Below, in pieces: positions 1 to 64,000 of a stretch of DNA of 64,000 nt (position 1 is the stretch's first letter; every line of letters begins with the position of its first letter). The DNA is from Klebsiella grimontii (GTDB lineage Bacteria > Pseudomonadota > Gammaproteobacteria > Enterobacterales > Enterobacteriaceae). The notes beneath the pieces are model-generated. The model ran no database searches, was not told the DNA's origin, and saw only the letters and a program-made list of their open reading frames with translations. The stretch spans positions 248,001 to 312,000 of the forward strand of contig NZ_FZTC01000019.1 of the NCBI RefSeq assembly GCF_900200035.1, in the 5' to 3' direction. A program made the translations under genes and the position numbers.

Positions 1-187
1 CGGTTATTTGATTCAGGATACCGCCGTTGGGATAGAACCCGCCAGCTGGCGGATAAAGATTAGTATGCGGCTGCTGCTCAAGATAAATTAACGTGCCGCC
101 TTTAACCGGCGTATCGGCGGCCCACGCGGAAAAGGCGCCGCTTAAAAAAAGTGCCGCCAGCGCGGGCAGGCGAAAACGGGTGTGCAT
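1..187 (-). CDS. ABC transporter substrate-binding protein, family 5 (partial, N-terminus only)
   Basis: Only the first 62 codons are present; the rest lies before position 1. The ATG at 187-185 follows a GGA-containing Shine-Dalgarno. The product begins with a typical signal peptide (basic MHTRFR, hydrophobic core, cleavage likely after AWA). The mature start contains GGTLIYLEQQP and an asparagine/proline-rich stretch usual for peptide/nickel-type (SBP_bac_5) periplasmic binding proteins. The substrate cannot be told from this fragment. A periplasmic location is inferred from the signal peptide. Confidence 0.75.
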   Translation of the reverse strand, partial: MHTRFRLPALAALFLSGAFSAWAADTPVKGGTLIYLEQQPHTNLYPPAGGFYPNGGILNQIT

Positions 188-394
188 GGTGAATTCCTTT
201 GTTATCTATTGTTTGGTCATCATCGGGCGCGCGTTTTAACAAAGGAAGTGAGGATTTGCGCTAAGCATTTGCATAAAAAGCATTTATACCCGGTTCGATT
301 TTTGGGGGCTGGTATTCATATGCGTTTCAGCTGAGACTCAAACTGGATAATTTAATGACTGAGAGATAGTCAGCGTAATAAAGGGATAGCGACG

Positions 395-964
395 ATGCTG
401 AAGTATTTACTGATGTTGGCGGTGACGGTGCTGGCGGGCTGTACCAGCGCACCCAATTTGCCCTCTACCGATACCATTATTAAGGTTAAACCTATTGAGT
501 CGGGCATCATTGCCAATTCGAATAAATACAGCTATCGATTCTTCCGTAAAGGGGTGCCGCAGGAGTACCAGCGTTATAATACTTTCTACGAACGCTTCAA
601 TAAGGTCGCATCCGGCGTACGGGTGAATTTTGTCGTGAAACAGCATGAGGTTGTTGCGGAATATCTGGTGGTGCTTGACAAGCGCAGGCTGGATGCCAGC
701 CAACAAACTGTATTAACCAACCAATATAAAGCGACGGCGCTGGATAACGAGCATCTTGGCGTGCTGTTTAAAGCGACCGGTTTCTGGTCAACCGTGGATC
801 CCAATGAGCTGGATGACGCTTATCGGCTTGCCAGCCCGGTGGTGGTGTCAATTAATGACAACACGCAGACCATTAGCACGCTGGGGACGATCGCCCTGAT
901 TCCGCTGGTACCGCTATTTCCGCTGGTGATGATGTACGGTTGCGCGACGGGGCCGTGCGTGTAA
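395..964 (+). CDS. Predicted lipoprotein of unknown function
   Basis: 189 aa. The N-terminus is a type II signal peptide: a short hydrophobic stretch ending in the lipobox LAGC, so Cys16 is the probable lipidated residue. The rest is soluble except for a hydrophobic C-terminal stretch (about residues 163-182) rich in Leu/Pro/Val. I recognise no family. The start is supported by an AAGGGA Shine-Dalgarno. It stands alone between a divergent transporter gene and the convergent adhP. Function is unknown; an envelope role is the only inference available. Confidence 0.7.
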   Translation: MLKYLLMLAVTVLAGCTSAPNLPSTDTIIKVKPIESGIIANSNKYSYRFFRKGVPQEYQRYNTFYERFNKVASGVRVNFVVKQHEVVAEYLVVLDKRRLDASQQTVLTNQYKATALDNEHLGVLFKATGFWSTVDPNELDDAYRLASPVVVSINDNTQTISTLGTIALIPLVPLFPLVMMYGCATGPCV

Positions 965-975
965 AGGGGAAATAA

Positions 976-999
976 ACCTCTCCCGCTGCGGGGAGAGGT
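976..999 (-). terminator. Hairpin between the lipoprotein gene and adhP
   Basis: Perfect 9-bp inverted repeat (ACCTCTCCC / GGGAGAGGT) with a 6-nt loop. Read on the minus strand it is followed by TTTATTT, so it fits as the intrinsic terminator of adhP. On the plus strand there is no U-run. Confidence 0.65.
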
Positions 1000-1006
1000 C
1001 CGACGA

Positions 1007-2017
1007 TTAGCGGCGGAAATCAATGACCATACGACCGCGAATCTGCCCCTGTTCCATCTCTTTAAAGATCGCGTTGATATCGCCCAGCGGGCGCAGGGTG
1101 ACTTTCGGTACGACTTTACCTTCTGCGGCGAACTGGAAGGCTTCGGTCAGATCCTGACGGGTGCCTACCAGTGAACCGACCACTTCGATACCGTCGAGGA
1201 CCAGACGCGGAATGTCCAGGCTCATTGCTTCCGGGGGCAAGCCTACCGCCACCACGCGTCCACCGGCGCGAACCGCGTCTACCGCTGAGTTGAACGCCGC
1301 TTTGGCGACGGCGGTGACCACTGCGGCATGCGCGCCGCCGGTTTTCTCGTGAATGATTTTGGCCGCGTCTTCGCTGCGTGAGTTGATGGTCAGGTCCGCG
1401 CCCATTTCCGCGGCCAGCTTCAGCTGTTCATCGTTAACGTCAAGGGCGATCACTTTGGCGTTAAACACGTTTTTGGCGTACTGCAGCGCCAGGTTGCCGA
1501 GGCCGCCGAGGCCATAGATGGCGATCCACTGGCCGGGTTTGATATGGGAGACTTTTACCGCTTTATAGGTCGTCACGCCCGCGCAGGTGATGCTGCTGGC
1601 CGCCGCTGAATCCAGCCCGTCCGGCACTTTGACCGCATAATCGGCCATGACGATGCACTCTTCCGCCATACCGCCATCGACGGTATAGCCGGCGTTTTTC
1701 ACCGAGCGACACAGCGTTTCATTGCCGCTGTTACAATATTCACAATGCCCGCAGCCTTCGAAGAACCATGCGACGCTGGCGCGATCGCCCGGTTTCAGAG
1801 AATGCACGCCGGGGCCGACCTGCTGTACGACGCCCACGCCTTCATGGCCCAGAATGACCCCGGTTTTATCGCCAAAATCGCCGTTCTTAACGTGCAGGTC
1901 GGTGTGGCATACGCCGCAGCAATCCATTTTTAATAGGGCTTCGCCATATTGCAGTGGACGAAGCGTTTTTTCCGTAACATTGACCTGATGATCTTGCGTG
2001 ACGACAGCAGCTTTCAT
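1007..2017 (-). CDS. adhP: Zinc-dependent alcohol dehydrogenase AdhP
   Basis: 336 aa from the ATG at 2017, the same length as E. coli AdhP. An 18-codon upstream extension is open but lacks a Shine-Dalgarno, whereas AAGGAG sits six bases before 2017. The enzyme interconverts primary alcohols such as ethanol with aldehydes using NAD(H). Visible features are the catalytic-zinc region [10 protein letters not shown], the GHEGVGVV signature, the structural-zinc cysteines in [15 protein letters not shown], and the Rossmann motif GLGGLG. Next to it lies maeA four genes on; the two are near neighbours in E. coli as well. Cytosolic. Family assignment is firm; physiological substrate is by analogy. Confidence 0.95.
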
Positions 2018-2272
2018 TCTGTTCTCCTTATTGAACATAAGCGTATTAACACAGTTTTGTTTTTTACGCATGTTAAGGTTTAGCTTAAATCATCACAAAA
2101 TCAAGGGAATAATTGCTGTTCCTTGCTGGGGTGAGTTTTATGTGCCGTTTTTTTAATCAGATTTATTAATGAAATTCTCGTCACATTACCGTCATCGTTA
2201 CGTCATGCACGCTTCATTTGCGGCCTCTATCGTTCTGTTTTTCAATTCTTATAACGAAAGAGCGACACGACA

Positions 2273-2872
2273 ATGCATCTGGTGAAAACCCTCCTTGCCG
2301 CAGGCCTTCTGCTTTCCGCTACCGCTGAGGCGCAGAACGTGCTGGATTTCCCGCAGCCGAAAAACAATCCTGATGAGTTTTATGCGGTGACCGAAATTCC
2401 CGCTGGCGGGATTATCAAATATGAAACCGACGCCAAAACCGGCTTTCTGATCGCCGATCGTTTTCAGTCAATGCCGGTGGCCTATCCGGCTAACTACGGC
2501 TCGCTGACCCAATCCCTGGCAGGGGATGGCGATCCGCTGGACGTGGTGTTTTACACCCGTGCGCCGATGGCGCCGGGAACGCTGATTAAGCTGCGCGCGA
2601 TTGGCGTGCTGAAGATGATTGATGGCGGCGAGAAGGACGACAAAATCATTGCCGTTCCGGCCAGCAAAATCGACCCAACCTACGATGAGATCAACACGAT
2701 CGGCGATCTGCCGAAAATTGAGCAGGAGCGTTTGCAGGCTTTCTTCCGCGTTTACAAACAGCTGCCGGAAGGGCGTAAAAAAGTGGAGCTGAACGGCTTT
2801 AATGATGCCGCCGCCGCGAAGCAGGAAATTAAAGCGGCATGGGATGCCTGGAAAGCAAATAATGCGCAATAA
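2273..2872 (+). CDS. Exported inorganic pyrophosphatase (family I)
   Basis: 199 aa. Residues 1-20 form a clear signal peptide (MHLVKTLLAAGLLLSATAEA, cleavage after AEA). The mature protein is a family I inorganic diphosphatase, Mg-dependent hydrolysis of PPi to two phosphates. Visible are the substrate-binding VYPANYG-like segment (AYPANYGS) and the signature DGDPLDVVF with its three aspartates. It is distinct from the housekeeping cytosolic Ppa, which has no leader. Periplasmic localisation is inferred and would place PPi hydrolysis outside the cytosol, perhaps for phosphate scavenging. It is followed by its own terminator, so it appears monocistronic. Confidence 0.85.
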   Translation: MHLVKTLLAAGLLLSATAEAQNVLDFPQPKNNPDEFYAVTEIPAGGIIKYETDAKTGFLIADRFQSMPVAYPANYGSLTQSLAGDGDPLDVVFYTRAPMAPGTLIKLRAIGVLKMIDGGEKDDKIIAVPASKIDPTYDEINTIGDLPKIEQERLQAFFRVYKQLPEGRKKVELNGFNDAAAAKQEIKAAWDAWKANNAQ

Positions 2873-2880
2873 GCGTAAAA

Positions 2881-2908
2881 ACAGGCATCGCCCGGTGCCT
2901 GTCGCTTT
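2881..2908 (+). terminator. Intrinsic terminator of the exported pyrophosphatase gene
   Basis: ACAGGCA / TGCCTGT stem (2881-2887 and 2896-2902) followed by CGCTTTTTC, directly after the stop codon. Confidence 0.8.
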
Positions 2909-3030
2909 TTCTTCGCCTTATTGTCCGCAGAACGAGGCAATACGCTACGAAAGCGCCGATGACCCCCGATTTGATGCTAACGCGGGCGGATGACCGGAAA
3001 GTCCAGGGCATTGACACGTATGTCCTGAAG

Positions 3031-3051
3031 ATGGTTGTATTATGCAACCAT
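3031..3051 (+). promoter_or_regulatory. Candidate MarR operator overlapping the -10 region
   Basis: Perfect 7-bp inverted repeat ATGGTTG-N7-CAACCAT. It sits 22 bases before the regulator start and just downstream of a TTGACA -35 box at 3011-3016, so it would cover the -10 region. Arrangement and symmetry suit autorepression by the MarR-type protein encoded next; binding itself is inference. Confidence 0.55.
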
Positions 3052-3072
3052 TTGCGACCAGGCTGACTGACC

Positions 3073-4029
3073 ATGACCTCATCCCCGCTTATTGATGAAA
3101 TTCGTACCGCGTCGCGCCTGATGGTGCGGGAGCTTGGCTTTATGCGCGCGACGCTGGCCGCCACGGACTATTCACCTTCCGCCGTACACACCTTACTGGA
3201 AATATCGCTGCGCGGGGCGATGACCGCCGCGCAGCTGGTGCAGATTCTGGGGCTCGAAAAATCGAGCGTTAGCCGAATGCTCGCCCGCCTGGTTACCGCC
3301 GGCGAGCTCCAGGAAATACCCTCCGCCGGCGACGGGCGTTTTAAGCAGCTTGCGTTAACGGCCAAAGGCGCGGCGACGGTGGCAAAAGTTAACGCCTATG
3401 GCGCAATGCGGGTGGTCAACGCGCTGGCGCACCTGAGCGACGAGCAGAAACAAGGTGTTGCTCAGGGCCTCACCGACTGGGCCTGGGCGCTGGAAAAATG
3501 TCGCGACGTTGAGGCGACCGCCGCGAAACAGGCGATTGCTATCGTTACCGGCTATCGTCCGGGAATGATTGGCCGCATTGCGCAGATGCACGGCGAGTAC
3601 TATGCGAAGCACTACGGATTTGGTCACTTTTTCGAGAGCAAAGTGGCCAGCGGGCTGGCGGAGTTTTCCGGCCGTCTTGATAAACCGCGCAATCAGGTTT
3701 GGCTTGCCGTGCAGGGCGAGCAGATTGTCGGGTCGGTGGCGATTGACGGCGAAGATCTCGGTAACAATCAAGCGCATCTGCGCTGGTTTATTCTCGACGA
3801 TAGCTGTCGGGGAAGCGGTATTGGCCGCCGTCTGCTGAATGAAGCGTTGGCTTTTTGCGATAGCCAGGGTTTTGCTGCGGTGCAGCTGTGGACCTTCAGC
3901 GGGCTGAACGCCGCCCGCAGGCTATATGAATCCTTCGGCTTCACGCTGCATAAAGAGTGGCAGGGGGATCAGTGGGGGCGGATGATGACCGAGCAGCAGT
4001 TTAGCCGGCAGCAGGCCCGCGCTGAATAA
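3073..4029 (+). CDS. MarR-family regulator fused to a GNAT acetyltransferase
   Basis: 318 aa two-domain protein. Residues about 1-140 form a MarR winged helix (recognition region around QILGLEKSSVSRMLARLV, wing near GDGRFKQLALT). Residues about 155-310 form a GNAT fold with the acetyl-CoA signature RGSGIGRRLL and a C-terminal NAARRLYESFGF motif. This fused architecture is known in bacteria. The acetyl acceptor is not evident. It is preceded by a TTGACA promoter with a palindrome that suggests autoregulation. It ends convergent to the ABC-F gene with a shared hairpin. Cytosolic. Confidence 0.85.
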   Translation: MTSSPLIDEIRTASRLMVRELGFMRATLAATDYSPSAVHTLLEISLRGAMTAAQLVQILGLEKSSVSRMLARLVTAGELQEIPSAGDGRFKQLALTAKGAATVAKVNAYGAMRVVNALAHLSDEQKQGVAQGLTDWAWALEKCRDVEATAAKQAIAIVTGYRPGMIGRIAQMHGEYYAKHYGFGHFFESKVASGLAEFSGRLDKPRNQVWLAVQGEQIVGSVAIDGEDLGNNQAHLRWFILDDSCRGSGIGRRLLNEALAFCDSQGFAAVQLWTFSGLNAARRLYESFGFTLHKEWQGDQWGRMMTEQQFSRQQARAE

Positions 4030-4030
4030 T

Positions 4031-4058
4031 CTCCCGGCGCGAATCGCCGCGCCGGGAG
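4031..4058. terminator. Bidirectional hairpin between convergent genes
   Basis: Perfect 11-bp stem CTCCCGGCGCG / CGCGCCGGGAG with a 6-nt loop, between the stop codons of the regulator (plus strand) and ABC-F gene (minus strand). No long U-run on either side. Confidence 0.6.
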
Positions 4059-4066
4059 AACAGCAT

Positions 4067-5779
4067 TTAGCTTAATTTCGTATTGATCGTCGTCATCTCC
4101 TTACGCCACTGCGCCTGCAGCTGCGGTTTTTGATGTTTTGGCTTGCGCGCCAGATCGTCGGCCAGCAGCTGCTCAAGCGTGATTAACCGCTCCAGCAGCG
4201 CATCATGATCGTCCTCTGCTTCGCGGCTGTTCACCGTTGTTTCCTCGATGAGCGGACGGCGAACGGCGGCGCGTAAAACGTCATACACCTCGTCGGCGCT
4301 TTGCCATTCGCTCAGCCCGCGCTCGTCGATAAGCCAGAAGCGATTGCAGCTGTGGTTGATGAGCTCGCGATCGTGGCTGACCAGCAGCAGGCCGCCGGGG
4401 TAGTCGTTCAGCGTCGCCGCCAGCGCCGTTTTGCCATCCATATCTAAATGGTTGGTGGGCTCATCCAGCAGCAGCAGGCTATAGCGGGCCAGAGACAGGC
4501 CGACGAACAGCAGGCGCGAACGCTCGCCGCCGCTTAAGGTGGCGACCTTTTGCCCGTGACGCGCCCAGATAAATCCGGCGGAGATCAGCGCCCGCCGGCG
4601 CGTTTCCGCCGCTGGTTCAAAGGGCTCCAGCGCGTCGAGAAGGGTGTCGCCATCCGCCAGCTGATGCAGGGTCTGGTCGTAGTAACCGGGCTTCAGCCGC
4701 GGATGCAAACGCAGACCGGGATCCGTCGTTTCCTGCTGCATTTGCCGCCACAGCAGACGCAGCAGCGAAGACTTGCCGCAGCCGTTACGCCCCATCACCG
4801 CCACCCGATCGCCGCTTTTCAGGCGCGCCAGGCCCGCGGTGAACAGGGCCGGCAGACCCGGCGCGGGCGGAACGGGGAGCTGTTCCATCTCCAGCAATCG
4901 GTCAGCCCGCAGCATGTCGCCGCGCAGCGCCAGCCGCCAGGGCGTTCCATCGGTGAGCTCGGTTTGGCTCTCCTTCAGGCGCTGAACCTGCTTTTCCATC
5001 TGCTTGGCTTTGCGCGAGAGATCTTCGTTATCATACGTCCGGCCCCAGATGGCCAGCCGTTTAGCGCTGGCGGCGACCCGGTCGATCTCCTTTTGCTCCG
5101 CTTTATGGCGCAGCGCGTCGCTGGCGTCCTGGGCTTCCAGCGCCTGACGGGCGGCGCTGCAGGGCAGGGAGAAGGCGTGCAGGGTTCTGTCGCGCAGGAT
5201 CCAACTGGCATTAGTTACAGCATCCAATAGGATATTATCATGCGACACCAGAACGAAGCTCCCCTGCCAGGTCTGCAAGAAGCTTTCCAGCCACAGGAGG
5301 GTCGGCAGGTCGAGGTGGTTTCCCGGCTCATCCAGCAGCAGGAGATCCGGTTGCTGGATCAGCGCTCTGGCAAGCAGCAGTCGGGTGTGCTGACCGCCGC
5401 TAAGCGTCGACGCCCGCTGCAGGACCTCATCTGGCGTAAAACCCATCTCCGCCAGCAGCCTTTCCGCTTGCCAGCGCTGGCTCTCACGCTCAAGGACGGG
5501 AAGTTTCGCCAATACCGCCTGCAGCAGAGGCTGCGCTAACAGCGTATCGGGTAGATGCTGTTCCACTCGCGCCATCAGACAGTGATTGGCCAGCGCCACG
5601 CTACCCGAATTGGGCACGATCGTGCCGTCCAGCACCTGTAGCAGAGTACTTTTTCCGCAGCCGTTGTAGCCAATCAGGCCAATACGGTCGCCTTTTTTCA
5701 GGGTAAAGGAGAGGTTTGTGAACAGCGGGCCAAACGCCGTATCAACATGAAGAGATTGTGCAGTTAGTAATGTGCTCAT
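4067..5779 (-). CDS. ABC-F family ATPase (ribosome-associated, possibly antibiotic-protective)
   Basis: 570 aa from the ATG at 5779; a TTG at 5794 would add five residues. Two nucleotide-binding domains with no membrane segments mark it as ABC-F. NBD1 has Walker A GYNGCGKST, signature LSGGQ and Walker B LLLLDEPGNHLD (note Gly where Thr is usual). NBD2 has GRNGCGKSS, LSGGERSR and LLLLDEPTNHLD. A basic, coiled linker (about residues 200-300) joins them, the part that reaches the ribosomal P-site tRNA in this family. It is not obviously EttA, Uup, YbiT or YheS. The upstream leader peptide and alternative stems resemble control regions of antibiotic-protective ABC-F genes; that role is inference. 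Confidence 0.85.
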   Translation of the reverse strand: MSTLLTAQSLHVDTAFGPLFTNLSFTLKKGDRIGLIGYNGCGKSTLLQVLDGTIVPNSGSVALANHCLMARVEQHLPDTLLAQPLLQAVLAKLPVLERESQRWQAERLLAEMGFTPDEVLQRASTLSGGQHTRLLLARALIQQPDLLLLDEPGNHLDLPTLLWLESFLQTWQGSFVLVSHDNILLDAVTNASWILRDRTLHAFSLPCSAARQALEAQDASDALRHKAEQKEIDRVAASAKRLAIWGRTYDNEDLSRKAKQMEKQVQRLKESQTELTDGTPWRLALRGDMLRADRLLEMEQLPVPPAPGLPALFTAGLARLKSGDRVAVMGRNGCGKSSLLRLLWRQMQQETTDPGLRLHPRLKPGYYDQTLHQLADGDTLLDALEPFEPAAETRRRALISAGFIWARHGQKVATLSGGERSRLLFVGLSLARYSLLLLDEPTNHLDMDGKTALAATLNDYPGGLLLVSHDRELINHSCNRFWLIDERGLSEWQSADEVYDVLRAAVRRPLIEETTVNSREAEDDHDALLERLITLEQLLADDLARKPKHQKPQLQAQWRKEMTTINTKLS

Positions 5780-5833
5780 TGGGAACTTACTCAAGAGTTA
5801 CAGGCATGTGAATGCCTCGTCAAACATCGCTGA

Positions 5834-5926
5834 CGATAACCCGGTAAGCCCGAGGGAAGGGAGTTAGTCTTTGGTTTCTTCGCTCAAGCTGAAGTTATCG
5901 CAGCACGATACCGATAACGCTTGAGC
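5834..5926 (-). promoter_or_regulatory. Attenuator-like alternative stems upstream of the ABC-F gene
   Basis: In the transcript, GCTCAAGC+GTTATCG (5926-5912, leader-peptide codons 17-22) can pair with CGATAAC+TTCA+GCTTGAGC (5900-5882), giving a 15-bp stem with a 4-nt bulge. The same CGATAAC can instead pair with a second GTTATCG at 5840-5834. The leader stop codon lies inside the shared arm. A ribosome paused on late leader codons would free the shared arm for the downstream pairing. A further AGGCAT/ATGCCT hairpin lies just before the ABC-F start. Structures are seen in sequence; regulation is inferred. Confidence 0.5.
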
Positions 5927-5975
5927 TGGTGCGATCGCCAAATGCACGTGAAAAAAACATTTCACAGTACGACAT
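5895..5975 (-). CDS. Putative 26-aa leader peptide of the ABC-F gene
   Basis: Short ORF starting at ATG 5975 behind an unusually strong Shine-Dalgarno (AAAAGGAGG, five bases before the start) and ending at TAA 5895. It begins MSYCEMFFSR and ends IGIVLR. It is not part of any longer frame. It overlaps a stem able to form alternative pairings and lies 115 bases upstream of the ABC-F start. I infer it is translated as a regulatory leader whose ribosome position controls expression of the ATPase, as known for several antibiotic-resistance ABC-F and methyltransferase genes. The peptide is not known to me. Confidence 0.55.
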   Translation of the reverse strand: MSYCEMFFSRAFGDRTSSSVIGIVLR

Positions 5976-6101
5976 GGGATCCTCCTTTTCTATTCAGTTA
6001 GTTGATGGGTGCTGGCAGTGTAGAGGGAGAAGAGCGTTTTGGCTAGCCTTAAAGCAAGCGGGGCTGTAGCCAGTCACAGCCCTGTTCTGGTGATGCCAGC
6101 G

Positions 6102-6782
6102 CTATATCGGAAACCAGCGAGCACTGGAAAGCGTGTATTCCGATAGTGAACGAATATCTTTAATCTGAGTACAGTGCGCGTCCATGATGTTGGGATAATC
6201 ATCCGGAAACCAGGTTTTATTGATTACCAGTGTGAAAAATATCGTTTCTCTTTCAGTTTCACAAACATAAGCATTCTTTATATTCTCTGGCTCGCGATAG
6301 CCTCTTGGGTCTTTGTATTCAAGAAATGTCTTGTATTCGGATTTAGTGCTGATGTAATTATCAGCGGACATTTTTTGCCAGCGAATTTTTTCGTAATAAA
6401 GACTATGCGCTCCATAGCGGTAAGTTGTCGTTTCCCCACCGGGAATAACTTCCGGTTTGAGAAAGAAAAAAGCAATGGACAATAAAAAGAAAATTAATGG
6501 TATAACGCCATGCGTTACTGCCATTAACTTTCGTTTGTTAACAACAAGCAACCAGAGTAAGGGCGGAGCAAAAGAGAATATCAGAGCAAAGAATATTTTT
6601 GCTGGAGTGTATAGCTCATGCGTTGTCACGTCTCCGGTTGCCGCTTTGAAATAATCTACTGTTTTATTAAAATGCCAGCGCTCTCCATTGAACGCGCTGA
6701 GAACACTAATGAAAATGATTATGGCAAATATCGCCAGCCATATTCTTAAAATAGGGTTGAGTATAACTTTTTTATTATTCAT
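6102..6782 (-). CDS. Membrane protein of unknown function (tandem paralogue 2)
   Basis: 226 aa. Three predicted membrane helices in the N-terminal half (about residues 10-32, 60-82 and 88-108), then a soluble domain of about 115 residues. It is a clear paralogue of the gene upstream, sharing KIFFAL, PGG/PGR before Tyr-rich TYRYGAHSLYY, SEYKTFLEYKDPRGY, NIK.A..CETER, FFTLVI..TWFPD and the ending SLSEYTL..A.W. It overlaps the upstream paralogue by eight bases, so the two are probably co-transcribed and translationally coupled. Base composition is markedly more AT-rich than the neighbours, suggesting acquisition. No known family recognised. Confidence 0.65.
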   Translation of the reverse strand: MNNKKVILNPILRIWLAIFAIIIFISVLSAFNGERWHFNKTVDYFKAATGDVTTHELYTPAKIFFALIFSFAPPLLWLLVVNKRKLMAVTHGVIPLIFFLLSIAFFFLKPEVIPGGETTTYRYGAHSLYYEKIRWQKMSADNYISTKSEYKTFLEYKDPRGYREPENIKNAYVCETERETIFFTLVINKTWFPDDYPNIMDAHCTQIKDIRSLSEYTLSSARWFPI

Positions 6783-7470
6783 TTTTCATGTTCCATTTTG
6801 CAACGAGCAGCGTTTCTTCAGAGAGCATATGGATGTCTGTGATTTTGCGACATTGAGCCTCCAGCACGCGGGCGTCGCCATCAGGAAACCAGCTCTCATA
6901 GATTGACAGGGTGAAAAACATTGAATAACGCTGAGTTTCGCAGGACCATGCGCTTTTAATATTATTCCTTTCCATGTACCCATCAGGATCTTTAGCCTGG
7001 AGATAGGTTTCATATTTCGACTGATGATTTAAATAGTGGCCTGGTTTTTCTTTCCGCCATGATATAGAGGTATGATAAATATTGTGACGACTGTATTGAT
7101 AGCCTGCATCGCGGCCTGGTGTGATTTCAGGGTGTAGAAAAATGAATATCACCGCGAGAATAAATAGTAATAAAGGGAATATTGAGCTCTGGAGGATGCG
7201 ACTGTGGATTGTACGGATAAGTAATAACCATACCAGCGGTACAATGAAGGCATACAGTAACGCGAAGAAAAATTTACTTGGTGAATAGATGATCAGACCA
7301 ACGATATCTCCGGCTTTAGCATTTATGGAATCATAATAGGGCGTTACCCTCCACATATCACCGCTGAGGAGACACAGGCCGGTGATGATGGCGGTAATAC
7401 TTAATAGAACCAAAACTATTCTGATCGTTCTGGCCGTTTTTTTCTTTTCGTCGGGGTTTGATTTTATCAC
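6775..7470 (-). CDS. Membrane protein of unknown function (tandem paralogue 1)
   Basis: 231 aa, first gene of the AT-rich pair. Same plan as its neighbour: a charged N-terminus, three hydrophobic helices (about residues 15-37, 63-86 and 92-113) and a C-terminal soluble domain with YQYSRHNIYHTSI, SKYETYLQAKDPDGY, NIKSAWSCETQRY and WFPDGD. Two cysteines (in CETQ and QCRK) are conserved in both paralogues and could form a disulfide if the domain is periplasmic. Function unknown; small multi-helix paralogue pairs sometimes serve as immunity or envelope-stress proteins, but nothing here proves that. Confidence 0.65.
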   Translation of the reverse strand: MIKSNPDEKKKTARTIRIVLVLLSITAIITGLCLLSGDMWRVTPYYDSINAKAGDIVGLIIYSPSKFFFALLYAFIVPLVWLLLIRTIHSRILQSSIFPLLLFILAVIFIFLHPEITPGRDAGYQYSRHNIYHTSISWRKEKPGHYLNHQSKYETYLQAKDPDGYMERNNIKSAWSCETQRYSMFFTLSIYESWFPDGDARVLEAQCRKITDIHMLSEETLLVAKWNMKNE

Positions 7471-7588
7471 CTAACATTCCTTTGTCTTGTCCAGGGGGAT
7501 ATATTGTGTATCCTGTATAAGGTGATAAATATTATCTTTATCATCGGTATAAAACAACAGAGGCTGAAGTGATTGGTGCGGTGTATAT

Positions 7589-7614
7589 AACCGGGCCAAA
7601 CACTTGGCCCGGTT
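7589..7614. terminator. Terminator downstream of maeA
   Basis: AACCGGGCCAA-type stem (CCGGGCCAA 7591-7599 / TTGGCCCGG 7604-7612) with a 4-nt loop. It is followed by TTATATA in the maeA direction and by TTATTATT on the other strand, so it can act both ways. Confidence 0.7.
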
Positions 7615-7622
7615 ATTATTAA

Positions 7623-9320
7623 TTAAATTGAAGTGCGACGATAACTGCGATATTCCGGCTGCCAGAAGTTATCGGCAATCGCCTGCAGCAGCGCTTCAGC
7701 TGAGGTTTTCACCGCCACGCCTTGTTCCTGCGCCACCTTACCGACCGCGAAGGCAATCGCCCGCGAGACGGTCTGGATATCCTTCAGCTCAGGCAGGACC
7801 GGGCCTTCACCGTTATTCACCAGCGGCGAGTGTTTCGCCAGGGTTTCGCTGGCGGCCATCAGCATCTCATCGGTCACGCGCGACGCGCCCGAAGCGATCA
7901 CGCCGAGGCCAATTCCCGGGAAGATATAGGAGTTATTGCACTGGGCGATAACGTACTGTTTGCCTTTGAGCGTGACCGGGGCGAACGGGCTGCCGGTAGC
8001 AACCAGCGCCGCGCCGTCGGTCCAGCTGAGGATATTTTGCGGCGTGGCTTCCACCCGGGAGGTCGGGTTGGACAGCGGCATGACGATTGGCCGCGGGCAG
8101 TGCTTATGCATCTCGCGGATAATCTCTTCGGTGAACAGACCCGGCTGGCCGGAAACGCCGATCAGGATGTCCGGTTTGACGTTGCGTACCACGTCAAGCA
8201 GCGACAGCACATCATTCGTGGTGTCCCACGCTTGCAGATGCTCACGCTTTTGCACCAGTTTGCTCTGGAACGGCAGCAGGTTCGGCATGGCGTCGGTCAG
8301 CAGGCCGAAACGGTCAACCATAAACACGCGCTTGCGGGCTTCCTCTTCGCTTAACCCTTCGCGCTGGATCTGGGCGACGATCTGCTCGGCGATACCGCAG
8401 CCCGCGGAGCCGGCGCCGAGGAAGACAATTTTCTGCTCGCTCAGCTGGCTGCCCGCGCCGCGGCTGGCGGCGATCAGCGTACCGACGGTGACCGAAGCGG
8501 TGCCCTGGATATCATCGTTAAAAGAGCATACCTCGTGGCGATAGCGGTTGAGCAGCGGCATGGCGTTTTTCTGCGCGAAGTCTTCGAACTGCAGCAGCAC
8601 GTCCGGCCAGCGGGCTTTAATCGCCTGGATAACATCGTCGACAAACTGATAGTACTCGTCGTCGGTAATACGCGGGTGACGCCAGCCCATATACAGCGGA
8701 TCGTCCAGCAGCTGCTGGTTGTTGGTACCGACGTCCAGCACTACCGGCAGCGTGTAGGCCGGGCTGATACCGCCGCAGGTGGTATACAGCGACAGTTTAC
8801 CGATCGGAATGCCCATCCCGCCGATACCCTGGTCACCGAGGCCGAGAATACGTTCGCCGTCGGTCATCACGATCACCTTGACGTTGTGGTTCGGCACGTT
8901 TTGCAGAATATCGTCGAGGTTATTGCGGTTCTGATAAGAGATAAACACGCCGCGGGCGCGACGATAGATCTCAGAAAAGCGTTCACAGGCGGCGCCGACG
9001 GTCGGGGTATAGATAACCGGCATCATCTCTTCGAGATGGTTGCCGACCAGACGGTAGAACAGCGTTTCGTTAGTATCCTGGATGTTGCGCAGATAAATGT
9101 GTTTGTCGATCTCGGTTTTAAATCCCTGGTACTGGATCCACGCGCGTTCGGCCTGCTCTTCAATGGTTTCGACCACTTCCGGCAGCAGACCCAGCAGGTT
9201 GAAGCTGCTGCGCTCTTCCATGCTGAAGGCGCTACCTTTGTTGAGCAGCGGAAATTCAAGCAGCACGGGGCCGGCGTAAGGGATGTAAAGAGAGCGGTTT
9301 TTCTTATGGGTGAATTGCAT
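7623..9320 (-). CDS. maeA: NAD-dependent malic enzyme MaeA (SfcA)
   Basis: 565 aa, identical in length to E. coli MaeA and very close in sequence. It oxidatively decarboxylates malate to pyruvate with NAD+ and a divalent metal, feeding gluconeogenic or C4 growth. Visible are the malic-enzyme segment [10 protein letters not shown], the FNDDIQGTA metal/substrate motif, the dinucleotide motif [13 protein letters not shown], and the conserved C-terminal YRRTSI. The start [17 protein letters not shown] differs from E. coli only in the first residues and has AAGGAG upstream. It follows sra in the order seen in E. coli (sra, maeA, adhP). Cytosolic. Confidence 0.97.
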
Positions 9321-9448
9321 CGCACTAACTCCTTGATAATCGCTTCAGCCCGGGCGCGGCGACAGGCGGGGGGCTGGCAGGGAATGGCAGCGTGCAGAGT
9401 ATAAGGCAGATGGCATCAAAGGAGAGTAAACAAGAGGACGATAGCGTT

Positions 9449-9484
9449 AAAAAAACACCATCCTGTGGAAAGGACGGTGTTTTT
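9449..9484 (-). terminator. Terminator downstream of sra
   Basis: On the minus strand ACACCGTCCT pairs with AGGATGGTGT (one G-U pair), followed by TTTTTTT. It lies between the sra stop codon and the maeA promoter region. Confidence 0.75.
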
Positions 9485-9504
9485 ATCATCATTCAGCTGA
9501 AAAG

Positions 9505-9645
9505 TTAGCCACCGCGGCGTTTGCGGCCGGTGGCGCGAACATGGTTAACCGTGGTTTCCGCATCGCCCTCCAGCAGCACTTTTTTCTGCTGAGAAAGCTT
9601 GTAGTTCAGACCGAGAAGATGACGTGCCTGTTGGTTCGATTTCAT
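9505..9645 (-). CDS. sra: Stationary-phase ribosome-associated protein Sra (S22)
   Basis: 46 aa, very basic, beginning [20 protein letters not shown] and ending TGRKRRGG; E. coli Sra (RpsV, 45 aa) has the same start and TGRKR tail. It binds 30S subunits in stationary phase. The start has a good AAGGAG eight bases upstream. Position directly before maeA matches E. coli. Likely stationary-phase regulated by family knowledge; no sigma-S box was confirmed here. Confidence 0.93.
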
Positions 9646-9822
9646 TCTTACTCCTTTATCCTGTGTCGGTTTCAAGGACAAGCCCGACGGGTGTCGGACG
9701 AAATTTAACCCTTAAGTACGCCGCTCATTTTTAGCGCGGCGATAATCAGCGTGGCCCATTTTGCCGGGATTAGCAACGTTGCGGCGGCAGATTAAGAACA
9801 GTCTCTTCAGCGGACCGCGGTT

Positions 9823-9861
9823 TGTCGGCCGGATAAGGCCTCAGCCGCGATCCGGCCGACA
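9823..9861. repeat. REP-like palindrome
   Basis: Perfect 11-bp inverted repeat TGTCGGCCGGA / TCCGGCCGACA around AAGGC...GCCGCG, the form of an enterobacterial REP unit (GCCGGATAAGGC core). It lies just beyond the stop codon of the metallo-beta-lactamase-like gene and may protect or end that transcript. Confidence 0.65.
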
Positions 9862-9881
9862 TACCCGCGCGATAGCCGGAA

Positions 9882-10739
9882 TTACCACTTCATTTCGCCG
9901 GTATTCACCCTGGCGCTTAGATCCAGCGAACTCTCTTCCGCCAGTCCCGGCCAGCGCTGTTTCATCGCCTTGATCACGCCGGCGGAATCTTTGTGCGCGT
10001 TGAGCGCCTGCTCGAATTGGGTCAGATAGTCGCGAGTAAAGGTAATTGCGCGGTCGCCTGCGGGCGGCGTACCCAGGTAATGGCCGGGGATCACCTGCTG
10101 CGGATGCAGCGCGGCCATCTCATCGAGCGTATTGATCCACTGCTGGCGGCTTTCGACGCTCTGGGTGTCCGCGGTCCAGACGTGCATCCCCCACGCCACG
10201 CCGGTGCCGCCAAGAATGGCTTTATTCGCCGGGATCCATACATAGGCGGCGTAATTTTGCGGCTGGCGGATCTCCACTTTTTCGCCGTCGATGGAGAAGG
10301 TATTGGTCGTCAGCGCTTGCGGGACGTAAACCTGCTTCGGCGCGCCGTCCTTCATCTGCGGGCCCCAGTAGGCCAGTTTGGCCTCCTTGGTGGCGTTAAT
10401 ATGTTTAACCACTTCCGCGGTCGCCACCACTTTGGCGTCCGGGAAGGCCTTCACCAGCGGCTCGAGGCCGAAGTAGAAATCCGGATCGCCGGAAGTGATC
10501 ACGATGCGGGTCAGTTTTTTACCGCTTTTCTGAATCATTTCAACCAGCTTCTCGCCATCTTTAACGCTGAACTGGGCATCGAAAAGCACCGCTTCATGCG
10601 GGCCGGAGGCGAGGGTGGAGTTCACTGCGAAAATGGCGTTTTCCTGCGGGTTGTAGGTTTGCAGCGTTAAAGGGGCGGCCAGAACGGAAGTACTGAACAG
10701 CGCGGTCGCGATAGCCAGGGCAGATAATTTCATATTCAT
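9882..10739 (-). CDS. Exported metallo-beta-lactamase-fold protein lacking the HxHxDH motif
   Basis: 285 aa with a signal peptide (cleavage near VLA-AP at about residue 21). Overall it is an MBL-fold hydrolase of the secreted COG0491 type. The segment that normally carries THxHxDHxxG reads ITSGDPDFYFG, so the three His ligands are gone; one late His survives in IPGHYLGT and Asp/Tyr replace others. Metal binding and catalysis are therefore doubtful, or use altered ligands. It is divergent from a LysR gene with a 108-base shared promoter region, a layout suggesting control by that regulator. Periplasmic by inference. Confidence 0.75.
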   Translation of the reverse strand: MNMKLSALAIATALFSTSVLAAPLTLQTYNPQENAIFAVNSTLASGPHEAVLFDAQFSVKDGEKLVEMIQKSGKKLTRIVITSGDPDFYFGLEPLVKAFPDAKVVATAEVVKHINATKEAKLAYWGPQMKDGAPKQVYVPQALTTNTFSIDGEKVEIRQPQNYAAYVWIPANKAILGGTGVAWGMHVWTADTQSVESRQQWINTLDEMAALHPQQVIPGHYLGTPPAGDRAITFTRDYLTQFEQALNAHKDSAGVIKAMKQRWPGLAEESSLDLSARVNTGEMKW

Positions 10740-10847
10740 TTTCTCTTGGTCAGGTGAATGAGCGCTATTTTACGGATTTCCTGATTTGCGAAAATTCCTG
10801 AAAAAAGAGATGCTGAGTTTCATAAAACGTGCAGATGGAAATCAGTT

Positions 10848-11750
10848 ATGGATCGGGTAATCGCCGCGCAGGTGTATATGCGCATTTGTGAACTGGGGAG
10901 TTTAAGCGCCGCCGCGCGCGCGCTGGGGATGTCGCGCCCGATGGTCAGCCGCTATCTGGAGCAGATGGAGCAGTGGGCCGGTACTCGACTGGTCCACCGT
11001 TCCACCCGCAAACTGACCTTAACGGCCGCCGGTGAAAAGGTGCTGCAAAAAACGCGCACCCTGACGCAGCTCTCGGATGAGATCGCCGGGCAAAGCGAGC
11101 GCGCGATCCCCAGCGGGACCCTGCGCGTCGCCTGCGCGCACTTCACCGCCATGCAGCTTATTTCTCCGCTGTTACCCGATTTTCTCGCCCGCTATCCGCA
11201 GCTGCGCCTGGAGCTGGATATCAATAATCACCCGGTGAGCCTGATTAGCGAGCGTATCGACGTGGCGATACGGATCACCGATAACCCGGAACCGGGGGCT
11301 ATCGCCCGCCGCCTTGGCGTATGCCGTTCGGTGCTCTGCGCTTCGCCGCGCTGGCTGCAGCAGAACGGCCCTCTGCAATCGCCAGAAGATCTCGCCCGCC
11401 ACAACTGTCTGCACTACAGCCATTTTGCCAGCCAGACGTGGCAGTTTAGCGACCCCGACGGCGAAAGCGTAGCGGTGGCGGTTTCCGGCAACCTTAGCGC
11501 CGGGATCTCTTCGCTGCTAATGGAGGCGGCGGTCGCCGGCTGCGGCATCGCGATGCTGCCGGAGCTGGAGGCGCAGCGGGCGCTTAACGGCGGGGCGCTG
11601 AAACAGGTGTTGCCGGCCTGGCGGCCAAAACCGTTAAGCGTGTATGGGATTTACCTCTCCAGGGACTACCAGCCGAGCGCGCTGCCGCTGTTTCTTGGCG
11701 AGATTCAGCAGCTACTGGCGCAAACTCACGATATAAAAGGAAACCTTTGA
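10848..11750 (+). CDS. LysR-family transcriptional regulator
   Basis: 300 aa. An N-terminal winged helix (residues about 1-60, with LGSLSAAARALGMSRPMVSRYLEQME) is followed by a LysR substrate-binding domain (about 90-290). The ATG at 10848 gives the usual family length. It is divergent from the MBL-fold gene and its stop codon shares a base with the start of the downstream GNAT gene, so those two form an operon. Target is probably the divergent promoter; effector unknown. Confidence 0.88.
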   Translation: MDRVIAAQVYMRICELGSLSAAARALGMSRPMVSRYLEQMEQWAGTRLVHRSTRKLTLTAAGEKVLQKTRTLTQLSDEIAGQSERAIPSGTLRVACAHFTAMQLISPLLPDFLARYPQLRLELDINNHPVSLISERIDVAIRITDNPEPGAIARRLGVCRSVLCASPRWLQQNGPLQSPEDLARHNCLHYSHFASQTWQFSDPDGESVAVAVSGNLSAGISSLLMEAAVAGCGIAMLPELEAQRALNGGALKQVLPAWRPKPLSVYGIYLSRDYQPSALPLFLGEIQQLLAQTHDIKGNL

Positions 11751-12229
11751 TGATAGTGCTTCGCCCCATGCGTAATGAAGAGTATCCCGCTTATCTCGAC
11801 TATTTTATCCCCGACTACGCGGCGGAAATCTCGGCCAATTATGCGCTTTCGCCGGCGGCCGCTTTAGCCCAGGCGCAGCGCGAAATCGCCGCGGATCTGC
11901 CTGACGGCGTCAATACCCGCGGCCAGGTTTTATGCTGCTTATTCGATGACAGTGACGGAGCAGAAAAGCGGGTCGGCTATCTCTGGTACAAACCGGATGA
12001 AGAAATGCGCTCCGCCTTTATCTGCGATTTTTATATTTATCCGGCATTGCAGGGGCAAGGGTTGGGTAAACAAGCAATAGCGGCTTTTGAGCATGCGCTG
12101 AAAAGCCAGGGCATCAGCCAAGTTAAGCTGCGCGTCGCCGGGGATAACCCGCGCGCGCGCCATCTCTACGACGCCGCGGGTTTCCGCGTTACCGGCGTTA
12201 ATATGAGTAAAAATATCCCGACGGATTGA
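11750..12229 (+). CDS. GNAT-family N-acetyltransferase
   Basis: 159 aa from the ATG at 11750 (a TTG at 11747 is also open, but AAAGGAAA spaces well to the ATG). GNAT fold with the acetyl-CoA loop LQGQGLGKQAIAAFE and a conserved ending NPRARHLYDAAGFRVTGVNMSK, which is typical of YncA/RimI-like enzymes with the ending of the YjaB type. It overlaps the LysR stop by one base, indicating coupling. Substrate not evident. Confidence 0.85.
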   Translation: MIVLRPMRNEEYPAYLDYFIPDYAAEISANYALSPAAALAQAQREIAADLPDGVNTRGQVLCCLFDDSDGAEKRVGYLWYKPDEEMRSAFICDFYIYPALQGQGLGKQAIAAFEHALKSQGISQVKLRVAGDNPRARHLYDAAGFRVTGVNMSKNIPTD

Positions 12230-12270
12230 TCTGAAAAACGCCGCGCGCCGCCCAAATGCGTAAGGGGGTT

Positions 12271-12280
12271 CTATACTTAA
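12271..12280 (+). promoter_or_regulatory. Candidate sigma-S type -10 element of osmC
   Basis: CTATACTTAA, an extended sigma-S-like -10 element, lies 29 bases before the osmC start. The same motif type drives osmC in E. coli. Confidence 0.55.
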
Positions 12281-12308
12281 CCCTTTAATGTCAAAAAGGA
12301 GCGATATT

Positions 12309-12740
12309 ATGGCAATCCATAAGAAAGGTCAGGCGCATTGGGAAGGGGATCTGAAAAGCGGTAAAGGAACCGTCTCTACCGAGAGCGGCGCGCTGAACCA
12401 GCAGCCTTATGGTTTTAACACCCGTTTCGAAGGCGTGAAGGGGACCAACCCGGAAGAGCTGATCGGGGCCGCCCATGCCGCCTGTTTCTCCATGGCGCTA
12501 TCGCTGATGCTGAGCGAAGAGGGCTACACCGCCACCTCCATTGATACCGTGGCGGTGGTGACGCTGGATAAATCCGGCGGCGGCTTTGCCATCACCCAAA
12601 TCGCGCTGCAGAGCAAAATCGTGCTGCCAGGCATCGAAGCCGATGCGTTTGACGGGATCATTCAAAAGACCAAAGCCGGTTGCCCGGTGTCGCAGGTCCT
12701 GAACGCGGAGATAAGCCTCGACTACCAGCTTAATCCTTAA
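12309..12740 (+). CDS. osmC: Osmotically inducible peroxiredoxin OsmC
   Basis: 143 aa from the ATG at 12309, with AAGGAG upstream; the in-frame extension to 12288 is not needed and E. coli OsmC has the same 143-residue length. It reduces organic hydroperoxides through two cysteines, visible in AAHAACFSMALS and KAGCPVSQVL. N-terminus MAIHKKGQAHWEGD and the GTVSTESG, NQQPYGFNTRFEG blocks match E. coli closely. Cytosolic. The sigma-S-like promoter upstream agrees with stationary-phase and osmotic induction known in E. coli. Confidence 0.96.
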   Translation: MAIHKKGQAHWEGDLKSGKGTVSTESGALNQQPYGFNTRFEGVKGTNPEELIGAAHAACFSMALSLMLSEEGYTATSIDTVAVVTLDKSGGGFAITQIALQSKIVLPGIEADAFDGIIQKTKAGCPVSQVLNAEISLDYQLNP

Positions 12741-12748
12741 TCTCACTG

Positions 12749-12769
12749 GCGCCCGCCGTCGGCGGGCGC
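12749..12769 (+). terminator. Hairpin after osmC
   Basis: Perfect 9-bp GC-only stem GCGCCCGCC / GGCGGGCGC with a 3-nt loop, nine bases after the osmC stop; it lacks a U-run. Confidence 0.6.
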
Positions 12770-12855
12770 TCCTGCCTTGAAAGCCATCGTTGGCAAATGC
12801 CCCCGGCGTGAATTAATGCTATCTTTGCCGCTCACGGAAAAGAGCAGGTAGGGTA

Positions 12856-13725
12856 ATGATCGGCATACGTAAAACCATTGAGGCTCAGGTTCTGGGCTTA
12901 ACCGGGATAGCGCTAAAAGAGATCGATTTTGAGCATCCCAAAGGGGAACCGGGGCTATTTGGCCCGCAATCGGCGATCTGGCAGGTTCACGGCGATTTTA
13001 CCTCCATGCTCTGCGGCGGCGTCAGCGCGCTGCTGTTACAGATGCTGCATCCTCTGGCGTTGGCGGGGGTCTGGGATCACTCAAACTTCCGTGAGGATAT
13101 CTTCGGCCGCCTGCGCCGCACCAGCCAGTTTATTTCCGCCACCACCTTTGGTACCACCGCCGACGCCGAACGGCTGATCGCAAAAGTGCAGGGGATCCAC
13201 CTGCGGGTCAGCGGCCGGGATAAAGACGGCACGCCGTATCAGGCCAGCGATCCGCACTTGCTGACCTGGGTCCACGTCGCCGAATGCAGCAGCTTTATGG
13301 CCTCGCATCTGCGCTATAAACGTACCGTGGTGAGCCCCGCCCGCCAGGAGCAGTATTATCAGGAAGCCGCCGAAATTGCCCGCCGCCTTGGCGCTCGGGA
13401 TATCCCGGTGACGCCGCGGCAGGTTGCCGACTATCTGCAGGATATGCGCCCGGCGCTGCGCTGCGATGAGCGAACGCAGGAAGTGGCCGACGTACTGCTG
13501 TCGACCCGCCTGCCCGGTCGCCTGAGCCAGCCGGTTGGGCGAATGATGATGTGCGCCGGAATTGATCTGCTGCCGCCGTGGGCGCAGGAGATGCTCAATT
13601 TACCGATGAGCGCAACGCAGCGCCACAGCGCGCGGATAGCGGTGCACGGCGTCGCTCGCGTACTGCGCGCGTCGGTGCGCAACGGCGCTTATCACTGCGC
13701 CATGCGCCGGATGAATCAATTTTAA
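12856..13725 (+). CDS. MpaB/latex-clearing type oxygenase (DUF2236)
   Basis: 289 aa, no signal peptide. It matches the MpaB-type (DUF2236) family, whose founding members are haem-dependent oxygenases such as rubber oxygenase and fungal MpaB. Family hallmarks visible are the early HPLALAGV segment followed by DHSNFREDIFGRLRRT, and the later LLTWVHVAECSSF with a conserved His. The natural substrate of enterobacterial members is unknown. It stands alone between osmC and a cation transporter and is followed by a strong terminator. Confidence 0.78.
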   Translation: MIGIRKTIEAQVLGLTGIALKEIDFEHPKGEPGLFGPQSAIWQVHGDFTSMLCGGVSALLLQMLHPLALAGVWDHSNFREDIFGRLRRTSQFISATTFGTTADAERLIAKVQGIHLRVSGRDKDGTPYQASDPHLLTWVHVAECSSFMASHLRYKRTVVSPARQEQYYQEAAEIARRLGARDIPVTPRQVADYLQDMRPALRCDERTQEVADVLLSTRLPGRLSQPVGRMMMCAGIDLLPPWAQEMLNLPMSATQRHSARIAVHGVARVLRASVRNGAYHCAMRRMNQF

Positions 13726-13752
13726 TTATTCAGGCTGCATTTTACCCGGGAA

Positions 13753-13790
13753 TATAGCCATGGCTATTATTGTCATGGCTATATTTTTTA
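13753..13790 (+). terminator. Intrinsic terminator after the MpaB-type gene
   Basis: TATAGCCATG / CATGGCTATA, a perfect 10-bp stem with an 11-nt loop, followed by TTTTTTA. Confidence 0.85.
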
Positions 13791-13922
13791 AAAACAAACT
13801 ATTCTCATTTATATATTTAGCGATGGTAAAAATAATTAAATATTCTCTTAACGGCGGCGAATTATTCAGGAAAAATTAAGCCGAAGCGCGTACGTTATTT
13901 ATTTTTTTACGGAGAAGCGAAC

Positions 13923-14831
13923 ATGAGCGGGATGACTGATGAGAATCGGCGTTCTCAGGTTGCGCGTAAAACGACGCTGGTCAGCGTGGTGGTCAACCTT
14001 TTTTTATCCAGCGCTCAGGTGCTGGCGGGCGTGTTTTGCGGATCGCAAGGACTCATTGCCGATGGTATCCATTCTCTTTCCGATTTAGTCGCCGATTTTG
14101 TCGTGCTGCTGGCGAATAAAAAAAGCCGCCAGCCTTCGGATGACGATCACCCCTACGGGCACTGGCGCTATGAAAACGGCGCTTCCCTGGCGATTGGCGC
14201 GCTGCTGTTACTGGTTGGCGCGGGGATGCTGTGGTCCGCCTGCGGCAAGCTGTGGCATCCGGAGTCTATCCAGAATGTGCATATTACCGCGCTGTGGGTG
14301 GCGCTCGCCGCGCTGGTCGCCAAAGAGATTTTATTCCGTTATATGCTAAGGGCGGCTAAGCAAATCCACTCTTCAATGCTGATTGCCAACGCGTGGCACG
14401 CCCGCTCAGACGCCGCGTCTTCGGTAGTCGTTGCGGTCGGCATCATCGGTAATCTGGCCGGTTTCGCGTGGCTTGACCCGGTTGCCGCGCTGGTCGTCGG
14501 CGCGCTGGTCACCCGCATGGGCTATACCTTTTCGTCTGACGCCCTGCATGACTTAATGGATCGCTCAGTGGACCGCGATACCGAGCAGCAGATAACCGCC
14601 ACCATTCTGGCGACGCCCGGCGTTGCGGCGCTGCATGACCTCAAAACCCGCCGTGCCGGAGATTTCATTCTGGTCGATGTGCACATTGAAGTACCGGGAA
14701 ATTTATCGGTTGCGCAAGGGCACGATATTGCGCTGACGGCGCGCTCGCGAGTACTAAATAGCCATAACGTTATGCATATGATGATTCATATCGACCCTTG
14801 TCGCGCGGAAATAGCCGCAATGAATACGTAG
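13923..14831 (+). CDS. Cation diffusion facilitator family transporter
   Basis: 302 aa, start with GGAG eight bases upstream. Five to six hydrophobic helices in residues about 20-210, then a cytosolic C-terminal domain. The metal site residues are visible as DGIHSLSDLVAD in helix 2 and HARSDAASS (His-x3-Asp) in helix 5, the normal zinc/iron site of CDF proteins. The C-terminal domain ends with VHIEVPG and several histidines. It exports a divalent metal (Zn, Fe, Mn or Co) in exchange for protons; which one is not clear. It is not the housekeeping FieF by sequence. Inner membrane. Confidence 0.87.
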   Translation: MSGMTDENRRSQVARKTTLVSVVVNLFLSSAQVLAGVFCGSQGLIADGIHSLSDLVADFVVLLANKKSRQPSDDDHPYGHWRYENGASLAIGALLLLVGAGMLWSACGKLWHPESIQNVHITALWVALAALVAKEILFRYMLRAAKQIHSSMLIANAWHARSDAASSVVVAVGIIGNLAGFAWLDPVAALVVGALVTRMGYTFSSDALHDLMDRSVDRDTEQQITATILATPGVAALHDLKTRRAGDFILVDVHIEVPGNLSVAQGHDIALTARSRVLNSHNVMHMMIHIDPCRAEIAAMNT

Positions 14832-15034
14832 TTTATTCCCCAGAAACCTAAAGGATTTTATTATTCTGCGGACAATATTGCCTGGCAAATAAAAAAGGAC
14901 CATAATTCAGCGGCTATTCTTTCATCGCTGATTAATAGCAGGTTGACGCATTGTCGTGTTTTTAAACAATATAAAAAGCCAATCGGCTAATAGAAAATAT
15001 CTATTGCCCGTGCGAAATTTCAGGAAGTAATACA

Positions 15035-15952
15035 ATGATTATCCGGCCAGAACAACACTGGTTTCTTCGTCTGTTTGACTGGCACGGCTCGGTGCTGTCA
15101 AAAATCGTCTTTCGCCTGCTGCTTAATCTGCTGATGTCGATTATCGCCATCATCAGCTATCAATGGTACGAGCAACTGGGGATCCATCTTACCGTCGCGC
15201 CGTTTAGCCTGCTGGGGATTGCCATTGCCATTTTTCTCGGTTTTCGAAACAGCGCCGGGTACAACCGCTTTGTTGAAGCGCGCAATCTGTGGGGAACGGT
15301 ACTGATTGCCCAGAGAACGCTGGTGCGCCAGCTGAAGAATATCCTGCCGATGGAAAGCGTATCCCATCAGCGGCTGGTGAGCTATCTGGTCGCGTTTAGC
15401 TGGAGCCTGAAGCATCAGCTGCGCAAGACGGACCCGAGCGCCGATTTAGCGCGTTTGCTGCCGCCGTCAGACGTGGTGGACATTCTCGCCAGCTCGATGC
15501 CCACCAATCGTATTCTGCTGCTGGCGGGGGATGAGCTGGGGCGTCTTCGCGCGGAGGGGAAGCTCAGCGATATCACCTTCAGCCTGATGGACAATAAGCT
15601 TGATGAGCTCGGTCATGCGCTGGGCGGCTGCGAGCGCCTCGCCAGCACGCCGGTCCCCTTTGCCTACACGCTTATTTTGCAGCGCACGGTTTACCTGTTC
15701 TGTACGCTGCTGCCGTTTGCCCTGGTCGGCGACCTGCACTATATGACGCCGTTCGTGTCGGTCTTTATCTCCTACACCTTTCTGTCATGGGATTCGCTGG
15801 CGGAAGAGCTGGAGGATCCGTTCGGTACCGCGGCCAATGATTTGCCGCTGAACGCGATGTGCAACACCATTGAGCGCAACCTGCTGGATATGACCGGGCA
15901 GCATCCTTTGCCGGCGCAACTTGAGCCGGATCGCTACTACAATCTGACCTAA
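15035..15952 (+). CDS. yneE: Bestrophin-family ion channel (YneE/KpBest-like)
   Basis: 305 aa, nearly the same length and sequence as E. coli YneE and of the family whose Klebsiella member KpBest was crystallised as a pentameric channel. Four hydrophobic segments (about residues 20-45, 50-70, 205-230 and 235-255). The characteristic block FLSWDSLAEELEDPFG is present, followed by NDLPLNAMCNTIERNL. KpBest conducts monovalent cations whereas animal bestrophins conduct anions. Start has AGGAAG upstream. Monocistronic by layout. Inner membrane. Confidence 0.92.
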   Translation: MIIRPEQHWFLRLFDWHGSVLSKIVFRLLLNLLMSIIAIISYQWYEQLGIHLTVAPFSLLGIAIAIFLGFRNSAGYNRFVEARNLWGTVLIAQRTLVRQLKNILPMESVSHQRLVSYLVAFSWSLKHQLRKTDPSADLARLLPPSDVVDILASSMPTNRILLLAGDELGRLRAEGKLSDITFSLMDNKLDELGHALGGCERLASTPVPFAYTLILQRTVYLFCTLLPFALVGDLHYMTPFVSVFISYTFLSWDSLAEELEDPFGTAANDLPLNAMCNTIERNLLDMTGQHPLPAQLEPDRYYNLT

Positions 15953-16141
15953 TTTGTATGTTTATTATTCGTTAAATAAGTTAAATCTAACGCGTGATAG
16001 ATAACATTGATTATACAGTCTCGGTCCTGATTGTTATGCTTTCGTTAACAAAAATGCCCGTTACGCTGGCTGGTAGCGGGTGATAAGAATCACGCGGCGT
16101 TTCACCTGCTATCCGCCGCCGAAAGCGCATCAGGAGTGAAC

Positions 16142-18442
16142 ATGAGTAATAAAAGACGCGTCGTTCCCGGCGTCCATCCGTATGATGGCCCGGCGGGAGG
16201 CTGGGGTGCCTTAAAAGCCACCGCCATCGCCGTTCGTACACAAATGGATGCGCTCGATGCCCCCGCGACGCTACTGCGAACCAATCAGCCGGATGGCTTT
16301 GATTGCCCCGGCTGCGCCTGGCCCGATAAAGAGCATAAATCCACGTTTCAGTTCTGCGAAAACGGCGCCAAAGCGGTGACCTGGGAGGCCACCAGCAAGC
16401 GGGTCACGGCAGAGTTTCTGGCGGCGAACAGCGTCACGTCGCTGCTGGCCCGGAGCGATTTCGAGCTGGAAGGCTACGGGCGTTTAACCCAGCCTCTGGC
16501 CTACGATAAGGCCAGCGACACCCTGCGTCCGGTGTCATGGGAAGCGGCGTTTACCCGCATTGGCGAAGTTCTTCGCACCCTGCAGCCCAATGAAGTGGAG
16601 TTCTACACCTCCGGGCGCGCCTCTAATGAAGTGGCCTGGCTGTTCCAGCTGTTTGCCCGCGAATACGGTACCAACAACTTTCCTGACTGCTCCAATATGT
16701 GCCACGAGTCGACCAGCGTCGGCCTGCCGCAGTCGATCGGCATCGGTAAAGGGACCGTCTCGCTTGATGACTTTGACAAAACCGAGCTGGTTATCTCTAT
16801 CGGCCACAATCCCGGCACCAACCATCCGCGCATGATGGGTACGCTGCACGAACTGGCGCGTCGGGGCGTGCCGATTATCGTCTTCAACCCGTTAAAAGAG
16901 CGGGCGCTGGAGCGATTCGCCGATCCGCAGAACGTCATTGAGATGGCGACCTACAGCTCAACCAACATTGCATCGACCTACTTCCAGGTCAAAGCGGGCG
17001 GCGACGCGGCGGCGCTTAAGGGTATCGCGAAGGCGCTGTTAAGGCTTGAGGAGGAGCAGGGCGAGGTGCTGGATCGGACCTTTATCGATGAGCATACCCT
17101 GGGCTTTGCCGACTTTGCGCGGGATGTCGACGCGACGCCGTGGCCGGATATCGAACGCGAGTCGGGCCTGACGCGCGGCGATCTTGAACGGGTGGCGGCG
17201 GCTTACGCTAAATCTCACGCCACGATTATCACTTACGGCATGGGCATCACCCAGCATAACAAGGGCACTTCCAACGTACGCCTGATAGCCGACCTGCTGC
17301 TGATGCGCGGGAATATTGGCAAGCCGGGAGCCGGGATCTGCCCGCTGCGCGGCCACTCCAACGTCCAGGGCAACCGTACCGTCGGCATCACCGAAAAACC
17401 GAGCGCCCAGTTTCTCGCCAACCTGCAGCGGGTGTGTGGTTTTACGCCGCCGCAGGAGCACGGCCATGATGCGGTAAAAGCGCTGCAGGCGATGATTGAC
17501 GGTGAATCGAAAGCGCTCATCTGCCTTGGCGGTAACTTCGCGGTGGCCATGCCGGATAGCGAACGGGCTTTTCCGGCGATGCGGGGGCTGGATCTGAGCG
17601 TCCATATTGGCACTAAGCTTAACCGCTCGCATCTTCTGGTGGCGAAAGAGACCTTTATCCTGCCGTGCCTTGGGCGAACCGAACTCGATATTCAGGAGAC
17701 CGGACGCCAGTCGATCACCGTCGAAGATTCGATGTCGATGGTGCACGCGTCATCAGGCAAGCTGAAGCCCGGCTCGCCTGAGCTGCGTTCGGAACCGGCG
17801 ATTGTCGCCGCAATGGCAACGGCGACGCTGCCGGAGAGCAAAATCGACTGGCAGTGGCTGGTCGCCGACTACGATCGGATCCGCGATCTGATTGAGCAGA
17901 CCGTTCCCGGTTTTGACCAGTACAATCAGCGTATTCGCCATCCCGGCGGTTTTCGTATGCCGCTGCCGCCGACGGAGCGTATCTGGCCGACGCCGACCGG
18001 TAAAGCGATGTTCTCGGTTTTCCACGGCGTGCGCGAAAACCTACAGGTGGAAGGTAACGATGTGATGCGGCTGGTGACGCTGCGCAGCCACGATCAGTAC
18101 AACACCACCATTTATGCCATGGACGATCGCTACCGCGGGGTGTTTGGCCGTCGCGACGTGCTGTTTATGAACGAGCAGGACATGGCGGAGCAGGGATTCG
18201 AGCATGGCGATCGGGTCGATATCAGCTCCGCGCTGCCGGGCCACCAGCAGCGGCTGGAAGATATCACGCTGGTCGCCTACAGCATCGCGCCGGGCACCGT
18301 TGCTGCCTACTACCCCGAAGCGAACGTGCTGGTCCCTCTGGATTATCTCGATAAAGAGAGCGGTACGCCGTCGTATAAATCGGCGCCCGTCCGTTTAACC
18401 CTGCGCTCGAAAGAGATCCGCCCGCTGGCGGGGCTGCGCTAA
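16142..18442 (+). CDS. ydeP: YdeP-type molybdopterin oxidoreductase
   Basis: 766 aa from the ATG at 16142, five bases after AGGAG (a GTG at 16136 would overlap the Shine-Dalgarno). It is a member of the FdhF/YdeP formate-dehydrogenase-like group. Visible are GFDCPGCAWPD near the N-terminus, FPDCSNMCHESTSVGL with a cysteine at the position where formate dehydrogenases carry the Mo ligand region, GHNPGTNHPRM, and NIGKPGAGICPLRGHSN. The C-terminal molydopterin dinucleotide-binding domain includes LRSHDQYNTTIY. In E. coli ydeP is linked to acid resistance; no substrate is established. No twin-arginine signal, so cytosolic. Confidence 0.9.
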   Translation: MSNKRRVVPGVHPYDGPAGGWGALKATAIAVRTQMDALDAPATLLRTNQPDGFDCPGCAWPDKEHKSTFQFCENGAKAVTWEATSKRVTAEFLAANSVTSLLARSDFELEGYGRLTQPLAYDKASDTLRPVSWEAAFTRIGEVLRTLQPNEVEFYTSGRASNEVAWLFQLFAREYGTNNFPDCSNMCHESTSVGLPQSIGIGKGTVSLDDFDKTELVISIGHNPGTNHPRMMGTLHELARRGVPIIVFNPLKERALERFADPQNVIEMATYSSTNIASTYFQVKAGGDAAALKGIAKALLRLEEEQGEVLDRTFIDEHTLGFADFARDVDATPWPDIERESGLTRGDLERVAAAYAKSHATIITYGMGITQHNKGTSNVRLIADLLLMRGNIGKPGAGICPLRGHSNVQGNRTVGITEKPSAQFLANLQRVCGFTPPQEHGHDAVKALQAMIDGESKALICLGGNFAVAMPDSERAFPAMRGLDLSVHIGTKLNRSHLLVAKETFILPCLGRTELDIQETGRQSITVEDSMSMVHASSGKLKPGSPELRSEPAIVAAMATATLPESKIDWQWLVADYDRIRDLIEQTVPGFDQYNQRIRHPGGFRMPLPPTERIWPTPTGKAMFSVFHGVRENLQVEGNDVMRLVTLRSHDQYNTTIYAMDDRYRGVFGRRDVLFMNEQDMAEQGFEHGDRVDISSALPGHQQRLEDITLVAYSIAPGTVAAYYPEANVLVPLDYLDKESGTPSYKSAPVRLTLRSKEIRPLAGLR

Positions 18443-18443
18443 G

Positions 18444-18487
18444 CCGCCGTTTCGCCCACGGCGCGGATAGCGACGCGGGCGAACGGC
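18444..18487. terminator. Hairpin between ydeP and the LysE-type gene
   Basis: GCCGTTTCGCCC can pair with GGGCGAACGGC across a GC-rich loop; it fills the gap between two convergent genes and overlaps the end of the minus-strand stop region. Confidence 0.45.
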
Positions 18488-19104
18488 TACCTTTGCGCCA
18501 GAATCAGCTTAATCCCCAGCCCGACAAAACCGGCGGCAAAGCTGACTCTCAGCCCCTGTAAAACCCTGGGGCGAGTCAGCACGTACCCGCGCATCGCCGC
18601 CGCAAAGGCGCCATAGAGCATAAAAACCAGCAGCGTCATCAGCATAAACATGGCGCTCAGGATCAGCATTTCCCGGACCGGCGAAGCCGAGCCGCGCTGC
18701 ATAAACTGCGGCAGAAAGGCGAGAAAGAAGAGCGGCAGCTTGGGGTTAAGCAAATTGATCAGAATGGCGTGGCTGATGACCTGCCGCGGGTTGCGTTGCA
18801 CGACGCCTTCCACGCTCAGGCTGCCGCGCTGGGTCAGCGTGGCCCAGGCGAGGTACAGCAGCCAGGCGACGCCGGCGTACTTCACCAGTTCGAATGCGCC
18901 GGGCGTGCTGTGGAGGATGGCCGCCAGCCCGGTTATCGCCGCCAGCATATGCGGAATAATGCCCAGGATGCAGCCGAAGGCCGCGGCAAAACTCATTCGT
19001 CTGCCCGCCGCCAGACCGGTGGCAATGGTGTACAGCGTCCCGGTGCCGGGAGCGATAACCACAATAAGCGAAGTCAAAAGAAACTCAGGGCTGATGAGCG
19101 CCAT
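18487..19104 (-). CDS. LysE/RhtB-family amino acid exporter
   Basis: 205 aa from the ATG at 19104 (CAGGA upstream); the open frame continues 45 codons further but those residues are arginine-rich and unlike the family. Six hydrophobic helices, with the family start SPEFLLTSLIVVIAPGTGTLYTIATGLAAGRR and the mid-protein NLLNPKLPLFFLAFLPQF. Family members export amino acids such as homoserine, threonine, cysteine or lysine by proton antiport. The AraC gene 85 bases upstream on the same strand may be its regulator. Inner membrane. Confidence 0.87.
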   Translation of the reverse strand: MALISPEFLLTSLIVVIAPGTGTLYTIATGLAAGRRMSFAAAFGCILGIIPHMLAAITGLAAILHSTPGAFELVKYAGVAWLLYLAWATLTQRGSLSVEGVVQRNPRQVISHAILINLLNPKLPLFFLAFLPQFMQRGSASPVREMLILSAMFMLMTLLVFMLYGAFAAAMRGYVLTRPRVLQGLRVSFAAGFVGLGIKLILAQR

Positions 19105-19189
19105 GATGTTATTCCTGATGTTGTGAATCGAGGCCCTGAGTATTTCGCAAAGCCGCGCGCCGGTATTGAACAAAATTGCACAACATCGG

Positions 19190-20023
19190 CTAGCGACTCG
19201 CCTGAACGAGCGCCTGATAGCTACCCGGCGTGACGGCAAACTGTTTTTGAAACGCGCGGGTCAGATGGCTCTGATCGGCAAAACCGGCCATGAACGCGGT
19301 ATCGGCGGGGGAGTAGCCTTCCGCCAGCAGACGGCGAGCCAGGCGTACGCGGGCCTGTACCAGGTAGGCGTGCGGCGTAATGCCGGTTTCACGGGCGAAG
19401 CCGCGGATCAGCTGAAAGCGGCTGAGACCGCAGAGGGTAGCCAGCGCGTCGAGAGAGATTTTTTCTTCCGGGGCGTCGTCGAGATATTGCCTGGCCAGCG
19501 CAATGGCGGGAGTGCCGATTTTGGCGGGCCGCCTGGCGCAAAGATGATATTGGCTCACCTGCATCAGGCAGAGCAGCAGCGCCTCTTCCACGGCGGTATC
19601 GTCGGGCGTGCTGGCGACGATCTCGCGAAACAGCCGCTGCATTTGCCCGCGCAGCTGCGGGTCGTCGACGACCGGACGCAGGAGGATCTCTTCGGCCTTC
19701 ATCTCTCCCTGCAGTTCGTCGACAACGCGCTCAGGATCGAGATAGACCATCCGCCAGCTGCGTGGGCCCTCCAGCGGAATACCGTCGTGTATCTCGCCCG
19801 GATTAACCATAATGATATTTCCGGCGGCGGCCTCAACTTTTCCCAGATGGCTCCACGAACGCTGCGCGCCCTGAGTGAAAATCCCGATGCCGAACCGATC
19901 GTGGGAATGGCGCGAAAAGCTCTGTTCCGTGACTAACGATATGGCTTCCAGCCCCGGCATGGCTATCCGGTGCTGCTGAACGTGATGAAGGCGAGTTTTC
20001 AACGGTTTCTCCTGCCGGGGCAT
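19190..20023 (-). CDS. AraC-family transcriptional regulator
   Basis: 277 aa. An N-terminal cupin-like ligand domain (about residues 20-140, with SFSRHSHDRFGIGIFTQG and the NPGEIHDG loop) precedes two helix-turn-helix motifs in the last 100 residues (ISLDALATLCGLSRFQLIRGF, then SPADTAFMAGFADQSHLTRAF). It is located just upstream of a LysE-type exporter on the same strand, a pairing often seen for amino-acid-responsive exporters. Effector unknown. Confidence 0.88.
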   Translation of the reverse strand: MPRQEKPLKTRLHHVQQHRIAMPGLEAISLVTEQSFSRHSHDRFGIGIFTQGAQRSWSHLGKVEAAAGNIIMVNPGEIHDGIPLEGPRSWRMVYLDPERVVDELQGEMKAEEILLRPVVDDPQLRGQMQRLFREIVASTPDDTAVEEALLLCLMQVSQYHLCARRPAKIGTPAIALARQYLDDAPEEKISLDALATLCGLSRFQLIRGFARETGITPHAYLVQARVRLARRLLAEGYSPADTAFMAGFADQSHLTRAFQKQFAVTPGSYQALVQASR

Positions 20024-20159
20024 AGCATGAGTGTAGCCTCAGGCGCGCGGGAGGAGCAACGGTCGACCGGCGCTTGAATTTCATCAACGCTGAACATAAC
20101 ATTTAGCTAACATTTTGCCTGCGGCGCGGGCAGCAGATTGCGCAAACAGTGGATCATTA

Positions 20160-21065
20160 ATGGATATCAAACAGCTTAAGTACCTGATTGCGCTCGACAG
20201 AACACGACATTTTGGCCAGGCCGCGGCGGCTTGTCATATCACCCAGCCTACGCTATCAATGCGGATCCGCAATCTTGAAGAAGAACTTAATCTGACTCTG
20301 ATTCAGCGCGGGCAGCGGTTTGAAGGGTTTACCCCGGAAGGCGAGCGTATTCTGGCCTGGGCGCGAGCGCTGCTGGCGGCGCACGACGGGCTGGAGGCGG
20401 AGGCGGCTATCTGCCGCGGGCAGATGGTCGGCCAGCTCAGAGTGGGAATGGTGCCCTTAGCCAGCCTGAATCCGATGCAGCTGATCAAACCGCTGGCGGA
20501 TAAATACCCGGAGTTGCAGTTCAGTCTGCTGTCCATGACCTCGGAACAGATTATCGACGGCGTCAGCCGCAACCAGCTGGATCTGGGGATCTGCTATCTG
20601 CATCACGTCGATAGCCAGCTGTTCAACGTGGTGTGGCTGCCGAACACCCGGATGGGTTTGCTGCACGATAAGCGCCATTTCCAGTTTGCTGACGCGATCC
20701 CCGGTTGGGAGACGCTGGCCTCGTTGCCGCTGGGCTTTTTGACCAAGGGCATGTACTACCGCGAATCGATTGAGATGAGCTTTAAGGCCAAGGGGCTGGC
20801 GCCAAAATACGTTTTCGAAAGCGACTCCACGTTTCAGATTATCCAGGCGGTGCAGGCCGGGATCTGCTGCGCGATTATGCCGCTGAACAACGGTCTGGAA
20901 GCGCTGAGCGATAATCTCGACATCAGACCAATCGCCGAGACGGAGGTCGACTCGACGCTGGCGCTGATCATGCGTAATAAAGAGCCGGTGTCGTCGCTGG
21001 CGGAAAAATGTTTTACCGATGCGCAGGTGATTTTTAGCGAACGTCGGCCATCTGCGACTGGATAA
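20160..21065 (+). CDS. LysR-family transcriptional regulator
   Basis: 301 aa from the ATG at 20160; the open frame extends 15 codons upstream but the LysR start MDIKQLKYLIALDRTRHFGQ is canonical. Winged helix residues 1-60 (AAAACHITQPTLSMRIRNLE), effector domain about 90-295. It is divergent from the AraC gene. The 3' end overlaps the convergent LysR gene by 32 bases. Its targets are not evident from position. Confidence 0.87.
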   Translation: MDIKQLKYLIALDRTRHFGQAAAACHITQPTLSMRIRNLEEELNLTLIQRGQRFEGFTPEGERILAWARALLAAHDGLEAEAAICRGQMVGQLRVGMVPLASLNPMQLIKPLADKYPELQFSLLSMTSEQIIDGVSRNQLDLGICYLHHVDSQLFNVVWLPNTRMGLLHDKRHFQFADAIPGWETLASLPLGFLTKGMYYRESIEMSFKAKGLAPKYVFESDSTFQIIQAVQAGICCAIMPLNNGLEALSDNLDIRPIAETEVDSTLALIMRNKEPVSSLAEKCFTDAQVIFSERRPSATG

Positions 21066-21939
21066 ATTCAAGCCAGACGCGCGTTCTGGCGGGCATAAAG
21101 TGGCGCTCACGATAGAGGGCGGAGAGCTGTAACGGCGCCGGCGGCAGCTCCAGCGTGACTTCCTGGAGTTCACCGCGTTCGATAAACGGGCGGCAGGGTT
21201 TCTCCCCCAGAATCGCGAAGCCGACGCCGGCAAGCGCGGCGTGCAGGGCCATTTCGCCACTGTTGACGCGATAGTGGCCGTTGACGCTAACCTTTTTGAA
21301 GCTACCGTCCGCCGCGGCGAACTGCCAGGCTTGCCCCGCCAGGGCGCTAACGGTGGTAATACAGGGCAGCGTGGTTAATTGCTCGCTGTTTGTCGGCATA
21401 CCCGTTCTGGCAATCAGCTGCGGAGAAGCGACCACGCAGCAGGGAAACGAAAAGAGCGGGCGCGCAATCACGCTGGCGTCTTCCATTTTGCCGCGGGTGA
21501 TGATCACCGCAATATCCACATCCTCTTTTAACACCTCCGTGCCCGCCAGATTCGTGGTACAGCTCACGGTTATTTTCGGGTAGCGCAGGGCGAATTGCGC
21601 CATGAGCGGCGCAAATAGCGAGGGGCCAATCTCGTTCGGCAGGCACAGACGCAGCGGCCCTTCGGGTTCGGCCTGCTGCTGAGTCAGCTCGGCTTCCGTC
21701 GCGGCAAGTTGCTCCAGCAGCGGCCGCATACTGGCGAGCAGCGTCTGCCCGGCAGAGGTCAGCTTCATATGCCGGGTACTGCGCTGTATCAAACGCAGTT
21801 GAAGGCTCTCCTCAAGCTGTGAAATCTGTCGGCTTACGTTCGATGAGGGCATCTGCAGCGCTTTTGCTCCGGCGCTGAATGAGCCATTTTCCGCCACGGT
21901 GACGAAGACCCGCAGCGCGTTGAGATCCACTCTTTTCAC
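21034..21939 (-). CDS. LysR-family transcriptional regulator divergent from an MFS transporter
   Basis: 301 aa, MKRVDLNALRVFVTVAENGSF start followed by an AKALQMPSSNVSRQISQLEE recognition helix, then a standard substrate-binding domain. Divergently arranged from the MFS gene at 22044, with 104 bases between, so it probably controls that transporter. Its last 32 bases overlap the end of the other LysR gene on the opposite strand. Confidence 0.88.
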   Translation of the reverse strand: MKRVDLNALRVFVTVAENGSFSAGAKALQMPSSNVSRQISQLEESLQLRLIQRSTRHMKLTSAGQTLLASMRPLLEQLAATEAELTQQQAEPEGPLRLCLPNEIGPSLFAPLMAQFALRYPKITVSCTTNLAGTEVLKEDVDIAVIITRGKMEDASVIARPLFSFPCCVVASPQLIARTGMPTNSEQLTTLPCITTVSALAGQAWQFAAADGSFKKVSVNGHYRVNSGEMALHAALAGVGFAILGEKPCRPFIERGELQEVTLELPPAPLQLSALYRERHFMPARTRVWLEFIQSQMADVR

Positions 21940-21944
21940 TCTTG

Positions 21945-21964
21945 ATTATCCCGATTTTGATAAT
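21945..21964. promoter_or_regulatory. Candidate LysR binding site
   Basis: Inverted repeat ATTATC-N8-GATAAT in the intergenic region between the LysR gene and the divergent MFS gene. Placement fits a LysR site; its AT-rich arms resemble the loose T-N11-A pattern. Binding is inference. Confidence 0.4.
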
Positions 21965-22043
21965 TAACAACGCCACTTTTACCGGCTTATGCGCGGATTT
22001 ACCAGCGGCTAGACTCTGCGCATTCCATTGTAAGGAGCTTTAC

Positions 22044-23207
22044 ATGCCCGGTTATCTGGTACGCGCAACGTTGATTATCGCTTTCGTTCAGTTCATCAAC
22101 GCGCTTGAATATATGATTTTTAATCCCTTATTTACCTGGATGGCGCCGACGTTTCAGGTCCCGGTAAGCCAGGCGGGTTACGTCACCGGTATCTATACGC
22201 TGGCTTCAGTCATTTCGGGGATCGGCGTATGGCGATGGGTCGGTCAGCTTAAACCAAGGCGTTTCTTGCTCTGCAACATGGCCCTGTTGGGGGGATTAAC
22301 GGCGATGACGCTAACCACCACCCGTTTTGACGTATTGTTATTCTGGCGTTTCCTTGCCGGGGTGGTCGGCGGGACCACGATGGGCGTGGCCAGTAGTCTG
22401 CTGGTCAACATTATGCCGCCGCAGCTGCGCCCTCGGGCATTGGCCTCAACGATTGCCGCATTCTCGCTGGTCAGCATTGTCGGCATGCCGACGATGCTAT
22501 TTCTCAGTGAAAAAATCGGCTGGCAGAGTGCCCCCGCGACGATCGGCGGACTCTGTATAATCGCTTTACCGCTGATAGTCCTTGCGCTGCCGGAACAGTC
22601 CATCGAGGCGAGCCCTCAGGCGGGCTTGCGATGGTCATCCTCGCTGCTGTTTCATGCCTCCGGCAACGCCCTCACGCAGTTCAGTCCAATGTTAATCATT
22701 CCGCTGTTGGTACCGCTACTTACGACTAAGCTGGGGGCCAGCGGCGACGAATTGCCGTGGCTCTTTTTCGCCGGCGGAGCGGCAGGGCTGTGCGCCACTA
22801 AATTGACCGGCAGGCTGTGTCAGCGTTATAGCGGCTACCGCATCAGCCTGCTGGGCAGTCTGCTGTTTATACTGAGCCTGAGCATTGCTTTTATCTTCAA
22901 CCACGGCGGCGCACTGTTTATGCTGCTGTTTCTGGCTGCCGCCTACTGCCGCCTGGTGGCCTCATCGGCGGTGGCGATGCGTTTTCCAGCGGATAGCGCC
23001 AGGGCCGGGTTTACGCTTTTACAGAATACCCTGATGTCATTAAGCACGGCGGCGGCCTTTCTGCTTTCGTCGTGGTTGCTCTCGGTTGACGGGGGCGGCG
23101 AACGGGCGATGCAGGGGATATTGCTGCTCTGCGCCCTGAGCGCATTGCCGCTGCCGTGGCTGCTGCGGGTTCAGGAGAAAAGATTAGCCACGCGCGCCGC
23201 CGGCTAA
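22044..23207 (+). CDS. MFS transporter (drug/sugar efflux type)
   Basis: 387 aa from the ATG at 22044, seven bases after AAGGAG; the open frame begins 34 codons earlier without a signal. Twelve hydrophobic segments. The block between helices 2 and 3 (GVWRWVGQLKPRRFLL) is a degenerate form of the MFS GxxxDRxGRR loop. Architecture resembles DHA1-type exporters with a helix-4/5 GGTTMGVASSLLVNIMP segment. Substrate unknown. Expression probably depends on the divergent LysR regulator. Inner membrane. Confidence 0.83.
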   Translation: MPGYLVRATLIIAFVQFINALEYMIFNPLFTWMAPTFQVPVSQAGYVTGIYTLASVISGIGVWRWVGQLKPRRFLLCNMALLGGLTAMTLTTTRFDVLLFWRFLAGVVGGTTMGVASSLLVNIMPPQLRPRALASTIAAFSLVSIVGMPTMLFLSEKIGWQSAPATIGGLCIIALPLIVLALPEQSIEASPQAGLRWSSSLLFHASGNALTQFSPMLIIPLLVPLLTTKLGASGDELPWLFFAGGAAGLCATKLTGRLCQRYSGYRISLLGSLLFILSLSIAFIFNHGGALFMLLFLAAAYCRLVASSAVAMRFPADSARAGFTLLQNTLMSLSTAAAFLLSSWLLSVDGGGERAMQGILLLCALSALPLPWLLRVQEKRLATRAAG

Positions 23208-23224
23208 CCCGGCGGCGGCTAGCG

Positions 23225-24634
23225 TCAAATATTCTCCAGGCTGATCCCGCGGGTTTTCGGACCAAAGATACCCACCGACAGCATCACCATCAGCATGCTG
23301 GCGACGATAAAGCTAATCACCCCTGGGGTTCCGGCGTATTGCAAAATAACGCCGATCAAAATGCTGGTGATCGCCGTTGACAGCCGGCTAAAGGAGTAGC
23401 AGAAGCCAACCGCCCGCGCGCGAATGTGGGTCGGGAAGACCTCCGCCTGGTAGGCGTGATAGCTAATGGTCAGCCAGGCGTTTGACCAGGTGATCATAAA
23501 CCCGCAAATCACCAGCAGCACCGGACTGTTCTGTAGGGCAAACAGGGTGCCAAACACCACCGTCATCAGCGCCGAAAGCACAATTTGCCATTTATTTTCA
23601 AAACGATGGACGAAGCGGGTGCAGAACAGGCAGCCAATCGGATAGGCGAGGGTAATAAAGAACGCGTACAGCAGGCTGTGGGTAATGCTCGCCCCCTGAC
23701 CGGAAAGCAGGGCGGGCAGCCAGTTGCCGAAGCCAAAGAAGCCAATGGCCTGGAAGAAGTTCATCACCATCAGCATGATCGTGCGTTTGCGGTACTGCGG
23801 CGCCCAGATCGCTTTAAAGCTTCCCAGCCTGCGGCGGTTATGTTGCATCTCAATCCGGTGGCGCGGCGAGGGAGAAACGCCGCAGCGCTGTTCCATTTCG
23901 CACATCACCTTGTGGGCTTCCTCGTGGCGACCTTTTTCCTCCAGCCAGCGCGCCGACTCCGGCAGCTTCTTGCGGATAACCCAGATGATCAGCGAACAGA
24001 GCGCGCCGAAGATAATCACCCAGCGCCAGCCGGTCAGGCCGAAAAGGGCGATCGGCACCAGCATCCACGACATCAGCGCCACGGCGGGAACCGATAAAAA
24101 CTGAATAAAGAAGGCGAAAGCAAAGGCTTTATTGCGCAGATGCGTCGGTACCCATTCGCTTAAATAAGTGTCGATCGTTACCAGCTCAATGCCGAGACCG
24201 ACGCCCACCAGAAAGCGGCAGAAGATAACTCCTTCGGCGCTGCTTTGCAGGGCCATCATCAGCGAAAATACGCCATACCTGGCAAGGGCGAACATAAACG
24301 TCAGGCGGCGGCCCAGTTTATCCGCCAGCGGCGCAAGCAGGCTGGCGCCAATAAACAGCCCCATAAAGGTGGACGAGGCGAAGGCGGCCTGGTCGGAAAT
24401 GCCGAAGATACCCTGTTCGCCGGTATGGAAAATATTCTCTGCCAGCAGCCCGGTGCTGATATAGCCGGTCTGAAAAAGATCGTACAGCTCGAAGAAGCCG
24501 CCCAGCGCCAGGAGGGTGATAAAAGACCACAGGCCAACGGAAGCGGGCAGCGCATCGATGCGGGCGGTCAGACTGGAGTGCGGATGTCCTGGGGAGGCGA
24601 ACGCGGCGTCGCCCAGAACCTGGGTGGTAGACAT
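23225..24634 (-). CDS. MFS transporter, sugar/metabolite:H+ symporter type
   Basis: 469 aa, twelve hydrophobic helices with a long N-terminal tail (about 25 residues) and central loop. The helix 2-3 loop ADKLGRRLTFMF and the helix 4-5 segment FLVGVGLGIELVTIDTYLSEWVPTHLRNKAFA are characteristic of the sugar/metabolite porter branch, with the PESARWLEEKGR motif at the end of helix 6. The transported compound is not evident; relatives carry organic acids, sugars or aromatic acids. Start has GAGGAAAA upstream. It is convergent to the preceding MFS gene. Inner membrane. Confidence 0.83.
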   Translation of the reverse strand: MSTTQVLGDAAFASPGHPHSSLTARIDALPASVGLWSFITLLALGGFFELYDLFQTGYISTGLLAENIFHTGEQGIFGISDQAAFASSTFMGLFIGASLLAPLADKLGRRLTFMFALARYGVFSLMMALQSSAEGVIFCRFLVGVGLGIELVTIDTYLSEWVPTHLRNKAFAFAFFIQFLSVPAVALMSWMLVPIALFGLTGWRWVIIFGALCSLIIWVIRKKLPESARWLEEKGRHEEAHKVMCEMEQRCGVSPSPRHRIEMQHNRRRLGSFKAIWAPQYRKRTIMLMVMNFFQAIGFFGFGNWLPALLSGQGASITHSLLYAFFITLAYPIGCLFCTRFVHRFENKWQIVLSALMTVVFGTLFALQNSPVLLVICGFMITWSNAWLTISYHAYQAEVFPTHIRARAVGFCYSFSRLSTAITSILIGVILQYAGTPGVISFIVASMLMVMLSVGIFGPKTRGISLENI

Positions 24635-24922
24635 ATTGTTATTTTCCTCAGATAAAATGTTTGCCTGCTAATGTTATTTGATTGTTAATGGTTTTAAATT
24701 TTTAATCACATCGGTGAAATCGCATTTGCAGAATAAAATAGCGACAATGCTATCCGAGTAGAGTTGTATGCTGGTTTTAGCGCTTCATCCGCCCGCAGCC
24801 TGAAGGAATTCACCATCACACCGCTGAGTTTGATCTGGATTAAATTTAAGATAACGAGAGATTGTTGCGCTCTGGTTATTCACCTACATTCAAAGCGAGT
24901 ACGACCACTCAGGAAAAAAATC

Positions 24923-25432
24923 ATGTCCAGTAAGAAAGTCCTACAGGCAGCGCTGGCGGCGGCGCTTTCGCTGTCAATGATGGCAACGCCGGTCTTCGCC
25001 AATCCTGGCAACGGCAACGGCAACGGCGGCAGTAGCCATGGTAATAGCGGTAACCATGGCAACAACGGCAATAGCGGTAAAAACAACGCAGACAAGGGCA
25101 ATCAGGGTCACAAACAGGGTAATCCGGGGCAGAGAAAAAATTACGGCAAACCCGATCATGTCTCTGCCGATATCAGCTTTTCCAGAGCGCGTTCGCTGGC
25201 GGTAAACTACGGTTTAACCGGCTACCAGTCGCTGCCGCCGGGAATCGCCAAAAACCTGGCTCGCGGCAAACCATTACCTCCGGGGATTGCCAAAAAAGCG
25301 GTTCCGGCATCGATGCTCAATGAACTGCCTTACTATCCAGGCTATGAATGGCGGGTGGTGGGTCAGGATTTAGTGCTGATCGCGCTAAGTACGGCGATCG
25401 TGACGTCGATAATTAATGGCGTTTTTGATTAG
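24923..25432 (+). CDS. cigR: CigR-like exported RcnB-family protein
   Basis: 169 aa from the ATG at 24923 (AGGAAA upstream); an earlier in-frame start is unlikely. Signal peptide (cleavage near VFA-NP). Next comes a Gly/Asn/His-rich repeat (NGNGNGG, HGNSGNHGN), then the conserved domain with two SLPPGIAKNLARG / PLPPGIAKKAVP repeats and a hydrophobic tail (DLVLIALSTAIVTSIINGVF). This matches Salmonella CigR, an SPI-3 protein described as an anti-virulence regulator. In Salmonella cigR lies in the same island as mgtCB, and here it directly precedes mgtC. Periplasm or inner membrane face. Confidence 0.85.
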   Translation: MSSKKVLQAALAAALSLSMMATPVFANPGNGNGNGGSSHGNSGNHGNNGNSGKNNADKGNQGHKQGNPGQRKNYGKPDHVSADISFSRARSLAVNYGLTGYQSLPPGIAKNLARGKPLPPGIAKKAVPASMLNELPYYPGYEWRVVGQDLVLIALSTAIVTSIINGVFD

Positions 25433-25436
25433 TGAA

Positions 25437-25466
25437 TTAACCCCGGTTAGTGCCGGGGTTAGTTTT
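25437..25466 (+). terminator. Terminator of cigR
   Basis: AACCCCGG / CCGGGGTT stem with a 6-nt loop just after the cigR stop, followed by AGTTTTAT. Confidence 0.75.
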
Positions 25467-25530
25467 ATCAGCACCGATTTAGCGCATTAAGGTCATTCTA
25501 AACAAATCGTCACTAAAGCGAGATTTTACC

Positions 25531-25558
25531 TTTACTCAAATAATTGAATGACTATAAT
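25531..25558 (+). promoter_or_regulatory. Promoter of the mgtCBRU operon
   Basis: A perfect TATAAT (25553-25558) lies 16 bases after TTTACT (25531-25536). The inferred start near 25565 gives a leader of about 285-295 bases before mgtC, the length known for Salmonella mgtC. No convincing PhoP box could be picked out by eye; a weak TAAAC/TAAAG pair lies at 25499-25518. Confidence 0.6.
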
Positions 25559-25583
25559 GAGCACAAATTCATACAGGAGAAAT

Positions 25584-25625
25584 ATGTTGGACAGTCACCC
25601 TTACTTAAACATCAAGGCAAGCTGA
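25584..25625 (+). CDS. mgtM: mgtM-like leader peptide (13 aa)
   Basis: Short ORF starting at ATG 25584 with GGAG five bases upstream, ending TGA at 25623-25625: MLDSHPYLNIKAS. Its last codons form one arm (GGCAAGC, 25616-25622) of a stem with GCTTGCC at 25644-25650. The latter can pair instead with GGCGGGCAGC at 25655-25664. This is the arrangement by which ATP-sensitive translation of mgtM controls the Salmonella operon. Naming follows position, not sequence identity. Confidence 0.6.
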   Translation: MLDSHPYLNIKAS

Positions 25626-25807
25626 CGCTATTTTTTCTGCGCTGCTTGCCAACCGGCGGGCAGCAATCCTCCTGATCCAGACGATTGCATCCCATAAAAA
25701 ATAACGCAGCCAGGCTGCGAGGATAATCGTCATGTTCCTGTTTAAAAATACATTATTCCCTCCACCGTCAACGCGACGTTAATCGCCTCTCCGGCGACAA
25801 TTTGTCG
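25616..25807 (+). promoter_or_regulatory. mgtC leader: alternative stem-loops
   Basis: First pair of exclusive stems: GGCAAGC/GCTTGCC (25616-25622, 25644-25650) against GCTGCTTGCC/GGCGGGCAGC (25641-25650, 25655-25664). Second region: GACGATT/AATCGTC (25680-25686, 25725-25731) enclosing CGCAGC/GCTGCG (25705-25710, 25714-25719) directly before mgtP, and CGACA/TGTCG (25795-25807). Layout matches the Salmonella mgtCBR leader, which responds to Mg2+, ATP and proline-charged tRNA. Function here is inferred from synteny. Confidence 0.6.
25732..25782 (+). CDS. mgtP: mgtP-like proline-containing leader peptide (16 aa)
   Basis: ORF from ATG 25732 with GAGGA eight bases upstream to TAA 25780-25782: MFLFKNTLFPPPSTRR. 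Three consecutive Pro codons (10-12) would stall ribosomes when proline charging or EF-P function is low, as proposed for mgtP of Salmonella. Its start lies against the 3' arm of the GACGATT/AATCGTC stem, and mgtC begins 65 bases further on. Confidence 0.6.
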   Translation: MFLFKNTLFPPPSTRR

Positions 25808-25846
25808 TGTGCTTAATAAAGCACATAGTTAATTCTTCCAGCAAAA

Positions 25847-26542
25847 ATGGAGGAAACTATGTTGATGTTTCCTTATATCGCAAATTTACTCGCCGCGATG
25901 CTGTTGGGCGCGCTGATTGGCGCCGAAAGACAGTGGCGGCAGCGGATGGCCGGCCTGCGCACTAATGCGCTGGTCGCCACCGGCGCGGCGGTGTTTATTC
26001 TCAGCTCCGTTGCCGCTTCCCCGGATAGCCCGGGCCGTATTGCGGCGCAGGTGGTCTCCGGGATTGGCTTCCTCGGCGCGGGCGTTATCATGCGCGAAGG
26101 CATGAACGTGCGCGGCCTTAATACCGCCGCCACGCTGTGGTGCTCGGCGGCGATTGGCGTCCTGTGCGGGTTAGGCCAGTTCTGGCAAGCCGCGGCGGCA
26201 ACGCTGATCATCCTCTGCGCGAATATTTTACTGCGCGAAGCGGCGCAGCGAATTAATCATATTCCCGGCGCGACAGAAGAAGAGAAATGCTATGTCCTGA
26301 ATATTATCTGTCATAGCGAACATGAAAACGCGATTCGTCAGCAACTACTCGCTATCAGCAAAGAGATGAGGCTCAGCCTGTTGGGGCTGGCATCCATAAC
26401 CGCGCAAGAACAAGGGCATAAAGAAATTCGCATCGAGCTGGTCGGCAATGCCGATTATCGCAAGGCGCGAGACCTTATTATGGAAAAAATTGGCGGTCAC
26501 GAAAATATTACGTCAGTCCGCTGGGCCATTGAGGGAAGTTAA
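25847..26542 (+). CDS. mgtC: MgtC virulence/Mg2+-limitation protein
   Basis: 231 aa from ATG 25847, as annotated in Salmonella (MEE.MLMFPYI); ATG 25859 has the better Shine-Dalgarno (GGAGG inside the longer form) and may be the real start. An N-terminal membrane domain of about five helices carries the family blocks GALIGAERQWRQRMAGLRTNALV and GIGFLGAGVIMREG..VRGLNTAATLW, and is followed by a cytosolic ACT-like domain (residues about 155-225). In Salmonella it inhibits F1Fo ATP synthase, restrains cellulose synthesis and promotes phosphate uptake. First gene of mgtCBRU, controlled by PhoP/PhoQ in Salmonella. Inner membrane. Confidence 0.93.
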   Translation: MEETMLMFPYIANLLAAMLLGALIGAERQWRQRMAGLRTNALVATGAAVFILSSVAASPDSPGRIAAQVVSGIGFLGAGVIMREGMNVRGLNTAATLWCSAAIGVLCGLGQFWQAAAATLIILCANILLREAAQRINHIPGATEEEKCYVLNIICHSEHENAIRQQLLAISKEMRLSLLGLASITAQEQGHKEIRIELVGNADYRKARDLIMEKIGGHENITSVRWAIEGS

Positions 26543-26683
26543 CCTTCGGGCAAGAGTTTGCATAAGGAGGGAATGATGAATGTTCCCAGGCAATTAAAGT
26601 AAGAAGCGTTTAATAGCGTAAAAATAAATTATGCATAAGCCAATTATGCAGGGATAACCACGTTTTTAATTTGAGGATAAATC

Positions 26684-29416
26684 ATGACTGACATGAAAAT
26701 AGAAAACCGGAAACTCAACCGGTCTGCGTCAGAAAATGATAAGCAGCATAAAAAAAGCTTCGCCATTGAAACCGAGGCATTTAACAGCCCGGATCATACG
26801 CTGGCGCGGCTCAACAGCAGCCGTCAGGGGCTCACCACCGAAGATGCCCTTGAACGGCTGGATGAATACGGCCGCAATGAGGTTGCGCATGAGCAGGCGC
26901 CGCCGGCGCTAATTCAGCTTTTGCAGGCATTCAATAACCCGTTTATCTATGTCCTGATGGCGCTGGCCGCCGTCAGCTTCGTGACCGATTACTGGCTGCC
27001 GCTGCGTAACGGCGAAGAGACCGATCTGACCGGGATTATCATTATCGTCACGATGGTCAGCCTGAGCGGGTTATTGCGTTTCTGGCAGGAGTTTCGCACT
27101 AACAAAGCGGCGCAGGCGCTGAAATCAATGGTCCGCACCACGGCGACGGTGCTGCGTCGCGGTCCGGGTAACATGGGGCCGACGCAGGAGGAAATTGCCA
27201 TTGAGGAGCTGGTGCCCGGTGACATCATCTTCCTGGCGGCGGGGGATCTGGTTCCGGCGGATGTCCGCCTGCTGGAGTCCCGCGACCTGTTCGTTAGCCA
27301 GTCGATACTCAGCGGCGAATCGCTGCCGGTTGAAAAGTATGATGTTCTGGCCAGCGTGTCCGGCAAAGGGTGCGACAGGCTGCCCGAGCCGAACAAGGAC
27401 AAGAGTCTGCTGGAGATGGGCAATATCTGTCTGATGGGCACCAACGTCACCAGCGGCAGGGCGCAGGCGGTAGTGGTGGCCACCGGAAACCGCACCTGGT
27501 TTGGTTCGCTGGCGAAGTCTATTGTCGGCACGCGTACCCAGACGGCGTTCGATCGCGGGGTAAACAGCGTCAGCTGGCTGCTGATCCGCTTTATGCTGGT
27601 GATGGTGCCGATTGTGCTGCTGATTAACGGCTTCAGCAAAGGCGACTGGGTTGAAGCATCGCTGTTTGCTCTCGCGGTCGCCGTCGGCCTGACGCCGGAA
27701 ATGCTGCCGATGATCGTCAGCTCAAACCTGGCGAAAGGCGCTATCGCCATGTCGCGGCGCAAAGTGATCGTCAAGCGGCTGAACGCGATTCAGAACTTCG
27801 GCGCCATGGACGTGCTGTGCACCGATAAAACCGGCACGCTGACCCAGGACAATATCATTCTTGAGCATCATCTTGACGTAAGCGGCAGCGAGAGCGACCG
27901 GGTGCTGACGCTGGCGTGGCTTAACAGCAGCAGCCAGAGCGGGGCGCGTAATCTGATGGACCGGGCGGTGCTGCGCTTTGGCGAGGGGCGGATTGCGCCA
28001 GCGACCAAAGAGCGCTTCGTGAAGCTTGATGAACTGCCGTTTGATTTTGTTCGCCGTCGGGTGTCGGTGTCGGTGGAAGATGTCCGCCACGGCGATAAAA
28101 GCCTGATCTGCAAAGGCGCGGTCGAAGAGATGCTGACGGTGGCCACGCATCTTCGCGAAGGCGACCGCGTGGTTGCGCTGGATGACACCCGACGCGATCT
28201 GCTGTTAGCCAAAACGCAGGATTACAATGCCCAGGGCTTCCGCGTGCTGCTGGTTGCGACCCGCAAGCTGGATGATTCTGCTCTGACAGCCCCGCTGTGC
28301 GCCGACGATGAGCAGGGGCTAACGGTCGAAGGAATGCTGACCTTCCTCGACCCGCCGAAAGAGAGCGCGGGAAAAGCGATTACCGCGCTGCGCGACAACG
28401 GGGTGGCAGTGAAAGTGTTAACCGGCGATAACCCGGTCGTCACGGCGCGGATTTGCCTGGAAGTGGGCATCGATGCCCACGGTATCCTGACCGGGCCGCA
28501 GATTGAGGCGATGACGGATAACGAACTGGAGCGCGAAGTGGAAACGCGCGCGGTGTTCGCCAAACTGACGCCGCTGCAGAAGTCGCGGATCCTGAAAACG
28601 CTGCAGAAAAACGGCCACACCGTCGGCTTCCTCGGCGATGGCATCAACGATGCGCCGGCGCTGCGCGATGCGGACGTCGGTATTTCGGTTGACAGCGCGG
28701 CGGATATCGCCAAAGAGGCATCCGATATTATCCTGCTGGAAAAGGATTTGATGGTGCTGGAAGAAGGGGTGATCAAAGGGCGTGAGACCTTCGGCAATAT
28801 CATCAAGTATCTGAACATGACCGCCAGCTCTAACTTCGGCAACGTCTTTTCGGTACTGGTGGCCAGCGCGTTTATTCCGTTCCTGCCGATGCTGGCGATT
28901 CATCTGCTGATCCAGAACCTGATGTACGATCTCTCCCAGCTCTCGCTGCCGTGGGACAAGATGGACAAAGAGTTCCTACGCAAACCGCGCAAGTGGGATG
29001 CGAAAAACATCGGCCGCTTTATGCTGTGGATTGGCCCGACGTCGTCCATTTTTGATATCACCACCTTCGCGCTGATGTGGTACGTGTTCGCGGCGAACAA
29101 CGTCGAAGCCCAGGCGCTGTTTCAGTCCGGATGGTTTATTGAAGGACTACTGTCGCAGACGCTGGTCGTACATATGCTGAGAACGCAGAAAATTCCGTTT
29201 ATCCAGAGCCGCGCGACGCTGCCGGTGCTGCTCACCACCGCATTGATTATGGCGATGGGCATCTACATTCCGTTCTCTCCGCTGGGAGCGATGGTCGGGC
29301 TGGAGCCGCTGCCGCTGAGCTACTTCCCGTGGCTGGTCGCGACGCTGCTCAGCTACTGCGTGGTCGCGCAGGGCATGAAGCATTTCTATATCAAACGTTT
29401 CGGTCAGTGGTTCTGA
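26684..29416 (+). CDS. mgtB: Mg2+-importing P-type ATPase MgtB
   Basis: 910 aa, the length of Salmonella MgtB (908). P3-type ATPase importing Mg2+ with ATP hydrolysis. Motifs: actuator loop LSGESLPVEK, phosphorylation site VLCTDKTGTLTQDN, nucleotide domain ICKGAVEE, hinge KVLTGDNP and GFLGDGINDAPALRDADVGISV. About ten membrane helices. The acidic, poorly conserved N-terminal tail is normal for MgtA/B. Translated 141 bases after mgtC; the intervening stretch carries no ORF I can support. Start has GAGGATAA upstream. Inner membrane. Confidence 0.95.
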   Translation: MTDMKIENRKLNRSASENDKQHKKSFAIETEAFNSPDHTLARLNSSRQGLTTEDALERLDEYGRNEVAHEQAPPALIQLLQAFNNPFIYVLMALAAVSFVTDYWLPLRNGEETDLTGIIIIVTMVSLSGLLRFWQEFRTNKAAQALKSMVRTTATVLRRGPGNMGPTQEEIAIEELVPGDIIFLAAGDLVPADVRLLESRDLFVSQSILSGESLPVEKYDVLASVSGKGCDRLPEPNKDKSLLEMGNICLMGTNVTSGRAQAVVVATGNRTWFGSLAKSIVGTRTQTAFDRGVNSVSWLLIRFMLVMVPIVLLINGFSKGDWVEASLFALAVAVGLTPEMLPMIVSSNLAKGAIAMSRRKVIVKRLNAIQNFGAMDVLCTDKTGTLTQDNIILEHHLDVSGSESDRVLTLAWLNSSSQSGARNLMDRAVLRFGEGRIAPATKERFVKLDELPFDFVRRRVSVSVEDVRHGDKSLICKGAVEEMLTVATHLREGDRVVALDDTRRDLLLAKTQDYNAQGFRVLLVATRKLDDSALTAPLCADDEQGLTVEGMLTFLDPPKESAGKAITALRDNGVAVKVLTGDNPVVTARICLEVGIDAHGILTGPQIEAMTDNELEREVETRAVFAKLTPLQKSRILKTLQKNGHTVGFLGDGINDAPALRDADVGISVDSAADIAKEASDIILLEKDLMVLEEGVIKGRETFGNIIKYLNMTASSNFGNVFSVLVASAFIPFLPMLAIHLLIQNLMYDLSQLSLPWDKMDKEFLRKPRKWDAKNIGRFMLWIGPTSSIFDITTFALMWYVFAANNVEAQALFQSGWFIEGLLSQTLVVHMLRTQKIPFIQSRATLPVLLTTALIMAMGIYIPFSPLGAMVGLEPLPLSYFPWLVATLLSYCVVAQGMKHFYIKRFGQWF

Positions 29417-29434
29417 TAATAAGGAGGCGCAGAG

Positions 29435-29527
29435 ATGAATCGTTCTCCGGACACTATCATCGCGCTGATATTTTTCCTGATGGGTCTGCTGGTGCTGCTG
29501 TTGGCTATCTGGCAAATCCTGTTCTGA
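29435..29527 (+). CDS. mgtR: MgtR regulatory membrane peptide
   Basis: 30 aa, MNRSPDTIIALIFF start and WQILF end, with an almost wholly hydrophobic middle. Salmonella MgtR has the same length, start and ending. It binds MgtC in the membrane and promotes its FtsH-dependent degradation, also affecting MgtA. AAGGAGG precedes the start by eight bases and it lies 18 bases after mgtB. Too short for usual gene finders. Confidence 0.9.
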   Translation: MNRSPDTIIALIFFLMGLLVLLLAIWQILF

Positions 29528-29540
29528 ATAAGGGGGCGCG

Positions 29541-29627
29541 ATGCGCAAAGGTTCGCTGGACAAAGTCTTTATTCATGCGGCGCTGATTGCGGCCATCATT
29601 ATTTTGCTGACTATCTGGATTAGATAA
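29541..29627 (+). CDS. mgtU: MgtU-like membrane peptide
   Basis: 28 aa, MRKGSLDKVFIHAAL... with one membrane helix and a TIWIR end. It lies 13 bases after mgtR with AGGGGG upstream. Position, length and basic start match MgtU, the fourth cistron of the Salmonella mgtCBRU operon, reported to protect MgtB from FtsH. Sequence identity cannot be checked here, so the name rests on position and general form. Confidence 0.75.
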   Translation: MRKGSLDKVFIHAALIAAIIILLTIWIR

Positions 29628-29631
29628 GAGG

Positions 29632-29654
29632 ATCCCGGGCCACTGGCCCGGGAT
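29632..29654. terminator. Hairpin between mgtU and katG
   Basis: Perfect 10-bp stem ATCCCGGGCC / GGCCCGGGAT with a 3-nt loop between two convergent transcripts. No strong U-run on either side. Confidence 0.55.
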
Positions 29655-29677
29655 GAGCATTTCTGCCGGAGAAAAGA

Positions 29678-31891
<2,214 letters not shown>

Positions 31892-32126
31892 TTACGATAT
31901 ACACTGCTACCAATAAGCGATATTTGAATGAGTCTACGGATTTAATAGTTATTTCCGTTCAATGCTCTTGTAAAAACCGAATATATATCATTGTTGAAGG
32001 GCTGGTTTTCAACAAGGACCTCACCACCATAGTCGTAACATCAGCGTAAAGGAATCGTTAAGGCATCATCTCCGCCAGCGAAGACCCCATTATTTGCGTT
32101 ATGACAATTTTAGTGCGTAAACAAGC

Positions 32127-33059
32127 TTAGCGCTGCCAGTATAAAGGCGTACCAAAAACGTCGATAAAATAGTCAATTACCGCCCGTACGTTAAGTGACG
32201 GATGCCGGGCGTGAGGGTAAATCGCCGAGACCGGCGAGGGGGTATTGCCGATTGCCGCGGCGTAGCGGGGCATCAGCTTAATCAGCTTTCCTTCTCCAGT
32301 CGCTTCATTAACCATCCAGTCGGGAAAGAGGACCACCCCCATCCCCCCCAGCGCAGCGGTCAGCAGCGCATCGGCGTTATTTGAAGTGAGCTGCGGCGTT
32401 TGCGGATAGTGCACCCATTCCCCTTGTGCAAGGCGGAACAGCCAGCGGTTGGGCCCGTTTGAGCCGCTGTAGACCAGCGTGCTGTGCTGGCGAAGATCTT
32501 CCGGCGTCTCCGGGATGCCGCGGCGTTGCAGATACGCCGGAGCGGCGACCAGATAGTGATGCTGCATACCCAGTACCCTGGCGTGAACGCTGGAATCCGG
32601 CAGGCTACCGATGCGAAAAATCACATCGGTCGCATCGCGGTGCGGATCGATGAAATCATCGGTCAGCGCCAGCTCAATCTGCATCTGCGGATAGCGCGCC
32701 GTTAGCCCCGGCAGCCAGGGCGCGATATGGCGCTGGCCAAAATAGACCGGGGCGTTGATGCGCACCAGCCCGCCCGGCTCAAGGCTCCGGTCCTGCAAAT
32801 CGCGTCGCGCGGCGCTGAACTGTTCGCTGATGCCTCTGGCATGAGCGGCAAACAGGCGTCCTGCTTCGGTAGGCACCACGGCCCGGGTATTACGATAAAA
32901 CAGCTGCTGGCCGAGCGCGTCCTCAAGCTGGTGAATGGTGCGCGATACCATTGAGGGAGAAACGCCTTCTCGTCGCGCCACTGTGGAAAAGCTCTGGCTG
33001 TCGTAAACGGCGATAAACAGCTGCAGCGCCCGAAAATTCACATTACCCGCATCGCTCAT
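32127..33059 (-). CDS. LysR-family transcriptional regulator beside the DUF606 pair
   Basis: 310 aa. Winged helix at residues about 8-65 (SFSTVARREGVSPSMVSRTIHQLE) and a substrate-binding domain with the ending VRAVIDYFIDVFG typical of the CrgA-like (PBP2_CrgA) subgroup. It is divergent from the small DMT-type membrane proteins, with 99 bases between, so it may control them. Confidence 0.87.
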   Translation of the reverse strand: MSDAGNVNFRALQLFIAVYDSQSFSTVARREGVSPSMVSRTIHQLEDALGQQLFYRNTRAVVPTEAGRLFAAHARGISEQFSAARRDLQDRSLEPGGLVRINAPVYFGQRHIAPWLPGLTARYPQMQIELALTDDFIDPHRDATDVIFRIGSLPDSSVHARVLGMQHHYLVAAPAYLQRRGIPETPEDLRQHSTLVYSGSNGPNRWLFRLAQGEWVHYPQTPQLTSNNADALLTAALGGMGVVLFPDWMVNEATGEGKLIKLMPRYAAAIGNTPSPVSAIYPHARHPSLNVRAVIDYFIDVFGTPLYWQR

Positions 33060-33158
33060 TAATGCAATATCCGCAAAAGTGTTTCCCTGATTGTATCGTT
33101 TTTCACATCACTCCGCTGTTTTATGCTCTGCCACCTCATTAATAATCGGATATCAACG

Positions 33159-33593
33159 ATGCAGTTATTACTGATTTTTCTTGTGATTGCCGGCGGCATG
33201 GGATTATCCGTGGAAGCCGGACTACTCGGGCCGCTGGCCGGTCAGGTAGGGGACCTGTGGGCCACCTTCAGCATTTTCAGCGTCGGCAGCGCGCTGACGT
33301 TTCTGCTGATGCTGCTGTTTGGCCAGAGACAAAGCCCCTCGTTCTTCTCTTTGCCGGGCTGGCAGCTTACCGGGGGCATCCTGGGCCCCATCTATGTCGT
33401 CATCTTAACCATCGCCGTGCCGGTTATCGGTATCGCCATGACGATGATCGGCATTCTTGCCGGCCAGGTCTGCAAAAGCCTGTTGATTGACCATTACGGC
33501 CTGTTTGGTTCGCCAAAACGTAAAATCGACGGTCGGCGGCTTATCGCGCTGCTGTTTATCGTCGTCGCCCTGATTCTGATCGCCACAAGCTGA
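33159..33593 (+). CDS. DUF606 (YdcZ-like) half-transporter, first subunit
   Basis: 144 aa from the ATG at 33159; five hydrophobic helices and the DMT-superfamily half-size EamA_YdcZ fold. It starts MQLLLIFLVIAGGMGLSVEAG. The second subunit follows after nine bases, so the two probably form a heterodimer similar to small multidrug resistance pairs. Substrate unknown. Inner membrane. Confidence 0.82.
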   Translation: MQLLLIFLVIAGGMGLSVEAGLLGPLAGQVGDLWATFSIFSVGSALTFLLMLLFGQRQSPSFFSLPGWQLTGGILGPIYVVILTIAVPVIGIAMTMIGILAGQVCKSLLIDHYGLFGSPKRKIDGRRLIALLFIVVALILIATS

Positions 33594-33602
33594 GGAGTTA
33601 AG

Positions 33603-34067
33603 ATGAGTAGCATAATGATTTTGCTGGCGCTGGCCGGCGGCGCGATGTTGAGTATGCAGGCGGCGATTAACGGTCGTTTGGGCAGTCAGGTAGGCGTATT
33701 TCGTAGCGCGTTTCTCACTTTCTCCGTGGGCGCGTTGATCACCGCGCTGCTGATTTTCTACTTTGCGCCCCACCAGACGACGACGCTGCTGGATGTGCCG
33801 AAATGGCAGCTGCTGGGGGCATTTTGCGGCGTCCCCTATATCGTGATTATGGTGGTGGCGGTGCAGCGTATTGGTACCGCGGCGGCCACGGTGGCGGTGA
33901 TTTTTGGCCAACTGGCCATGAGCTTGCTTATCGATAACTTTGGCTGGCTGGGTAATGACGCCATTACCTTTTCGCCGGGGCGGCTGGGGGCGATCGTTTG
34001 TCTGGGGCTGGCGCTGTTCTTTATTTATCGCTCCGGCACGGCGGCAAAAGCCGCAGAGAAGCGATAG
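33603..34067 (+). CDS. DUF606 (YdcZ-like) half-transporter, second subunit
   Basis: 154 aa, GGAG before the ATG. Same fold as the preceding gene, with MSSIMILLALAGGAMLSMQAAINGRLG opening (the family NGRLG motif) and five hydrophobic helices; the C-terminus is basic. Coupled to the first subunit. A 6-bp palindrome CACCTG/CAGGTG at 34074-34087 follows. Inner membrane. Confidence 0.82.
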   Translation: MSSIMILLALAGGAMLSMQAAINGRLGSQVGVFRSAFLTFSVGALITALLIFYFAPHQTTTLLDVPKWQLLGAFCGVPYIVIMVVAVQRIGTAAATVAVIFGQLAMSLLIDNFGWLGNDAITFSPGRLGAIVCLGLALFFIYRSGTAAKAAEKR

Positions 34068-34220
34068 ACCGCCCACCTGTTCAGGTGAGTTGTCGCGCAT
34101 CGCCAACCGCGGCCATACTGTTCGTCACCATGTAACTGGCGCTTTAGACAGATCACTGTCGGGGAGCATGGTTGCCGCCGCCGCGCGCCTGGGCATCACT
34201 TCACTGTATGGAGATACGCT

Positions 34221-34853
34221 ATGCCTGAGATTTCGTCGCTGCTGACCTTCGCTCTGGTGGCCCTTGGCCTGGTGCTGACCCCGGGGCCGAATATGATCTA
34301 TTTGATTTCGCGCTCACTTTGCCAGGGAAGAAGGGCCGGGCTGGTCTCCCTCGGCGGGGTGGCGCTGGGGTTTGTCTTTTATATGCTGTGCGCGGCGTTT
34401 GGTATTACCGCGCTGATCTTCGCCGTGCCCTATGCTTATGACGTCTTGCGCATCAGCGGCGTTGTCTATCTGCTTTATCTGGCCTGGCAGGCGGTGAGGC
34501 CCGGCGGGCGCTCGGTTTTTGCGGTGCGGGATCTGCCCGCCGATAGCGGCCGTAAGCTGTTTTTGATGGGCTTTATCACTAATCTGGCGAACCCTAAAAT
34601 CGCTATTATGTACCTCTCATTGCTGCCGCAGTTTATCTCTCCCGGACACGGCAGCATCCTTGCGCAGTCGCTGGTACTGGGATTTACCCAGGCGATAATT
34701 AGCGTGGCGGTTAACGCGCTGATTGTGATGATGGCCGGGCAGGTGTCGCTGTTTCTCGCGGGGCGTCCGTTGTGGCAGCAGTTTCAGCGCTGGCTGATGG
34801 CGACGGTACTGGCGGGGATGGCGGTGAAAATTGCCTTCGAAGCGCGGAAGTAA
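34221..34853 (+). CDS. RhtB/LysE-family amino acid exporter
   Basis: 210 aa with six hydrophobic helices and the family motif LVLTPGPNMIYLISRSLCQGRRAGLVSLGG near the N-terminus; NLANPKIAIMYLSLLPQFI in the middle is the typical RhtB signature. Start preceded by TGGAGA. A 153-base gap separates it from the DUF606 pair, so it may have its own promoter. Exports an amino acid or derivative; which is unknown. Inner membrane. Confidence 0.87.
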   Translation: MPEISSLLTFALVALGLVLTPGPNMIYLISRSLCQGRRAGLVSLGGVALGFVFYMLCAAFGITALIFAVPYAYDVLRISGVVYLLYLAWQAVRPGGRSVFAVRDLPADSGRKLFLMGFITNLANPKIAIMYLSLLPQFISPGHGSILAQSLVLGFTQAIISVAVNALIVMMAGQVSLFLAGRPLWQQFQRWLMATVLAGMAVKIAFEARK

Positions 34854-34860
34854 TCGCTCT

Positions 34861-34885
34861 GCCCGGTAGCATAGCGCTGCCGGGC
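34861..34885. repeat. REP-like hairpin after the RhtB-type gene
   Basis: GCCCGGTAGC / GCTGCCGGGC, a 10-bp stem with one wobble pair and a 5-nt loop. No U-run; form resembles single REP units of this genus. It lies between convergent genes. Confidence 0.5.
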
Positions 34886-34899
34886 GCAGCGGAAGGGGA

Positions 34900-35592
34900 T
34901 TAAGCCCCCGGGCCAATCAGCCGCGAGCGGATCGTGGCTTCCGGCATCATCTCCAGCAGACCGTTGCACAGCATCTCTCCCGCCTCCTGCAGCGCGCTAA
35001 GCGGCATTTCCGGCAGGCTTTCAAGAATAAACCACATCCGCGGACTCTCCACGCTCAGGCTAGTACGGACTCCCTGCCTCCAGTTCCAGCGTCGACAGGT
35101 CACGCCGCGATCGTCGCCCCAGACCACTTCTCCCGCGTCGGGGTATTCGTCGACCGTCTGTCCTTCTTTAACGGTATCGAACGGCTCGCTGCCGTCCGCG
35201 ATCTTGAGCTGCGGCACGCCAACATACGCCGCCAGGTTTTCGCCGCCGACCGGCACGGCGTAGCGCAGGCTTACCGCGTTATAGAGATCGACGATAGGAT
35301 CGAGCGCGGCCATCTCGCCATCGCGCAGCACCCGTTTGCGCAAGGCTTCCGCCGAGCAGGGGGTCCTTTTAGGTTTTGCGCCAAAGGCGCGGAATACTTC
35401 GCTCCAGGCCTGCAGGTGCGCCTCCGCCCACTGCGGCTCGCCGACGAGAACCGCTTTGCAGGCGGAGCGGAGCGCATCGGACCCGACCTGGGGAGCGCGT
35501 ACGGCGGCGGAAACAACATCAATGCTCAGGGCGCGAAAGCCGGGGGCCAGCGCGGAGACCTGCGGGCTGATTGACGGTAATACGCTATTCAT
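34900..35592 (-). CDS. B3/B4 domain protein (stand-alone aminoacyl-tRNA editing-like domain)
   Basis: 230 aa from the ATG at 35592; the open frame continues 33 codons into the divergent gene. It is a free-standing B3/B4 domain like the editing module of the phenylalanyl-tRNA synthetase beta subunit. The KRVLRDGEMAALDPIVDLYNAVSLRYAVPVGGENL region is the hallmark. Stand-alone forms may hydrolyse mischarged tRNA or free D-amino-acid esters; the role is not settled. Divergent from an XRE-cupin regulator with only 43 bases between annotated starts, suggesting joint control. Confidence 0.8.
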   Translation of the reverse strand: MNSVLPSISPQVSALAPGFRALSIDVVSAAVRAPQVGSDALRSACKAVLVGEPQWAEAHLQAWSEVFRAFGAKPKRTPCSAEALRKRVLRDGEMAALDPIVDLYNAVSLRYAVPVGGENLAAYVGVPQLKIADGSEPFDTVKEGQTVDEYPDAGEVVWGDDRGVTCRRWNWRQGVRTSLSVESPRMWFILESLPEMPLSALQEAGEMLCNGLLEMMPEATIRSRLIGPGA

Positions 35593-35603
35593 TGGATAAT
35601 CCT

Positions 35604-35666
35604 GTAACGACCATTTTAAAGCATAATATCGACCGATGACCAATAAAGTCAATATAACGACCGATG
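35604..35666. promoter_or_regulatory. Direct repeats at the XRE/B3-B4 divergent promoter
   Basis: Two copies of AATAT(AA)CGACCGATG start at 35625 and 35651, and a related GTAACGACCATT lies at 35604-35615. Evenly placed near the start of the XRE gene, they could be operators. The second copy is inside the annotated coding start, which also hints that translation may begin later, at 35684. Confidence 0.4.
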
Positions 35667-36238
35667 CGGGCGCCGATGCCGCCATGATCAATGAAGCCGT
35701 TGCGGCGCGCCTTAAACGCTACCGGGCGGAAAAGAAGATCTCCCTTGATGAACTGTCGCGACGCGCGGGGGTCAGTAAAGGCATGCTGGTAGACATTGAA
35801 GCCTGCCGGGCCAATCCGAGCATCGCGCTGTTGTGCCGTCTGGCCTCGGCGCTGGGCGTATCCGTAGCCGATTTTGTCAACGTCGCCGCCGCGCCGCCGG
35901 TCAAGGTGATGGCCGCAAGCGATATTCCCACCCTATGGCAGGGCGAGCGGGGCGGTCATGCACGGCTGCTTGCCGGTACCAGCGGACCGGATATGGTGGA
36001 GCTCTGGCAATGGAGTCTCTATCCCGGTGAGATTTTTACCTCGCCGGGGCACGGCGATGGCACGACAGAACTGCTTTTCGTGACCGAGGGCGCCTTAACC
36101 CTGACGGTCAACGACGCGAGCTATGTGATTGTCGCCGGAGATTCCGCCGTGGCGCGCACCGACGCCCCGCATAGCTACGCTAACGCCGGGGATGCGGTCA
36201 CGCGGTTCACTATGACGGTCAGCGAAAAAGCGCGTTAG
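35636..36238 (+). CDS. XRE-family regulator with C-terminal cupin domain
   Basis: 200 aa. Helix-turn-helix of the HTH_3/XRE type at residues about 20-75 (KKISLDELSRRAGVSKGMLVDIEACRANPSIALL) followed by a cupin_2 domain (about 110-195, with SPGHGDGTTELLFVTEGAL and DAPHSYANAG). No clear Shine-Dalgarno at 35636; ATG 35684 is a possible start directly before the HTH. This architecture is common in regulators of amine, polyamine or amino-acid metabolism. Probably regulates the divergent B3/B4 gene. Confidence 0.84.
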   Translation: MTNKVNITTDAGADAAMINEAVAARLKRYRAEKKISLDELSRRAGVSKGMLVDIEACRANPSIALLCRLASALGVSVADFVNVAAAPPVKVMAASDIPTLWQGERGGHARLLAGTSGPDMVELWQWSLYPGEIFTSPGHGDGTTELLFVTEGALTLTVNDASYVIVAGDSAVARTDAPHSYANAGDAVTRFTMTVSEKAR

Positions 36239-36271
36239 TATTATCCCGACCGCGCTCCTCCTTCACGGCGA

Positions 36272-36289
36272 GCGCACCAAATCCATGCA
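36272..36289 (+). promoter_or_regulatory. Possible NtrC-type upstream site (weak)
   Basis: GCGCACCAAATCCATGCA resembles the NtrC consensus TGCACC-N5-GGTGCA in its left half and last bases only. It lies about 110 bases upstream of the sigma-54 element start site, a normal place for an enhancer. Recorded because of the promoter downstream, with low confidence. Confidence 0.3.
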
Positions 36290-36370
36290 ATGCCCCATCA
36301 TCACTCCCCATTATTGGGAATCGCGGCGACGCCTGTCGTCGCATGGCTGAGTTTACGCGCTCTGCGCGCC

Positions 36371-36386
36371 TGGCATAGACCTTGCA
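36371..36386 (+). promoter_or_regulatory. Sigma-54 promoter of the guanidine operon
   Basis: TGGCAT-N5-TTGCA: GG at 36372-36373 and GC at 36384-36385 are separated by exactly ten bases, the required -24/-12 spacing, and most of TGGCAC-N5-TTGCW is matched. Start of transcription would be near 36397, about 40 bases before the ykkC aptamer. Suggests nitrogen (NtrC) control of guanidine use. Confidence 0.7.
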
Positions 36387-36437
36387 AACTCCTCGTCAGA
36401 AGGCAGCGCAACAGACAATTGAGATAACACAATAGCT

Positions 36438-36570
36438 GGCTAGGGTTCCGGTTCACTCAGGTGAACGTCTGGTCCGAGAGCTGGCGACCTCTGCGAGGTT
36501 ACACGGCGGGACAAAAGCCCGGGAGACAGCAGCACCGTTGGGTGTCGCGCTGCCCCCGTTTCCCGTGCTA
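36438..36570 (+). ncRNA. Guanidine-I (ykkC-yxkD) riboswitch
   Basis: The conserved aptamer parts are present in order: CTAGGGTTCCGG (36440-36451), CTGGTCCGAGAG (36469-36480), the GCTGGCGACC...GAGGT arm, and ACACGGCGGGACAAAAGCCC (36501-36520). This is the guanidinium-binding class I motif. GGGAGAC at the aptamer end can pair with GTTTCCCG at 36558-36565, giving a competing stem before the AGAGG of the first gene. It should therefore turn on expression when guanidinium is bound. Downstream genes are a guanidine transport and degradation set, which supports the call. Confidence 0.92.
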
Positions 36571-36584
36571 ACCAGAGGTCCACC

Positions 36585-37643
36585 ATGAAGACACCGCCGC
36601 TCCTCCGCTCTCTAATTCTGTCGCTGGCGCTGCTGGCCAGCGTCCCATCGTTTGCCGCCGTCAAAAAAGAGTTCAACGTCTGCTGGACTATCTACGCCGG
36701 ATGGATGCCCTGGGGTACCATCAGCAACGAAAAAATCATCGATAAGTGGGCCAGTAAATACGGCATCAAAATCAATATCGTTCAGCTAAACGACTACATC
36801 GAGTCCATCAACCAGTATACCGCGGGCCAGTTTGACGGCTGCACCATGACCAACATGGATGCCCTGACCATTCCGGCGGCGGGCGGCGTTGACACGACGG
36901 CGCTGATTACCGGCAGCTACTCCGACGGCAACGACGGCGTGGTACTGAAGGGGGCGAATAAAAAGCTCAGCGATCTGAAAGGGATGGCGGTGTATCTCCC
37001 GGAGCTTTCGGTATCGCACTACCTGCTGGTTCGCGGCCTGGAAAAAGCCGGACTGCAGGAAAAAGACGTCAAAGTGGTCAATACCTCGGATGCGGATATC
37101 GTCTCGGCCTTTGGCACCAGCGGCGTACGCGCGGCGGTGGCCTGGAATCCGCAGCTTTCGGTTATCAAAAAGACGCCGCAAACCACGGAAGTCTTTAGCT
37201 CTTCGCAGGTTCCCGGCGAGCTGATCGACATGATGGTGGTGAATACTCAGACGCTGAAAGATAACCCGGCGCTGGGCAAAGCCCTGACCGGCGCCTGGTT
37301 CGAGATGATGACCAAAATGCGGGCCGGCGATACCGAGGCGCTAAACGCGATGGCCGCCGACTCCGGCACCGATCTCGCCGGTTACCAGGCGCAGCTAAAA
37401 ACGACCCATCTGTTCTGGACGCCTGCCGACACCCTGACGTTTATCTCCTCGCCGGAGCTGGCCAAAACCATGCAGCGGGTGGCGCAGTTCTCCTTTGATA
37501 AAGGGCTGCTGGGCGAGGGCGCGCAGAGCGCCGACTTTATCGGCATGACCTTCCCCGGCGGCGTCACCGTCGGCGATACCGCGAACAGCAAGCTGCGCTT
37601 TGACGACAGCTATCTGAAGCTGGCCGCGGCGGGCAAGCTGTAA
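36585..37643 (+). CDS. Guanidine/urea-type ABC transporter, periplasmic binding protein
   Basis: 352 aa with signal peptide (cleavage near SFA-AV). SsuA/NMT1-like binding protein of the group found with urea/guanidine carboxylase operons. Visible are FNVCWTIYAGWMPWGTI at the mature start, KWASKYGIKINIVQLNDYIESINQYTAG and SAFGTSGVRAAVAWNPQ. Captures guanidinium (or urea) in the periplasm for the permease and ATPase that follow. First cistron behind the ykkC riboswitch, AGAGG eight bases before ATG. Confidence 0.88.
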   Translation: MKTPPLLRSLILSLALLASVPSFAAVKKEFNVCWTIYAGWMPWGTISNEKIIDKWASKYGIKINIVQLNDYIESINQYTAGQFDGCTMTNMDALTIPAAGGVDTTALITGSYSDGNDGVVLKGANKKLSDLKGMAVYLPELSVSHYLLVRGLEKAGLQEKDVKVVNTSDADIVSAFGTSGVRAAVAWNPQLSVIKKTPQTTEVFSSSQVPGELIDMMVVNTQTLKDNPALGKALTGAWFEMMTKMRAGDTEALNAMAADSGTDLAGYQAQLKTTHLFWTPADTLTFISSPELAKTMQRVAQFSFDKGLLGEGAQSADFIGMTFPGGVTVGDTANSKLRFDDSYLKLAAAGKL

Positions 37644-37667
37644 TGATTGACTCCGGGAGTCCACGCC

Positions 37668-38483
37668 ATGCGCCACATTAACCGCTATCCCCGGCAGGGT
37701 ATGCGCCTGACGCTGATGCTGTTGCCCTTTGTCCTGCTGGTCGCCGCCTGGTTTATCGGCTCGGCGGTGCGGCTGGAAGCCAATCCGCAGGATAAGCTGC
37801 TGCCCGGCCTGTCGCAGATGATCGCGGCCATTGACCGGATGGCGTTCACGCCGGATAAACGCAGCGGTGAGTATCTGCTGTGGGCCGATACGCTGATTAG
37901 CCTGGGCCGCCTTCTGATTGGCCTGACGTTCTCTTCGCTGATTGGCCTGGGCATCGGCATCTCCGCCGGCGTGTTCCCGATGTACCGCGCGGCGCTGTCG
38001 CCGCTGATGACCGTGGTATCGATGATCCCGCCGCTGGCGATCCTGCCGGTGCTGTTTATTGTCTTCGGCCTGGATGAGCTGTCAAAAGTGATGCTCATCG
38101 TCATCGGCATTACGCCGATGCTGGCGCGCGACCTTGAACAGCGGGCGCGGGAAATTCCGGCGGAGCTGTTTATCAAAGCGCAAACCCTCGGCGCCAATAG
38201 CTGGACGGTGGTGCTGCGGGTGGTGCTGCCGCAGCTGCTATCGCGGCTGATCACCTCCCTGCGCCTGCTGCTGGGCTCCGCGTGGCTGTTTTTGATCTCC
38301 GCCGAGGCCATCTCCGCCACCGCCGGGCTCGGCTATCGCATATTCCTCGTTCGCCGCTATATGGCGATGGACGTGATTATTCCTTACGTCATCTGGATAA
38401 CGCTGCTGGCGTGGCTGATGGATCTGGCTCTGCGCCAGCTGCACAAAGCCTGTTTCCCGTGGGCGGAAGGAGGTCGGGCATGA
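37668..38483 (+). CDS. Guanidine/urea-type ABC transporter permease
   Basis: 271 aa from the ATG at 37668 (GGGAG eight bases upstream; a TTG at 37647 has none). About six hydrophobic helices, with the cytoplasmic EAA loop ELFIKAQTLGANSWTVVLRVVLPQLLSRLI. SsuC/TauC-type family. Its stop overlaps the ATPase start by four bases (ATGA). Inner membrane. Confidence 0.88.
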   Translation: MRHINRYPRQGMRLTLMLLPFVLLVAAWFIGSAVRLEANPQDKLLPGLSQMIAAIDRMAFTPDKRSGEYLLWADTLISLGRLLIGLTFSSLIGLGIGISAGVFPMYRAALSPLMTVVSMIPPLAILPVLFIVFGLDELSKVMLIVIGITPMLARDLEQRAREIPAELFIKAQTLGANSWTVVLRVVLPQLLSRLITSLRLLLGSAWLFLISAEAISATAGLGYRIFLVRRYMAMDVIIPYVIWITLLAWLMDLALRQLHKACFPWAEGGRA

Positions 38484-39256
38484 GTTTTATCGACATCAAA
38501 AATATCTGGCAGGAGTATGGCGATCACGTGGTGCTGGAGCGCATCAATTTGCAGGTGAAAGAGGGTGAGTTCTGTTCGATGGTCGGCGCGTCCGGCTGCG
38601 GCAAATCAACCTTTTTACGTCTGCTGCTCGGCCAGGAAAAGCCGACTCGCGGCGAAATCACTCTCGACGGCCAGCCGCTGGCGGCGGAGCCGGACCGCAG
38701 CCGCGGCGTGGTGTTTCAGCGTTATTCGGTTTTCCCGCATCTCAACGTGCTGGATAACGTCGCCATAGGTCTTGAACTTCCGGCGTCACCGCTGTTTGGC
38801 CGGCTGTTTGCCGGCAGGAAACGCGACGCCCGCGAACGGGCGCGGCGGATGCTGGAGAAAGTCGGGCTGGGGCACGCGCTGGATAAATACCCGGCGCAGC
38901 TCTCCGGCGGGATGCAGCAGAGGCTGGCGATTGCCCAGGCGTTCGTGATGCAGCCGCGCGTGCTGCTGCTCGATGAACCCTTCGGCGCGCTGGACCCTGG
39001 GATCCGCAAGGATATGCACGGGCTGCTGCTCCAGCTATGGAGCGAAACCCGGATGACGGTTTTTATGGTCACCCACGACCTTGCGGAAGGCTTCAACCTT
39101 GGCACCCGGCTGCTGGTTTTCGACAAAGTGCGCATTGATCCGCAGGCGCCCAACGCCTGGGGGGCGCGCATTACCTACGATATCCCGCTCAATGAAGCGC
39201 GGATGTCGCAGCTGACGACCGGCAGCGACAATAACGTTTACGCATTAAGGAGATAG
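38480..39256 (+). CDS. Guanidine/urea-type ABC transporter ATPase
   Basis: 258 aa from ATG 38480 (an upstream frame continues but AGGAGG lies just before this ATG). Walker A GASGCGKST, Q-loop VVFQRYSVF, signature LSGGMQQRLAIAQA, Walker B VLLLDEPFGALD, H-loop MVTHDL. It powers the importer with the two genes before it. A C-terminal extension of about 40 residues (ITYDIPLNEARMSQL) is typical of the urea/guanidine branch. Confidence 0.9.
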   Translation: MSFIDIKNIWQEYGDHVVLERINLQVKEGEFCSMVGASGCGKSTFLRLLLGQEKPTRGEITLDGQPLAAEPDRSRGVVFQRYSVFPHLNVLDNVAIGLELPASPLFGRLFAGRKRDARERARRMLEKVGLGHALDKYPAQLSGGMQQRLAIAQAFVMQPRVLLLDEPFGALDPGIRKDMHGLLLQLWSETRMTVFMVTHDLAEGFNLGTRLLVFDKVRIDPQAPNAWGARITYDIPLNEARMSQLTTGSDNNVYALRR

Positions 39257-39260
39257 TTTG

Positions 39261-39989
39261 ATGACCGCACTTTTTCACTCCTCCCCCAGCCTGCGCGAAG
39301 AGCGGCTCCCCGGCGGGGCGCACACCTCGTTAATTTTGCGCAAAGGGCAAATTCTGCGCCTGACCGATATCGACGGCGGGGCCAACGTCAGCATGATGAT
39401 GCTTAATCCCCACGAGAAGAGCGAGCGTCTGAATCTGCCGGACACCCTCAAGGGCCAGCATACCGCGCGCCTGACCGCCGGACACTGTTTCTACTCCGAT
39501 ATGGGGCGCGTCCTGGCCGGGATCGTTGCCGACAGCTGCGGCTGGCACGACCCGTTCGGCGGGGTGCTCAACGCCGATGAGACGCGTGAAAAATATGGCG
39601 CAGGACGCTACCAGGAGCTGCGCAACGGCTTCTATCGCAACGGCGTCGATAACCTGCTGGTCGAGATGGGCAAGTGGGATCTGGGCCTGGAAGACCTGCT
39701 GATGGTGGTTAACTTCTTCAGCAAAGTGACCGTCGATGAGGACGGCAGTTTCCGCTTTATCCCCGGCAACAGCCGCGCCGGAGATTACGTTGAGCTGTTT
39801 GCGCCGATGGATGTCCTCATGGTACTGACCGCGCTGCCGCATCCCCAGGACCCGGCCGCGGAATACGCCCCGCGGCCAATTCAGCTTAGCTGGTATCAGG
39901 CCGACGATGCGCAGGCGACCGCGGAAGCGCTCTTTACTCGCGATGAAAACCAGCGCGCGTTCCTCAACACCCAACTTTTTGCCCTGTAA
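39261..39989 (+). CDS. cgdA: Carboxyguanidine deiminase subunit (DUF1989, UAAP1)
   Basis: 242 aa from ATG 39261 (a TTG at 39258 is also open; AAGGAG lies eight bases before the ATG). DUF1989 family, formerly urea-amidolyase-associated protein 1. In Pseudomonas the two DUF1989 proteins form carboxyguanidine deiminase, hydrolysing carboxyguanidine to allophanate and ammonia. Visible are the [20 protein letters not shown] segment with Cys and His, and [15 protein letters not shown]. Assignment as subunit A follows operon order. Confidence 0.85.
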
Positions 39990-39999
39990 GGAGGCTGCG

Positions 40000-40635
40000 A
40001 TGCGTCTTATCACCAGTAACCGTCGTCCTGAAGATGCCGTCTATCGCCATGTGATCCCGGCAGGGGAACCCTGGCTGTTTGAGGTACAAAAAGGGCAAAC
40101 CCTGCGCCTGCTAGACCTCGAAGGCAACCAGGCCATCGATACTCTGTTTTACAACGCCGATAACCCCCGCGAACGCTACGATCCGCAGCGCACGCTGCGC
40201 CGCCAGGGCAATGCCTATCTGACCACCGGCAGCGTGCTCTATTCCAATCTGGGCAATCCGCTGCTGACCATCGTTGCTGATACCTGCGGTCGCCACGATA
40301 CCCTCGGCGGCGCCTGCGCCCAGGAGAGCAACACCGTGCGCTACGCCCAGGATAAACGCTATATGCACAGCTGCCGGGATAATTTCCTTTGCGCCTGCCT
40401 GCACGATGGTCGCCTGCACAAGCGCGATATCGGCGCCAACATCAACTTTTTTATGAACGTCCCGGTCACCCCGGAAGGCGGTCTGACCTTTGAGGACGGC
40501 ATATCGGCGGCGGGGAAATACGTTGAGCTGCGCGCCGAGTGCAGCGCCGTGGTGCTGATTTCCAACTGTCCGCAGTTGAACAATCCCTGCAACGGCTGGA
40601 ACCCCACGCCCGCCGAGGTGCTGGTATGGAACTGA
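40000..40635 (+). CDS. cgdB: Carboxyguanidine deiminase subunit (DUF1989, UAAP2)
   Basis: 211 aa from ATG 40000 (AAGGAGG seven bases upstream). Second DUF1989 protein of the pair, with [41 protein letters not shown] and [15 protein letters not shown]. It would act with the preceding gene in deiminating carboxyguanidine. Several conserved cysteines and the His in GRHD are candidates for metal binding. Its 3' end overlaps a small reading frame. Confidence 0.85.
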
Positions 40636-40724
40636 CCCGCTGGCAGCGCTGGCGCCTGTTGGCCTTTCGGCTCTTCGCCGTCCGCGCCGATCGCCTGAAC
40701 AGTACGCCGACGCGCAAACCTTAA
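40626..40724 (+). CDS. Possible 32-aa basic peptide inside the guanidine operon
   Basis: ORF from ATG 40626 to TAA 40724, starting ten bases before the cgdB stop codon in another frame. It is strongly basic ([17 protein letters not shown] start, eight Arg). Coupled translation is possible, although there is no clear Shine-Dalgarno. It fills the space between cgdB and the second riboswitch. Could be a chance frame; conservation in other strains would decide. Confidence 0.35.
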
Positions 40725-40730
40725 GCGCCG

Positions 40731-40784
40731 GTTCACCCCGGGGACGACCTCAGGGGAACATCGAATTTTTGCGGGACGACCCGC
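40731..40784 (+). ncRNA. Guanidine-II (mini-ykkC) riboswitch inside the operon
   Basis: Two hairpins with the diagnostic ACGR terminal loops: GGGG-ACGA-CCTC (40740-40751, one G-U pair, inside an outer CCCC/GGGG stem) and GCGGG-ACGA-CCCGC (40771-40784). They are linked by an A/U-rich spacer. It ends 19 bases before the carboxylase start. Guanidine-II switches act on translation by freeing the ribosome site; GTGAGTTCC before the start can pair with GGAAC at 40755-40759. Confidence 0.85.
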
Positions 40785-40803
40785 GACCCTGTGAGTTCCG
40801 CTT

Positions 40804-43800
40804 ATGTTTGATACCTTACTGATTGCCAACCGCGGCGCGATTGCCTGCCGCATTCTGCGCACCCTGCGCGCGATGCAGGTGAAGGGCGTCGCCGTTTATT
40901 CCGAAGCCGACCTGAGCAGTCTGCATATCCGCGACGCCGATGAAGCCCTCAGCCTCGGCGACGGCCCGGCGGCGCAAACCTATCTGGCCACGGAGAAGAT
41001 CATTGCCGCCGCGCAGCAGAGCGGCGCCCGGGCGATCCACCCCGGCTACGGCTTTCTGTCGGAGAACGCGGCCTTCGCCGAGGCCTGCGAAGCGGCGGGG
41101 CTGGCCTTTGTCGGCCCAACCCCGCGGCAGCTGCGCGTCTTCGGCCTGAAGCATACCGCGCGCGCCTTAGCCAAAGCCGAGGGCGTGCCGCTGCTGGAGG
41201 GCAGCGAACTGCTGGCCGACAGCGACGAAGCCTGCCGGGCGGCTGAGGCGGTGGGCTATCCGGTGATGCTTAAAAGCACCGCCGGCGGCGGCGGGATCGG
41301 CATGCGCGTCTGCCGCGACGCTCGTGAGCTGACGGAGGCGTTCGCCACGGTGCAGCGGCTGGGGCAAAACAACTTCAGCGACGCCGGCGTATTTCTCGAA
41401 AAATATATCGAACGCGCCCGCCATCTGGAGGTGCAAATCTTCGGCGACGGGCGGGGGGACGTTATCGCCCTCGGGGTGCGCGACTGTTCGGTACAGCGGC
41501 GTAACCAGAAAGTGATTGAAGAGACGCCCGCGCCGAATCTGCCGGAAGGCACCGCGCAGGCGCTATGCGCGGCGGCTATCGCGCTGGGTAAAGCGGTGAG
41601 CTACCGCAGCGCCGGCACGGTGGAGTTCGTCTATGACAGCACGGCGCGGCAGTTTTATTTCCTCGAAGTGAATACCCGGCTTCAGGTTGAACACGGCGTC
41701 ACCGAGCAGGTGTGGGGCGTTGATCTGGTGCGCTGGATGATTGAGCTGGCGGCGGGCGATTTACCCCGGCTAGACGTGCTGGCCGCCGGGTTACGGCCTC
41801 AGGGGCATGCTATTCAGGCGCGGCTTTACGCCGAGGATCCGGGACGGCAGTTTCAGCCGTCTCCCGGACTGCTAACGGAAGCCATCTTTCCACCGGCGGA
41901 CGGCGCCGCCCTGCGTATCGACCGCTGGGTGGAAGCCGGCTGCGAAGTGCCGCCGTTTTTCGACCCGATGCTGGCGAAAACGATCGCCTGGCGCCCCAGC
42001 CGCGATGAGGCTATCGCCGGCCTGGCGCAGGCGCTGGCGGAGACCCGCCTGTACGGCGTAGAAACCAACCGCCTGTACCTGCTGCAAATTCTTGGCTTTG
42101 CGCCGTTTACCGAAGGCGAGCCCTGGACCCGCTGCCTTGAGCAGCTGCGCTACCGGGCGGCCACCGTGGAGGTGCTGAGCGCCGGGACCCAGACCAGCGT
42201 GCAGGACTATCCGGGACGTCTCGGGTACTGGGCGGTGGGCGTACCGCCGTCGGGGCCGATGGACGATCGCGCCCTGCGTCTCGGCAACCGTCTGCTGGGT
42301 AATGCCGAGGGAGAGGCCGCGCTGGAAATCACCCTCAACGGGCCGACCCTGAAATTTAATACCGACGTTCAGGCGGTGGTGTGCGGCGCGCCGCTGGCGG
42401 TGACGCTCGATGGCGTTGACCAGCCGCTGGACCGCGTTTTTACCATTCCGGCGGGGGCGACGCTGAAGCTTGGCGCGATAAGCGGCGCAGGGGTCAGAAG
42501 CTATCTCTGCCTGAGCGGCGGTATTCAGGTGCCGGACTATTTGGGCAGTAAAAGCACCTTTACCCTCGGTCAGTTTGGCGGCCACGGCGGACGGGCGCTG
42601 CGCGGCGGCGACGTGCTGCATCTGGCGCCGCGCGCCGCCGCCAGAGTCGGGGATCAACTGCCCGCCGCGCTCCGCACGACGCTTGCGCAGGTACGGACGC
42701 TGCGGGTGATTTATGGCCCCCACGGCGCGCCGGAGTTTTTTACGCCGGCGTATATCGCGACTTTTTTCGCCACCGACTGGGAGGTTCATTTTAACTCCAG
42801 CCGCACCGGCGTGCGCCTGATTGGACCCAAGCCGCTGTGGGCCCGCGACAGCGGCGGCGAAGCGGGACTGCATCCGTCGAATATTCACGATAATCCTTAC
42901 GCGGTGGGCGCGGTCGATTTTACCGGCGATATGCCGGTGATCCTCGGGCCGGACGGGCCGAGCCTCGGCGGTTTCGTCTGTCCGGTCACCGTTATTGAAG
43001 CCGACCTCTGGCAATTAGGCCAGCTCAAGGCCGGGGACAAAGTACGTTTCGTGGCGGTAGATTTACCCACCGCCCGGCGGCTGGCGCAAGGGCGGCGCGC
43101 CGAGCTGGCGACCCTAAGTCACCAGGCGATAACCTGGCAGCCCGCGCCCCTGACGTCGCCTGTCGTCATGACCTGCGGCGAGGCGGATAAACGCCTGGTG
43201 GCGCGCCTTTCCGGCGATACCCACCTGCTGCTGGAAGCCGGGGAGCCGGAGCTGGATCTGGTGCTGCGTTTCCGCATTCATGCCCTGATGCAGGCCCTGG
43301 AGGCGCAATCCGCAGAAGGCGTGATTGATATCACGCCGGGGATCCGCTCGCTGCAAATCCATTTCCAGCCGGAAACCCTGCCCCTGGAGACGCTGCTGGC
43401 CCGGGTGCGCGGCGAGTGGTCCACGGTTTGCCTGAGCGACGATCTGCAGGTGCCGACGCGCGTGGTGCATCTGCCGCTCTCCTGGGACGACCCGGCCTGC
43501 CGCAAGGCGATCGATAAATACATGACCACCGTGCGCCAGGACGCGCCGTGGTGCCCGAGCAACCTTGAGTTTATCCGCCGGATTAACGATCTGCCTGACG
43601 AGCAGGCGGTATGGAATACGGTGTTTGACGCCAGCTATCTGGTCATGGGGCTGGGCGATGTTTATCTCGGCGCGCCGGTGGCGACGCCGCTCGACCCGCG
43701 CCATCGCCTGGTCACTACCAAGTACAACCCGGCGCGCACCTGGACGGCGGAAAACTCGGTCGGCATCGGCGGGGCCTATCTGTGCGTCTACGGCATGGAG

Positions 43801-44409
43801 GGACCCGGCGGCTATCAGTTCGTTGGCCGGACCTTGCAAATGTGGAATCGCTACCACGACGTGGCGGATTTTGCCGGCAAACCCTGGCTGCTGCGTTTCT
43901 TCGACCAATTGCGTTTCTATCCGGTTTCGGCCGAAGAGCTGCTGCAAATTCGCCGCGATTTTCCGCTCGGACGCTACCCGCTGCGCATTGAGAACAGCAC
44001 GCTGCGGCTGGCGGAATACCAGCAGTTTCTCCACCGCGAAGCGCACAGCATCGGCGCGTTTCGCGAGCATCAGCAGCGGGCGTTTAACGCCGAACGCGAT
44101 CGCTGGATAGCCAGCGGCCAGGCCCATTTCGACAGCCAGGAGGGCGCCGTGGATGAGGGTGGCGACGCGCCGCTGCGTCAGGGCGAGCAGGGGGTGGAGA
44201 GCCCGATTTCCGGCAACTTATGGCAGGTACAAACCGCGGCAGGCAGTCGGGTTCGCGCGGGGGATGTGCTGGTCGTTCTGGAGTCGATGAAGATGGAGAT
44301 CCCGCTGCTGGCCCCCTGCGACGGCATTATCCAGCAGGTTCACGTGCAGCCGGGCAGCGCGGTGCGCGCCGGGCAGCGGGTGGCGGTGATTATTGAGGAG
44401 AAGGCATGA
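40804..44409 (+). CDS. Biotin-dependent guanidine/urea carboxylase
   Basis: 1201 aa. Domain order: biotin carboxylase (about 1-450; STAGGGGIGMRVC and EVNTRLQVEHGVTE), a KipA-like domain (about 455-770; AGTQTSVQDYPGRLGYWAVG), a KipI-like domain (about 790-990), the carboxyltransferase remainder and a biotinyl domain with Lys1163 in LESMKMEIP. It carboxylates guanidine (or urea) with bicarbonate and ATP. Linked DUF1989 genes and guanidine riboswitches favour guanidine. Weak start context (no good Shine-Dalgarno) fits translational control by the mini-ykkC element just upstream. Coupled to the next gene by a four-base overlap. Confidence 0.92.
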   Translation: MFDTLLIANRGAIACRILRTLRAMQVKGVAVYSEADLSSLHIRDADEALSLGDGPAAQTYLATEKIIAAAQQSGARAIHPGYGFLSENAAFAEACEAAGLAFVGPTPRQLRVFGLKHTARALAKAEGVPLLEGSELLADSDEACRAAEAVGYPVMLKSTAGGGGIGMRVCRDARELTEAFATVQRLGQNNFSDAGVFLEKYIERARHLEVQIFGDGRGDVIALGVRDCSVQRRNQKVIEETPAPNLPEGTAQALCAAAIALGKAVSYRSAGTVEFVYDSTARQFYFLEVNTRLQVEHGVTEQVWGVDLVRWMIELAAGDLPRLDVLAAGLRPQGHAIQARLYAEDPGRQFQPSPGLLTEAIFPPADGAALRIDRWVEAGCEVPPFFDPMLAKTIAWRPSRDEAIAGLAQALAETRLYGVETNRLYLLQILGFAPFTEGEPWTRCLEQLRYRAATVEVLSAGTQTSVQDYPGRLGYWAVGVPPSGPMDDRALRLGNRLLGNAEGEAALEITLNGPTLKFNTDVQAVVCGAPLAVTLDGVDQPLDRVFTIPAGATLKLGAISGAGVRSYLCLSGGIQVPDYLGSKSTFTLGQFGGHGGRALRGGDVLHLAPRAAARVGDQLPAALRTTLAQVRTLRVIYGPHGAPEFFTPAYIATFFATDWEVHFNSSRTGVRLIGPKPLWARDSGGEAGLHPSNIHDNPYAVGAVDFTGDMPVILGPDGPSLGGFVCPVTVIEADLWQLGQLKAGDKVRFVAVDLPTARRLAQGRRAELATLSHQAITWQPAPLTSPVVMTCGEADKRLVARLSGDTHLLLEAGEPELDLVLRFRIHALMQALEAQSAEGVIDITPGIRSLQIHFQPETLPLETLLARVRGEWSTVCLSDDLQVPTRVVHLPLSWDDPACRKAIDKYMTTVRQDAPWCPSNLEFIRRINDLPDEQAVWNTVFDASYLVMGLGDVYLGAPVATPLDPRHRLVTTKYNPARTWTAENSVGIGGAYLCVYGMEGPGGYQFVGRTLQMWNRYHDVADFAGKPWLLRFFDQLRFYPVSAEELLQIRRDFPLGRYPLRIENSTLRLAEYQQFLHREAHSIGAFREHQQRAFNAERDRWIASGQAHFDSQEGAVDEGGDAPLRQGEQGVESPISGNLWQVQTAAGSRVRAGDVLVVLESMKMEIPLLAPCDGIIQQVHVQPGSAVRAGQRVAVIIEEKA

Positions 44410-46202
44410 TGCAGCAGACGTTTGATTTACGCCTGGCGACCCTGGCGGCAGACTATCGCAACGGCAAAACCACCCCGCGCCGCCTGCTGGCGGAAGTGCG
44501 CCAGCGGGCGCAGGCGCTGAACCCCGAATTCCGCTTATTTATCCATATCCTGAGCGAAGAGGAGCAGGAGCCGTTTCTGGCGGCGCTGGAAGGCCTCTCG
44601 CCGACCGAGCTGCCGCTATACGGCGTGCCGTTCGCCATCAAAGACAATATCGATTTGGCGGAGATTATCACCACCGCCGCCTGCCCGGCGTTTGCTTACC
44701 GGGCGGAGCAGAGCGCGACGATTGTCGCTCAGCTGATCGCGCTGGGGGCGGTGCCGGTCGGTAAAACCAATCTCGATCAGTTCGCCACCGGCCTGAACGG
44801 TACCCGCTCGCCGTACGGTGCTTGCCGCAACGGCTATCTTGCAGATTACCCATCCGGGGGCTCCAGCGCCGGTTCCGCGCTGGCGGTGGCGCTGGGCGTC
44901 GCCAGCTTCTCGCTGGGAACGGACACCGCCGGCAGCGGCCGCGTCCCGGCGGGGCTGAATAACCTGGTGGGTCTGAAGGCCACGAAAGGGCTGATCTCCA
45001 CCGCTGGGGTCGTGCCCGCCTGCCGTACGTTAGACTGTGTGACCTTTTTCAGCGCCACCGCCGACGAGGCGAGCCAGCTGCTGGCGCTGGTCGCGCAGTA
45101 CGATCCGCTGGATGCCTGGAGCCGCCATAATCCGCAGTGGAACAGCCGTCAGGCGTTCGGCAGGCCGGCAGCCGGTTTTCGTTTTGGCGTTCCGCGCGAG
45201 CTGAATTTCCTCGGCTGCAGCGCAAGCGAGCGTCTGTTTACCCAGGCCCGGCAGCGGCTGACGGCGCTGGGTGGGGTGGCGGTTGAGATCGAATTCGCGC
45301 CGTTTCTGGCGGCAGCCCGACTGCTGTATGACGGACCGTGGGTCGCCGAACGTTACGCGGTAGTCGGCCCGTTGATGGCGCGGCAGCCGGAGGCGGTGCT
45401 GCCGGTCATTCGCGAGGTGCTGGCGAAAGCGCCGGATACCGACGCCACGGCGACCTTTAAGGCGATCTATCAGCTACAGCAGTACAAAGCCCGGTGCGAC
45501 GCGATCCTCGAGACCCTCGACTGCGTGCTGACGCCAACCTATCCGCGTCCGGTGACGCTCGACGAGCTGCAAGCGGAACCGATCGCGCGCAACGCCGATC
45601 TCGGGTATTACACCAACTTTATGAACCTGCTGGACTACGCCGCGGTGAGCGTGCCGTGCGGATTTATGCCGGACGGCTTGCCCTCTGGCGTTACCCTGTT
45701 TGGCCGGGCATTTACCGACCAGTATTTGCTCAGCCTGGCCGACGCGTTTCAGCGAGCGGAGCGGCTGCCGCTGGCCGGCGGGACGCGGCTGGAAACCCCG
45801 CCGCCCGAACGCGCCGCCGGTCATGACCGGATGGCGCTGGTTGTTTGCGGCGCGCATCTTGCCGGCCTGCCGCTAAACGATCAGCTGCTGGCGCGGGGCG
45901 GCCAGCTGCTGCAGGAAACCCGCAGCGCGCCGCACTATCGTTTGTACGCCCTCGCGGACGGTAAGCGCCCGGCAATGGTTCGCGATGAGAGCGGCGGGGC
46001 GGCGATTGCGGTTGAAGTGTGGGAGCTACCCAGCGCGGAGGTCGGTTCGCTGCTGGCGGCCATTCCCGCGCCGCTGGGCTTAGGGAAAGTTGAGCTTGCC
46101 GACGGACGCCGGTTAACGGGCTTTATTTGCGAAGCCGAAGGATTAGGCGAAGCCACGGAGATTACCGCCTACGGCGGCTGGCGCGCCTGGCTGGCGCGCT
46201 AG
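44406..46202 (+). CDS. atzF: Allophanate hydrolase AtzF
   Basis: 598 aa. Amidase-signature enzyme with Ser-cisSer-Lys triad visible as Lys79 (FAIKDNID), Ser153 (PSGGSSAGSA) and Ser177 (GTDTAGSGRVPAG). It is followed by a C-terminal AtzF-type domain (about 460-595). It hydrolyses allophanate to ammonia and CO2, the last step of the guanidine route. Starts inside the end of the carboxylase gene (ATGA overlap region) behind GGAGAAGG. Last gene of the operon, ended by a good terminator. Confidence 0.93.
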   Translation: MMQQTFDLRLATLAADYRNGKTTPRRLLAEVRQRAQALNPEFRLFIHILSEEEQEPFLAALEGLSPTELPLYGVPFAIKDNIDLAEIITTAACPAFAYRAEQSATIVAQLIALGAVPVGKTNLDQFATGLNGTRSPYGACRNGYLADYPSGGSSAGSALAVALGVASFSLGTDTAGSGRVPAGLNNLVGLKATKGLISTAGVVPACRTLDCVTFFSATADEASQLLALVAQYDPLDAWSRHNPQWNSRQAFGRPAAGFRFGVPRELNFLGCSASERLFTQARQRLTALGGVAVEIEFAPFLAAARLLYDGPWVAERYAVVGPLMARQPEAVLPVIREVLAKAPDTDATATFKAIYQLQQYKARCDAILETLDCVLTPTYPRPVTLDELQAEPIARNADLGYYTNFMNLLDYAAVSVPCGFMPDGLPSGVTLFGRAFTDQYLLSLADAFQRAERLPLAGGTRLETPPPERAAGHDRMALVVCGAHLAGLPLNDQLLARGGQLLQETRSAPHYRLYALADGKRPAMVRDESGGAAIAVEVWELPSAEVGSLLAAIPAPLGLGKVELADGRRLTGFICEAEGLGEATEITAYGGWRAWLAR

Positions 46203-46208
46203 GACATC

Positions 46209-46244
46209 ATCACCTCCGTCGAAGTCCCGAGGGAGGTGATTTTT
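46209..46244 (+). terminator. Terminator of the guanidine operon
   Basis: ATCACCTCC / GGAGGTGAT stem (46209-46217 and 46232-46240) followed by TTTTT, seven bases after the atzF stop. Confidence 0.85.
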
Positions 46245-46386
46245 GTGACGACGTCACGTTTCTAACATGCTGAAACATTTCTGCCAAATCATTAGCAACC
46301 TTTCGATAGGGCTCTCGCTGCGATAACGCTATTCTTCCCCGCTTTTCCTTTTTCAGGCCCTTTGTAACCCAGGTATATGACCGCTA

Positions 46387-48306
46387 ATGTCCCTAATGAG
46401 AGATGAAATTCGCGACCATTCAGCGGAAAAGATGCTATTTATCCGCCGAGCCGTCATTGCGTTTCTACTGGTGGTGGTCTGCTTTGCCATCCTGATCCTT
46501 AATCTTTACCGTTTGCAGGTCGATCAGCACGATTTTTATCAGACGCGTTCAAACCAGAACGACATTAAAATGCTGCCCATCGCGCCGAGCCGGGGGCTGA
46601 TTTTCGACCGCAACGGTATCCCGCTGGTACAAAATATTACCCTCTACCGTTTGCAGGTGATCCCGAGCAAAATCGCCGATATGACGGCGCTGCTGCAGCA
46701 GCTGACGCCGATCGTCGATTTAACCCCGCAGGATATCGCCGATTTTCGCGACGATATGCACCACAACAGCCGCTACAAAGAGGTGACCTTAAAAGCGGAC
46801 CTGAGCGATGTTGAAGTGGCGCGTTTTGCGGTCAATGAGTTTCATTTCCCCGGCGTCACGGTGGAGAGCTACCAGCAGCGCGCATACCCCTACGGGGCCG
46901 AACTGGCGCACGTGGTTGGCTACGTATCGAAAATCAACGACAGCGATCTGCAAAAGCTGGCCAAAGCGGGGGAAGAGGAGAACTACGCCGCCGACCATAA
47001 TATCGGCAAGCAGGGTATCGAAGGCTACTACGAGAAAGCGCTGCACGGCACCACCGGATATCAGGAGGTCGAGGTGGATAACCACGGGCGGGTGGTGCGC
47101 CTGCTGAAAGAGGTGCCGCCGGTGGCCGGGAAGAACATCTACCTGACGCTGGATCTGCACCTGCAGCAGTATATCGAGTCGGTGCTGAAAGGGCAGCGCG
47201 CGGCGGTGGTGGCCGTCGATCCGCGCGATGGCGGCGTGCTGGCCATGGTGTCGAGCCCCAGCTACGATCCCAATCCCTTTGTCAGGGGCATCGGCTATCA
47301 GGCCTACCGTTCGCTGCTCGATAACCCGGACCGGCCGCTGATTAACCGGGTCACCCAGGGTCTCTATCCGCCCGCGTCGACGGTGAAACCCTACATGGCG
47401 CTGTCGGCGCTATCGGCGGGCGTTATCACGCCAACCACCTCCTTCTTCGGCGCGCCGACCTGGACGCTGCCGGGAACCCAGCGCCGCTACCGCGACTGGC
47501 TGAAGAGCGGCCACGGCATGCTTAACGTCACCAAAGCGATAGAAGAATCGGCGGACACCTTCTTCTATCAGGTAGCGTTTGAGATGGGTATCGACCGTAT
47601 TCACGAGTGGCTCAGCAAGTTCGGTTACGGTCAGTCAACTGGCATCGATCTTAACGAAGAGTATGCCGGGGTGCTGCCGAGCCGGGAGTGGAAACAGCGG
47701 GTGCATAAAAAACCATGGTATCAGGGCGATACCATTTCCGTCGGTATCGGCCAGGGCTACTGGATTGCCACGCCGATCCAGATGGTCAAGGCGCTGACGA
47801 CCCTGATTAACAACGGCAAAGTGCAAAACCCGCATCTGCTTTACTCCATGAAACAGGGGAATAAGGTTGAGCGCTATCAGCCGCCGCAGGATCTGCCGCA
47901 GGTTGGCGATCCGCGCTCGCCTTACTGGGGCGTGGTGCGCAACGGCATGTACGGCATGGCGAACCTGCCAAACGGCACCGGCTATAAGCTGTTCCATACC
48001 GCGCCGTACCAGATCGCCGCCAAGTCCGGGACGTCCCAGGTGTTCAGCCTGAAGGAGAACCAGACCTATAACGCGAAAATGATCCCGGTGCGCCTGCGCG
48101 ACCATATCTTCTACACCCTGTTTGCGCCGTATCAGCATCCGAAGGTGGCGATGGCGCTGATTCTGGAGAACGGCGGCGGCGATGGCGTGGTAGCGGGACC
48201 GACGGCGCGCGCCATCCTCGACCATATCTTCGACCCGGCCAACGCGCCGGCGGTACAGGGCGCGGCCTCGACGGTGCCGCAGGTGGAGAGCGCCGACGCG
48301 CAGTAG
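46387..48306 (+). CDS. Second penicillin-binding protein 2 (PBP2 paralogue)
   Basis: 639 aa, full-length PBP2 with one N-terminal membrane helix (about residues 20-42), dimerisation region and transpeptidase domain. Active site Ser331-x-x-Lys334 (STVK), SAD at 388-390 and KSGTSQ late in the protein. Clearly related to E. coli MrdA but with a different N-terminus and PPA instead of PPG before the active Ser. It is isolated, not with rodA, so it is an additional copy. It resembles in concept Salmonella PBP2SAL, used in acid conditions; that role is inference. Periplasmic domain, inner membrane. Confidence 0.87.
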   Translation: MSLMRDEIRDHSAEKMLFIRRAVIAFLLVVVCFAILILNLYRLQVDQHDFYQTRSNQNDIKMLPIAPSRGLIFDRNGIPLVQNITLYRLQVIPSKIADMTALLQQLTPIVDLTPQDIADFRDDMHHNSRYKEVTLKADLSDVEVARFAVNEFHFPGVTVESYQQRAYPYGAELAHVVGYVSKINDSDLQKLAKAGEEENYAADHNIGKQGIEGYYEKALHGTTGYQEVEVDNHGRVVRLLKEVPPVAGKNIYLTLDLHLQQYIESVLKGQRAAVVAVDPRDGGVLAMVSSPSYDPNPFVRGIGYQAYRSLLDNPDRPLINRVTQGLYPPASTVKPYMALSALSAGVITPTTSFFGAPTWTLPGTQRRYRDWLKSGHGMLNVTKAIEESADTFFYQVAFEMGIDRIHEWLSKFGYGQSTGIDLNEEYAGVLPSREWKQRVHKKPWYQGDTISVGIGQGYWIATPIQMVKALTTLINNGKVQNPHLLYSMKQGNKVERYQPPQDLPQVGDPRSPYWGVVRNGMYGMANLPNGTGYKLFHTAPYQIAAKSGTSQVFSLKENQTYNAKMIPVRLRDHIFYTLFAPYQHPKVAMALILENGGGDGVVAGPTARAILDHIFDPANAPAVQGAASTVPQVESADAQ

Positions 48307-48409
48307 CGGTTATTCGTTGAGAGCATAAGCGTTGGCGGATTGGTTATTTGCCGCCGCCGGCGCTTTTGCGCATAGTAGCGTTCTGTGTTGCTGTGAAAAA
48401 GGCGCTCTG

Positions 48410-49153
48410 ATGTCGTTAAGCCGAAATACCCTTCTTCTTGTCCAGACCGGGACTCCGCCGGATGAAATCGTCTCCGACCACGGCGATCTTCCCCTCTGGT
48501 TTGGCAATCTGCTGGCGCCGTGGCGCAATAAAATCAGCGTGGCGCGGGTGTATGCCGGCGAGCCGCTTCCCGCGCCGGACAATAATACCGTGGCGGTGAT
48601 TACCGGCTCCTGGGATATGGTCACGGAGCGCCTGCCGTGGAGCGAAATGACCGCCGCATGGATCCGCGAGGCGATGGCGATAGAGATGCCGCTGTTTGGC
48701 GTCTGCTACGGGCATCAGCTAATGGCGCACGCGCTGGGCGGCGAGGTGGACTACCATCCAGCCGGACGCGAAGCGGGAAGTAAAACCATTTCACTGTCCG
48801 CACACGGCCTGGCTGATCGTCTGCTGGCTGACCACCCGGCGCCGTTCAGCGCGCACCTCACGCATATGCAAACGGTCACCCGATTACCGCCGGGGGCGAC
48901 GGTGCTGGCCTCGTCGCAGCACGATCCGCACCAGATTGTGCGCTACGGCGCGCATGCCGTATCTACGCAGTTTCATCCGGAGATCACCCCGGCGATTGCC
49001 CGCTCGCTGATCGCGTTCCGTCAGTCGGCGCTGCGCAACGAGGGGATTGACCCGGACAGGCTGAGTCGTGACGTTGCGGAGAGCCCGGTGGCCTCGGCGA
49101 TTTTGACCCGCTTTGTCGCAGGCTACCTGCAGCCGGATCTGAACCTGGCTTAA
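48410..49153 (+). CDS. Class I glutamine amidotransferase-like protein
   Basis: 247 aa from ATG 48410. GATase1 fold with nucleophile Cys in FGVCYGHQLMAHALGG and the partner His/Glu in TQFHPEIT near residue 190. It resembles GMP-synthase-like stand-alone amidotransferases (YfeJ type), some of which act on gamma-glutamyl compounds. No partner synthetase is adjacent, so the substrate is open. 103 bases after the PBP2 paralogue; probably independent. Cytosolic. Confidence 0.82.
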   Translation: MSLSRNTLLLVQTGTPPDEIVSDHGDLPLWFGNLLAPWRNKISVARVYAGEPLPAPDNNTVAVITGSWDMVTERLPWSEMTAAWIREAMAIEMPLFGVCYGHQLMAHALGGEVDYHPAGREAGSKTISLSAHGLADRLLADHPAPFSAHLTHMQTVTRLPPGATVLASSQHDPHQIVRYGAHAVSTQFHPEITPAIARSLIAFRQSALRNEGIDPDRLSRDVAESPVASAILTRFVAGYLQPDLNLA

Positions 49154-49155
49154 CG

Positions 49156-49704
49156 TTAGCGCTGTTTTTCCGCGAGCCAGGCCGCCGTTTCAGCCAGGAT
49201 TTCGTCGGAAAACGCCGAATCCGCGGTCATCCGCGCCAGAATTAACGCGCCGACCATGGCCGACCAGCTGCCAATCGCCGCGCGACGGCGGGCTTCAGCG
49301 TCTTGATCATCCATCGCTTCACTGAGCTGGTCTATGTGCTGCCGCAGCCGGGCGGTCATTTCATCGCGCGCGGGTTCGGACTGGCGGATGGTCTCCGCCG
49401 CCAGCGCAGCCAGCGGGCAGCCGTTGGCAAAATTATCCCGGTGTTCGGGGGAGAGATAGCGTTCAACGCGCGACGCGAAGTCGTTTTCCGTCGTCTCGCT
49501 TTCGATCTTCAGTTCCGCGAGGGTTTGGGCGATCAGGTCATCCTTCGATTTAAAGTAGCCATAAAATCCGCCGTGGGTCAGACCGGCTGATTTCATAATA
49601 TCGGTGACCGTGACCGCGTCAAAACCCCGCTCGCGAAACAAGCGTCCGGCGGCGGTCAGGATTATCTGCTTATTCTCTTCAACCTGTTTTCTGCTCACTC
49701 TCAT
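49156..49704 (-). CDS. TetR-family repressor
   Basis: 182 aa. N-terminal TetR helix-turn-helix (GFDAVTVTDIMKSAGLTHGGFYGYFKSKDDL) with a C-terminal ligand domain of TetR_C type. Divergent from an SDR gene; two operator-like sites lie in the 116 bases between. It probably represses both itself and the SDR gene; such NemR/AcuR-like regulators commonly sense electrophiles. Confidence 0.88.
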   Translation of the reverse strand: MRVSRKQVEENKQIILTAAGRLFRERGFDAVTVTDIMKSAGLTHGGFYGYFKSKDDLIAQTLAELKIESETTENDFASRVERYLSPEHRDNFANGCPLAALAAETIRQSEPARDEMTARLRQHIDQLSEAMDDQDAEARRRAAIGSWSAMVGALILARMTADSAFSDEILAETAAWLAEKQR

Positions 49705-49729
49705 GGCGTCGTCCTGCTGCGAAATTATT

Positions 49730-49801
49730 TATGATGACCATCATATAACATTATTTACAGTATACCCAACCCGTGCCATTATACATGACGATCATCATGT
49801 A
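49730..49801. promoter_or_regulatory. Two operator-like palindromes between tetR-type and SDR genes
   Basis: TATGATG-AC-CATCATA at 49730-49745 and TACATGA-N6-TCATGTA at 49782-49801. Both contain ATGAC[CG]ATCAT (49734-49744 and 49785-49795), differing at one base. They sit close to the starts of the divergent genes, as expected for sites bound by the adjacent TetR protein. Confidence 0.65.
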
Positions 49802-49820
49802 TAAATTCAGGAGTACATCT

Positions 49821-50603
49821 ATGAGCAGCAAATCAGCGGTACTGGTAACCGGCGCATCGACCGGAATTGGCGCAGTCTATGCCGAACGTTTTGCCCGCCG
49901 CGGCCACGACCTGGTGCTGGTCGCGCGTAACCGCGAGCGTCTGACGGCGCTGGCCGAGCGACTGCGCGGTGAAACCGGTGTTCAGGTCGACATCCTGCAG
50001 GCCGACTTAACCCAGGATAGCGACATCATCGCCGTGGAGCAGCGCCTGCGGGAAGACGCGCGTATTGGGATTCTGGTCAATAATGCCGGTACCTCGATTC
50101 CCGGTGATTTCCTCCACCAGAGCAGCGACGATATCACTCGCCTGATTACCCTCAACGTGACCTCAGTGGCTCGCCTGGCGAACGCTATCGCGCCGCGTCT
50201 GGCCGAAGCCGGAGAGGGGGCGATTGTCAACATCGCGTCGGTCGTTGGGCTGGGTCCGGAAATGGGGTTGACCGTCTACGGCGCCACGAAAGCCTTTGTG
50301 CTGTTTCTCTCACAGGGGCTCGATGTTGAGCTGAGCGCGAAAGGCGTATACGTCCAGGCGGTACTGCCGGCGGCGACGCGCACCGAGATTTGGCAGCACA
50401 GCGGCAAAGATGTGGATACCATTCCCGGCGTCATGGAGGTGGATAAACTGGTCGATGCCGCCCTGGTGGGGTTCGACCGCCGCGAATCGGTGACTATTCC
50501 GCCGCTGCATGATGAAACGCAGTGGCAGGCGCTTAACGCGACGCGTCAGGCCATGCTGCCCGGCTTTGCGCAATCTGAACCGGCGGCGCGTTATCTGGGG
50601 TGA
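49821..50603 (+). CDS. Short-chain dehydrogenase/reductase
   Basis: 260 aa from ATG 49821 (CAGGAG upstream; the earlier in-frame start overlaps the operator). Classical SDR: cofactor motif TGASTGIGAVYAERFARRGH, NNAG, and catalytic Ser-Tyr-Lys as NIASVVG and YGATKA. NADP preference is suggested by ARNRER. Substrate is unknown. Regulated probably by the divergent TetR protein. Cytosolic. Confidence 0.88.
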   Translation: MSSKSAVLVTGASTGIGAVYAERFARRGHDLVLVARNRERLTALAERLRGETGVQVDILQADLTQDSDIIAVEQRLREDARIGILVNNAGTSIPGDFLHQSSDDITRLITLNVTSVARLANAIAPRLAEAGEGAIVNIASVVGLGPEMGLTVYGATKAFVLFLSQGLDVELSAKGVYVQAVLPAATRTEIWQHSGKDVDTIPGVMEVDKLVDAALVGFDRRESVTIPPLHDETQWQALNATRQAMLPGFAQSEPAARYLG

Positions 50604-50621
50604 CTGGCTGTTTGTATCACC

Positions 50622-50648
50622 GTGTATCGGAAAGGAGAGTCGATACAC
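50622..50648 (+). terminator. Hairpin after the SDR gene
   Basis: GTGTATCG / CGATACAC perfect 8-bp stem with an 11-nt loop, 18 bases after the SDR stop. No U-run. Confidence 0.45.
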
Positions 50649-50677
50649 GCTTATGGCGCGCATTTCGAATACAAGTA

Positions 50678-50762
50678 CATCCCGGAGGCGGCGCCAGGGG
50701 CGTCTGTCCGGGATGATGGTTGTGAACCTGTAGCCCGACAGGTGCGCAGCACCGCCTCCGGG
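50678..50762. repeat. REP pair (BIME-like)
   Basis: CATCCCGGA...TCCGGGATG (50678-50686, 50707-50715) forms one stem-loop. CCCGGAGGCGG (50681-50691) is also perfectly complementary to CCGCCTCCGGG (50752-50762), the second unit, which begins TGTAGCCCGACAGG. Two inverted REP units in this form are a BIME. Fills most of the gap between the SDR and ddc genes. Confidence 0.7.
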
Positions 50763-50807
50763 AAATACAGTGACAACGTCACAAATTCAGGACGAAACCC
50801 AATAAAA

Positions 50808-50835
50808 AAAGCCGATAAGGTGAGTTATCGGCTTT
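50808..50835 (-). terminator. Terminator of dat-ddc
   Basis: On the minus strand AAAGCCGATAA / TTATCGGCTTT stem (11 bp, 6-nt loop) followed by a further TTTT, 23 bases after the ddc stop. Confidence 0.85.
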
Positions 50836-50857
50836 CGAGGTTAGTGCGAGAACGAAC

Positions 50858-52330
50858 TTACTGCGCCAGCAGCTCCTGGGCGGTACGCTCGACCAGGCTC
50901 AGCAGCACCTTCACGTCCTCTAACGTCACGATCGGGTTCAGCAGCGTCAGCTTCAGGCAGGTGACGCCGTTGTGCTCGGTCACGCCGACGTTAGCGCGGC
51001 CGGAAGCCAGCAGCGCATCGCCAACCCGCTGGTTGAGCAGGGCGATCGCGGCATCGTCGCTGCCCGCCATCTGCTGCGGACGCGAACGGAACAACACGCT
51101 CGCCAGCTGCGGCTGCATGACCAGCTCCAGCGTCGGCTGCGTTGCGACGTAATCCGCCACGTTCAGCGCCATCGTCACGCCGTGATCGATGATTTCCGCG
51201 TACTGCTTCTGGCCCAGCGCTTCCAGACCCATCCATAGCTTCAGCGCGTCGAAGCGGCGGGTGGTCTGCAGCGATTTGGACACCAGATTCGGTACGCCGT
51301 GCTCTTCATCGAACTCGGAGTTCAGATAGGCCGCCTGATAGCGCATCAGCTCATAGTGGCGGGCTTCTTTTAACAGAAACGCGCCGCAGCTGATGGTCTG
51401 GAAGAACTGCTTGTGGAAATCCAGGGTGATGGAGTCCACTAGCTCAATGCCGTCCAGACGGTCGCGATACTTTTCGGACATCAGCAGCGCGCCGCCCCAG
51501 GCCGCGTCGACGTGCAGCCAGATCTGGTACTCTGCCGCGACGGCCGCAATCTCGCGCAGCGGGTCAATCGCCCCCGCGTCGGTGGTGCCGGCGGTGGCGA
51601 CGATCGCCATAATCTGCTCGCCGTTAGCCTGCGCCTCGGCGATTTTCGCTTTCAGATCCGCCACGTCCATCCGCGCGAATTCGTCGGTTTTCACCAGCGT
51701 CACGGAGCGGTAGCCGAGGCCCATCAGCGCCATATTCTTCTGCACCGAGAAGTGGGCGTTTTCTGAACACAGCACTTTGTACTGACGAATATCGCCCGGC
51801 AGACCATCCTGCTGGATGGAGTGCCCCCGGCGGGCGAAGAAGGCATCGCGCGCCAGCATCAGGCCCATCATGTTGCTCTGGGTGCCGCCGCTGGTGAAGA
51901 CGCCGGCATCGCCAGCGCCGTAGCCGACCTGGGCGCGCAGCCATTCAATCAGCTTGATCTCGATGATGGTCGCTGACGGGCTTTGGTCCCAGGAGTCCAT
52001 ACTCTGGTTGGTGGCGTTAATCAGCACTTCCGCCGCCTGGCTAATCACCAGGCTCGGGCAGTGCAGATGCGCCACGCACTGCGGGTGATGTACCGACAGG
52101 CTGTCTTTCAGGAAGTACTCGATCGCACGTTCAATCGCCGCCTGGTTGCCCAGACCCTGTTCGTTGAAATCAAGGGTGATGCGCTCACGCAGTTCATCAA
52201 CGCTTTTCCCCTGATACATTTCAGGCTGCTGCAACCACTGCGCTACCGCCTGGCTGGTCTGGGCGATCGCTTGCTGGTAGGCATCAATACTTTGCGCGGA
52301 ACCAGCAAGAATCGGATTCAATTTGGACAT
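50858..52330 (-). CDS. ddc: L-2,4-diaminobutyrate decarboxylase
   Basis: 490 aa from ATG 52330; a GTG at 52339 (three codons earlier) is also possible because GGAG is 12 bases from the ATG but only three from the GTG. PLP-dependent group II decarboxylase; the cofactor Lys lies in TLDFHKQFFQTISCGAF and the HVDAAWGG segment binds PLP. It converts 2,4-diaminobutyrate to 1,3-diaminopropane and CO2. Directly downstream of dat on the same strand (nine to 18 bases), matching the known dat-ddc operon. Cytosolic. Confidence 0.94.
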   Translation of the reverse strand: MSKLNPILAGSAQSIDAYQQAIAQTSQAVAQWLQQPEMYQGKSVDELRERITLDFNEQGLGNQAAIERAIEYFLKDSLSVHHPQCVAHLHCPSLVISQAAEVLINATNQSMDSWDQSPSATIIEIKLIEWLRAQVGYGAGDAGVFTSGGTQSNMMGLMLARDAFFARRGHSIQQDGLPGDIRQYKVLCSENAHFSVQKNMALMGLGYRSVTLVKTDEFARMDVADLKAKIAEAQANGEQIMAIVATAGTTDAGAIDPLREIAAVAAEYQIWLHVDAAWGGALLMSEKYRDRLDGIELVDSITLDFHKQFFQTISCGAFLLKEARHYELMRYQAAYLNSEFDEEHGVPNLVSKSLQTTRRFDALKLWMGLEALGQKQYAEIIDHGVTMALNVADYVATQPTLELVMQPQLASVLFRSRPQQMAGSDDAAIALLNQRVGDALLASGRANVGVTEHNGVTCLKLTLLNPIVTLEDVKVLLSLVERTAQELLAQ

Positions 52331-52348
52331 TGCGGTCACTTACTCCAC

Positions 52349-53734
52349 TCAGACCGGTTTTACGCCGGCGGCCAGCAGGGCCTGTTCAAATTTGTCGAAG
52401 AAAATTTCCAGCTCAGCGTTGCTGATCAGCAGGGACGGCAGCAGGCGCAGCACGCAGCCGTGGCGGCCGCCGCGCTCGAGGATCAGACCCGCTTCGAAGC
52501 ATTTCTTCTGCAGCAGCGCGGAGAGTTCGCCATCCGCCGGGTAGCAGCCCATGTGGTCCGGCGCTTCGTTCGGTTTAACGATCTCGATGCCGATCATCAG
52601 GCCCAGACCGCGAACGTGGCCGATAACCGGATAGCGTTTCTGCATCTCGGCCAGCTTGCCTTTCAGCCATTCGCCCTGAGCGGCGGTTTTATCCGCAATC
52701 TTATTATCTTTCAGGTGGCGCAGGGTGGTCAGTCCGGTGGCCATCGCCAGCTGGTTGCCGCGGAAGGTGCCGGTGTGGTGACCCGGTTCCCAGGCGTCGA
52801 ACTGCTTTTTGATACCGAGAACGGCCAGCGGCAGACCGCCGCCAACGGCTTTCGACATCACGATAATGTCCGGCTCAATGCCAGCGTGTTCAAAGGCGAA
52901 GAATTTACCGGTACGGGCAAAGCCAGCCTGAACTTCATCGATGATCAGCAGAATGCCGTGCTCCTGCGTCACTTTACGGATGCGCTGCAGCCATTCGACC
53001 GGAGCCGGGTTCACGCCGCCTTCACCCTGAACGGCTTCAAGGATCACCGCCGCCGGTTTACGCACGCCGCTTTCGACGTCGTTGATCAGGTTTTCGAAGT
53101 AGTAGGTCAGCGCTTTCACGCCGGCTTCGCCGCCGATACCCAGCGGGCAGCGGTACTGGTGCGGGTAAGGCATAAACTGCACTTCCGGCATCATGCCGTT
53201 AACCGCCGCTTTTGGCGACAGGTTGCCGGTGACGGACAGCGCGCCGTGGGTCATGCCGTGGTAACCGCCGGAGAAGCTGATCACGGAAGAGCGACCGGTG
53301 TATTTTTTCGCCAGCTTCAGCGCCGCTTCCACGGCGTCAGCGCCGGATGGACCGGTGAACTGCAGGCAGTATTCTTTGCCTTCGCCCGGCAGCAGGGAAA
53401 GCAGGTATTCAGAGAAGCGATCTTTTAACGGTGTCGTCAGATCGAGAGTATGTAACGGCAAGCCGCTGGTAATGACACTTTGGATGCTCTGCAGCACGTC
53501 AGGATGGTTGTGGCCGAGTGCCAGAGTACCGGCGCCGGCAAGGCAGTCCAGATACTGTTTGTTATCCGCATCGGTCAGCCAGACGCCTTCCGCTTTGGTA
53601 ATCGCAAGGGGCAGCTTGCGCGGGTAGCTCCTGACATTCGATTCGAATTCAGCCTGACGGGCCAAAAAGGTATCGTTGTTTGCATCTAATAAATCTGCGC
53701 CTAAAGTATCAATACGGACTTTATCCGTCATCAT
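52349..53734 (-). CDS. dat: Diaminobutyrate-2-oxoglutarate aminotransferase
   Basis: 461 aa, class III PLP aminotransferase. PLP Lys in [40 protein letters not shown] and [19 protein letters not shown] blocks. It makes L-2,4-diaminobutyrate from aspartate semialdehyde with glutamate as donor. A second Met directly follows the first. First gene of dat-ddc, the route to 1,3-diaminopropane. Promoter with strong boxes lies 87-115 bases upstream. Cytosolic. Confidence 0.95.
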
Positions 53735-53820
53735 ATCACTCCCACAACCAGCGTTACGGTTGAGCGCTGGTTGAATAAATTGGTGTAAGAAATTGAATCG
53801 CCATGCATTAAAGCGGGCAC

Positions 53821-53849
53821 AATATATGGCTTTTTAGATACGCATTCAA
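53821..53849 (-). promoter_or_regulatory. Sigma-70 promoter of dat-ddc
   Basis: On the minus strand TTGAAT (53849-53844), 17 bases, then TATATT (53826-53821). Both boxes match the consensus at five and five positions with ideal spacing. Confidence 0.65.
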
Positions 53850-54004
53850 CGTTTTATTGATTAAGGTATATTTACGTTATTTTTACACTGGCGAAAATCA
53901 ACCTAATTGATTGATTTAAAATGAATAATTTAAGGGGTGAAAGACCTTTAAAATTGTAATTATTAGTGAGGAAGTTTCTCGATTTTTATTAACGTTACGC
54001 GGAT

Positions 54005-54033
54005 ATTGCTGGCGAAAAGTTTCCGCCAGCAAT
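54005..54033 (-). terminator. Hairpin after thiY
   Basis: ATTGCTGGCG / CGCCAGCAAT, perfect 10-bp stem with a 9-nt loop, nine bases beyond the thiY stop codon. No U-run follows. Confidence 0.55.
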
Positions 54034-54041
54034 GGCATGAC

Positions 54042-54977
54042 TCAATGCAGCTCAACCGCATAATTCGTTAAAGGTGTGACTTTTTTCACCAACTTATTGT
54101 TATATAAAAACTGTTCATAAGCTTCATAGCGAGGTTTATCCAGCGCCGCCGGATCGCTGGCAAACAGAGGAAGGGTTTTCAGCCATGCCTGCTTGTTCAG
54201 TTCGGTATTGAGCTCGGGATGCGCGGCGGCAAACGCCTGCCAGGTCTCCTGAGGATGGGCGCGCAGGTAAGCGACGCCTTTTTGCAGCGCCTTGAGGAAC
54301 GCCTTAATCTTCGGCGCGTTTGCTTCATCACGATTCGCGACAATCACCAGCTCGTCGTAGGCCGGTACGCCGTAATCCTCGACGTTCATCACCTGCGGAG
54401 CTTTCCCCTGTAGCTTCAGCTCCAGCGCTTCGATATTACGATAGCCGCCGATGACCGCATCGACCTGGCCGGCCAGCAGGGCGCTGGTCAGCTGGAAGTT
54501 CACGTTGATGAGCTTGATGCTTTTGGGGTCGATGTGCGCGTGCTGCGCCATGGTGGCCAGCGTCGCCTGTTCGATACCGCTCACCGAGTAACCCACTTTT
54601 TTGCCTTGCAGATCGGCGGGGGATTTGATGCTTTTATCCAGCGCGATCACCGTGTTCAGCGGTGAATTAATCAGGGTGCCGACGCGGACCAACGGCAGCC
54701 CTTCATCAGCAAAAAAATGGACCTGCGGCTGGTAGGTAATCGCCAGGTCCGCCTGGCGGGCGGCGACTAAGCGCGGCGGCAGCGCCGGGTCGGACGGCGG
54801 CACGATTTTGACGTCCAGGCCCGCCTCTTTAAAGGCGCCGATCTGTTCGGCCACCACGATCGGCGCATGATCGGGGTTGATATACCAGTCCAGCACCAGG
54901 GTGAGTTTCTCGTTGGCCAGCGCCTGACCGCTGAACAGCACGCCAAGGGCCATTCCGCTATAAAGATGTTTACGCAT
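54042..54977 (-). CDS. thiY: Thiamin-pyrimidine precursor binding protein ThiY
   Basis: 311 aa with a signal peptide (cleavage near ALA-NE). NMT1/THI5-like periplasmic binding protein: LTLVLDWYINPDHAPIVVAEQIGAFKEAGLDV, SVSGIEQATLATM and GQVDAVIGGYRNIE. It captures N-formyl-4-amino-5-aminomethyl-2-methylpyrimidine or related pyrimidine pieces. Last gene of the TPP-riboswitch operon with thiX and thiZ. Confidence 0.88.
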   Translation of the reverse strand: MRKHLYSGMALGVLFSGQALANEKLTLVLDWYINPDHAPIVVAEQIGAFKEAGLDVKIVPPSDPALPPRLVAARQADLAITYQPQVHFFADEGLPLVRVGTLINSPLNTVIALDKSIKSPADLQGKKVGYSVSGIEQATLATMAQHAHIDPKSIKLINVNFQLTSALLAGQVDAVIGGYRNIEALELKLQGKAPQVMNVEDYGVPAYDELVIVANRDEANAPKIKAFLKALQKGVAYLRAHPQETWQAFAAAHPELNTELNKQAWLKTLPLFASDPAALDKPRYEAYEQFLYNNKLVKKVTPLTNYAVELH

Positions 54978-55001
54978 GGTTATTCCTTCTGTTTAAAATC
55001 G

Positions 55002-55742
55002 TTATTCCGGCGTCCAGTCGATCAGCCGGTGTAAAAAAGCATCCACCGCCAGCCAGAGCAGGACGGTCAGTACCACCAAAATAAACAGGGCCGCGAAGCA
55101 GATATCGGTTTGCAGGCGGGCGTTGGCGTTAAGCATCACGTAGCCCAGGCCTTCGGCTGAACCGACCCATTCGCCGATAATCGCCCCGATGGGGGCAACG
55201 GCGGCGGCCATCCGCAGGCCGGAACCAAGGGCCGGAAGGGCGGCCATCATGCGAACGTGGCGCAGCTGTGCGCCAAAAGAGGCCCCCATGGTGCGCGCCA
55301 GATCGAGATAGTCGCGGTTAACCCGGCGCAGGCCGTCAAAAAACGCCGAGGTGACGGGAAAGAAAATCACCAGCACCGCCATCATCACCTTGGCGCCCAT
55401 GCCAAAACCGAACCACAGCACCAGCAGCGGGGCGAGGGCAAAGACCGGGATCGCCTGGCTGGTCAGCACCAGCGGCATCAGCCAGCGCTGAAGGCGCGGC
55501 GAGACAATCATGCACAGCGCCAGCGTCACGCCGAGTAGGGCGCCAAGCACGAGGCCGCTGAGGATCTCGCTCAACGTGATCAGCGTGTGTTCGCCGAGGT
55601 ACGAGCGGTTGACCCACAGAGCGCTTGCCACCGCCGAGGGTGAAGGCAGCAGAAAGGCGGGAATGCCGCTGCGGCTCGCCAGCCACCAGAGCAGCAGCAG
55701 GCCGCAGAACACCACGGCGGCGCGAAACAGTTTTGCGCTCAT
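55002..55742 (-). CDS. thiX: Thiamin-precursor ABC transporter permease ThiX
   Basis: 246 aa, about six hydrophobic helices, EAA loop LDLARTMGASFGAQLRHVRMMAALPALGSGL. Overlaps thiZ by four bases at its start. SsuC/TauC-like permease, working with ThiY and ThiZ. Inner membrane. Confidence 0.87.
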   Translation of the reverse strand: MSAKLFRAAVVFCGLLLLWWLASRSGIPAFLLPSPSAVASALWVNRSYLGEHTLITLSEILSGLVLGALLGVTLALCMIVSPRLQRWLMPLVLTSQAIPVFALAPLLVLWFGFGMGAKVMMAVLVIFFPVTSAFFDGLRRVNRDYLDLARTMGASFGAQLRHVRMMAALPALGSGLRMAAAVAPIGAIIGEWVGSAEGLGYVMLNANARLQTDICFAALFILVVLTVLLWLAVDAFLHRLIDWTPE

Positions 55743-56467
55743 CCGTTAGCCCTTATCAGCTGTTGCAGCAGCTCCGCCTGGCTGGCCAACAGCGCCGGAT
55801 CGTCCGGCGCGCGCGGCGGCATGCCGGACAGGCGATGCGCGTCGTCAATCCCGCCGGGAGCGGGGGAAAGGACCAGCAGACGATGGCTCAGGCGGCAGGC
55901 TTCCATCGGGTCGTGGGTAATCAGCACGACGGTGCGGTTCACCAGGAGTTCCGCGGCCAGGGTCTGAATGCGCGTGCGGGTCAGGGTATCGAGCGCAGAA
56001 AAAGGTTCGTCCATCAGCACAATGGGGCGGTCTTCATAGAGCGTGCGCGCCAGCGCCGCACGCTGGCGCATGCCGCCTGAGAGGGCGGCCGGGCGGTCGC
56101 CGGCGCAGTGTTCAAGACCAACCTGTTGTAACAGCGCGGCAACCCGCCGATGGTCTACGCGCTCTCCGCGCAGACGCGCGCCAAGCGAGACGTTGTCGCG
56201 CACGCTTAACCATGGATAAAGCAGATCTTTTTGTCCCATCCACGCCAGCCGTTTATCTATTGGCTGCCCGTCGCTGGCGCGAACGTCACCGGCGGTAGCT
56301 TTTGCCAGCCCGGCGATAATGCGCAACAGGCTGGTCTTTCCAGCGCCGCTGGCCCCCAGCAGCGAAACCCACTGGCCGCCGGGGATAGCGAACGTCAGAT
56401 TGTCGAATATCCGCCGCGCGCCAAAGCGCAGGCTCAGACCGCGCACCTGGATACCGGGCGCCGTCAC
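55739..56467 (-). CDS. thiZ: Thiamin-precursor ABC transporter ATPase ThiZ
   Basis: 242 aa. Walker A GASGAGKTS, LSGGMRQRAALARTL signature, IVLMDEPFSALD Walker B, LITHDPMEA H-loop. Overlaps both tenA and thiX by four bases, so it is translationally coupled. Powers uptake of thiamin breakdown products. Confidence 0.88.
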   Translation of the reverse strand: MTAPGIQVRGLSLRFGARRIFDNLTFAIPGGQWVSLLGASGAGKTSLLRIIAGLAKATAGDVRASDGQPIDKRLAWMGQKDLLYPWLSVRDNVSLGARLRGERVDHRRVAALLQQVGLEHCAGDRPAALSGGMRQRAALARTLYEDRPIVLMDEPFSALDTLTRTRIQTLAAELLVNRTVVLITHDPMEACRLSHRLLVLSPAPGGIDDAHRLSGMPPRAPDDPALLASQAELLQQLIRANG

Positions 56468-57159
56468 GCCGGGCGCTCCGCGACGGCGTTGAGGCCCATC
56501 TGCCAGAAGTTTGCCTCCAGACGCGTGGCGGTGGTGAAAATAGCGCTGAGTTCGGCGAAACGCGCCTCGCCGCCGCGCTGCTGCCAGAGGGTTTCCAGCA
56601 GACCGATGGCGTTATTGACGCCGTTCAGGTAACCCTCATCGCCGTAGTTGCGGATCCAGGAGGCATAAGGATTGGCGGTCAGCCGGGTCGCCGGATCGTG
56701 CAGCAGGCCGAGGCCGATTTCCGCGTAGCCGGCAACGCAGGGCATCAGCGCCGCCAGCAGTTCCAGGGCGTCGCCGGAGTGGCCGATGTCCAGCACGTAG
56801 CGGGTATAGTTAACGGTTTCCACGGCTTCCGCTTCGGCGGCCATCGTCGCTTCATCCAGCCCCCATTCCCTGCAGTAGCCGACGTGCAGCGGCAGCTCGT
56901 CAATAATGGCGTTCATCGACGCGGCGGCGACGCGCATTTCCGCCAGGGTACGCAGCTTGCTGACCAGCAGCGCGTAGCTGCGGGCGAAATGGATCAGAAA
57001 CAGGTAATCCTGCGTCAGATAGCGGCGGAAGGCGGATTCGGGCAGGGTGCCATCGGCGAGCTGGCGCAGGAAGGGGTGGGCGACGTAGTGCTGCCAGTCG
57101 GCGCCGGCCTGCTGACGCAGACGACCATAAATACCCTGGGTAAACGCGGGAAGAATCAC
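56464..57159 (-). CDS. tenA: Aminopyrimidine aminohydrolase TenA (thiaminase II)
   Basis: 231 aa. All-helical TenA fold with the active-site Cys141 in LMPCVAGYAEIG; the acidic IDELPLH segment and YLTQDYLFL blocks are typical. It hydrolyses 4-amino-5-aminomethyl-2-methylpyrimidine to HMP, salvaging thiamin degradation products. First gene behind the TPP riboswitch; AGGAGG before the start. Cytosolic. Confidence 0.93.
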   Translation of the reverse strand: MILPAFTQGIYGRLRQQAGADWQHYVAHPFLRQLADGTLPESAFRRYLTQDYLFLIHFARSYALLVSKLRTLAEMRVAAASMNAIIDELPLHVGYCREWGLDEATMAAEAEAVETVNYTRYVLDIGHSGDALELLAALMPCVAGYAEIGLGLLHDPATRLTANPYASWIRNYGDEGYLNGVNNAIGLLETLWQQRGGEARFAELSAIFTTATRLEANFWQMGLNAVAERPA

Positions 57160-57241
57160 AGGACCTCCTGAAACAAGGGAGATCCGGGCGTGCTGAATGA
57201 AGTGTGAACAGGCAATGGCGCAAAACTGGCGGAAATGCCGA

Positions 57242-57324
57242 CCCGTCCCTTCGCTGGCATGACCCAGATCAGGTTCAAAGGGTTCGGCTTACGCCATCTC
57301 AGCCCTCACGGGACACCCCTCGGT
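57242..57324 (-). ncRNA. TPP riboswitch (THI element)
   Basis: On the minus strand the thi-box parts are all present: GGGGTGTCC start, GGGCTGAGATGG, then AACCCTTTGAACCTGATC and GGGTCATGCCAGCGAAGGGA. This is the thiamin pyrophosphate aptamer. It lies 83 bases before tenA and would repress the tenA-thiZXY operon when TPP is abundant. Confidence 0.97.
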
Positions 57325-57436
57325 TTGGCCCCTGTTATACGACATTCCCTTTTTGATTACAATGCTGTGAATTTGCCGGGAATAGGTGACGTTGTCACTT
57401 TTAAATATCTCAAGAAATGGCTATTGCGCATCGTTT

Positions 57437-57469
57437 GCGCCCGGTGGCGGCTGACGCCTTACCGGGCGC
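57437..57469. repeat. REP element
   Basis: GCGCCCGGT...ACCGGGCGC outer stem (57437-57445, 57461-57469) with inner GGCG/CGCC, the common Klebsiella REP pattern. It lies between the riboswitch region and the Gfo/Idh/MocA gene. Confidence 0.75.
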
Positions 57470-57483
57470 GTATTATCAGAGGA

Positions 57484-58656
57484 TCAGTGAAACGCTACCC
57501 AACTGGCCCCGTTGTCTGCTGAACGAACGCAGCTCTCTACCCAATGCACGCCGAGCGCCCCGGCTTTGGCATCCGGATACCAGAAGTTTTCCAGCAAGGC
57601 CGAATCGCGACGGTCGGTTGCATCCATGGCAATGGCAAAGCGGCGATACAGATTCGACCAGGCCTCAAACAGCCCTTCGGGATGGCCGCCGCCAATCCGG
57701 TCGTCCTGCAGGGCCAGCGGGTCAAGATAGGGCATACCGCGTTCGAGGATGCGCACCGGCTCGCCCTGAATTTCGTAGCGCAGCTGGTTCGGCTGTTCAT
57801 CCCACCACTCCAGGCTAGCTTTCTCCCCGACGATGCGGACTTTCTGTCCGTGCATTGAGCCGCTGTTGACCGCCGAGCACCACATCGACCCTACGGCGCC
57901 GTTGTCGTACTCCATCAGCACATGCGCGTTATCCTCCAGCGGTGCGCGGCTTTTGACAAAACTCTGGCGGGAGCACATCAGGCGAGTGATATTAAGCTTC
58001 GGCGCCATGGTCTCCGCCAGGAACAGCGGGTGGGTGGCCAGATCGCCCAGCACGTAGCTGGGACCAACAAATTTCGGGTCCACCCGCCAGCGGGTGCTGG
58101 GGTTATCCTGCTCTACCGGCTGGTTATGGAAACCGTGGGCGAACTGCATATTGATGATGCGGATCTCGCCCAGCAGCCCCTGTTCAATCATCTGCCGAGC
58201 CTGCAGAATCAACTGATGCCCGGCGTAGCCGTAGGTGACGCCGATGATTTTGCGCTGTTTTTCGCTCAGGGCCACCAGCGCATCGGCCTCTTCGCCGGTA
58301 AAACAGAGCGGTTTTTCACAAACCACATGCAGTCCGGCCTCAAGCGCCGCGCGACAAATGGCGTAGTGGGTGTTATTCGGCGTGGCGATAGAAACCGCTT
58401 CAATGCCGTCTTCCCGCGCCGCTTCTTCGCGAAACAAGGTTTCGTAGTCGGGGTAACAGCGTCCGACGTCCACGCCCAGCTGCTGGCCAAACTCGCGCCC
58501 GCGCTCTGCATCAATATCAAAAGCCCCGGCCAGCAGGGTAAACGATCCGTCGCGCAGCGCCGCGGAGCGGTGAATATAGCCAATCTGGCTGCTTCCGCCG
58601 CCGCCCACCATGCCCCAGCGTAAGGAGCGGCCTACAGGTTTAATACCGTTAATCAT
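57484..58656 (-). CDS. Gfo/Idh/MocA-family oxidoreductase
   Basis: 390 aa. N-terminal Rossmann domain with GMVGGGGSSQIGYIHRSAA (glycine-rich NAD(P) loop) and the family EKPLCFTGEEADALVAL motif. C-terminal domain includes GDLATHPLFLAE with the probable catalytic His. Acts on sugars, inositols or related polyols. Fourteen bases downstream of an isomerase of the IolE type and behind a LacI regulator, so part of a carbohydrate catabolism unit. Substrate not known. Confidence 0.87.
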   Translation of the reverse strand: MINGIKPVGRSLRWGMVGGGGSSQIGYIHRSAALRDGSFTLLAGAFDIDAERGREFGQQLGVDVGRCYPDYETLFREEAAREDGIEAVSIATPNNTHYAICRAALEAGLHVVCEKPLCFTGEEADALVALSEKQRKIIGVTYGYAGHQLILQARQMIEQGLLGEIRIINMQFAHGFHNQPVEQDNPSTRWRVDPKFVGPSYVLGDLATHPLFLAETMAPKLNITRLMCSRQSFVKSRAPLEDNAHVLMEYDNGAVGSMWCSAVNSGSMHGQKVRIVGEKASLEWWDEQPNQLRYEIQGEPVRILERGMPYLDPLALQDDRIGGGHPEGLFEAWSNLYRRFAIAMDATDRRDSALLENFWYPDAKAGALGVHWVESCVRSADNGASWVAFH

Positions 58657-58670
58657 CTGTTTTCTCCCGA

Positions 58671-59594
58671 TTAAAACCCAACGGATCGCAGGTAGCGCAG
58701 GCTTTCCGTGACCGCCTGCAGGCTGCCCTCGACGTTGCGCGGATCGCGCTCTTGCTCAATGGTGATCCAGCCCTGATAGCCGCGCTTGTCGAGAAAGGCG
58801 CGCACCGCCGGATAGTCAATGGCGCCGCTGCCAAGCGGGCACATCACCCCCTCCGCACAGGCCGAGAAGAAGTCGATGCCGCGGGAAATCACGCTAGCGA
58901 ACACCTGCGGGTCAACATCTTTAAAATGCAGGTAGTCAAGGCGGTCAAAATGGCGATCCAGCCAGCTGATGGGGTCCATGCCCGAATAGTAGAGGTGGCC
59001 AGTGTCGAGACACAAACCGGCCACCTCATGGGGAATCTGCGTCGCCAGCAGGTCGATTTCATCGGCAAACTCGATGCAGCCGCCGGCGTGAGGATGGATA
59101 ACCGGACGCACGCCGTACTCCTGCCACGCCAGTTTGCTGATAGTGATAATGTGGTCGATCATCCGCTGCCAGTCGGCGGGTGACAGACGGGGGGCCAGCT
59201 CGCCGCGTCCGGCATATTTCGCCCGCTGCGGATTGCCGAAATCAATAATGACCAGATAAGGCGGCTGGAAGGGGTTACCCGGCGTCTTTTCCGCTGACGG
59301 CACCTGCGACAGATTGCGGCAGAGGTTATGCGTCAGTTCGACAATATTCGCGAAGTTCTCTTCGCTGACCAGATCGTCGAAGATCGTTCCGGCAACCAGC
59401 GACAGCCCCTGTTTATTCAGCGCGGCGCTGAGTTCATCGGCCCGGGTCGGCAGATAGCTCCACGGGCCCAGTTCAATGCTTTTATAACCGGCCGTCGCCG
59501 CTTCTTCCAGCACCTTGGGCCACGGCGGCAGGTAAGGGTTTTTGGGATCATCGACGCCCCAGCTGCACGGCGCGTTGGCAATATGTATGGTCAT
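58671..59594 (-). CDS. TIM-barrel sugar isomerase/epimerase (IolE-like)
   Basis: 307 aa from ATG 59594 (AAAAGGAAG upstream; the longer frame has no signal). Xylose-isomerase-like barrel with the IolE-like opening ANAPCSWGVDDPKN and metal-binding acid/His residues in VIHPHAGGCIEF, LCLDTGHLYYSG, and DYLHFKDVD. Probably an epimerase, isomerase or dehydratase of inositol-type compounds. It is in an operon-like row with the following oxidoreductase; the LacI gene is just upstream. Confidence 0.85.
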   Translation of the reverse strand: MTIHIANAPCSWGVDDPKNPYLPPWPKVLEEAATAGYKSIELGPWSYLPTRADELSAALNKQGLSLVAGTIFDDLVSEENFANIVELTHNLCRNLSQVPSAEKTPGNPFQPPYLVIIDFGNPQRAKYAGRGELAPRLSPADWQRMIDHIITISKLAWQEYGVRPVIHPHAGGCIEFADEIDLLATQIPHEVAGLCLDTGHLYYSGMDPISWLDRHFDRLDYLHFKDVDPQVFASVISRGIDFFSACAEGVMCPLGSGAIDYPAVRAFLDKRGYQGWITIEQERDPRNVEGSLQAVTESLRYLRSVGF

Positions 59595-59638
59595 GATGGC
59601 TTCCTTTTCTGATGAGGAGAAAACATGACCAGTATTGA

Positions 59639-59651
59639 ATGAAAATTTCAT
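59639..59651. promoter_or_regulatory. Possible LacI-family operator
   Basis: ATGAAA-A-TTTCAT, a perfect 6-bp palindrome with a one-base centre, 45 bases upstream of the isomerase start. It lies in the 184-base AT-rich gap between the LacI gene and its probable target. A related half-site ATGAAATTT lies at 59662-59670. Binding is inference; most LacI-type operators have a central CG. Confidence 0.35.
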
Positions 59652-59778
59652 ATTCAACAATGATGAAATTTAAATTCTTTGATGGGATTCAAGATTTATT
59701 TTGATAGCATAAATGATGGTTTTTTATCAAATATAGCGCTGAAGCGGAGCGCGGCGGCTTTATCCGCGCCTGCGTCAA

Positions 59779-60813
59779 TCAGAGGTTTTCTTTGGTGAGG
59801 AGGTCAAACGGCTGCAGAGCGTTGATAAACGTCGCCCGCGGCTGGCTGACTGCCTGGATAAAGGCGTTAATTGTCGCCGCAGCGAACTCGCTAAGCCGGT
59901 GCGCAAGCATAAGATCGACGGTGCCGTCGATTAACGCCAGCTCGCCGTTGTCTACCGGGCCATGGCAAATCAGGGTGACCTGGTGCTGGCGTTGACGCGC
60001 GCGCAGGGCGTCGACAATACCTTCCACGCCGCCGCAGGGCGCGTAAATGGCCTTCAGATCCGGGTACTGTTGCAGCATCTCTTCCGTCACCTGGCGCGCG
60101 ACATCGGCACGTTCGTGGCTGCGCACCGGTTCAAGCACACGATCGCCTTTGCCCTGTTCGCGCAGGTAGGAGCGGAAACTTATCTCGCAGCTTTCCTGAC
60201 AAATAAACCGATTATCGCCGACGATAATCCCAATTTCGCCCTCGCCGTGACAGAGCCTGTCCACCGCCCAGCCGGCGGTGCGGCCCGCTTTCTGGTTATC
60301 CAGCCCGATATAGCCGGTACGCTGGGGAATGCTCATATCGGAGAGCAGGGTGAAGACGTGCACCCCTTTATCAATCGCCTGAATGAGGGCATGGCGGATA
60401 AGCGGATTATCCAGCGCCACAATGCCGATAACATCCACTTCAGCGCTCAGGCGGCCGATCGCGGCGGCCATATCGTCGATGGCGTTAATATCATAATGCA
60501 GAAAAACGGGGGCCTGCGTCGGGCTATGCCACGCGAGTGCCGCCTGTTCAAGCGCCTGCGCCAGCTGTTGATAAAACGAGTGTGACGGCTGCAGCAGGAT
60601 AAACCCCATTCTGAGGGCTATCGCCGACTGGCCGGCAGCCAGCCGATAGTGGGATTGCTCAAGCGCGAAGCCTAATCGCCGCGCGGACTCGAGTACTTTA
60701 CGTTCGGTGCTCTCTTTGACGGCGGCCCGTTTATTGAGCACTCTGTCTACCGTCGCAATACCCACTCCGGCGTCTCTGGCTATGTCGGTCATGGTCACTT
60801 TTTTCGCTGACAT
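59779..60813 (-). CDS. LacI-family transcriptional regulator
   Basis: 344 aa. N-terminal LacI helix-turn-helix (VTMTDIARDAGVGIATVDRVLNKRAAVKEST) and hinge, then a periplasmic-binding-protein-like effector domain with DQEK-like YIGLDNQKAGRTAGW. ATG 60813 preceded by AGGAAGAG. Located immediately upstream of the isomerase and oxidoreductase on the same strand, so their likely regulator; effector probably a sugar or inositol. Confidence 0.9.
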   Translation of the reverse strand: MSAKKVTMTDIARDAGVGIATVDRVLNKRAAVKESTERKVLESARRLGFALEQSHYRLAAGQSAIALRMGFILLQPSHSFYQQLAQALEQAALAWHSPTQAPVFLHYDINAIDDMAAAIGRLSAEVDVIGIVALDNPLIRHALIQAIDKGVHVFTLLSDMSIPQRTGYIGLDNQKAGRTAGWAVDRLCHGEGEIGIIVGDNRFICQESCEISFRSYLREQGKGDRVLEPVRSHERADVARQVTEEMLQQYPDLKAIYAPCGGVEGIVDALRARQRQHQVTLICHGPVDNGELALIDGTVDLMLAHRLSEFAAATINAFIQAVSQPRATFINALQPFDLLTKENL

Positions 60814-60981
60814 CGGTCTCTTCCTTTGAGGTTATTGATAAAAATCTATCATTATTTGCGCGGGCAAAAAGCGAAGCCACTCAGGGTTTATAAAAAAATG
60901 GCGAAGCGTCTGCTTCATTGAGCTGATATTCAGGCGGCGGGGACTACACTAAGTGCATCACTAATAATGGAACAGGATGCC

Positions 60982-62124
60982 ATGACCTATTCACTCTCGA
61001 GAAAATTCCTCGCCGCCACCTCTGCGCTGCTGCTGCTTTCAATGAGCGCGGTACCGGCTAGCGCCGCTGGCGACAGTACCGATGCCGTCTCTCCGCTCAA
61101 CGCCGCGAATGGCTTAAGCGAAGCGGCAAAGCAGTACCTCCTGCATTATCCCTCCCGCAGCGGCGTTGACGGTAAAACCGCCCGCGAAGATACCGCCGCG
61201 GTATTTATTCCCTTTGGCGCGACGCCGGAAGGGGGGTGGCCTGTGGTGGTCTGGGCTCACGGTACCGTGGGCGTGGCGAACCACTGCGCGCCGTCTTTAA
61301 ACCCGCGCAGCGATCGCGATAAGCAGTATCTGAATACCTGGCTGTCGCTGGGCTACGCGGTGGTCGCGCCGGATTATGCCGGGCTGGGCTCTGCTGGCCT
61401 GCACCATTATCTTAACGCCCGCGGCGAAGCGTGGAGCGTTCTTGATGGCGTTCGCGCCGCCCTGAAGCAGTTTCCGCTTAAGAATGAGCTTATTCTGGTA
61501 GGGCAGTCGCAGGGTGCGCACGCCGCGTTCGCCAGCGCGGGATATCAGCCGGAATATGCGCCGGAGCTGAACGTTCGCGCGACGGTGCTGACCGGTACGC
61601 CTTATTTTGAGAAAGGAACCACCGCCGCCGATGTGCTTCCACCGGCAGCCGGCAAAGCGCCGACCGGAGGCGACCCGAAAATACCCTATATTTTCTATAT
61701 TTATCTGTCTGCCGCCGACAGCAACCCGCAGCTTAATCCGGCTGATTATTTCCAGGATAACGCGCTGCCGCTGCTGAAAGAGGCGAGCAATTTATGCATT
61801 ACGCCGTTAAACGATGAGGTCATGAAGGCCGGTCTTAATGCCGCTAACTCACTTAAGCCGGGAATAGACTCCCTGTTAAACGCCAGCGTGGGCAGCATGC
61901 TTTATCCGACCCTGAAAATCGATCACCCGGTGTTTATCGGTATTGGCGGCGCGGATATCAACGTGCCGACGGCAATGCAAAAACGCTTTGCCGATGCGGT
62001 AAAAAGCGCGGGAACCCGGGCGGAGGTTCATATTTATGCCGGCCTGGATCATAGCGGTACGGTTAACCCGTCTTTACGCGACTCGGTGCCGTTTCTGATT
62101 AAGACGCTGAACGATAAGCGATAG
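60982..62124 (+). CDS. Secreted alpha/beta hydrolase (lipase/esterase-like)
   Basis: 380 aa from ATG 60982 (CAGGA five bases before; ATG 60967 has none). Signal peptide with cleavage near ASA-AG. Alpha/beta hydrolase fold with oxyanion segment VVWAHGTVGV, nucleophile elbow LVGQSQGAHAA (Ser) and late His in YAGLDHSGTVNP; the acid is probably in IGIGGADINVP. Resembles secretory lipases of the LIP family. Substrate unknown. Divergent from the LacI gene. Confidence 0.82.
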   Translation: MTYSLSRKFLAATSALLLLSMSAVPASAAGDSTDAVSPLNAANGLSEAAKQYLLHYPSRSGVDGKTAREDTAAVFIPFGATPEGGWPVVVWAHGTVGVANHCAPSLNPRSDRDKQYLNTWLSLGYAVVAPDYAGLGSAGLHHYLNARGEAWSVLDGVRAALKQFPLKNELILVGQSQGAHAAFASAGYQPEYAPELNVRATVLTGTPYFEKGTTAADVLPPAAGKAPTGGDPKIPYIFYIYLSAADSNPQLNPADYFQDNALPLLKEASNLCITPLNDEVMKAGLNAANSLKPGIDSLLNASVGSMLYPTLKIDHPVFIGIGGADINVPTAMQKRFADAVKSAGTRAEVHIYAGLDHSGTVNPSLRDSVPFLIKTLNDKR

Positions 62125-62162
62125 TGCCGGCAGGCCGCCCTGAGCGATGGGGCGGACTTCGA

Positions 62163-62264
62163 TTACCAGTATTTAGGGATCAGATAGCCATACATCACGA
62201 CCGCGACAACAATCATCAACGTAATAATCGCCCAGTCCGCTTTTAGTGATTTTACTGCGTTCAT
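62163..62264 (-). CDS. Small 33-aa membrane protein
   Basis: ORF from ATG 62264 with GAGG upstream to TAA 62163. It starts MNAVKSLKADWAIITLM, has one membrane helix (about residues 11-28) and ends with an aromatic tail (PKYW). Good Shine-Dalgarno and strongly membrane-like content support expression. Similar 30-40 residue single-helix proteins are common in enterobacteria. Function unknown. Divergent from the membrane-protein/sigma pair. Confidence 0.7.
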   Translation of the reverse strand: MNAVKSLKADWAIITLMIVVAVVMYGYLIPKYW

Positions 62265-62323
62265 AAGTTCCTCTTTTTTCAATGAATCATCGGGGAACCT
62301 TACCGCCGCCGCGCGCGATAGAA

Positions 62324-62339
62324 GGTGATGAAGATCACA
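62324..62339 (+). promoter_or_regulatory. Possible CRP-binding site
   Basis: GGTGATGAAGATCACA matches TGTGA-N6-TCACA at nine of ten positions. Lies between the small membrane protein gene and the divergent membrane-protein/sigma-factor pair, 139 bases before ATG 62463. Confidence 0.45.
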
Positions 62340-62462
62340 CATTAAAATTTGTCATACAAATAAAGTGTGTCGATTTTTAAATTTTCTCAGCAATATTTTG
62401 TCCGCTCATTCGTCTACCTCTGCACAGGCTAATATTCACGAGCATTATGAGGTAAACAGAAG

Positions 62463-62888
62463 ATGAGAGATTTCGATATGCACGGTCAGCATCACCATCA
62501 GCGCTTTGGTCGTCACAGAATGGCAAAACCGCTTATTATCGGCGTGGCGTTAATCGCCGTGCTTGGGCTGGTGGTGATGTCGCTGTGGAATGCGCTGCTG
62601 CCGGCAATTCTTGGCGTGAAGAGCATCGGTTTCTGGCAGGCGTTAGGGATTCTGGCGCTGTCGCGGATCCTGTTCGGCGGCCTCGGTTTTCGGCCGGGCA
62701 TGTTTGGCATGGGGCACGCCCGGCGGCGGATGCATGAACGCTGGATGAACATGAGCCCCGAGCAGCGCGAGGAGTTTGCTCAGCGCTTCGGCCGCCGCGG
62801 GCATCACGGCCCCTGCGGCTGGCGTGACCGCCGAGGCGAGCATGGGCCGCAGCAGGAGAGTCCAGCTAAAAACGCGGATCCCGAGTGA
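62463..62888 (+). CDS. Membrane protein preceding an ECF sigma factor
   Basis: 141 aa. His-rich N-terminus (MHGQHHHQRFGRH), one or two hydrophobic helices (about residues 22-50 and 55-72), then a basic, Arg/Met-rich C-terminus (RRRMHERWMNMSPEQREEFAQRFGRRGHHG) reminiscent of metal-sensing tails. Its stop is five bases before the sigma-factor start, so the two are probably coupled. It has no anti-sigma motif but could be a sensor or partner of the sigma factor. Unknown family; the PEQREEFAQRF segment occurs in several small membrane proteins. Confidence 0.75.
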   Translation: MRDFDMHGQHHHQRFGRHRMAKPLIIGVALIAVLGLVVMSLWNALLPAILGVKSIGFWQALGILALSRILFGGLGFRPGMFGMGHARRRMHERWMNMSPEQREEFAQRFGRRGHHGPCGWRDRRGEHGPQQESPAKNADPE

Positions 62889-62893
62889 ACACA

Positions 62894-63454
62894 ATGAAAA
62901 ACGGCACCGTGGCGGAGTCACGGCTTGTTTCCGCCCTCAACGCCTGCCGGTCGCGGCTGAAGGCTTTTATCCGCGGACGGACCCCGCTGCGCGATGAGGC
63001 GGACGATATCCTGCAGGAAGTGACGTATCAGCTCATTCGCGTCGAGCAGCCGGTGGAGAATATCGCCGCCTGGCTGTTTCGGGCGGCGCGTAACGAAATG
63101 ACCGACAGGGCGAGGAAAAAACGCGAGCTGCCGCTGGCGGGCGGCTTCAGCGAGGAGGAGGAGGGCGATTTTCCTGAGGACGAGCTGGCCGAGACGCTGT
63201 TTGGCGTGCCGCAAACGCCGGAGGATGAGTATCTGAAAGCGCTGCTCTGGGAGGAGCTAAACCAGGCGCTTTCGGAGCTGCCGCCCGCCCAGCGTGAGGC
63301 ATTTGAGAAAACCGAACTGCAGGGCTATAGCTACCGGGAGCTGGCCGAAGAGTCCGGCGTCAGCGAGCAGGCGCTGCTCTCGCGTAAGCATAAAGCCGTT
63401 CTCTACCTTCGCACCCGCCTGCGTAGCCTGTACGATGAGCTCCTCGCCGGTTAG
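62894..63454 (+). CDS. ECF-type RNA polymerase sigma factor
   Basis: 186 aa from ATG 62894; a GTG at 62885 is also in frame. Region 2 at residues about 30-70 (DEADDILQEVTYQLIR, NIAAWLFRAARNEMTDRARK) and region 4 at about 120-175 (LSELPPAQREAFEKTELQGYSYRELAEESGVSEQALLSRKHKAVLYL). Acidic linker (EEEEGDFPEDE). No adjacent anti-sigma protein with a known domain, although the upstream membrane protein may serve. Cytosolic. Confidence 0.88.
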   Translation: MKNGTVAESRLVSALNACRSRLKAFIRGRTPLRDEADDILQEVTYQLIRVEQPVENIAAWLFRAARNEMTDRARKKRELPLAGGFSEEEEGDFPEDELAETLFGVPQTPEDEYLKALLWEELNQALSELPPAQREAFEKTELQGYSYRELAEESGVSEQALLSRKHKAVLYLRTRLRSLYDELLAG

Positions 63455-63471
63455 GCGTATTCCGGCCCCGT

Positions 63472-64000
63472 TCACAGGGCGCCGGATGATGATGGCTTAT
63501 AGCCCCAGGCCGTGAGGAACACGCTAATCGCGCATTCGGCGAGCGGCTCCAGCGTTTCTGCCGTTAGCGCATTTTGCGCAATTAAGGCTCCCGGCAGCGG
63601 ATAGCCCATAATCGCGCCGAGAAACGCCGTCGCCTGGAGCTGCGGGTCGCTGAGGGTCAGCTGGCCCTGATCTCGTTTCTTCGCGAGGATATCGCTGAGC
63701 GCCTGCAACACGCGTCCCGAGGGGCGCTGCTCTAGCGTGACGTACAGCTCCGGTTTTTGCACCAGCACCTGGATGAGCAGGCGTTGAAAGTGGATGTTTT
63801 CCGGTGCATAAAAATGGTGCTGGACAACCCTGGCGAATCCCCGCAGCAGCGCCGGCAGATCCTGCTGGCTGTCCTGTAGAAGCTGTTGCAGGGGCGGCTG
63901 CATAGCGTCGTTGAGAAAGGCGAACGTCTCCAGCAGCAGCGCGTCTTTTCCGCCGGGGAAATGGCTGTACAGCGTCGGGCGCGTGGTTCCCGCTTCGGCG
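63472..64000 (-). CDS. TetR-family regulator (partial, start beyond window)
   Basis: Frame open to position 64000, so the N-terminus is missing. The visible part starts in the helix-turn-helix (AEAGTTRPTLYSHFPGGKDALLL) and continues through a TetR C-terminal ligand domain to TGA at 63472-63474. An internal ATG at 63903 is not the true start. Targets are unknown. Confidence 0.85.
   Translation of the reverse strand, partial: AEAGTTRPTLYSHFPGGKDALLLETFAFLNDAMQPPLQQLLQDSQQDLPALLRGFARVVQHHFYAPENIHFQRLLIQVLVQKPELYVTLEQRPSGRVLQALSDILAKKRDQGQLTLSDPQLQATAFLGAIMGYPLPGALIAQNALTAETLEPLAECAISVFLTAWGYKPSSSGAL

Follow-up and report, generated by a model that had tools for sequence, protein, structure and literature searches.

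The window, by which we mean the whole 64,000-nucleotide stretch of Klebsiella grimontii DNA analysed here, contains an operon in which the genes of an ABC importer are followed by those of two UAAP proteins, a 1201-residue carboxylase and an allophanate hydrolase, as assigned from family profile matches (Table 1). The locus is a guanidine-degradation operon with two different guanidine-sensing RNAs. The initial annotation had placed a class I aptamer before the transporter genes, a class II element inside the operon ahead of the carboxylase gene, and a correctly spaced -24/-12 element at the start, and this core observation of two guanidine aptamers and a sigma-54 element in one operon is confirmed. 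Both Rfam covariance models scored over their gathering thresholds, and both ACGR-loop hairpins of Guanidine-II could be aligned to the RF01068 model. The UAAP family presumably corresponds to COG3665.

Table 1. Genes, RNA elements and DNA sites of the guanidine operon, numbered by position in the window
Feature	Position	Strand	Evidence or remark
NtrC-like box CGCACCAAATCCATGCA, starts 123 nt before predicted start	36273..36289	+	3 mismatches to NtrC palindrome; weak alone
Sigma-54 (-24/-12) element TGGCATAGACCTTGCA, predicted start near 36396	36371..36386	+	exact match; conserved, ≤1 mismatch in 39/43 Enterobacterales loci
Guanidine-I (ykkC) aptamer	36429..36527	+	Rfam RF00442, 93.8 bits, gathering 63
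P2 5' strand GACCUCU, candidate anti-Shine-Dalgarno	36486..36492	+	7/7 pairs with 36574-36580; co-variation
Hairpin re-using aptamer 3' end GGGAG, then short T-run (4 T in 8)	36521..36558	+	no terminator reported there
Shine-Dalgarno region AGAGGUC of first gene	36574..36580	+	sequence
ABC transporter substrate-binding protein	36585..37643	+	TIGR03427, 537 bits, cut-off 334
ABC transporter permease	37668..38483	+	best match TauC-type, under its cut-off
ABC transporter ATPase	38480..39256	+	family matches under their cut-offs
UAAP1, taken as carboxyguanidine deiminase subunit	39261..39989	+	TIGR03425 above cut-off; deiminase role from literature
UAAP2, taken as second deiminase subunit	40000..40635	+	TIGR03424 above cut-off; deiminase role from literature
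Guanidine-II (mini-ykkC) aptamer	40736..40784	+	Rfam RF01068, 43.5 bits, gathering 32
Guanidine carboxylase, 1201 aa (TIGR02712 name: urea carboxylase)	40804..44409	+	signature D705, D952
Allophanate hydrolase	44406..46202	+	TIGR02713 above cut-off

Asp705 of the carboxylase aligns with Asn1330 of the K. lactis enzyme, and Asp952 aligns with Asp1584 (positions counted by hand, residues checked). According to the available text of PMC11410670, Asp at the equivalents of both K. lactis positions marks a guanidine rather than a urea carboxylase. Asp705 and Asp952 agree with this rule, so that the enzyme carries the guanidine carboxylase signature, and we read it as being of the guanidine and not of the urea type.

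The two-aptamer layout is already known, and it is not the unusual design that it had been taken for. Guanidine-II lies downstream of Guanidine-I in 26 of the 33 Enterobacterales genomes with Guanidine-I (counted by hand), and the available text of two papers describes the arrangement, for Raoultella, Erwinia and Klebsiella (PMC12186494, section 6) and for Vreelandella, where both aptamers were probed with ligand (PMC12508155). In the former, as in the window, Guanidine-I precedes the importer and deiminase genes, and Guanidine-II the carboxylase and hydrolase genes; it differs in that the text available from PMC12186494 mentions no sigma-54 promoter, with NtrC absent from the main text. R. 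terrigena and E. rhapontici were among the matches of our scan for a sigma-54 element together with Guanidine-I. The guanidine carboxylase operon of Vreelandella boliviensis likewise has Guanidine-I at its start and an internal Guanidine-II before the carboxylase gene, but it also has methylguanidine demethylation genes, and its promoter type goes unmentioned in the available text (PMC12508155).

Expression platforms of the two riboswitches

The initial annotation did not decide between operon transcription and first-gene translation as the target of class I. Co-variation between the P2 strand of Guanidine-I and the Shine-Dalgarno region of the first gene supports the translational side: across 39 genera, none of 40,000 permutations was as good as the observed pairing. 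This set started from 96 loci that gave 80 leaders, of which 77 were used after omission of L054, L110 and L133. The result was repeated in a second set, where none of 10,000 permutations was as good for 27 clusters of previously unseen leaders. Here, leaders were obtained for 73 of 120 loci, with 44 lost at the ACACGG motif and 3 for other reasons, and 66 of the leaders had a hairpin/Shine-Dalgarno pair not met before; genera may recur between the two sets. For the leaders from outside the Enterobacterales alone, 133 of 40,000 permutations were as good. Composition plays some part, because some permutation controls deviate as well: +30..+52 gave 60 of 10,000, and reversing the hairpin gave 28 of 10,000.

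Simple folding models back the class I switch weakly. With P2 forced, accessibility of the Shine-Dalgarno region went up in 28 of 69 leaders and down in 6. In the window, the leader does not fold better than its shuffles (z -0.28), its free ensemble gives the anti-Shine-Dalgarno pairing a mean probability of 0.26, and forcing the aptamer fold without ligand costs 17 kcal/mol.

Class I could instead act mainly by intrinsic termination, at a hairpin formed by GGGAG of the aptamer 3' end and a downstream CUCC-like arm and followed by U residues, with the complementarity to the Shine-Dalgarno region being secondary. A lenient search finds the hairpin in 76 of the 77 leaders, and at least 5 T in 8 nucleotides follow it in 28 of 41 Enterobacterales leaders; termination is named in a review as the usual class I mode, and Sinn et al. 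presume a terminator for class I of Vreelandella in the available text (PMC12508155). However, the T-run passes in 8 of 35 leaders from outside the Enterobacterales and reaches 4 T in 8 in the window, whose leader has no reported terminator prediction, and termination alone leaves the tracking between the P2 strand and the Shine-Dalgarno region unexplained. We consider a mainly terminating platform unlikely. The co-variation favours translational control, perhaps alongside a terminator that looks eroded in the window.

For class II, the proposed control of carboxylase translation has the literature on its side, but not the co-variation across 13 genera. Guanidine-II P2 pairs with the start region in the fold of the window, and strong complementarity is found mainly in the window's genus and one near genus. 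Neither of the candidate pairings with the start region co-varied among the 13 genera: 5750 of 10,000 permutations were at least as good for the P1 3' strand with the linker and the P2 5' strand, and 6723 of 10,000 for the P2 3' strand with the bases that follow it.

The sigma-54 element and proposed nitrogen control

The -24/-12 element has no mismatch to the sigma-54 promoter consensus TGGCAYRN4TTGCW, and it is the sole match in the window at ≤1 mismatch. Because shuffles of the 64 kb window contain 2.53 such matches on average, the window alone is no proof of a promoter, and conservation carries the case. At ≤1 mismatch, the element occurs in the 200 nt 5' of Guanidine-I at 39 of 43 loci from Enterobacterales and, in the class-level search, at 23 of 29 others, and it was also found at 16 of 24 further loci at phylum level (from 36 places, 6 being without a locus and 6 repeats of earlier loci); the loci are related, so these counts are not independent. 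The background rate is 0.64% in shuffles and 1 of 1236 in real downstream windows. A good element is absent from L048, L071, L072 and L073, and the genome of L048 has both aptamers. The predicted start is located ~33 nt 5' of the Guanidine-I aptamer model, a position outside the aptamer being nearly forced by the scan region.

As a negative control, Guanidine-II leaders away from Guanidine-I were scanned, and none of the 21 has the element. A separate sigma-54 promoter for the internal Guanidine-II was likewise rejected, since none of 37 loci has an element at ≤1 mismatch within 200 nt upstream of it, three of which (L068, L069 and L070) have a Guanidine-II found by pattern only, with no Rfam match at E ≤0.01.

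Most relatives of the genus have an NtrC-like box similar to that of the window at -122/-123. Scored against the NtrC palindrome, such boxes are present at -165 to -80 in 49 of 62 loci, versus 16, 4 and 7 of 62 in other intervals. Scoring of the named genomes against the same consensus gave 56 of 72 versus 4, 10 and 8, in a set that may share related loci with the first. The box of the window itself is weak. The idea of nitrogen control put forward in the initial annotation is upheld.

The operon might be regulated in place of NtrC by a local XRE-cupin protein, whose gene (35636-36238) immediately precedes the operon in the same orientation and which has helix-turn-helix and cupin domains. This is very improbable: of the 43 Enterobacterales loci, 2 have the gene upstream, namely that of the window and L077, so that it was rejected as a conserved operon partner, and the protein differs in type from sigma-54 activators, which are AAA+ ATPases. 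We give even less credence to a chance match, with the operon driven by some other promoter, since against the frequent matches in shuffles stands an element kept close 5' of the aptamer despite a variable N4 spacer, and no sigma-70-like site was reported on the plus strand in 36200-46400.

Proposed regulation and relation to known systems

We propose, with a probability of roughly 0.7, that the locus is a nitrogen-gated guanidine assimilation operon acting as an AND gate, in which nitrogen limitation and guanidine would both be required for guanidine import and degradation. Upon nitrogen limitation, NtrC bound ~80-165 bp upstream would activate sigma-54 polymerase at the promoter element, as the conserved DNA suggests, and the RNA would begin shortly 5' of the class I aptamer. 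As long as guanidine is absent, the P2 5' strand would, judging from the co-variation, pair with the Shine-Dalgarno region, and the aptamer 3' end would join the downstream hairpin, leaving the importer poorly translated. Guanidine would stabilise P2 and thereby free the Shine-Dalgarno region. Relatives with a T-run after the hairpin may terminate transcription there too, and the window probably relies mainly on translation. Following the literature, the class II aptamer would subject the carboxylase and the hydrolase to a further check for guanidine. At an unlinked place in the genome, a class II leader that lacks a sigma-54 element precedes an exporter-like gene and would serve the exporter, so that nitrogen status would choose between eating and expelling guanidine.

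By its listed genes, the table of the NtrC regulon of Burkholderia cenocepacia H111 resembles the operon, with 'urea carboxylase' BCAS0272 (-6.0) and neighbours, as well as a periplasmic ABC protein and a gene resembling an aminomethyltransferase, listed as NtrC-dependent; the study differs in that guanidine and riboswitch are absent from the main text, as far as available (PMC5491218). Predicted sigma-54 regulons have no guanidine link in the available text, 'guanidine' being absent from the main text and 'riboswitch' present only in a reference (PMC12316311). Among openly licensed papers, none was found to connect guanidine carboxylase with NtrC and a riboswitch, or guanidine with sigma54, a riboswitch and a nitrogen source, and the conserved sigma-54 element before Guanidine-I and the P2/Shine-Dalgarno co-variation were in no paper searched.

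A rule for Pseudomonadota seems fairly probable to us, in which guanidine import and degradation are placed under sigma-54/NtrC before Guanidine-I. In many lineages Guanidine-I would be translational, with P2 as an anti-Shine-Dalgarno strand co-evolving with the controlled gene; exporters would lie outside nitrogen control, and nitrogen status would set whether guanidine is food or poison. We did not find a rule stated, in the literature searched, for importing a toxic nitrogen compound that is also exported. Such a rule, open to direct test, is offered by a nitrogen-type promoter that serves import and degradation and was seen in none of the 21 other class II leaders. A translational Guanidine-I platform would also change the reading of proteobacterial reporter and probing data for the class. 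The promoter, which resembles those in use during nitrogen starvation and recurs in many related bacteria, could explain when the cell eats guanidine and when it pumps it out.

Guanidine aptamers in the operon

The class I (Guanidine-I, RF00442) and class II (Guanidine-II, RF01068) aptamers recognized in the initial annotation both score above the Rfam gathering thresholds at the places assigned to them. Gene calling and family matches in the window, which belongs to a 6.17 Mb genome, give an operon of an ABC importer, UAAP1 and UAAP2, which we take, in line with the literature (PMC12186494), to be both carboxyguanidine deiminase subunits, a carboxylase and an allophanate hydrolase. Two aspartates that serve as the criterion for naming guanidine carboxylases in PMC11410670 are both present in the operon carboxylase.

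Features of the window and second class II leader of the same genome
Feature	Position	Strand	Remarks
mgtC leader RNA and following frame	25564-26542 (frame 25847-26542)	+	105.6 bits, gathering 48
Large frame, next after the mgtC-leader frame	26684-29416		P-type ATPase-like by eye
ZMP/ZTP riboswitch and LysE-type translocator gene	34122-34853 (gene 34221-34853)	+	55.1 bits, gathering 39; riboswitch directly 5' of gene
Sigma-54 (-24/-12) element	36371-36386		predicted start ~36396
Guanidine-I	36429-36527		
P2 5' strand, GACCUCU	36486-36492		complementary to Shine-Dalgarno
Shine-Dalgarno of first gene, AGAGGUC	36574-36580		
32-residue reading frame (MELTRWQRW...)	40626-40724	+	overlaps UAAP2 end; stop just 5' of Guanidine-II
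Guanidine-II	40736-40784		
TPP riboswitch	57229-57330	-	73.9 bits, gathering 54.3; precedes minus-strand frames 57159-56464 and 56467-55739
Second Guanidine-II leader (locus L003)	G000:C34:9036-9080		precedes short frame resembling SMR guanidine exporter by eye

Guanidine-I occurs in 33 of 295 Enterobacterales genomes and in 11 of the 20 genomes of the window's genus. Some genomes grouped in that genus share an identical 200-nt sequence with the named records of Raoultella terrigena NBRC 14941 and R. ornithinolytica NBRC 105727. By hand count, 26 of the 33 carry a Guanidine-II match on the same strand and contig ~4-7 kb further 3' (24 exceeding the gathering score, two below it). Seven are without an Rfam-matched downstream Guanidine-II: in G127 the contig ends first, in G140, G064 and G098 a downstream candidate was seen by pattern only and Rfam did not confirm it, and in G192, G194 and G272 none was found. 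A 2025 review gives the same layout for three enterobacteria (PMC12186494), and both aptamers have been probed in Vreelandella, where class I is reported to be guanidine-specific and class II responds to methylguanidine too (Sinn et al., 2025; PMC12508155). The two-aptamer layout is thus already in print and not new, and its description as an unusual design does not stand.

Two Guanidine-I elements per genome were observed in eight of 22 genomes with a match in the class-level comparison (among the loci concerned, L084/L105, L093/L107, L133/L154 and L141/L155), some on the same strand within 2-7 kb, as if in some of these genomes the second Guanidine-I occupied the place held here by class II. 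At locus L054, the leader that connects Guanidine-I to the first gene contains two GGACGACC-type hairpins, an arrangement resembling class I and class II in direct tandem; neither hairpin was reported by Rfam at E ≤0.01. The 32-residue frame may encode a small protein, because most changes among nine loci of the genus affect the third position of a codon (368, versus 108 and 72 in the others, counted pairwise and non-independent; 301 synonymous and 141 non-synonymous codons).

Sigma-54 element and NtrC-like boxes

The proposed -24/-12 element is an exact consensus match in the window and is conserved across loci. An exact match in 64 kb is by itself weak evidence, and we therefore tested conservation in the 200 nt 5' of each Guanidine-I. 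With at most one mismatch, the element precedes 39 of the 43 loci from Enterobacterales (exact in 26; the misses are L048, L071, L072 and L073), 23 of 29 class-level loci (five exact; 28 at ≤2 mismatches) and 16 of 24 further loci from a phylum search. Eight of these 24 lie outside the class, and four of the eight have exact matches with a predicted start 1-2 nt 5' of the aptamer model. The null rate was 0.64% in dinucleotide shuffles and 1/1236 in real downstream windows. As a negative control, the element was found in 0/21 Guanidine-II leaders away from Guanidine-I, and the L003 leader lacks it; a short frame, SMR exporter-like by eye, begins after 15 of the 21. A pattern scan for the element with Guanidine-I returned at least 120 stretches in named genomes, the listed matches including Raoultella, Erwinia, Pectobacterium, Pantoea, Pseudomonas, Cupriavidus, Herbaspirillum and Psychrobacter.

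With an NtrC palindrome as consensus, 49 of 62 loci have an NtrC-like box (≤3 mismatches) in the interval -165..-80. Three other intervals of the same loci gave 16, 4 and 7, and shuffles 6.5%; at ≤2 mismatches the counts were 26 versus 5, 1 and 1. Among 72 loci of named genomes, they were 56 versus 4, 10 and 8, and 41 versus 0, 3 and 3, respectively. The window's own box ranks among the weaker ones. Nitrogen control of such genes was anticipated, with guanidine unnamed in the main texts, by B. cenocepacia ntrC data (PMC5491218) and by sigma-54 prediction (PMC12316311).

Proposed pairing of P2 with the Shine-Dalgarno sequence

Across 39 genera, pairing of the P2 hairpin strand, the candidate anti-Shine-Dalgarno, with the Shine-Dalgarno of the same genus averages -15.11 kcal/mol, versus -11.52 (sd 0.47) with Shine-Dalgarno sequences swapped among genera; 0/40,000 permutations reach the former energy. 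Enterobacterales alone (15 genera) give -16.81 versus -11.08 (0/40,000), and the other 24 genera 133/40,000. Controls in all genera gave 1174, 2293 and 60/10,000 for other mRNA regions, 3746/10,000 for another aptamer stretch and 1441/10,000 for the reversed hairpin. In a second set of 66 previously unseen leaders (27 clusters), the Shine-Dalgarno test gave 0/10,000 and the controls 6958, 910 and 1579/10,000, with 28/10,000 for the reversed hairpin. Because controls reach 60 and 28, composition contributes to the signal, but less. Leaders also show a modest enrichment of a stretch complementary to GGUUACACGG, a conserved sequence of the aptamer (3.54 mismatches as the mean over genera, versus 4.04, sd 0.10).

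Modelled folding backs the class I switch only weakly, and because this support is so slight, we lowered our confidence in the best model a little. In fold stability the window leader does not exceed its shuffled versions (z -0.28), and its anti-Shine-Dalgarno pairing has a mean probability of 0.26 in the free ensemble. Shine-Dalgarno accessibility is 0.22 when free versus 0.55 with aptamer pairs forced, at a cost of 17 kcal/mol calculated without ligand or tertiary contacts. Forcing P2 in 69 leaders raised accessibility in 28 and lowered it in six. A lenient search found a hairpin re-using the aptamer's 3' GGGAG in 76 of 77 leaders, followed by a T-run in 28/41 Enterobacterales leaders and 8/35 others (four T in eight in the window); relatives may use both outputs, translation and termination. 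For the window's Guanidine-II, the P2 5' strand pairs with bases preceding the start codon in the minimum-energy fold (z -1.21), a pairing without co-variation across genera.

Proposed regulation

We infer the promoter and switch steps from conservation and co-variation. In the simplest reading of these sequences, export, behind its own class II leader, would answer to guanidine at any time; import and degradation would need nitrogen limitation and guanidine together, and the internal Guanidine-II would act as a second guanidine check ahead of the large enzyme.
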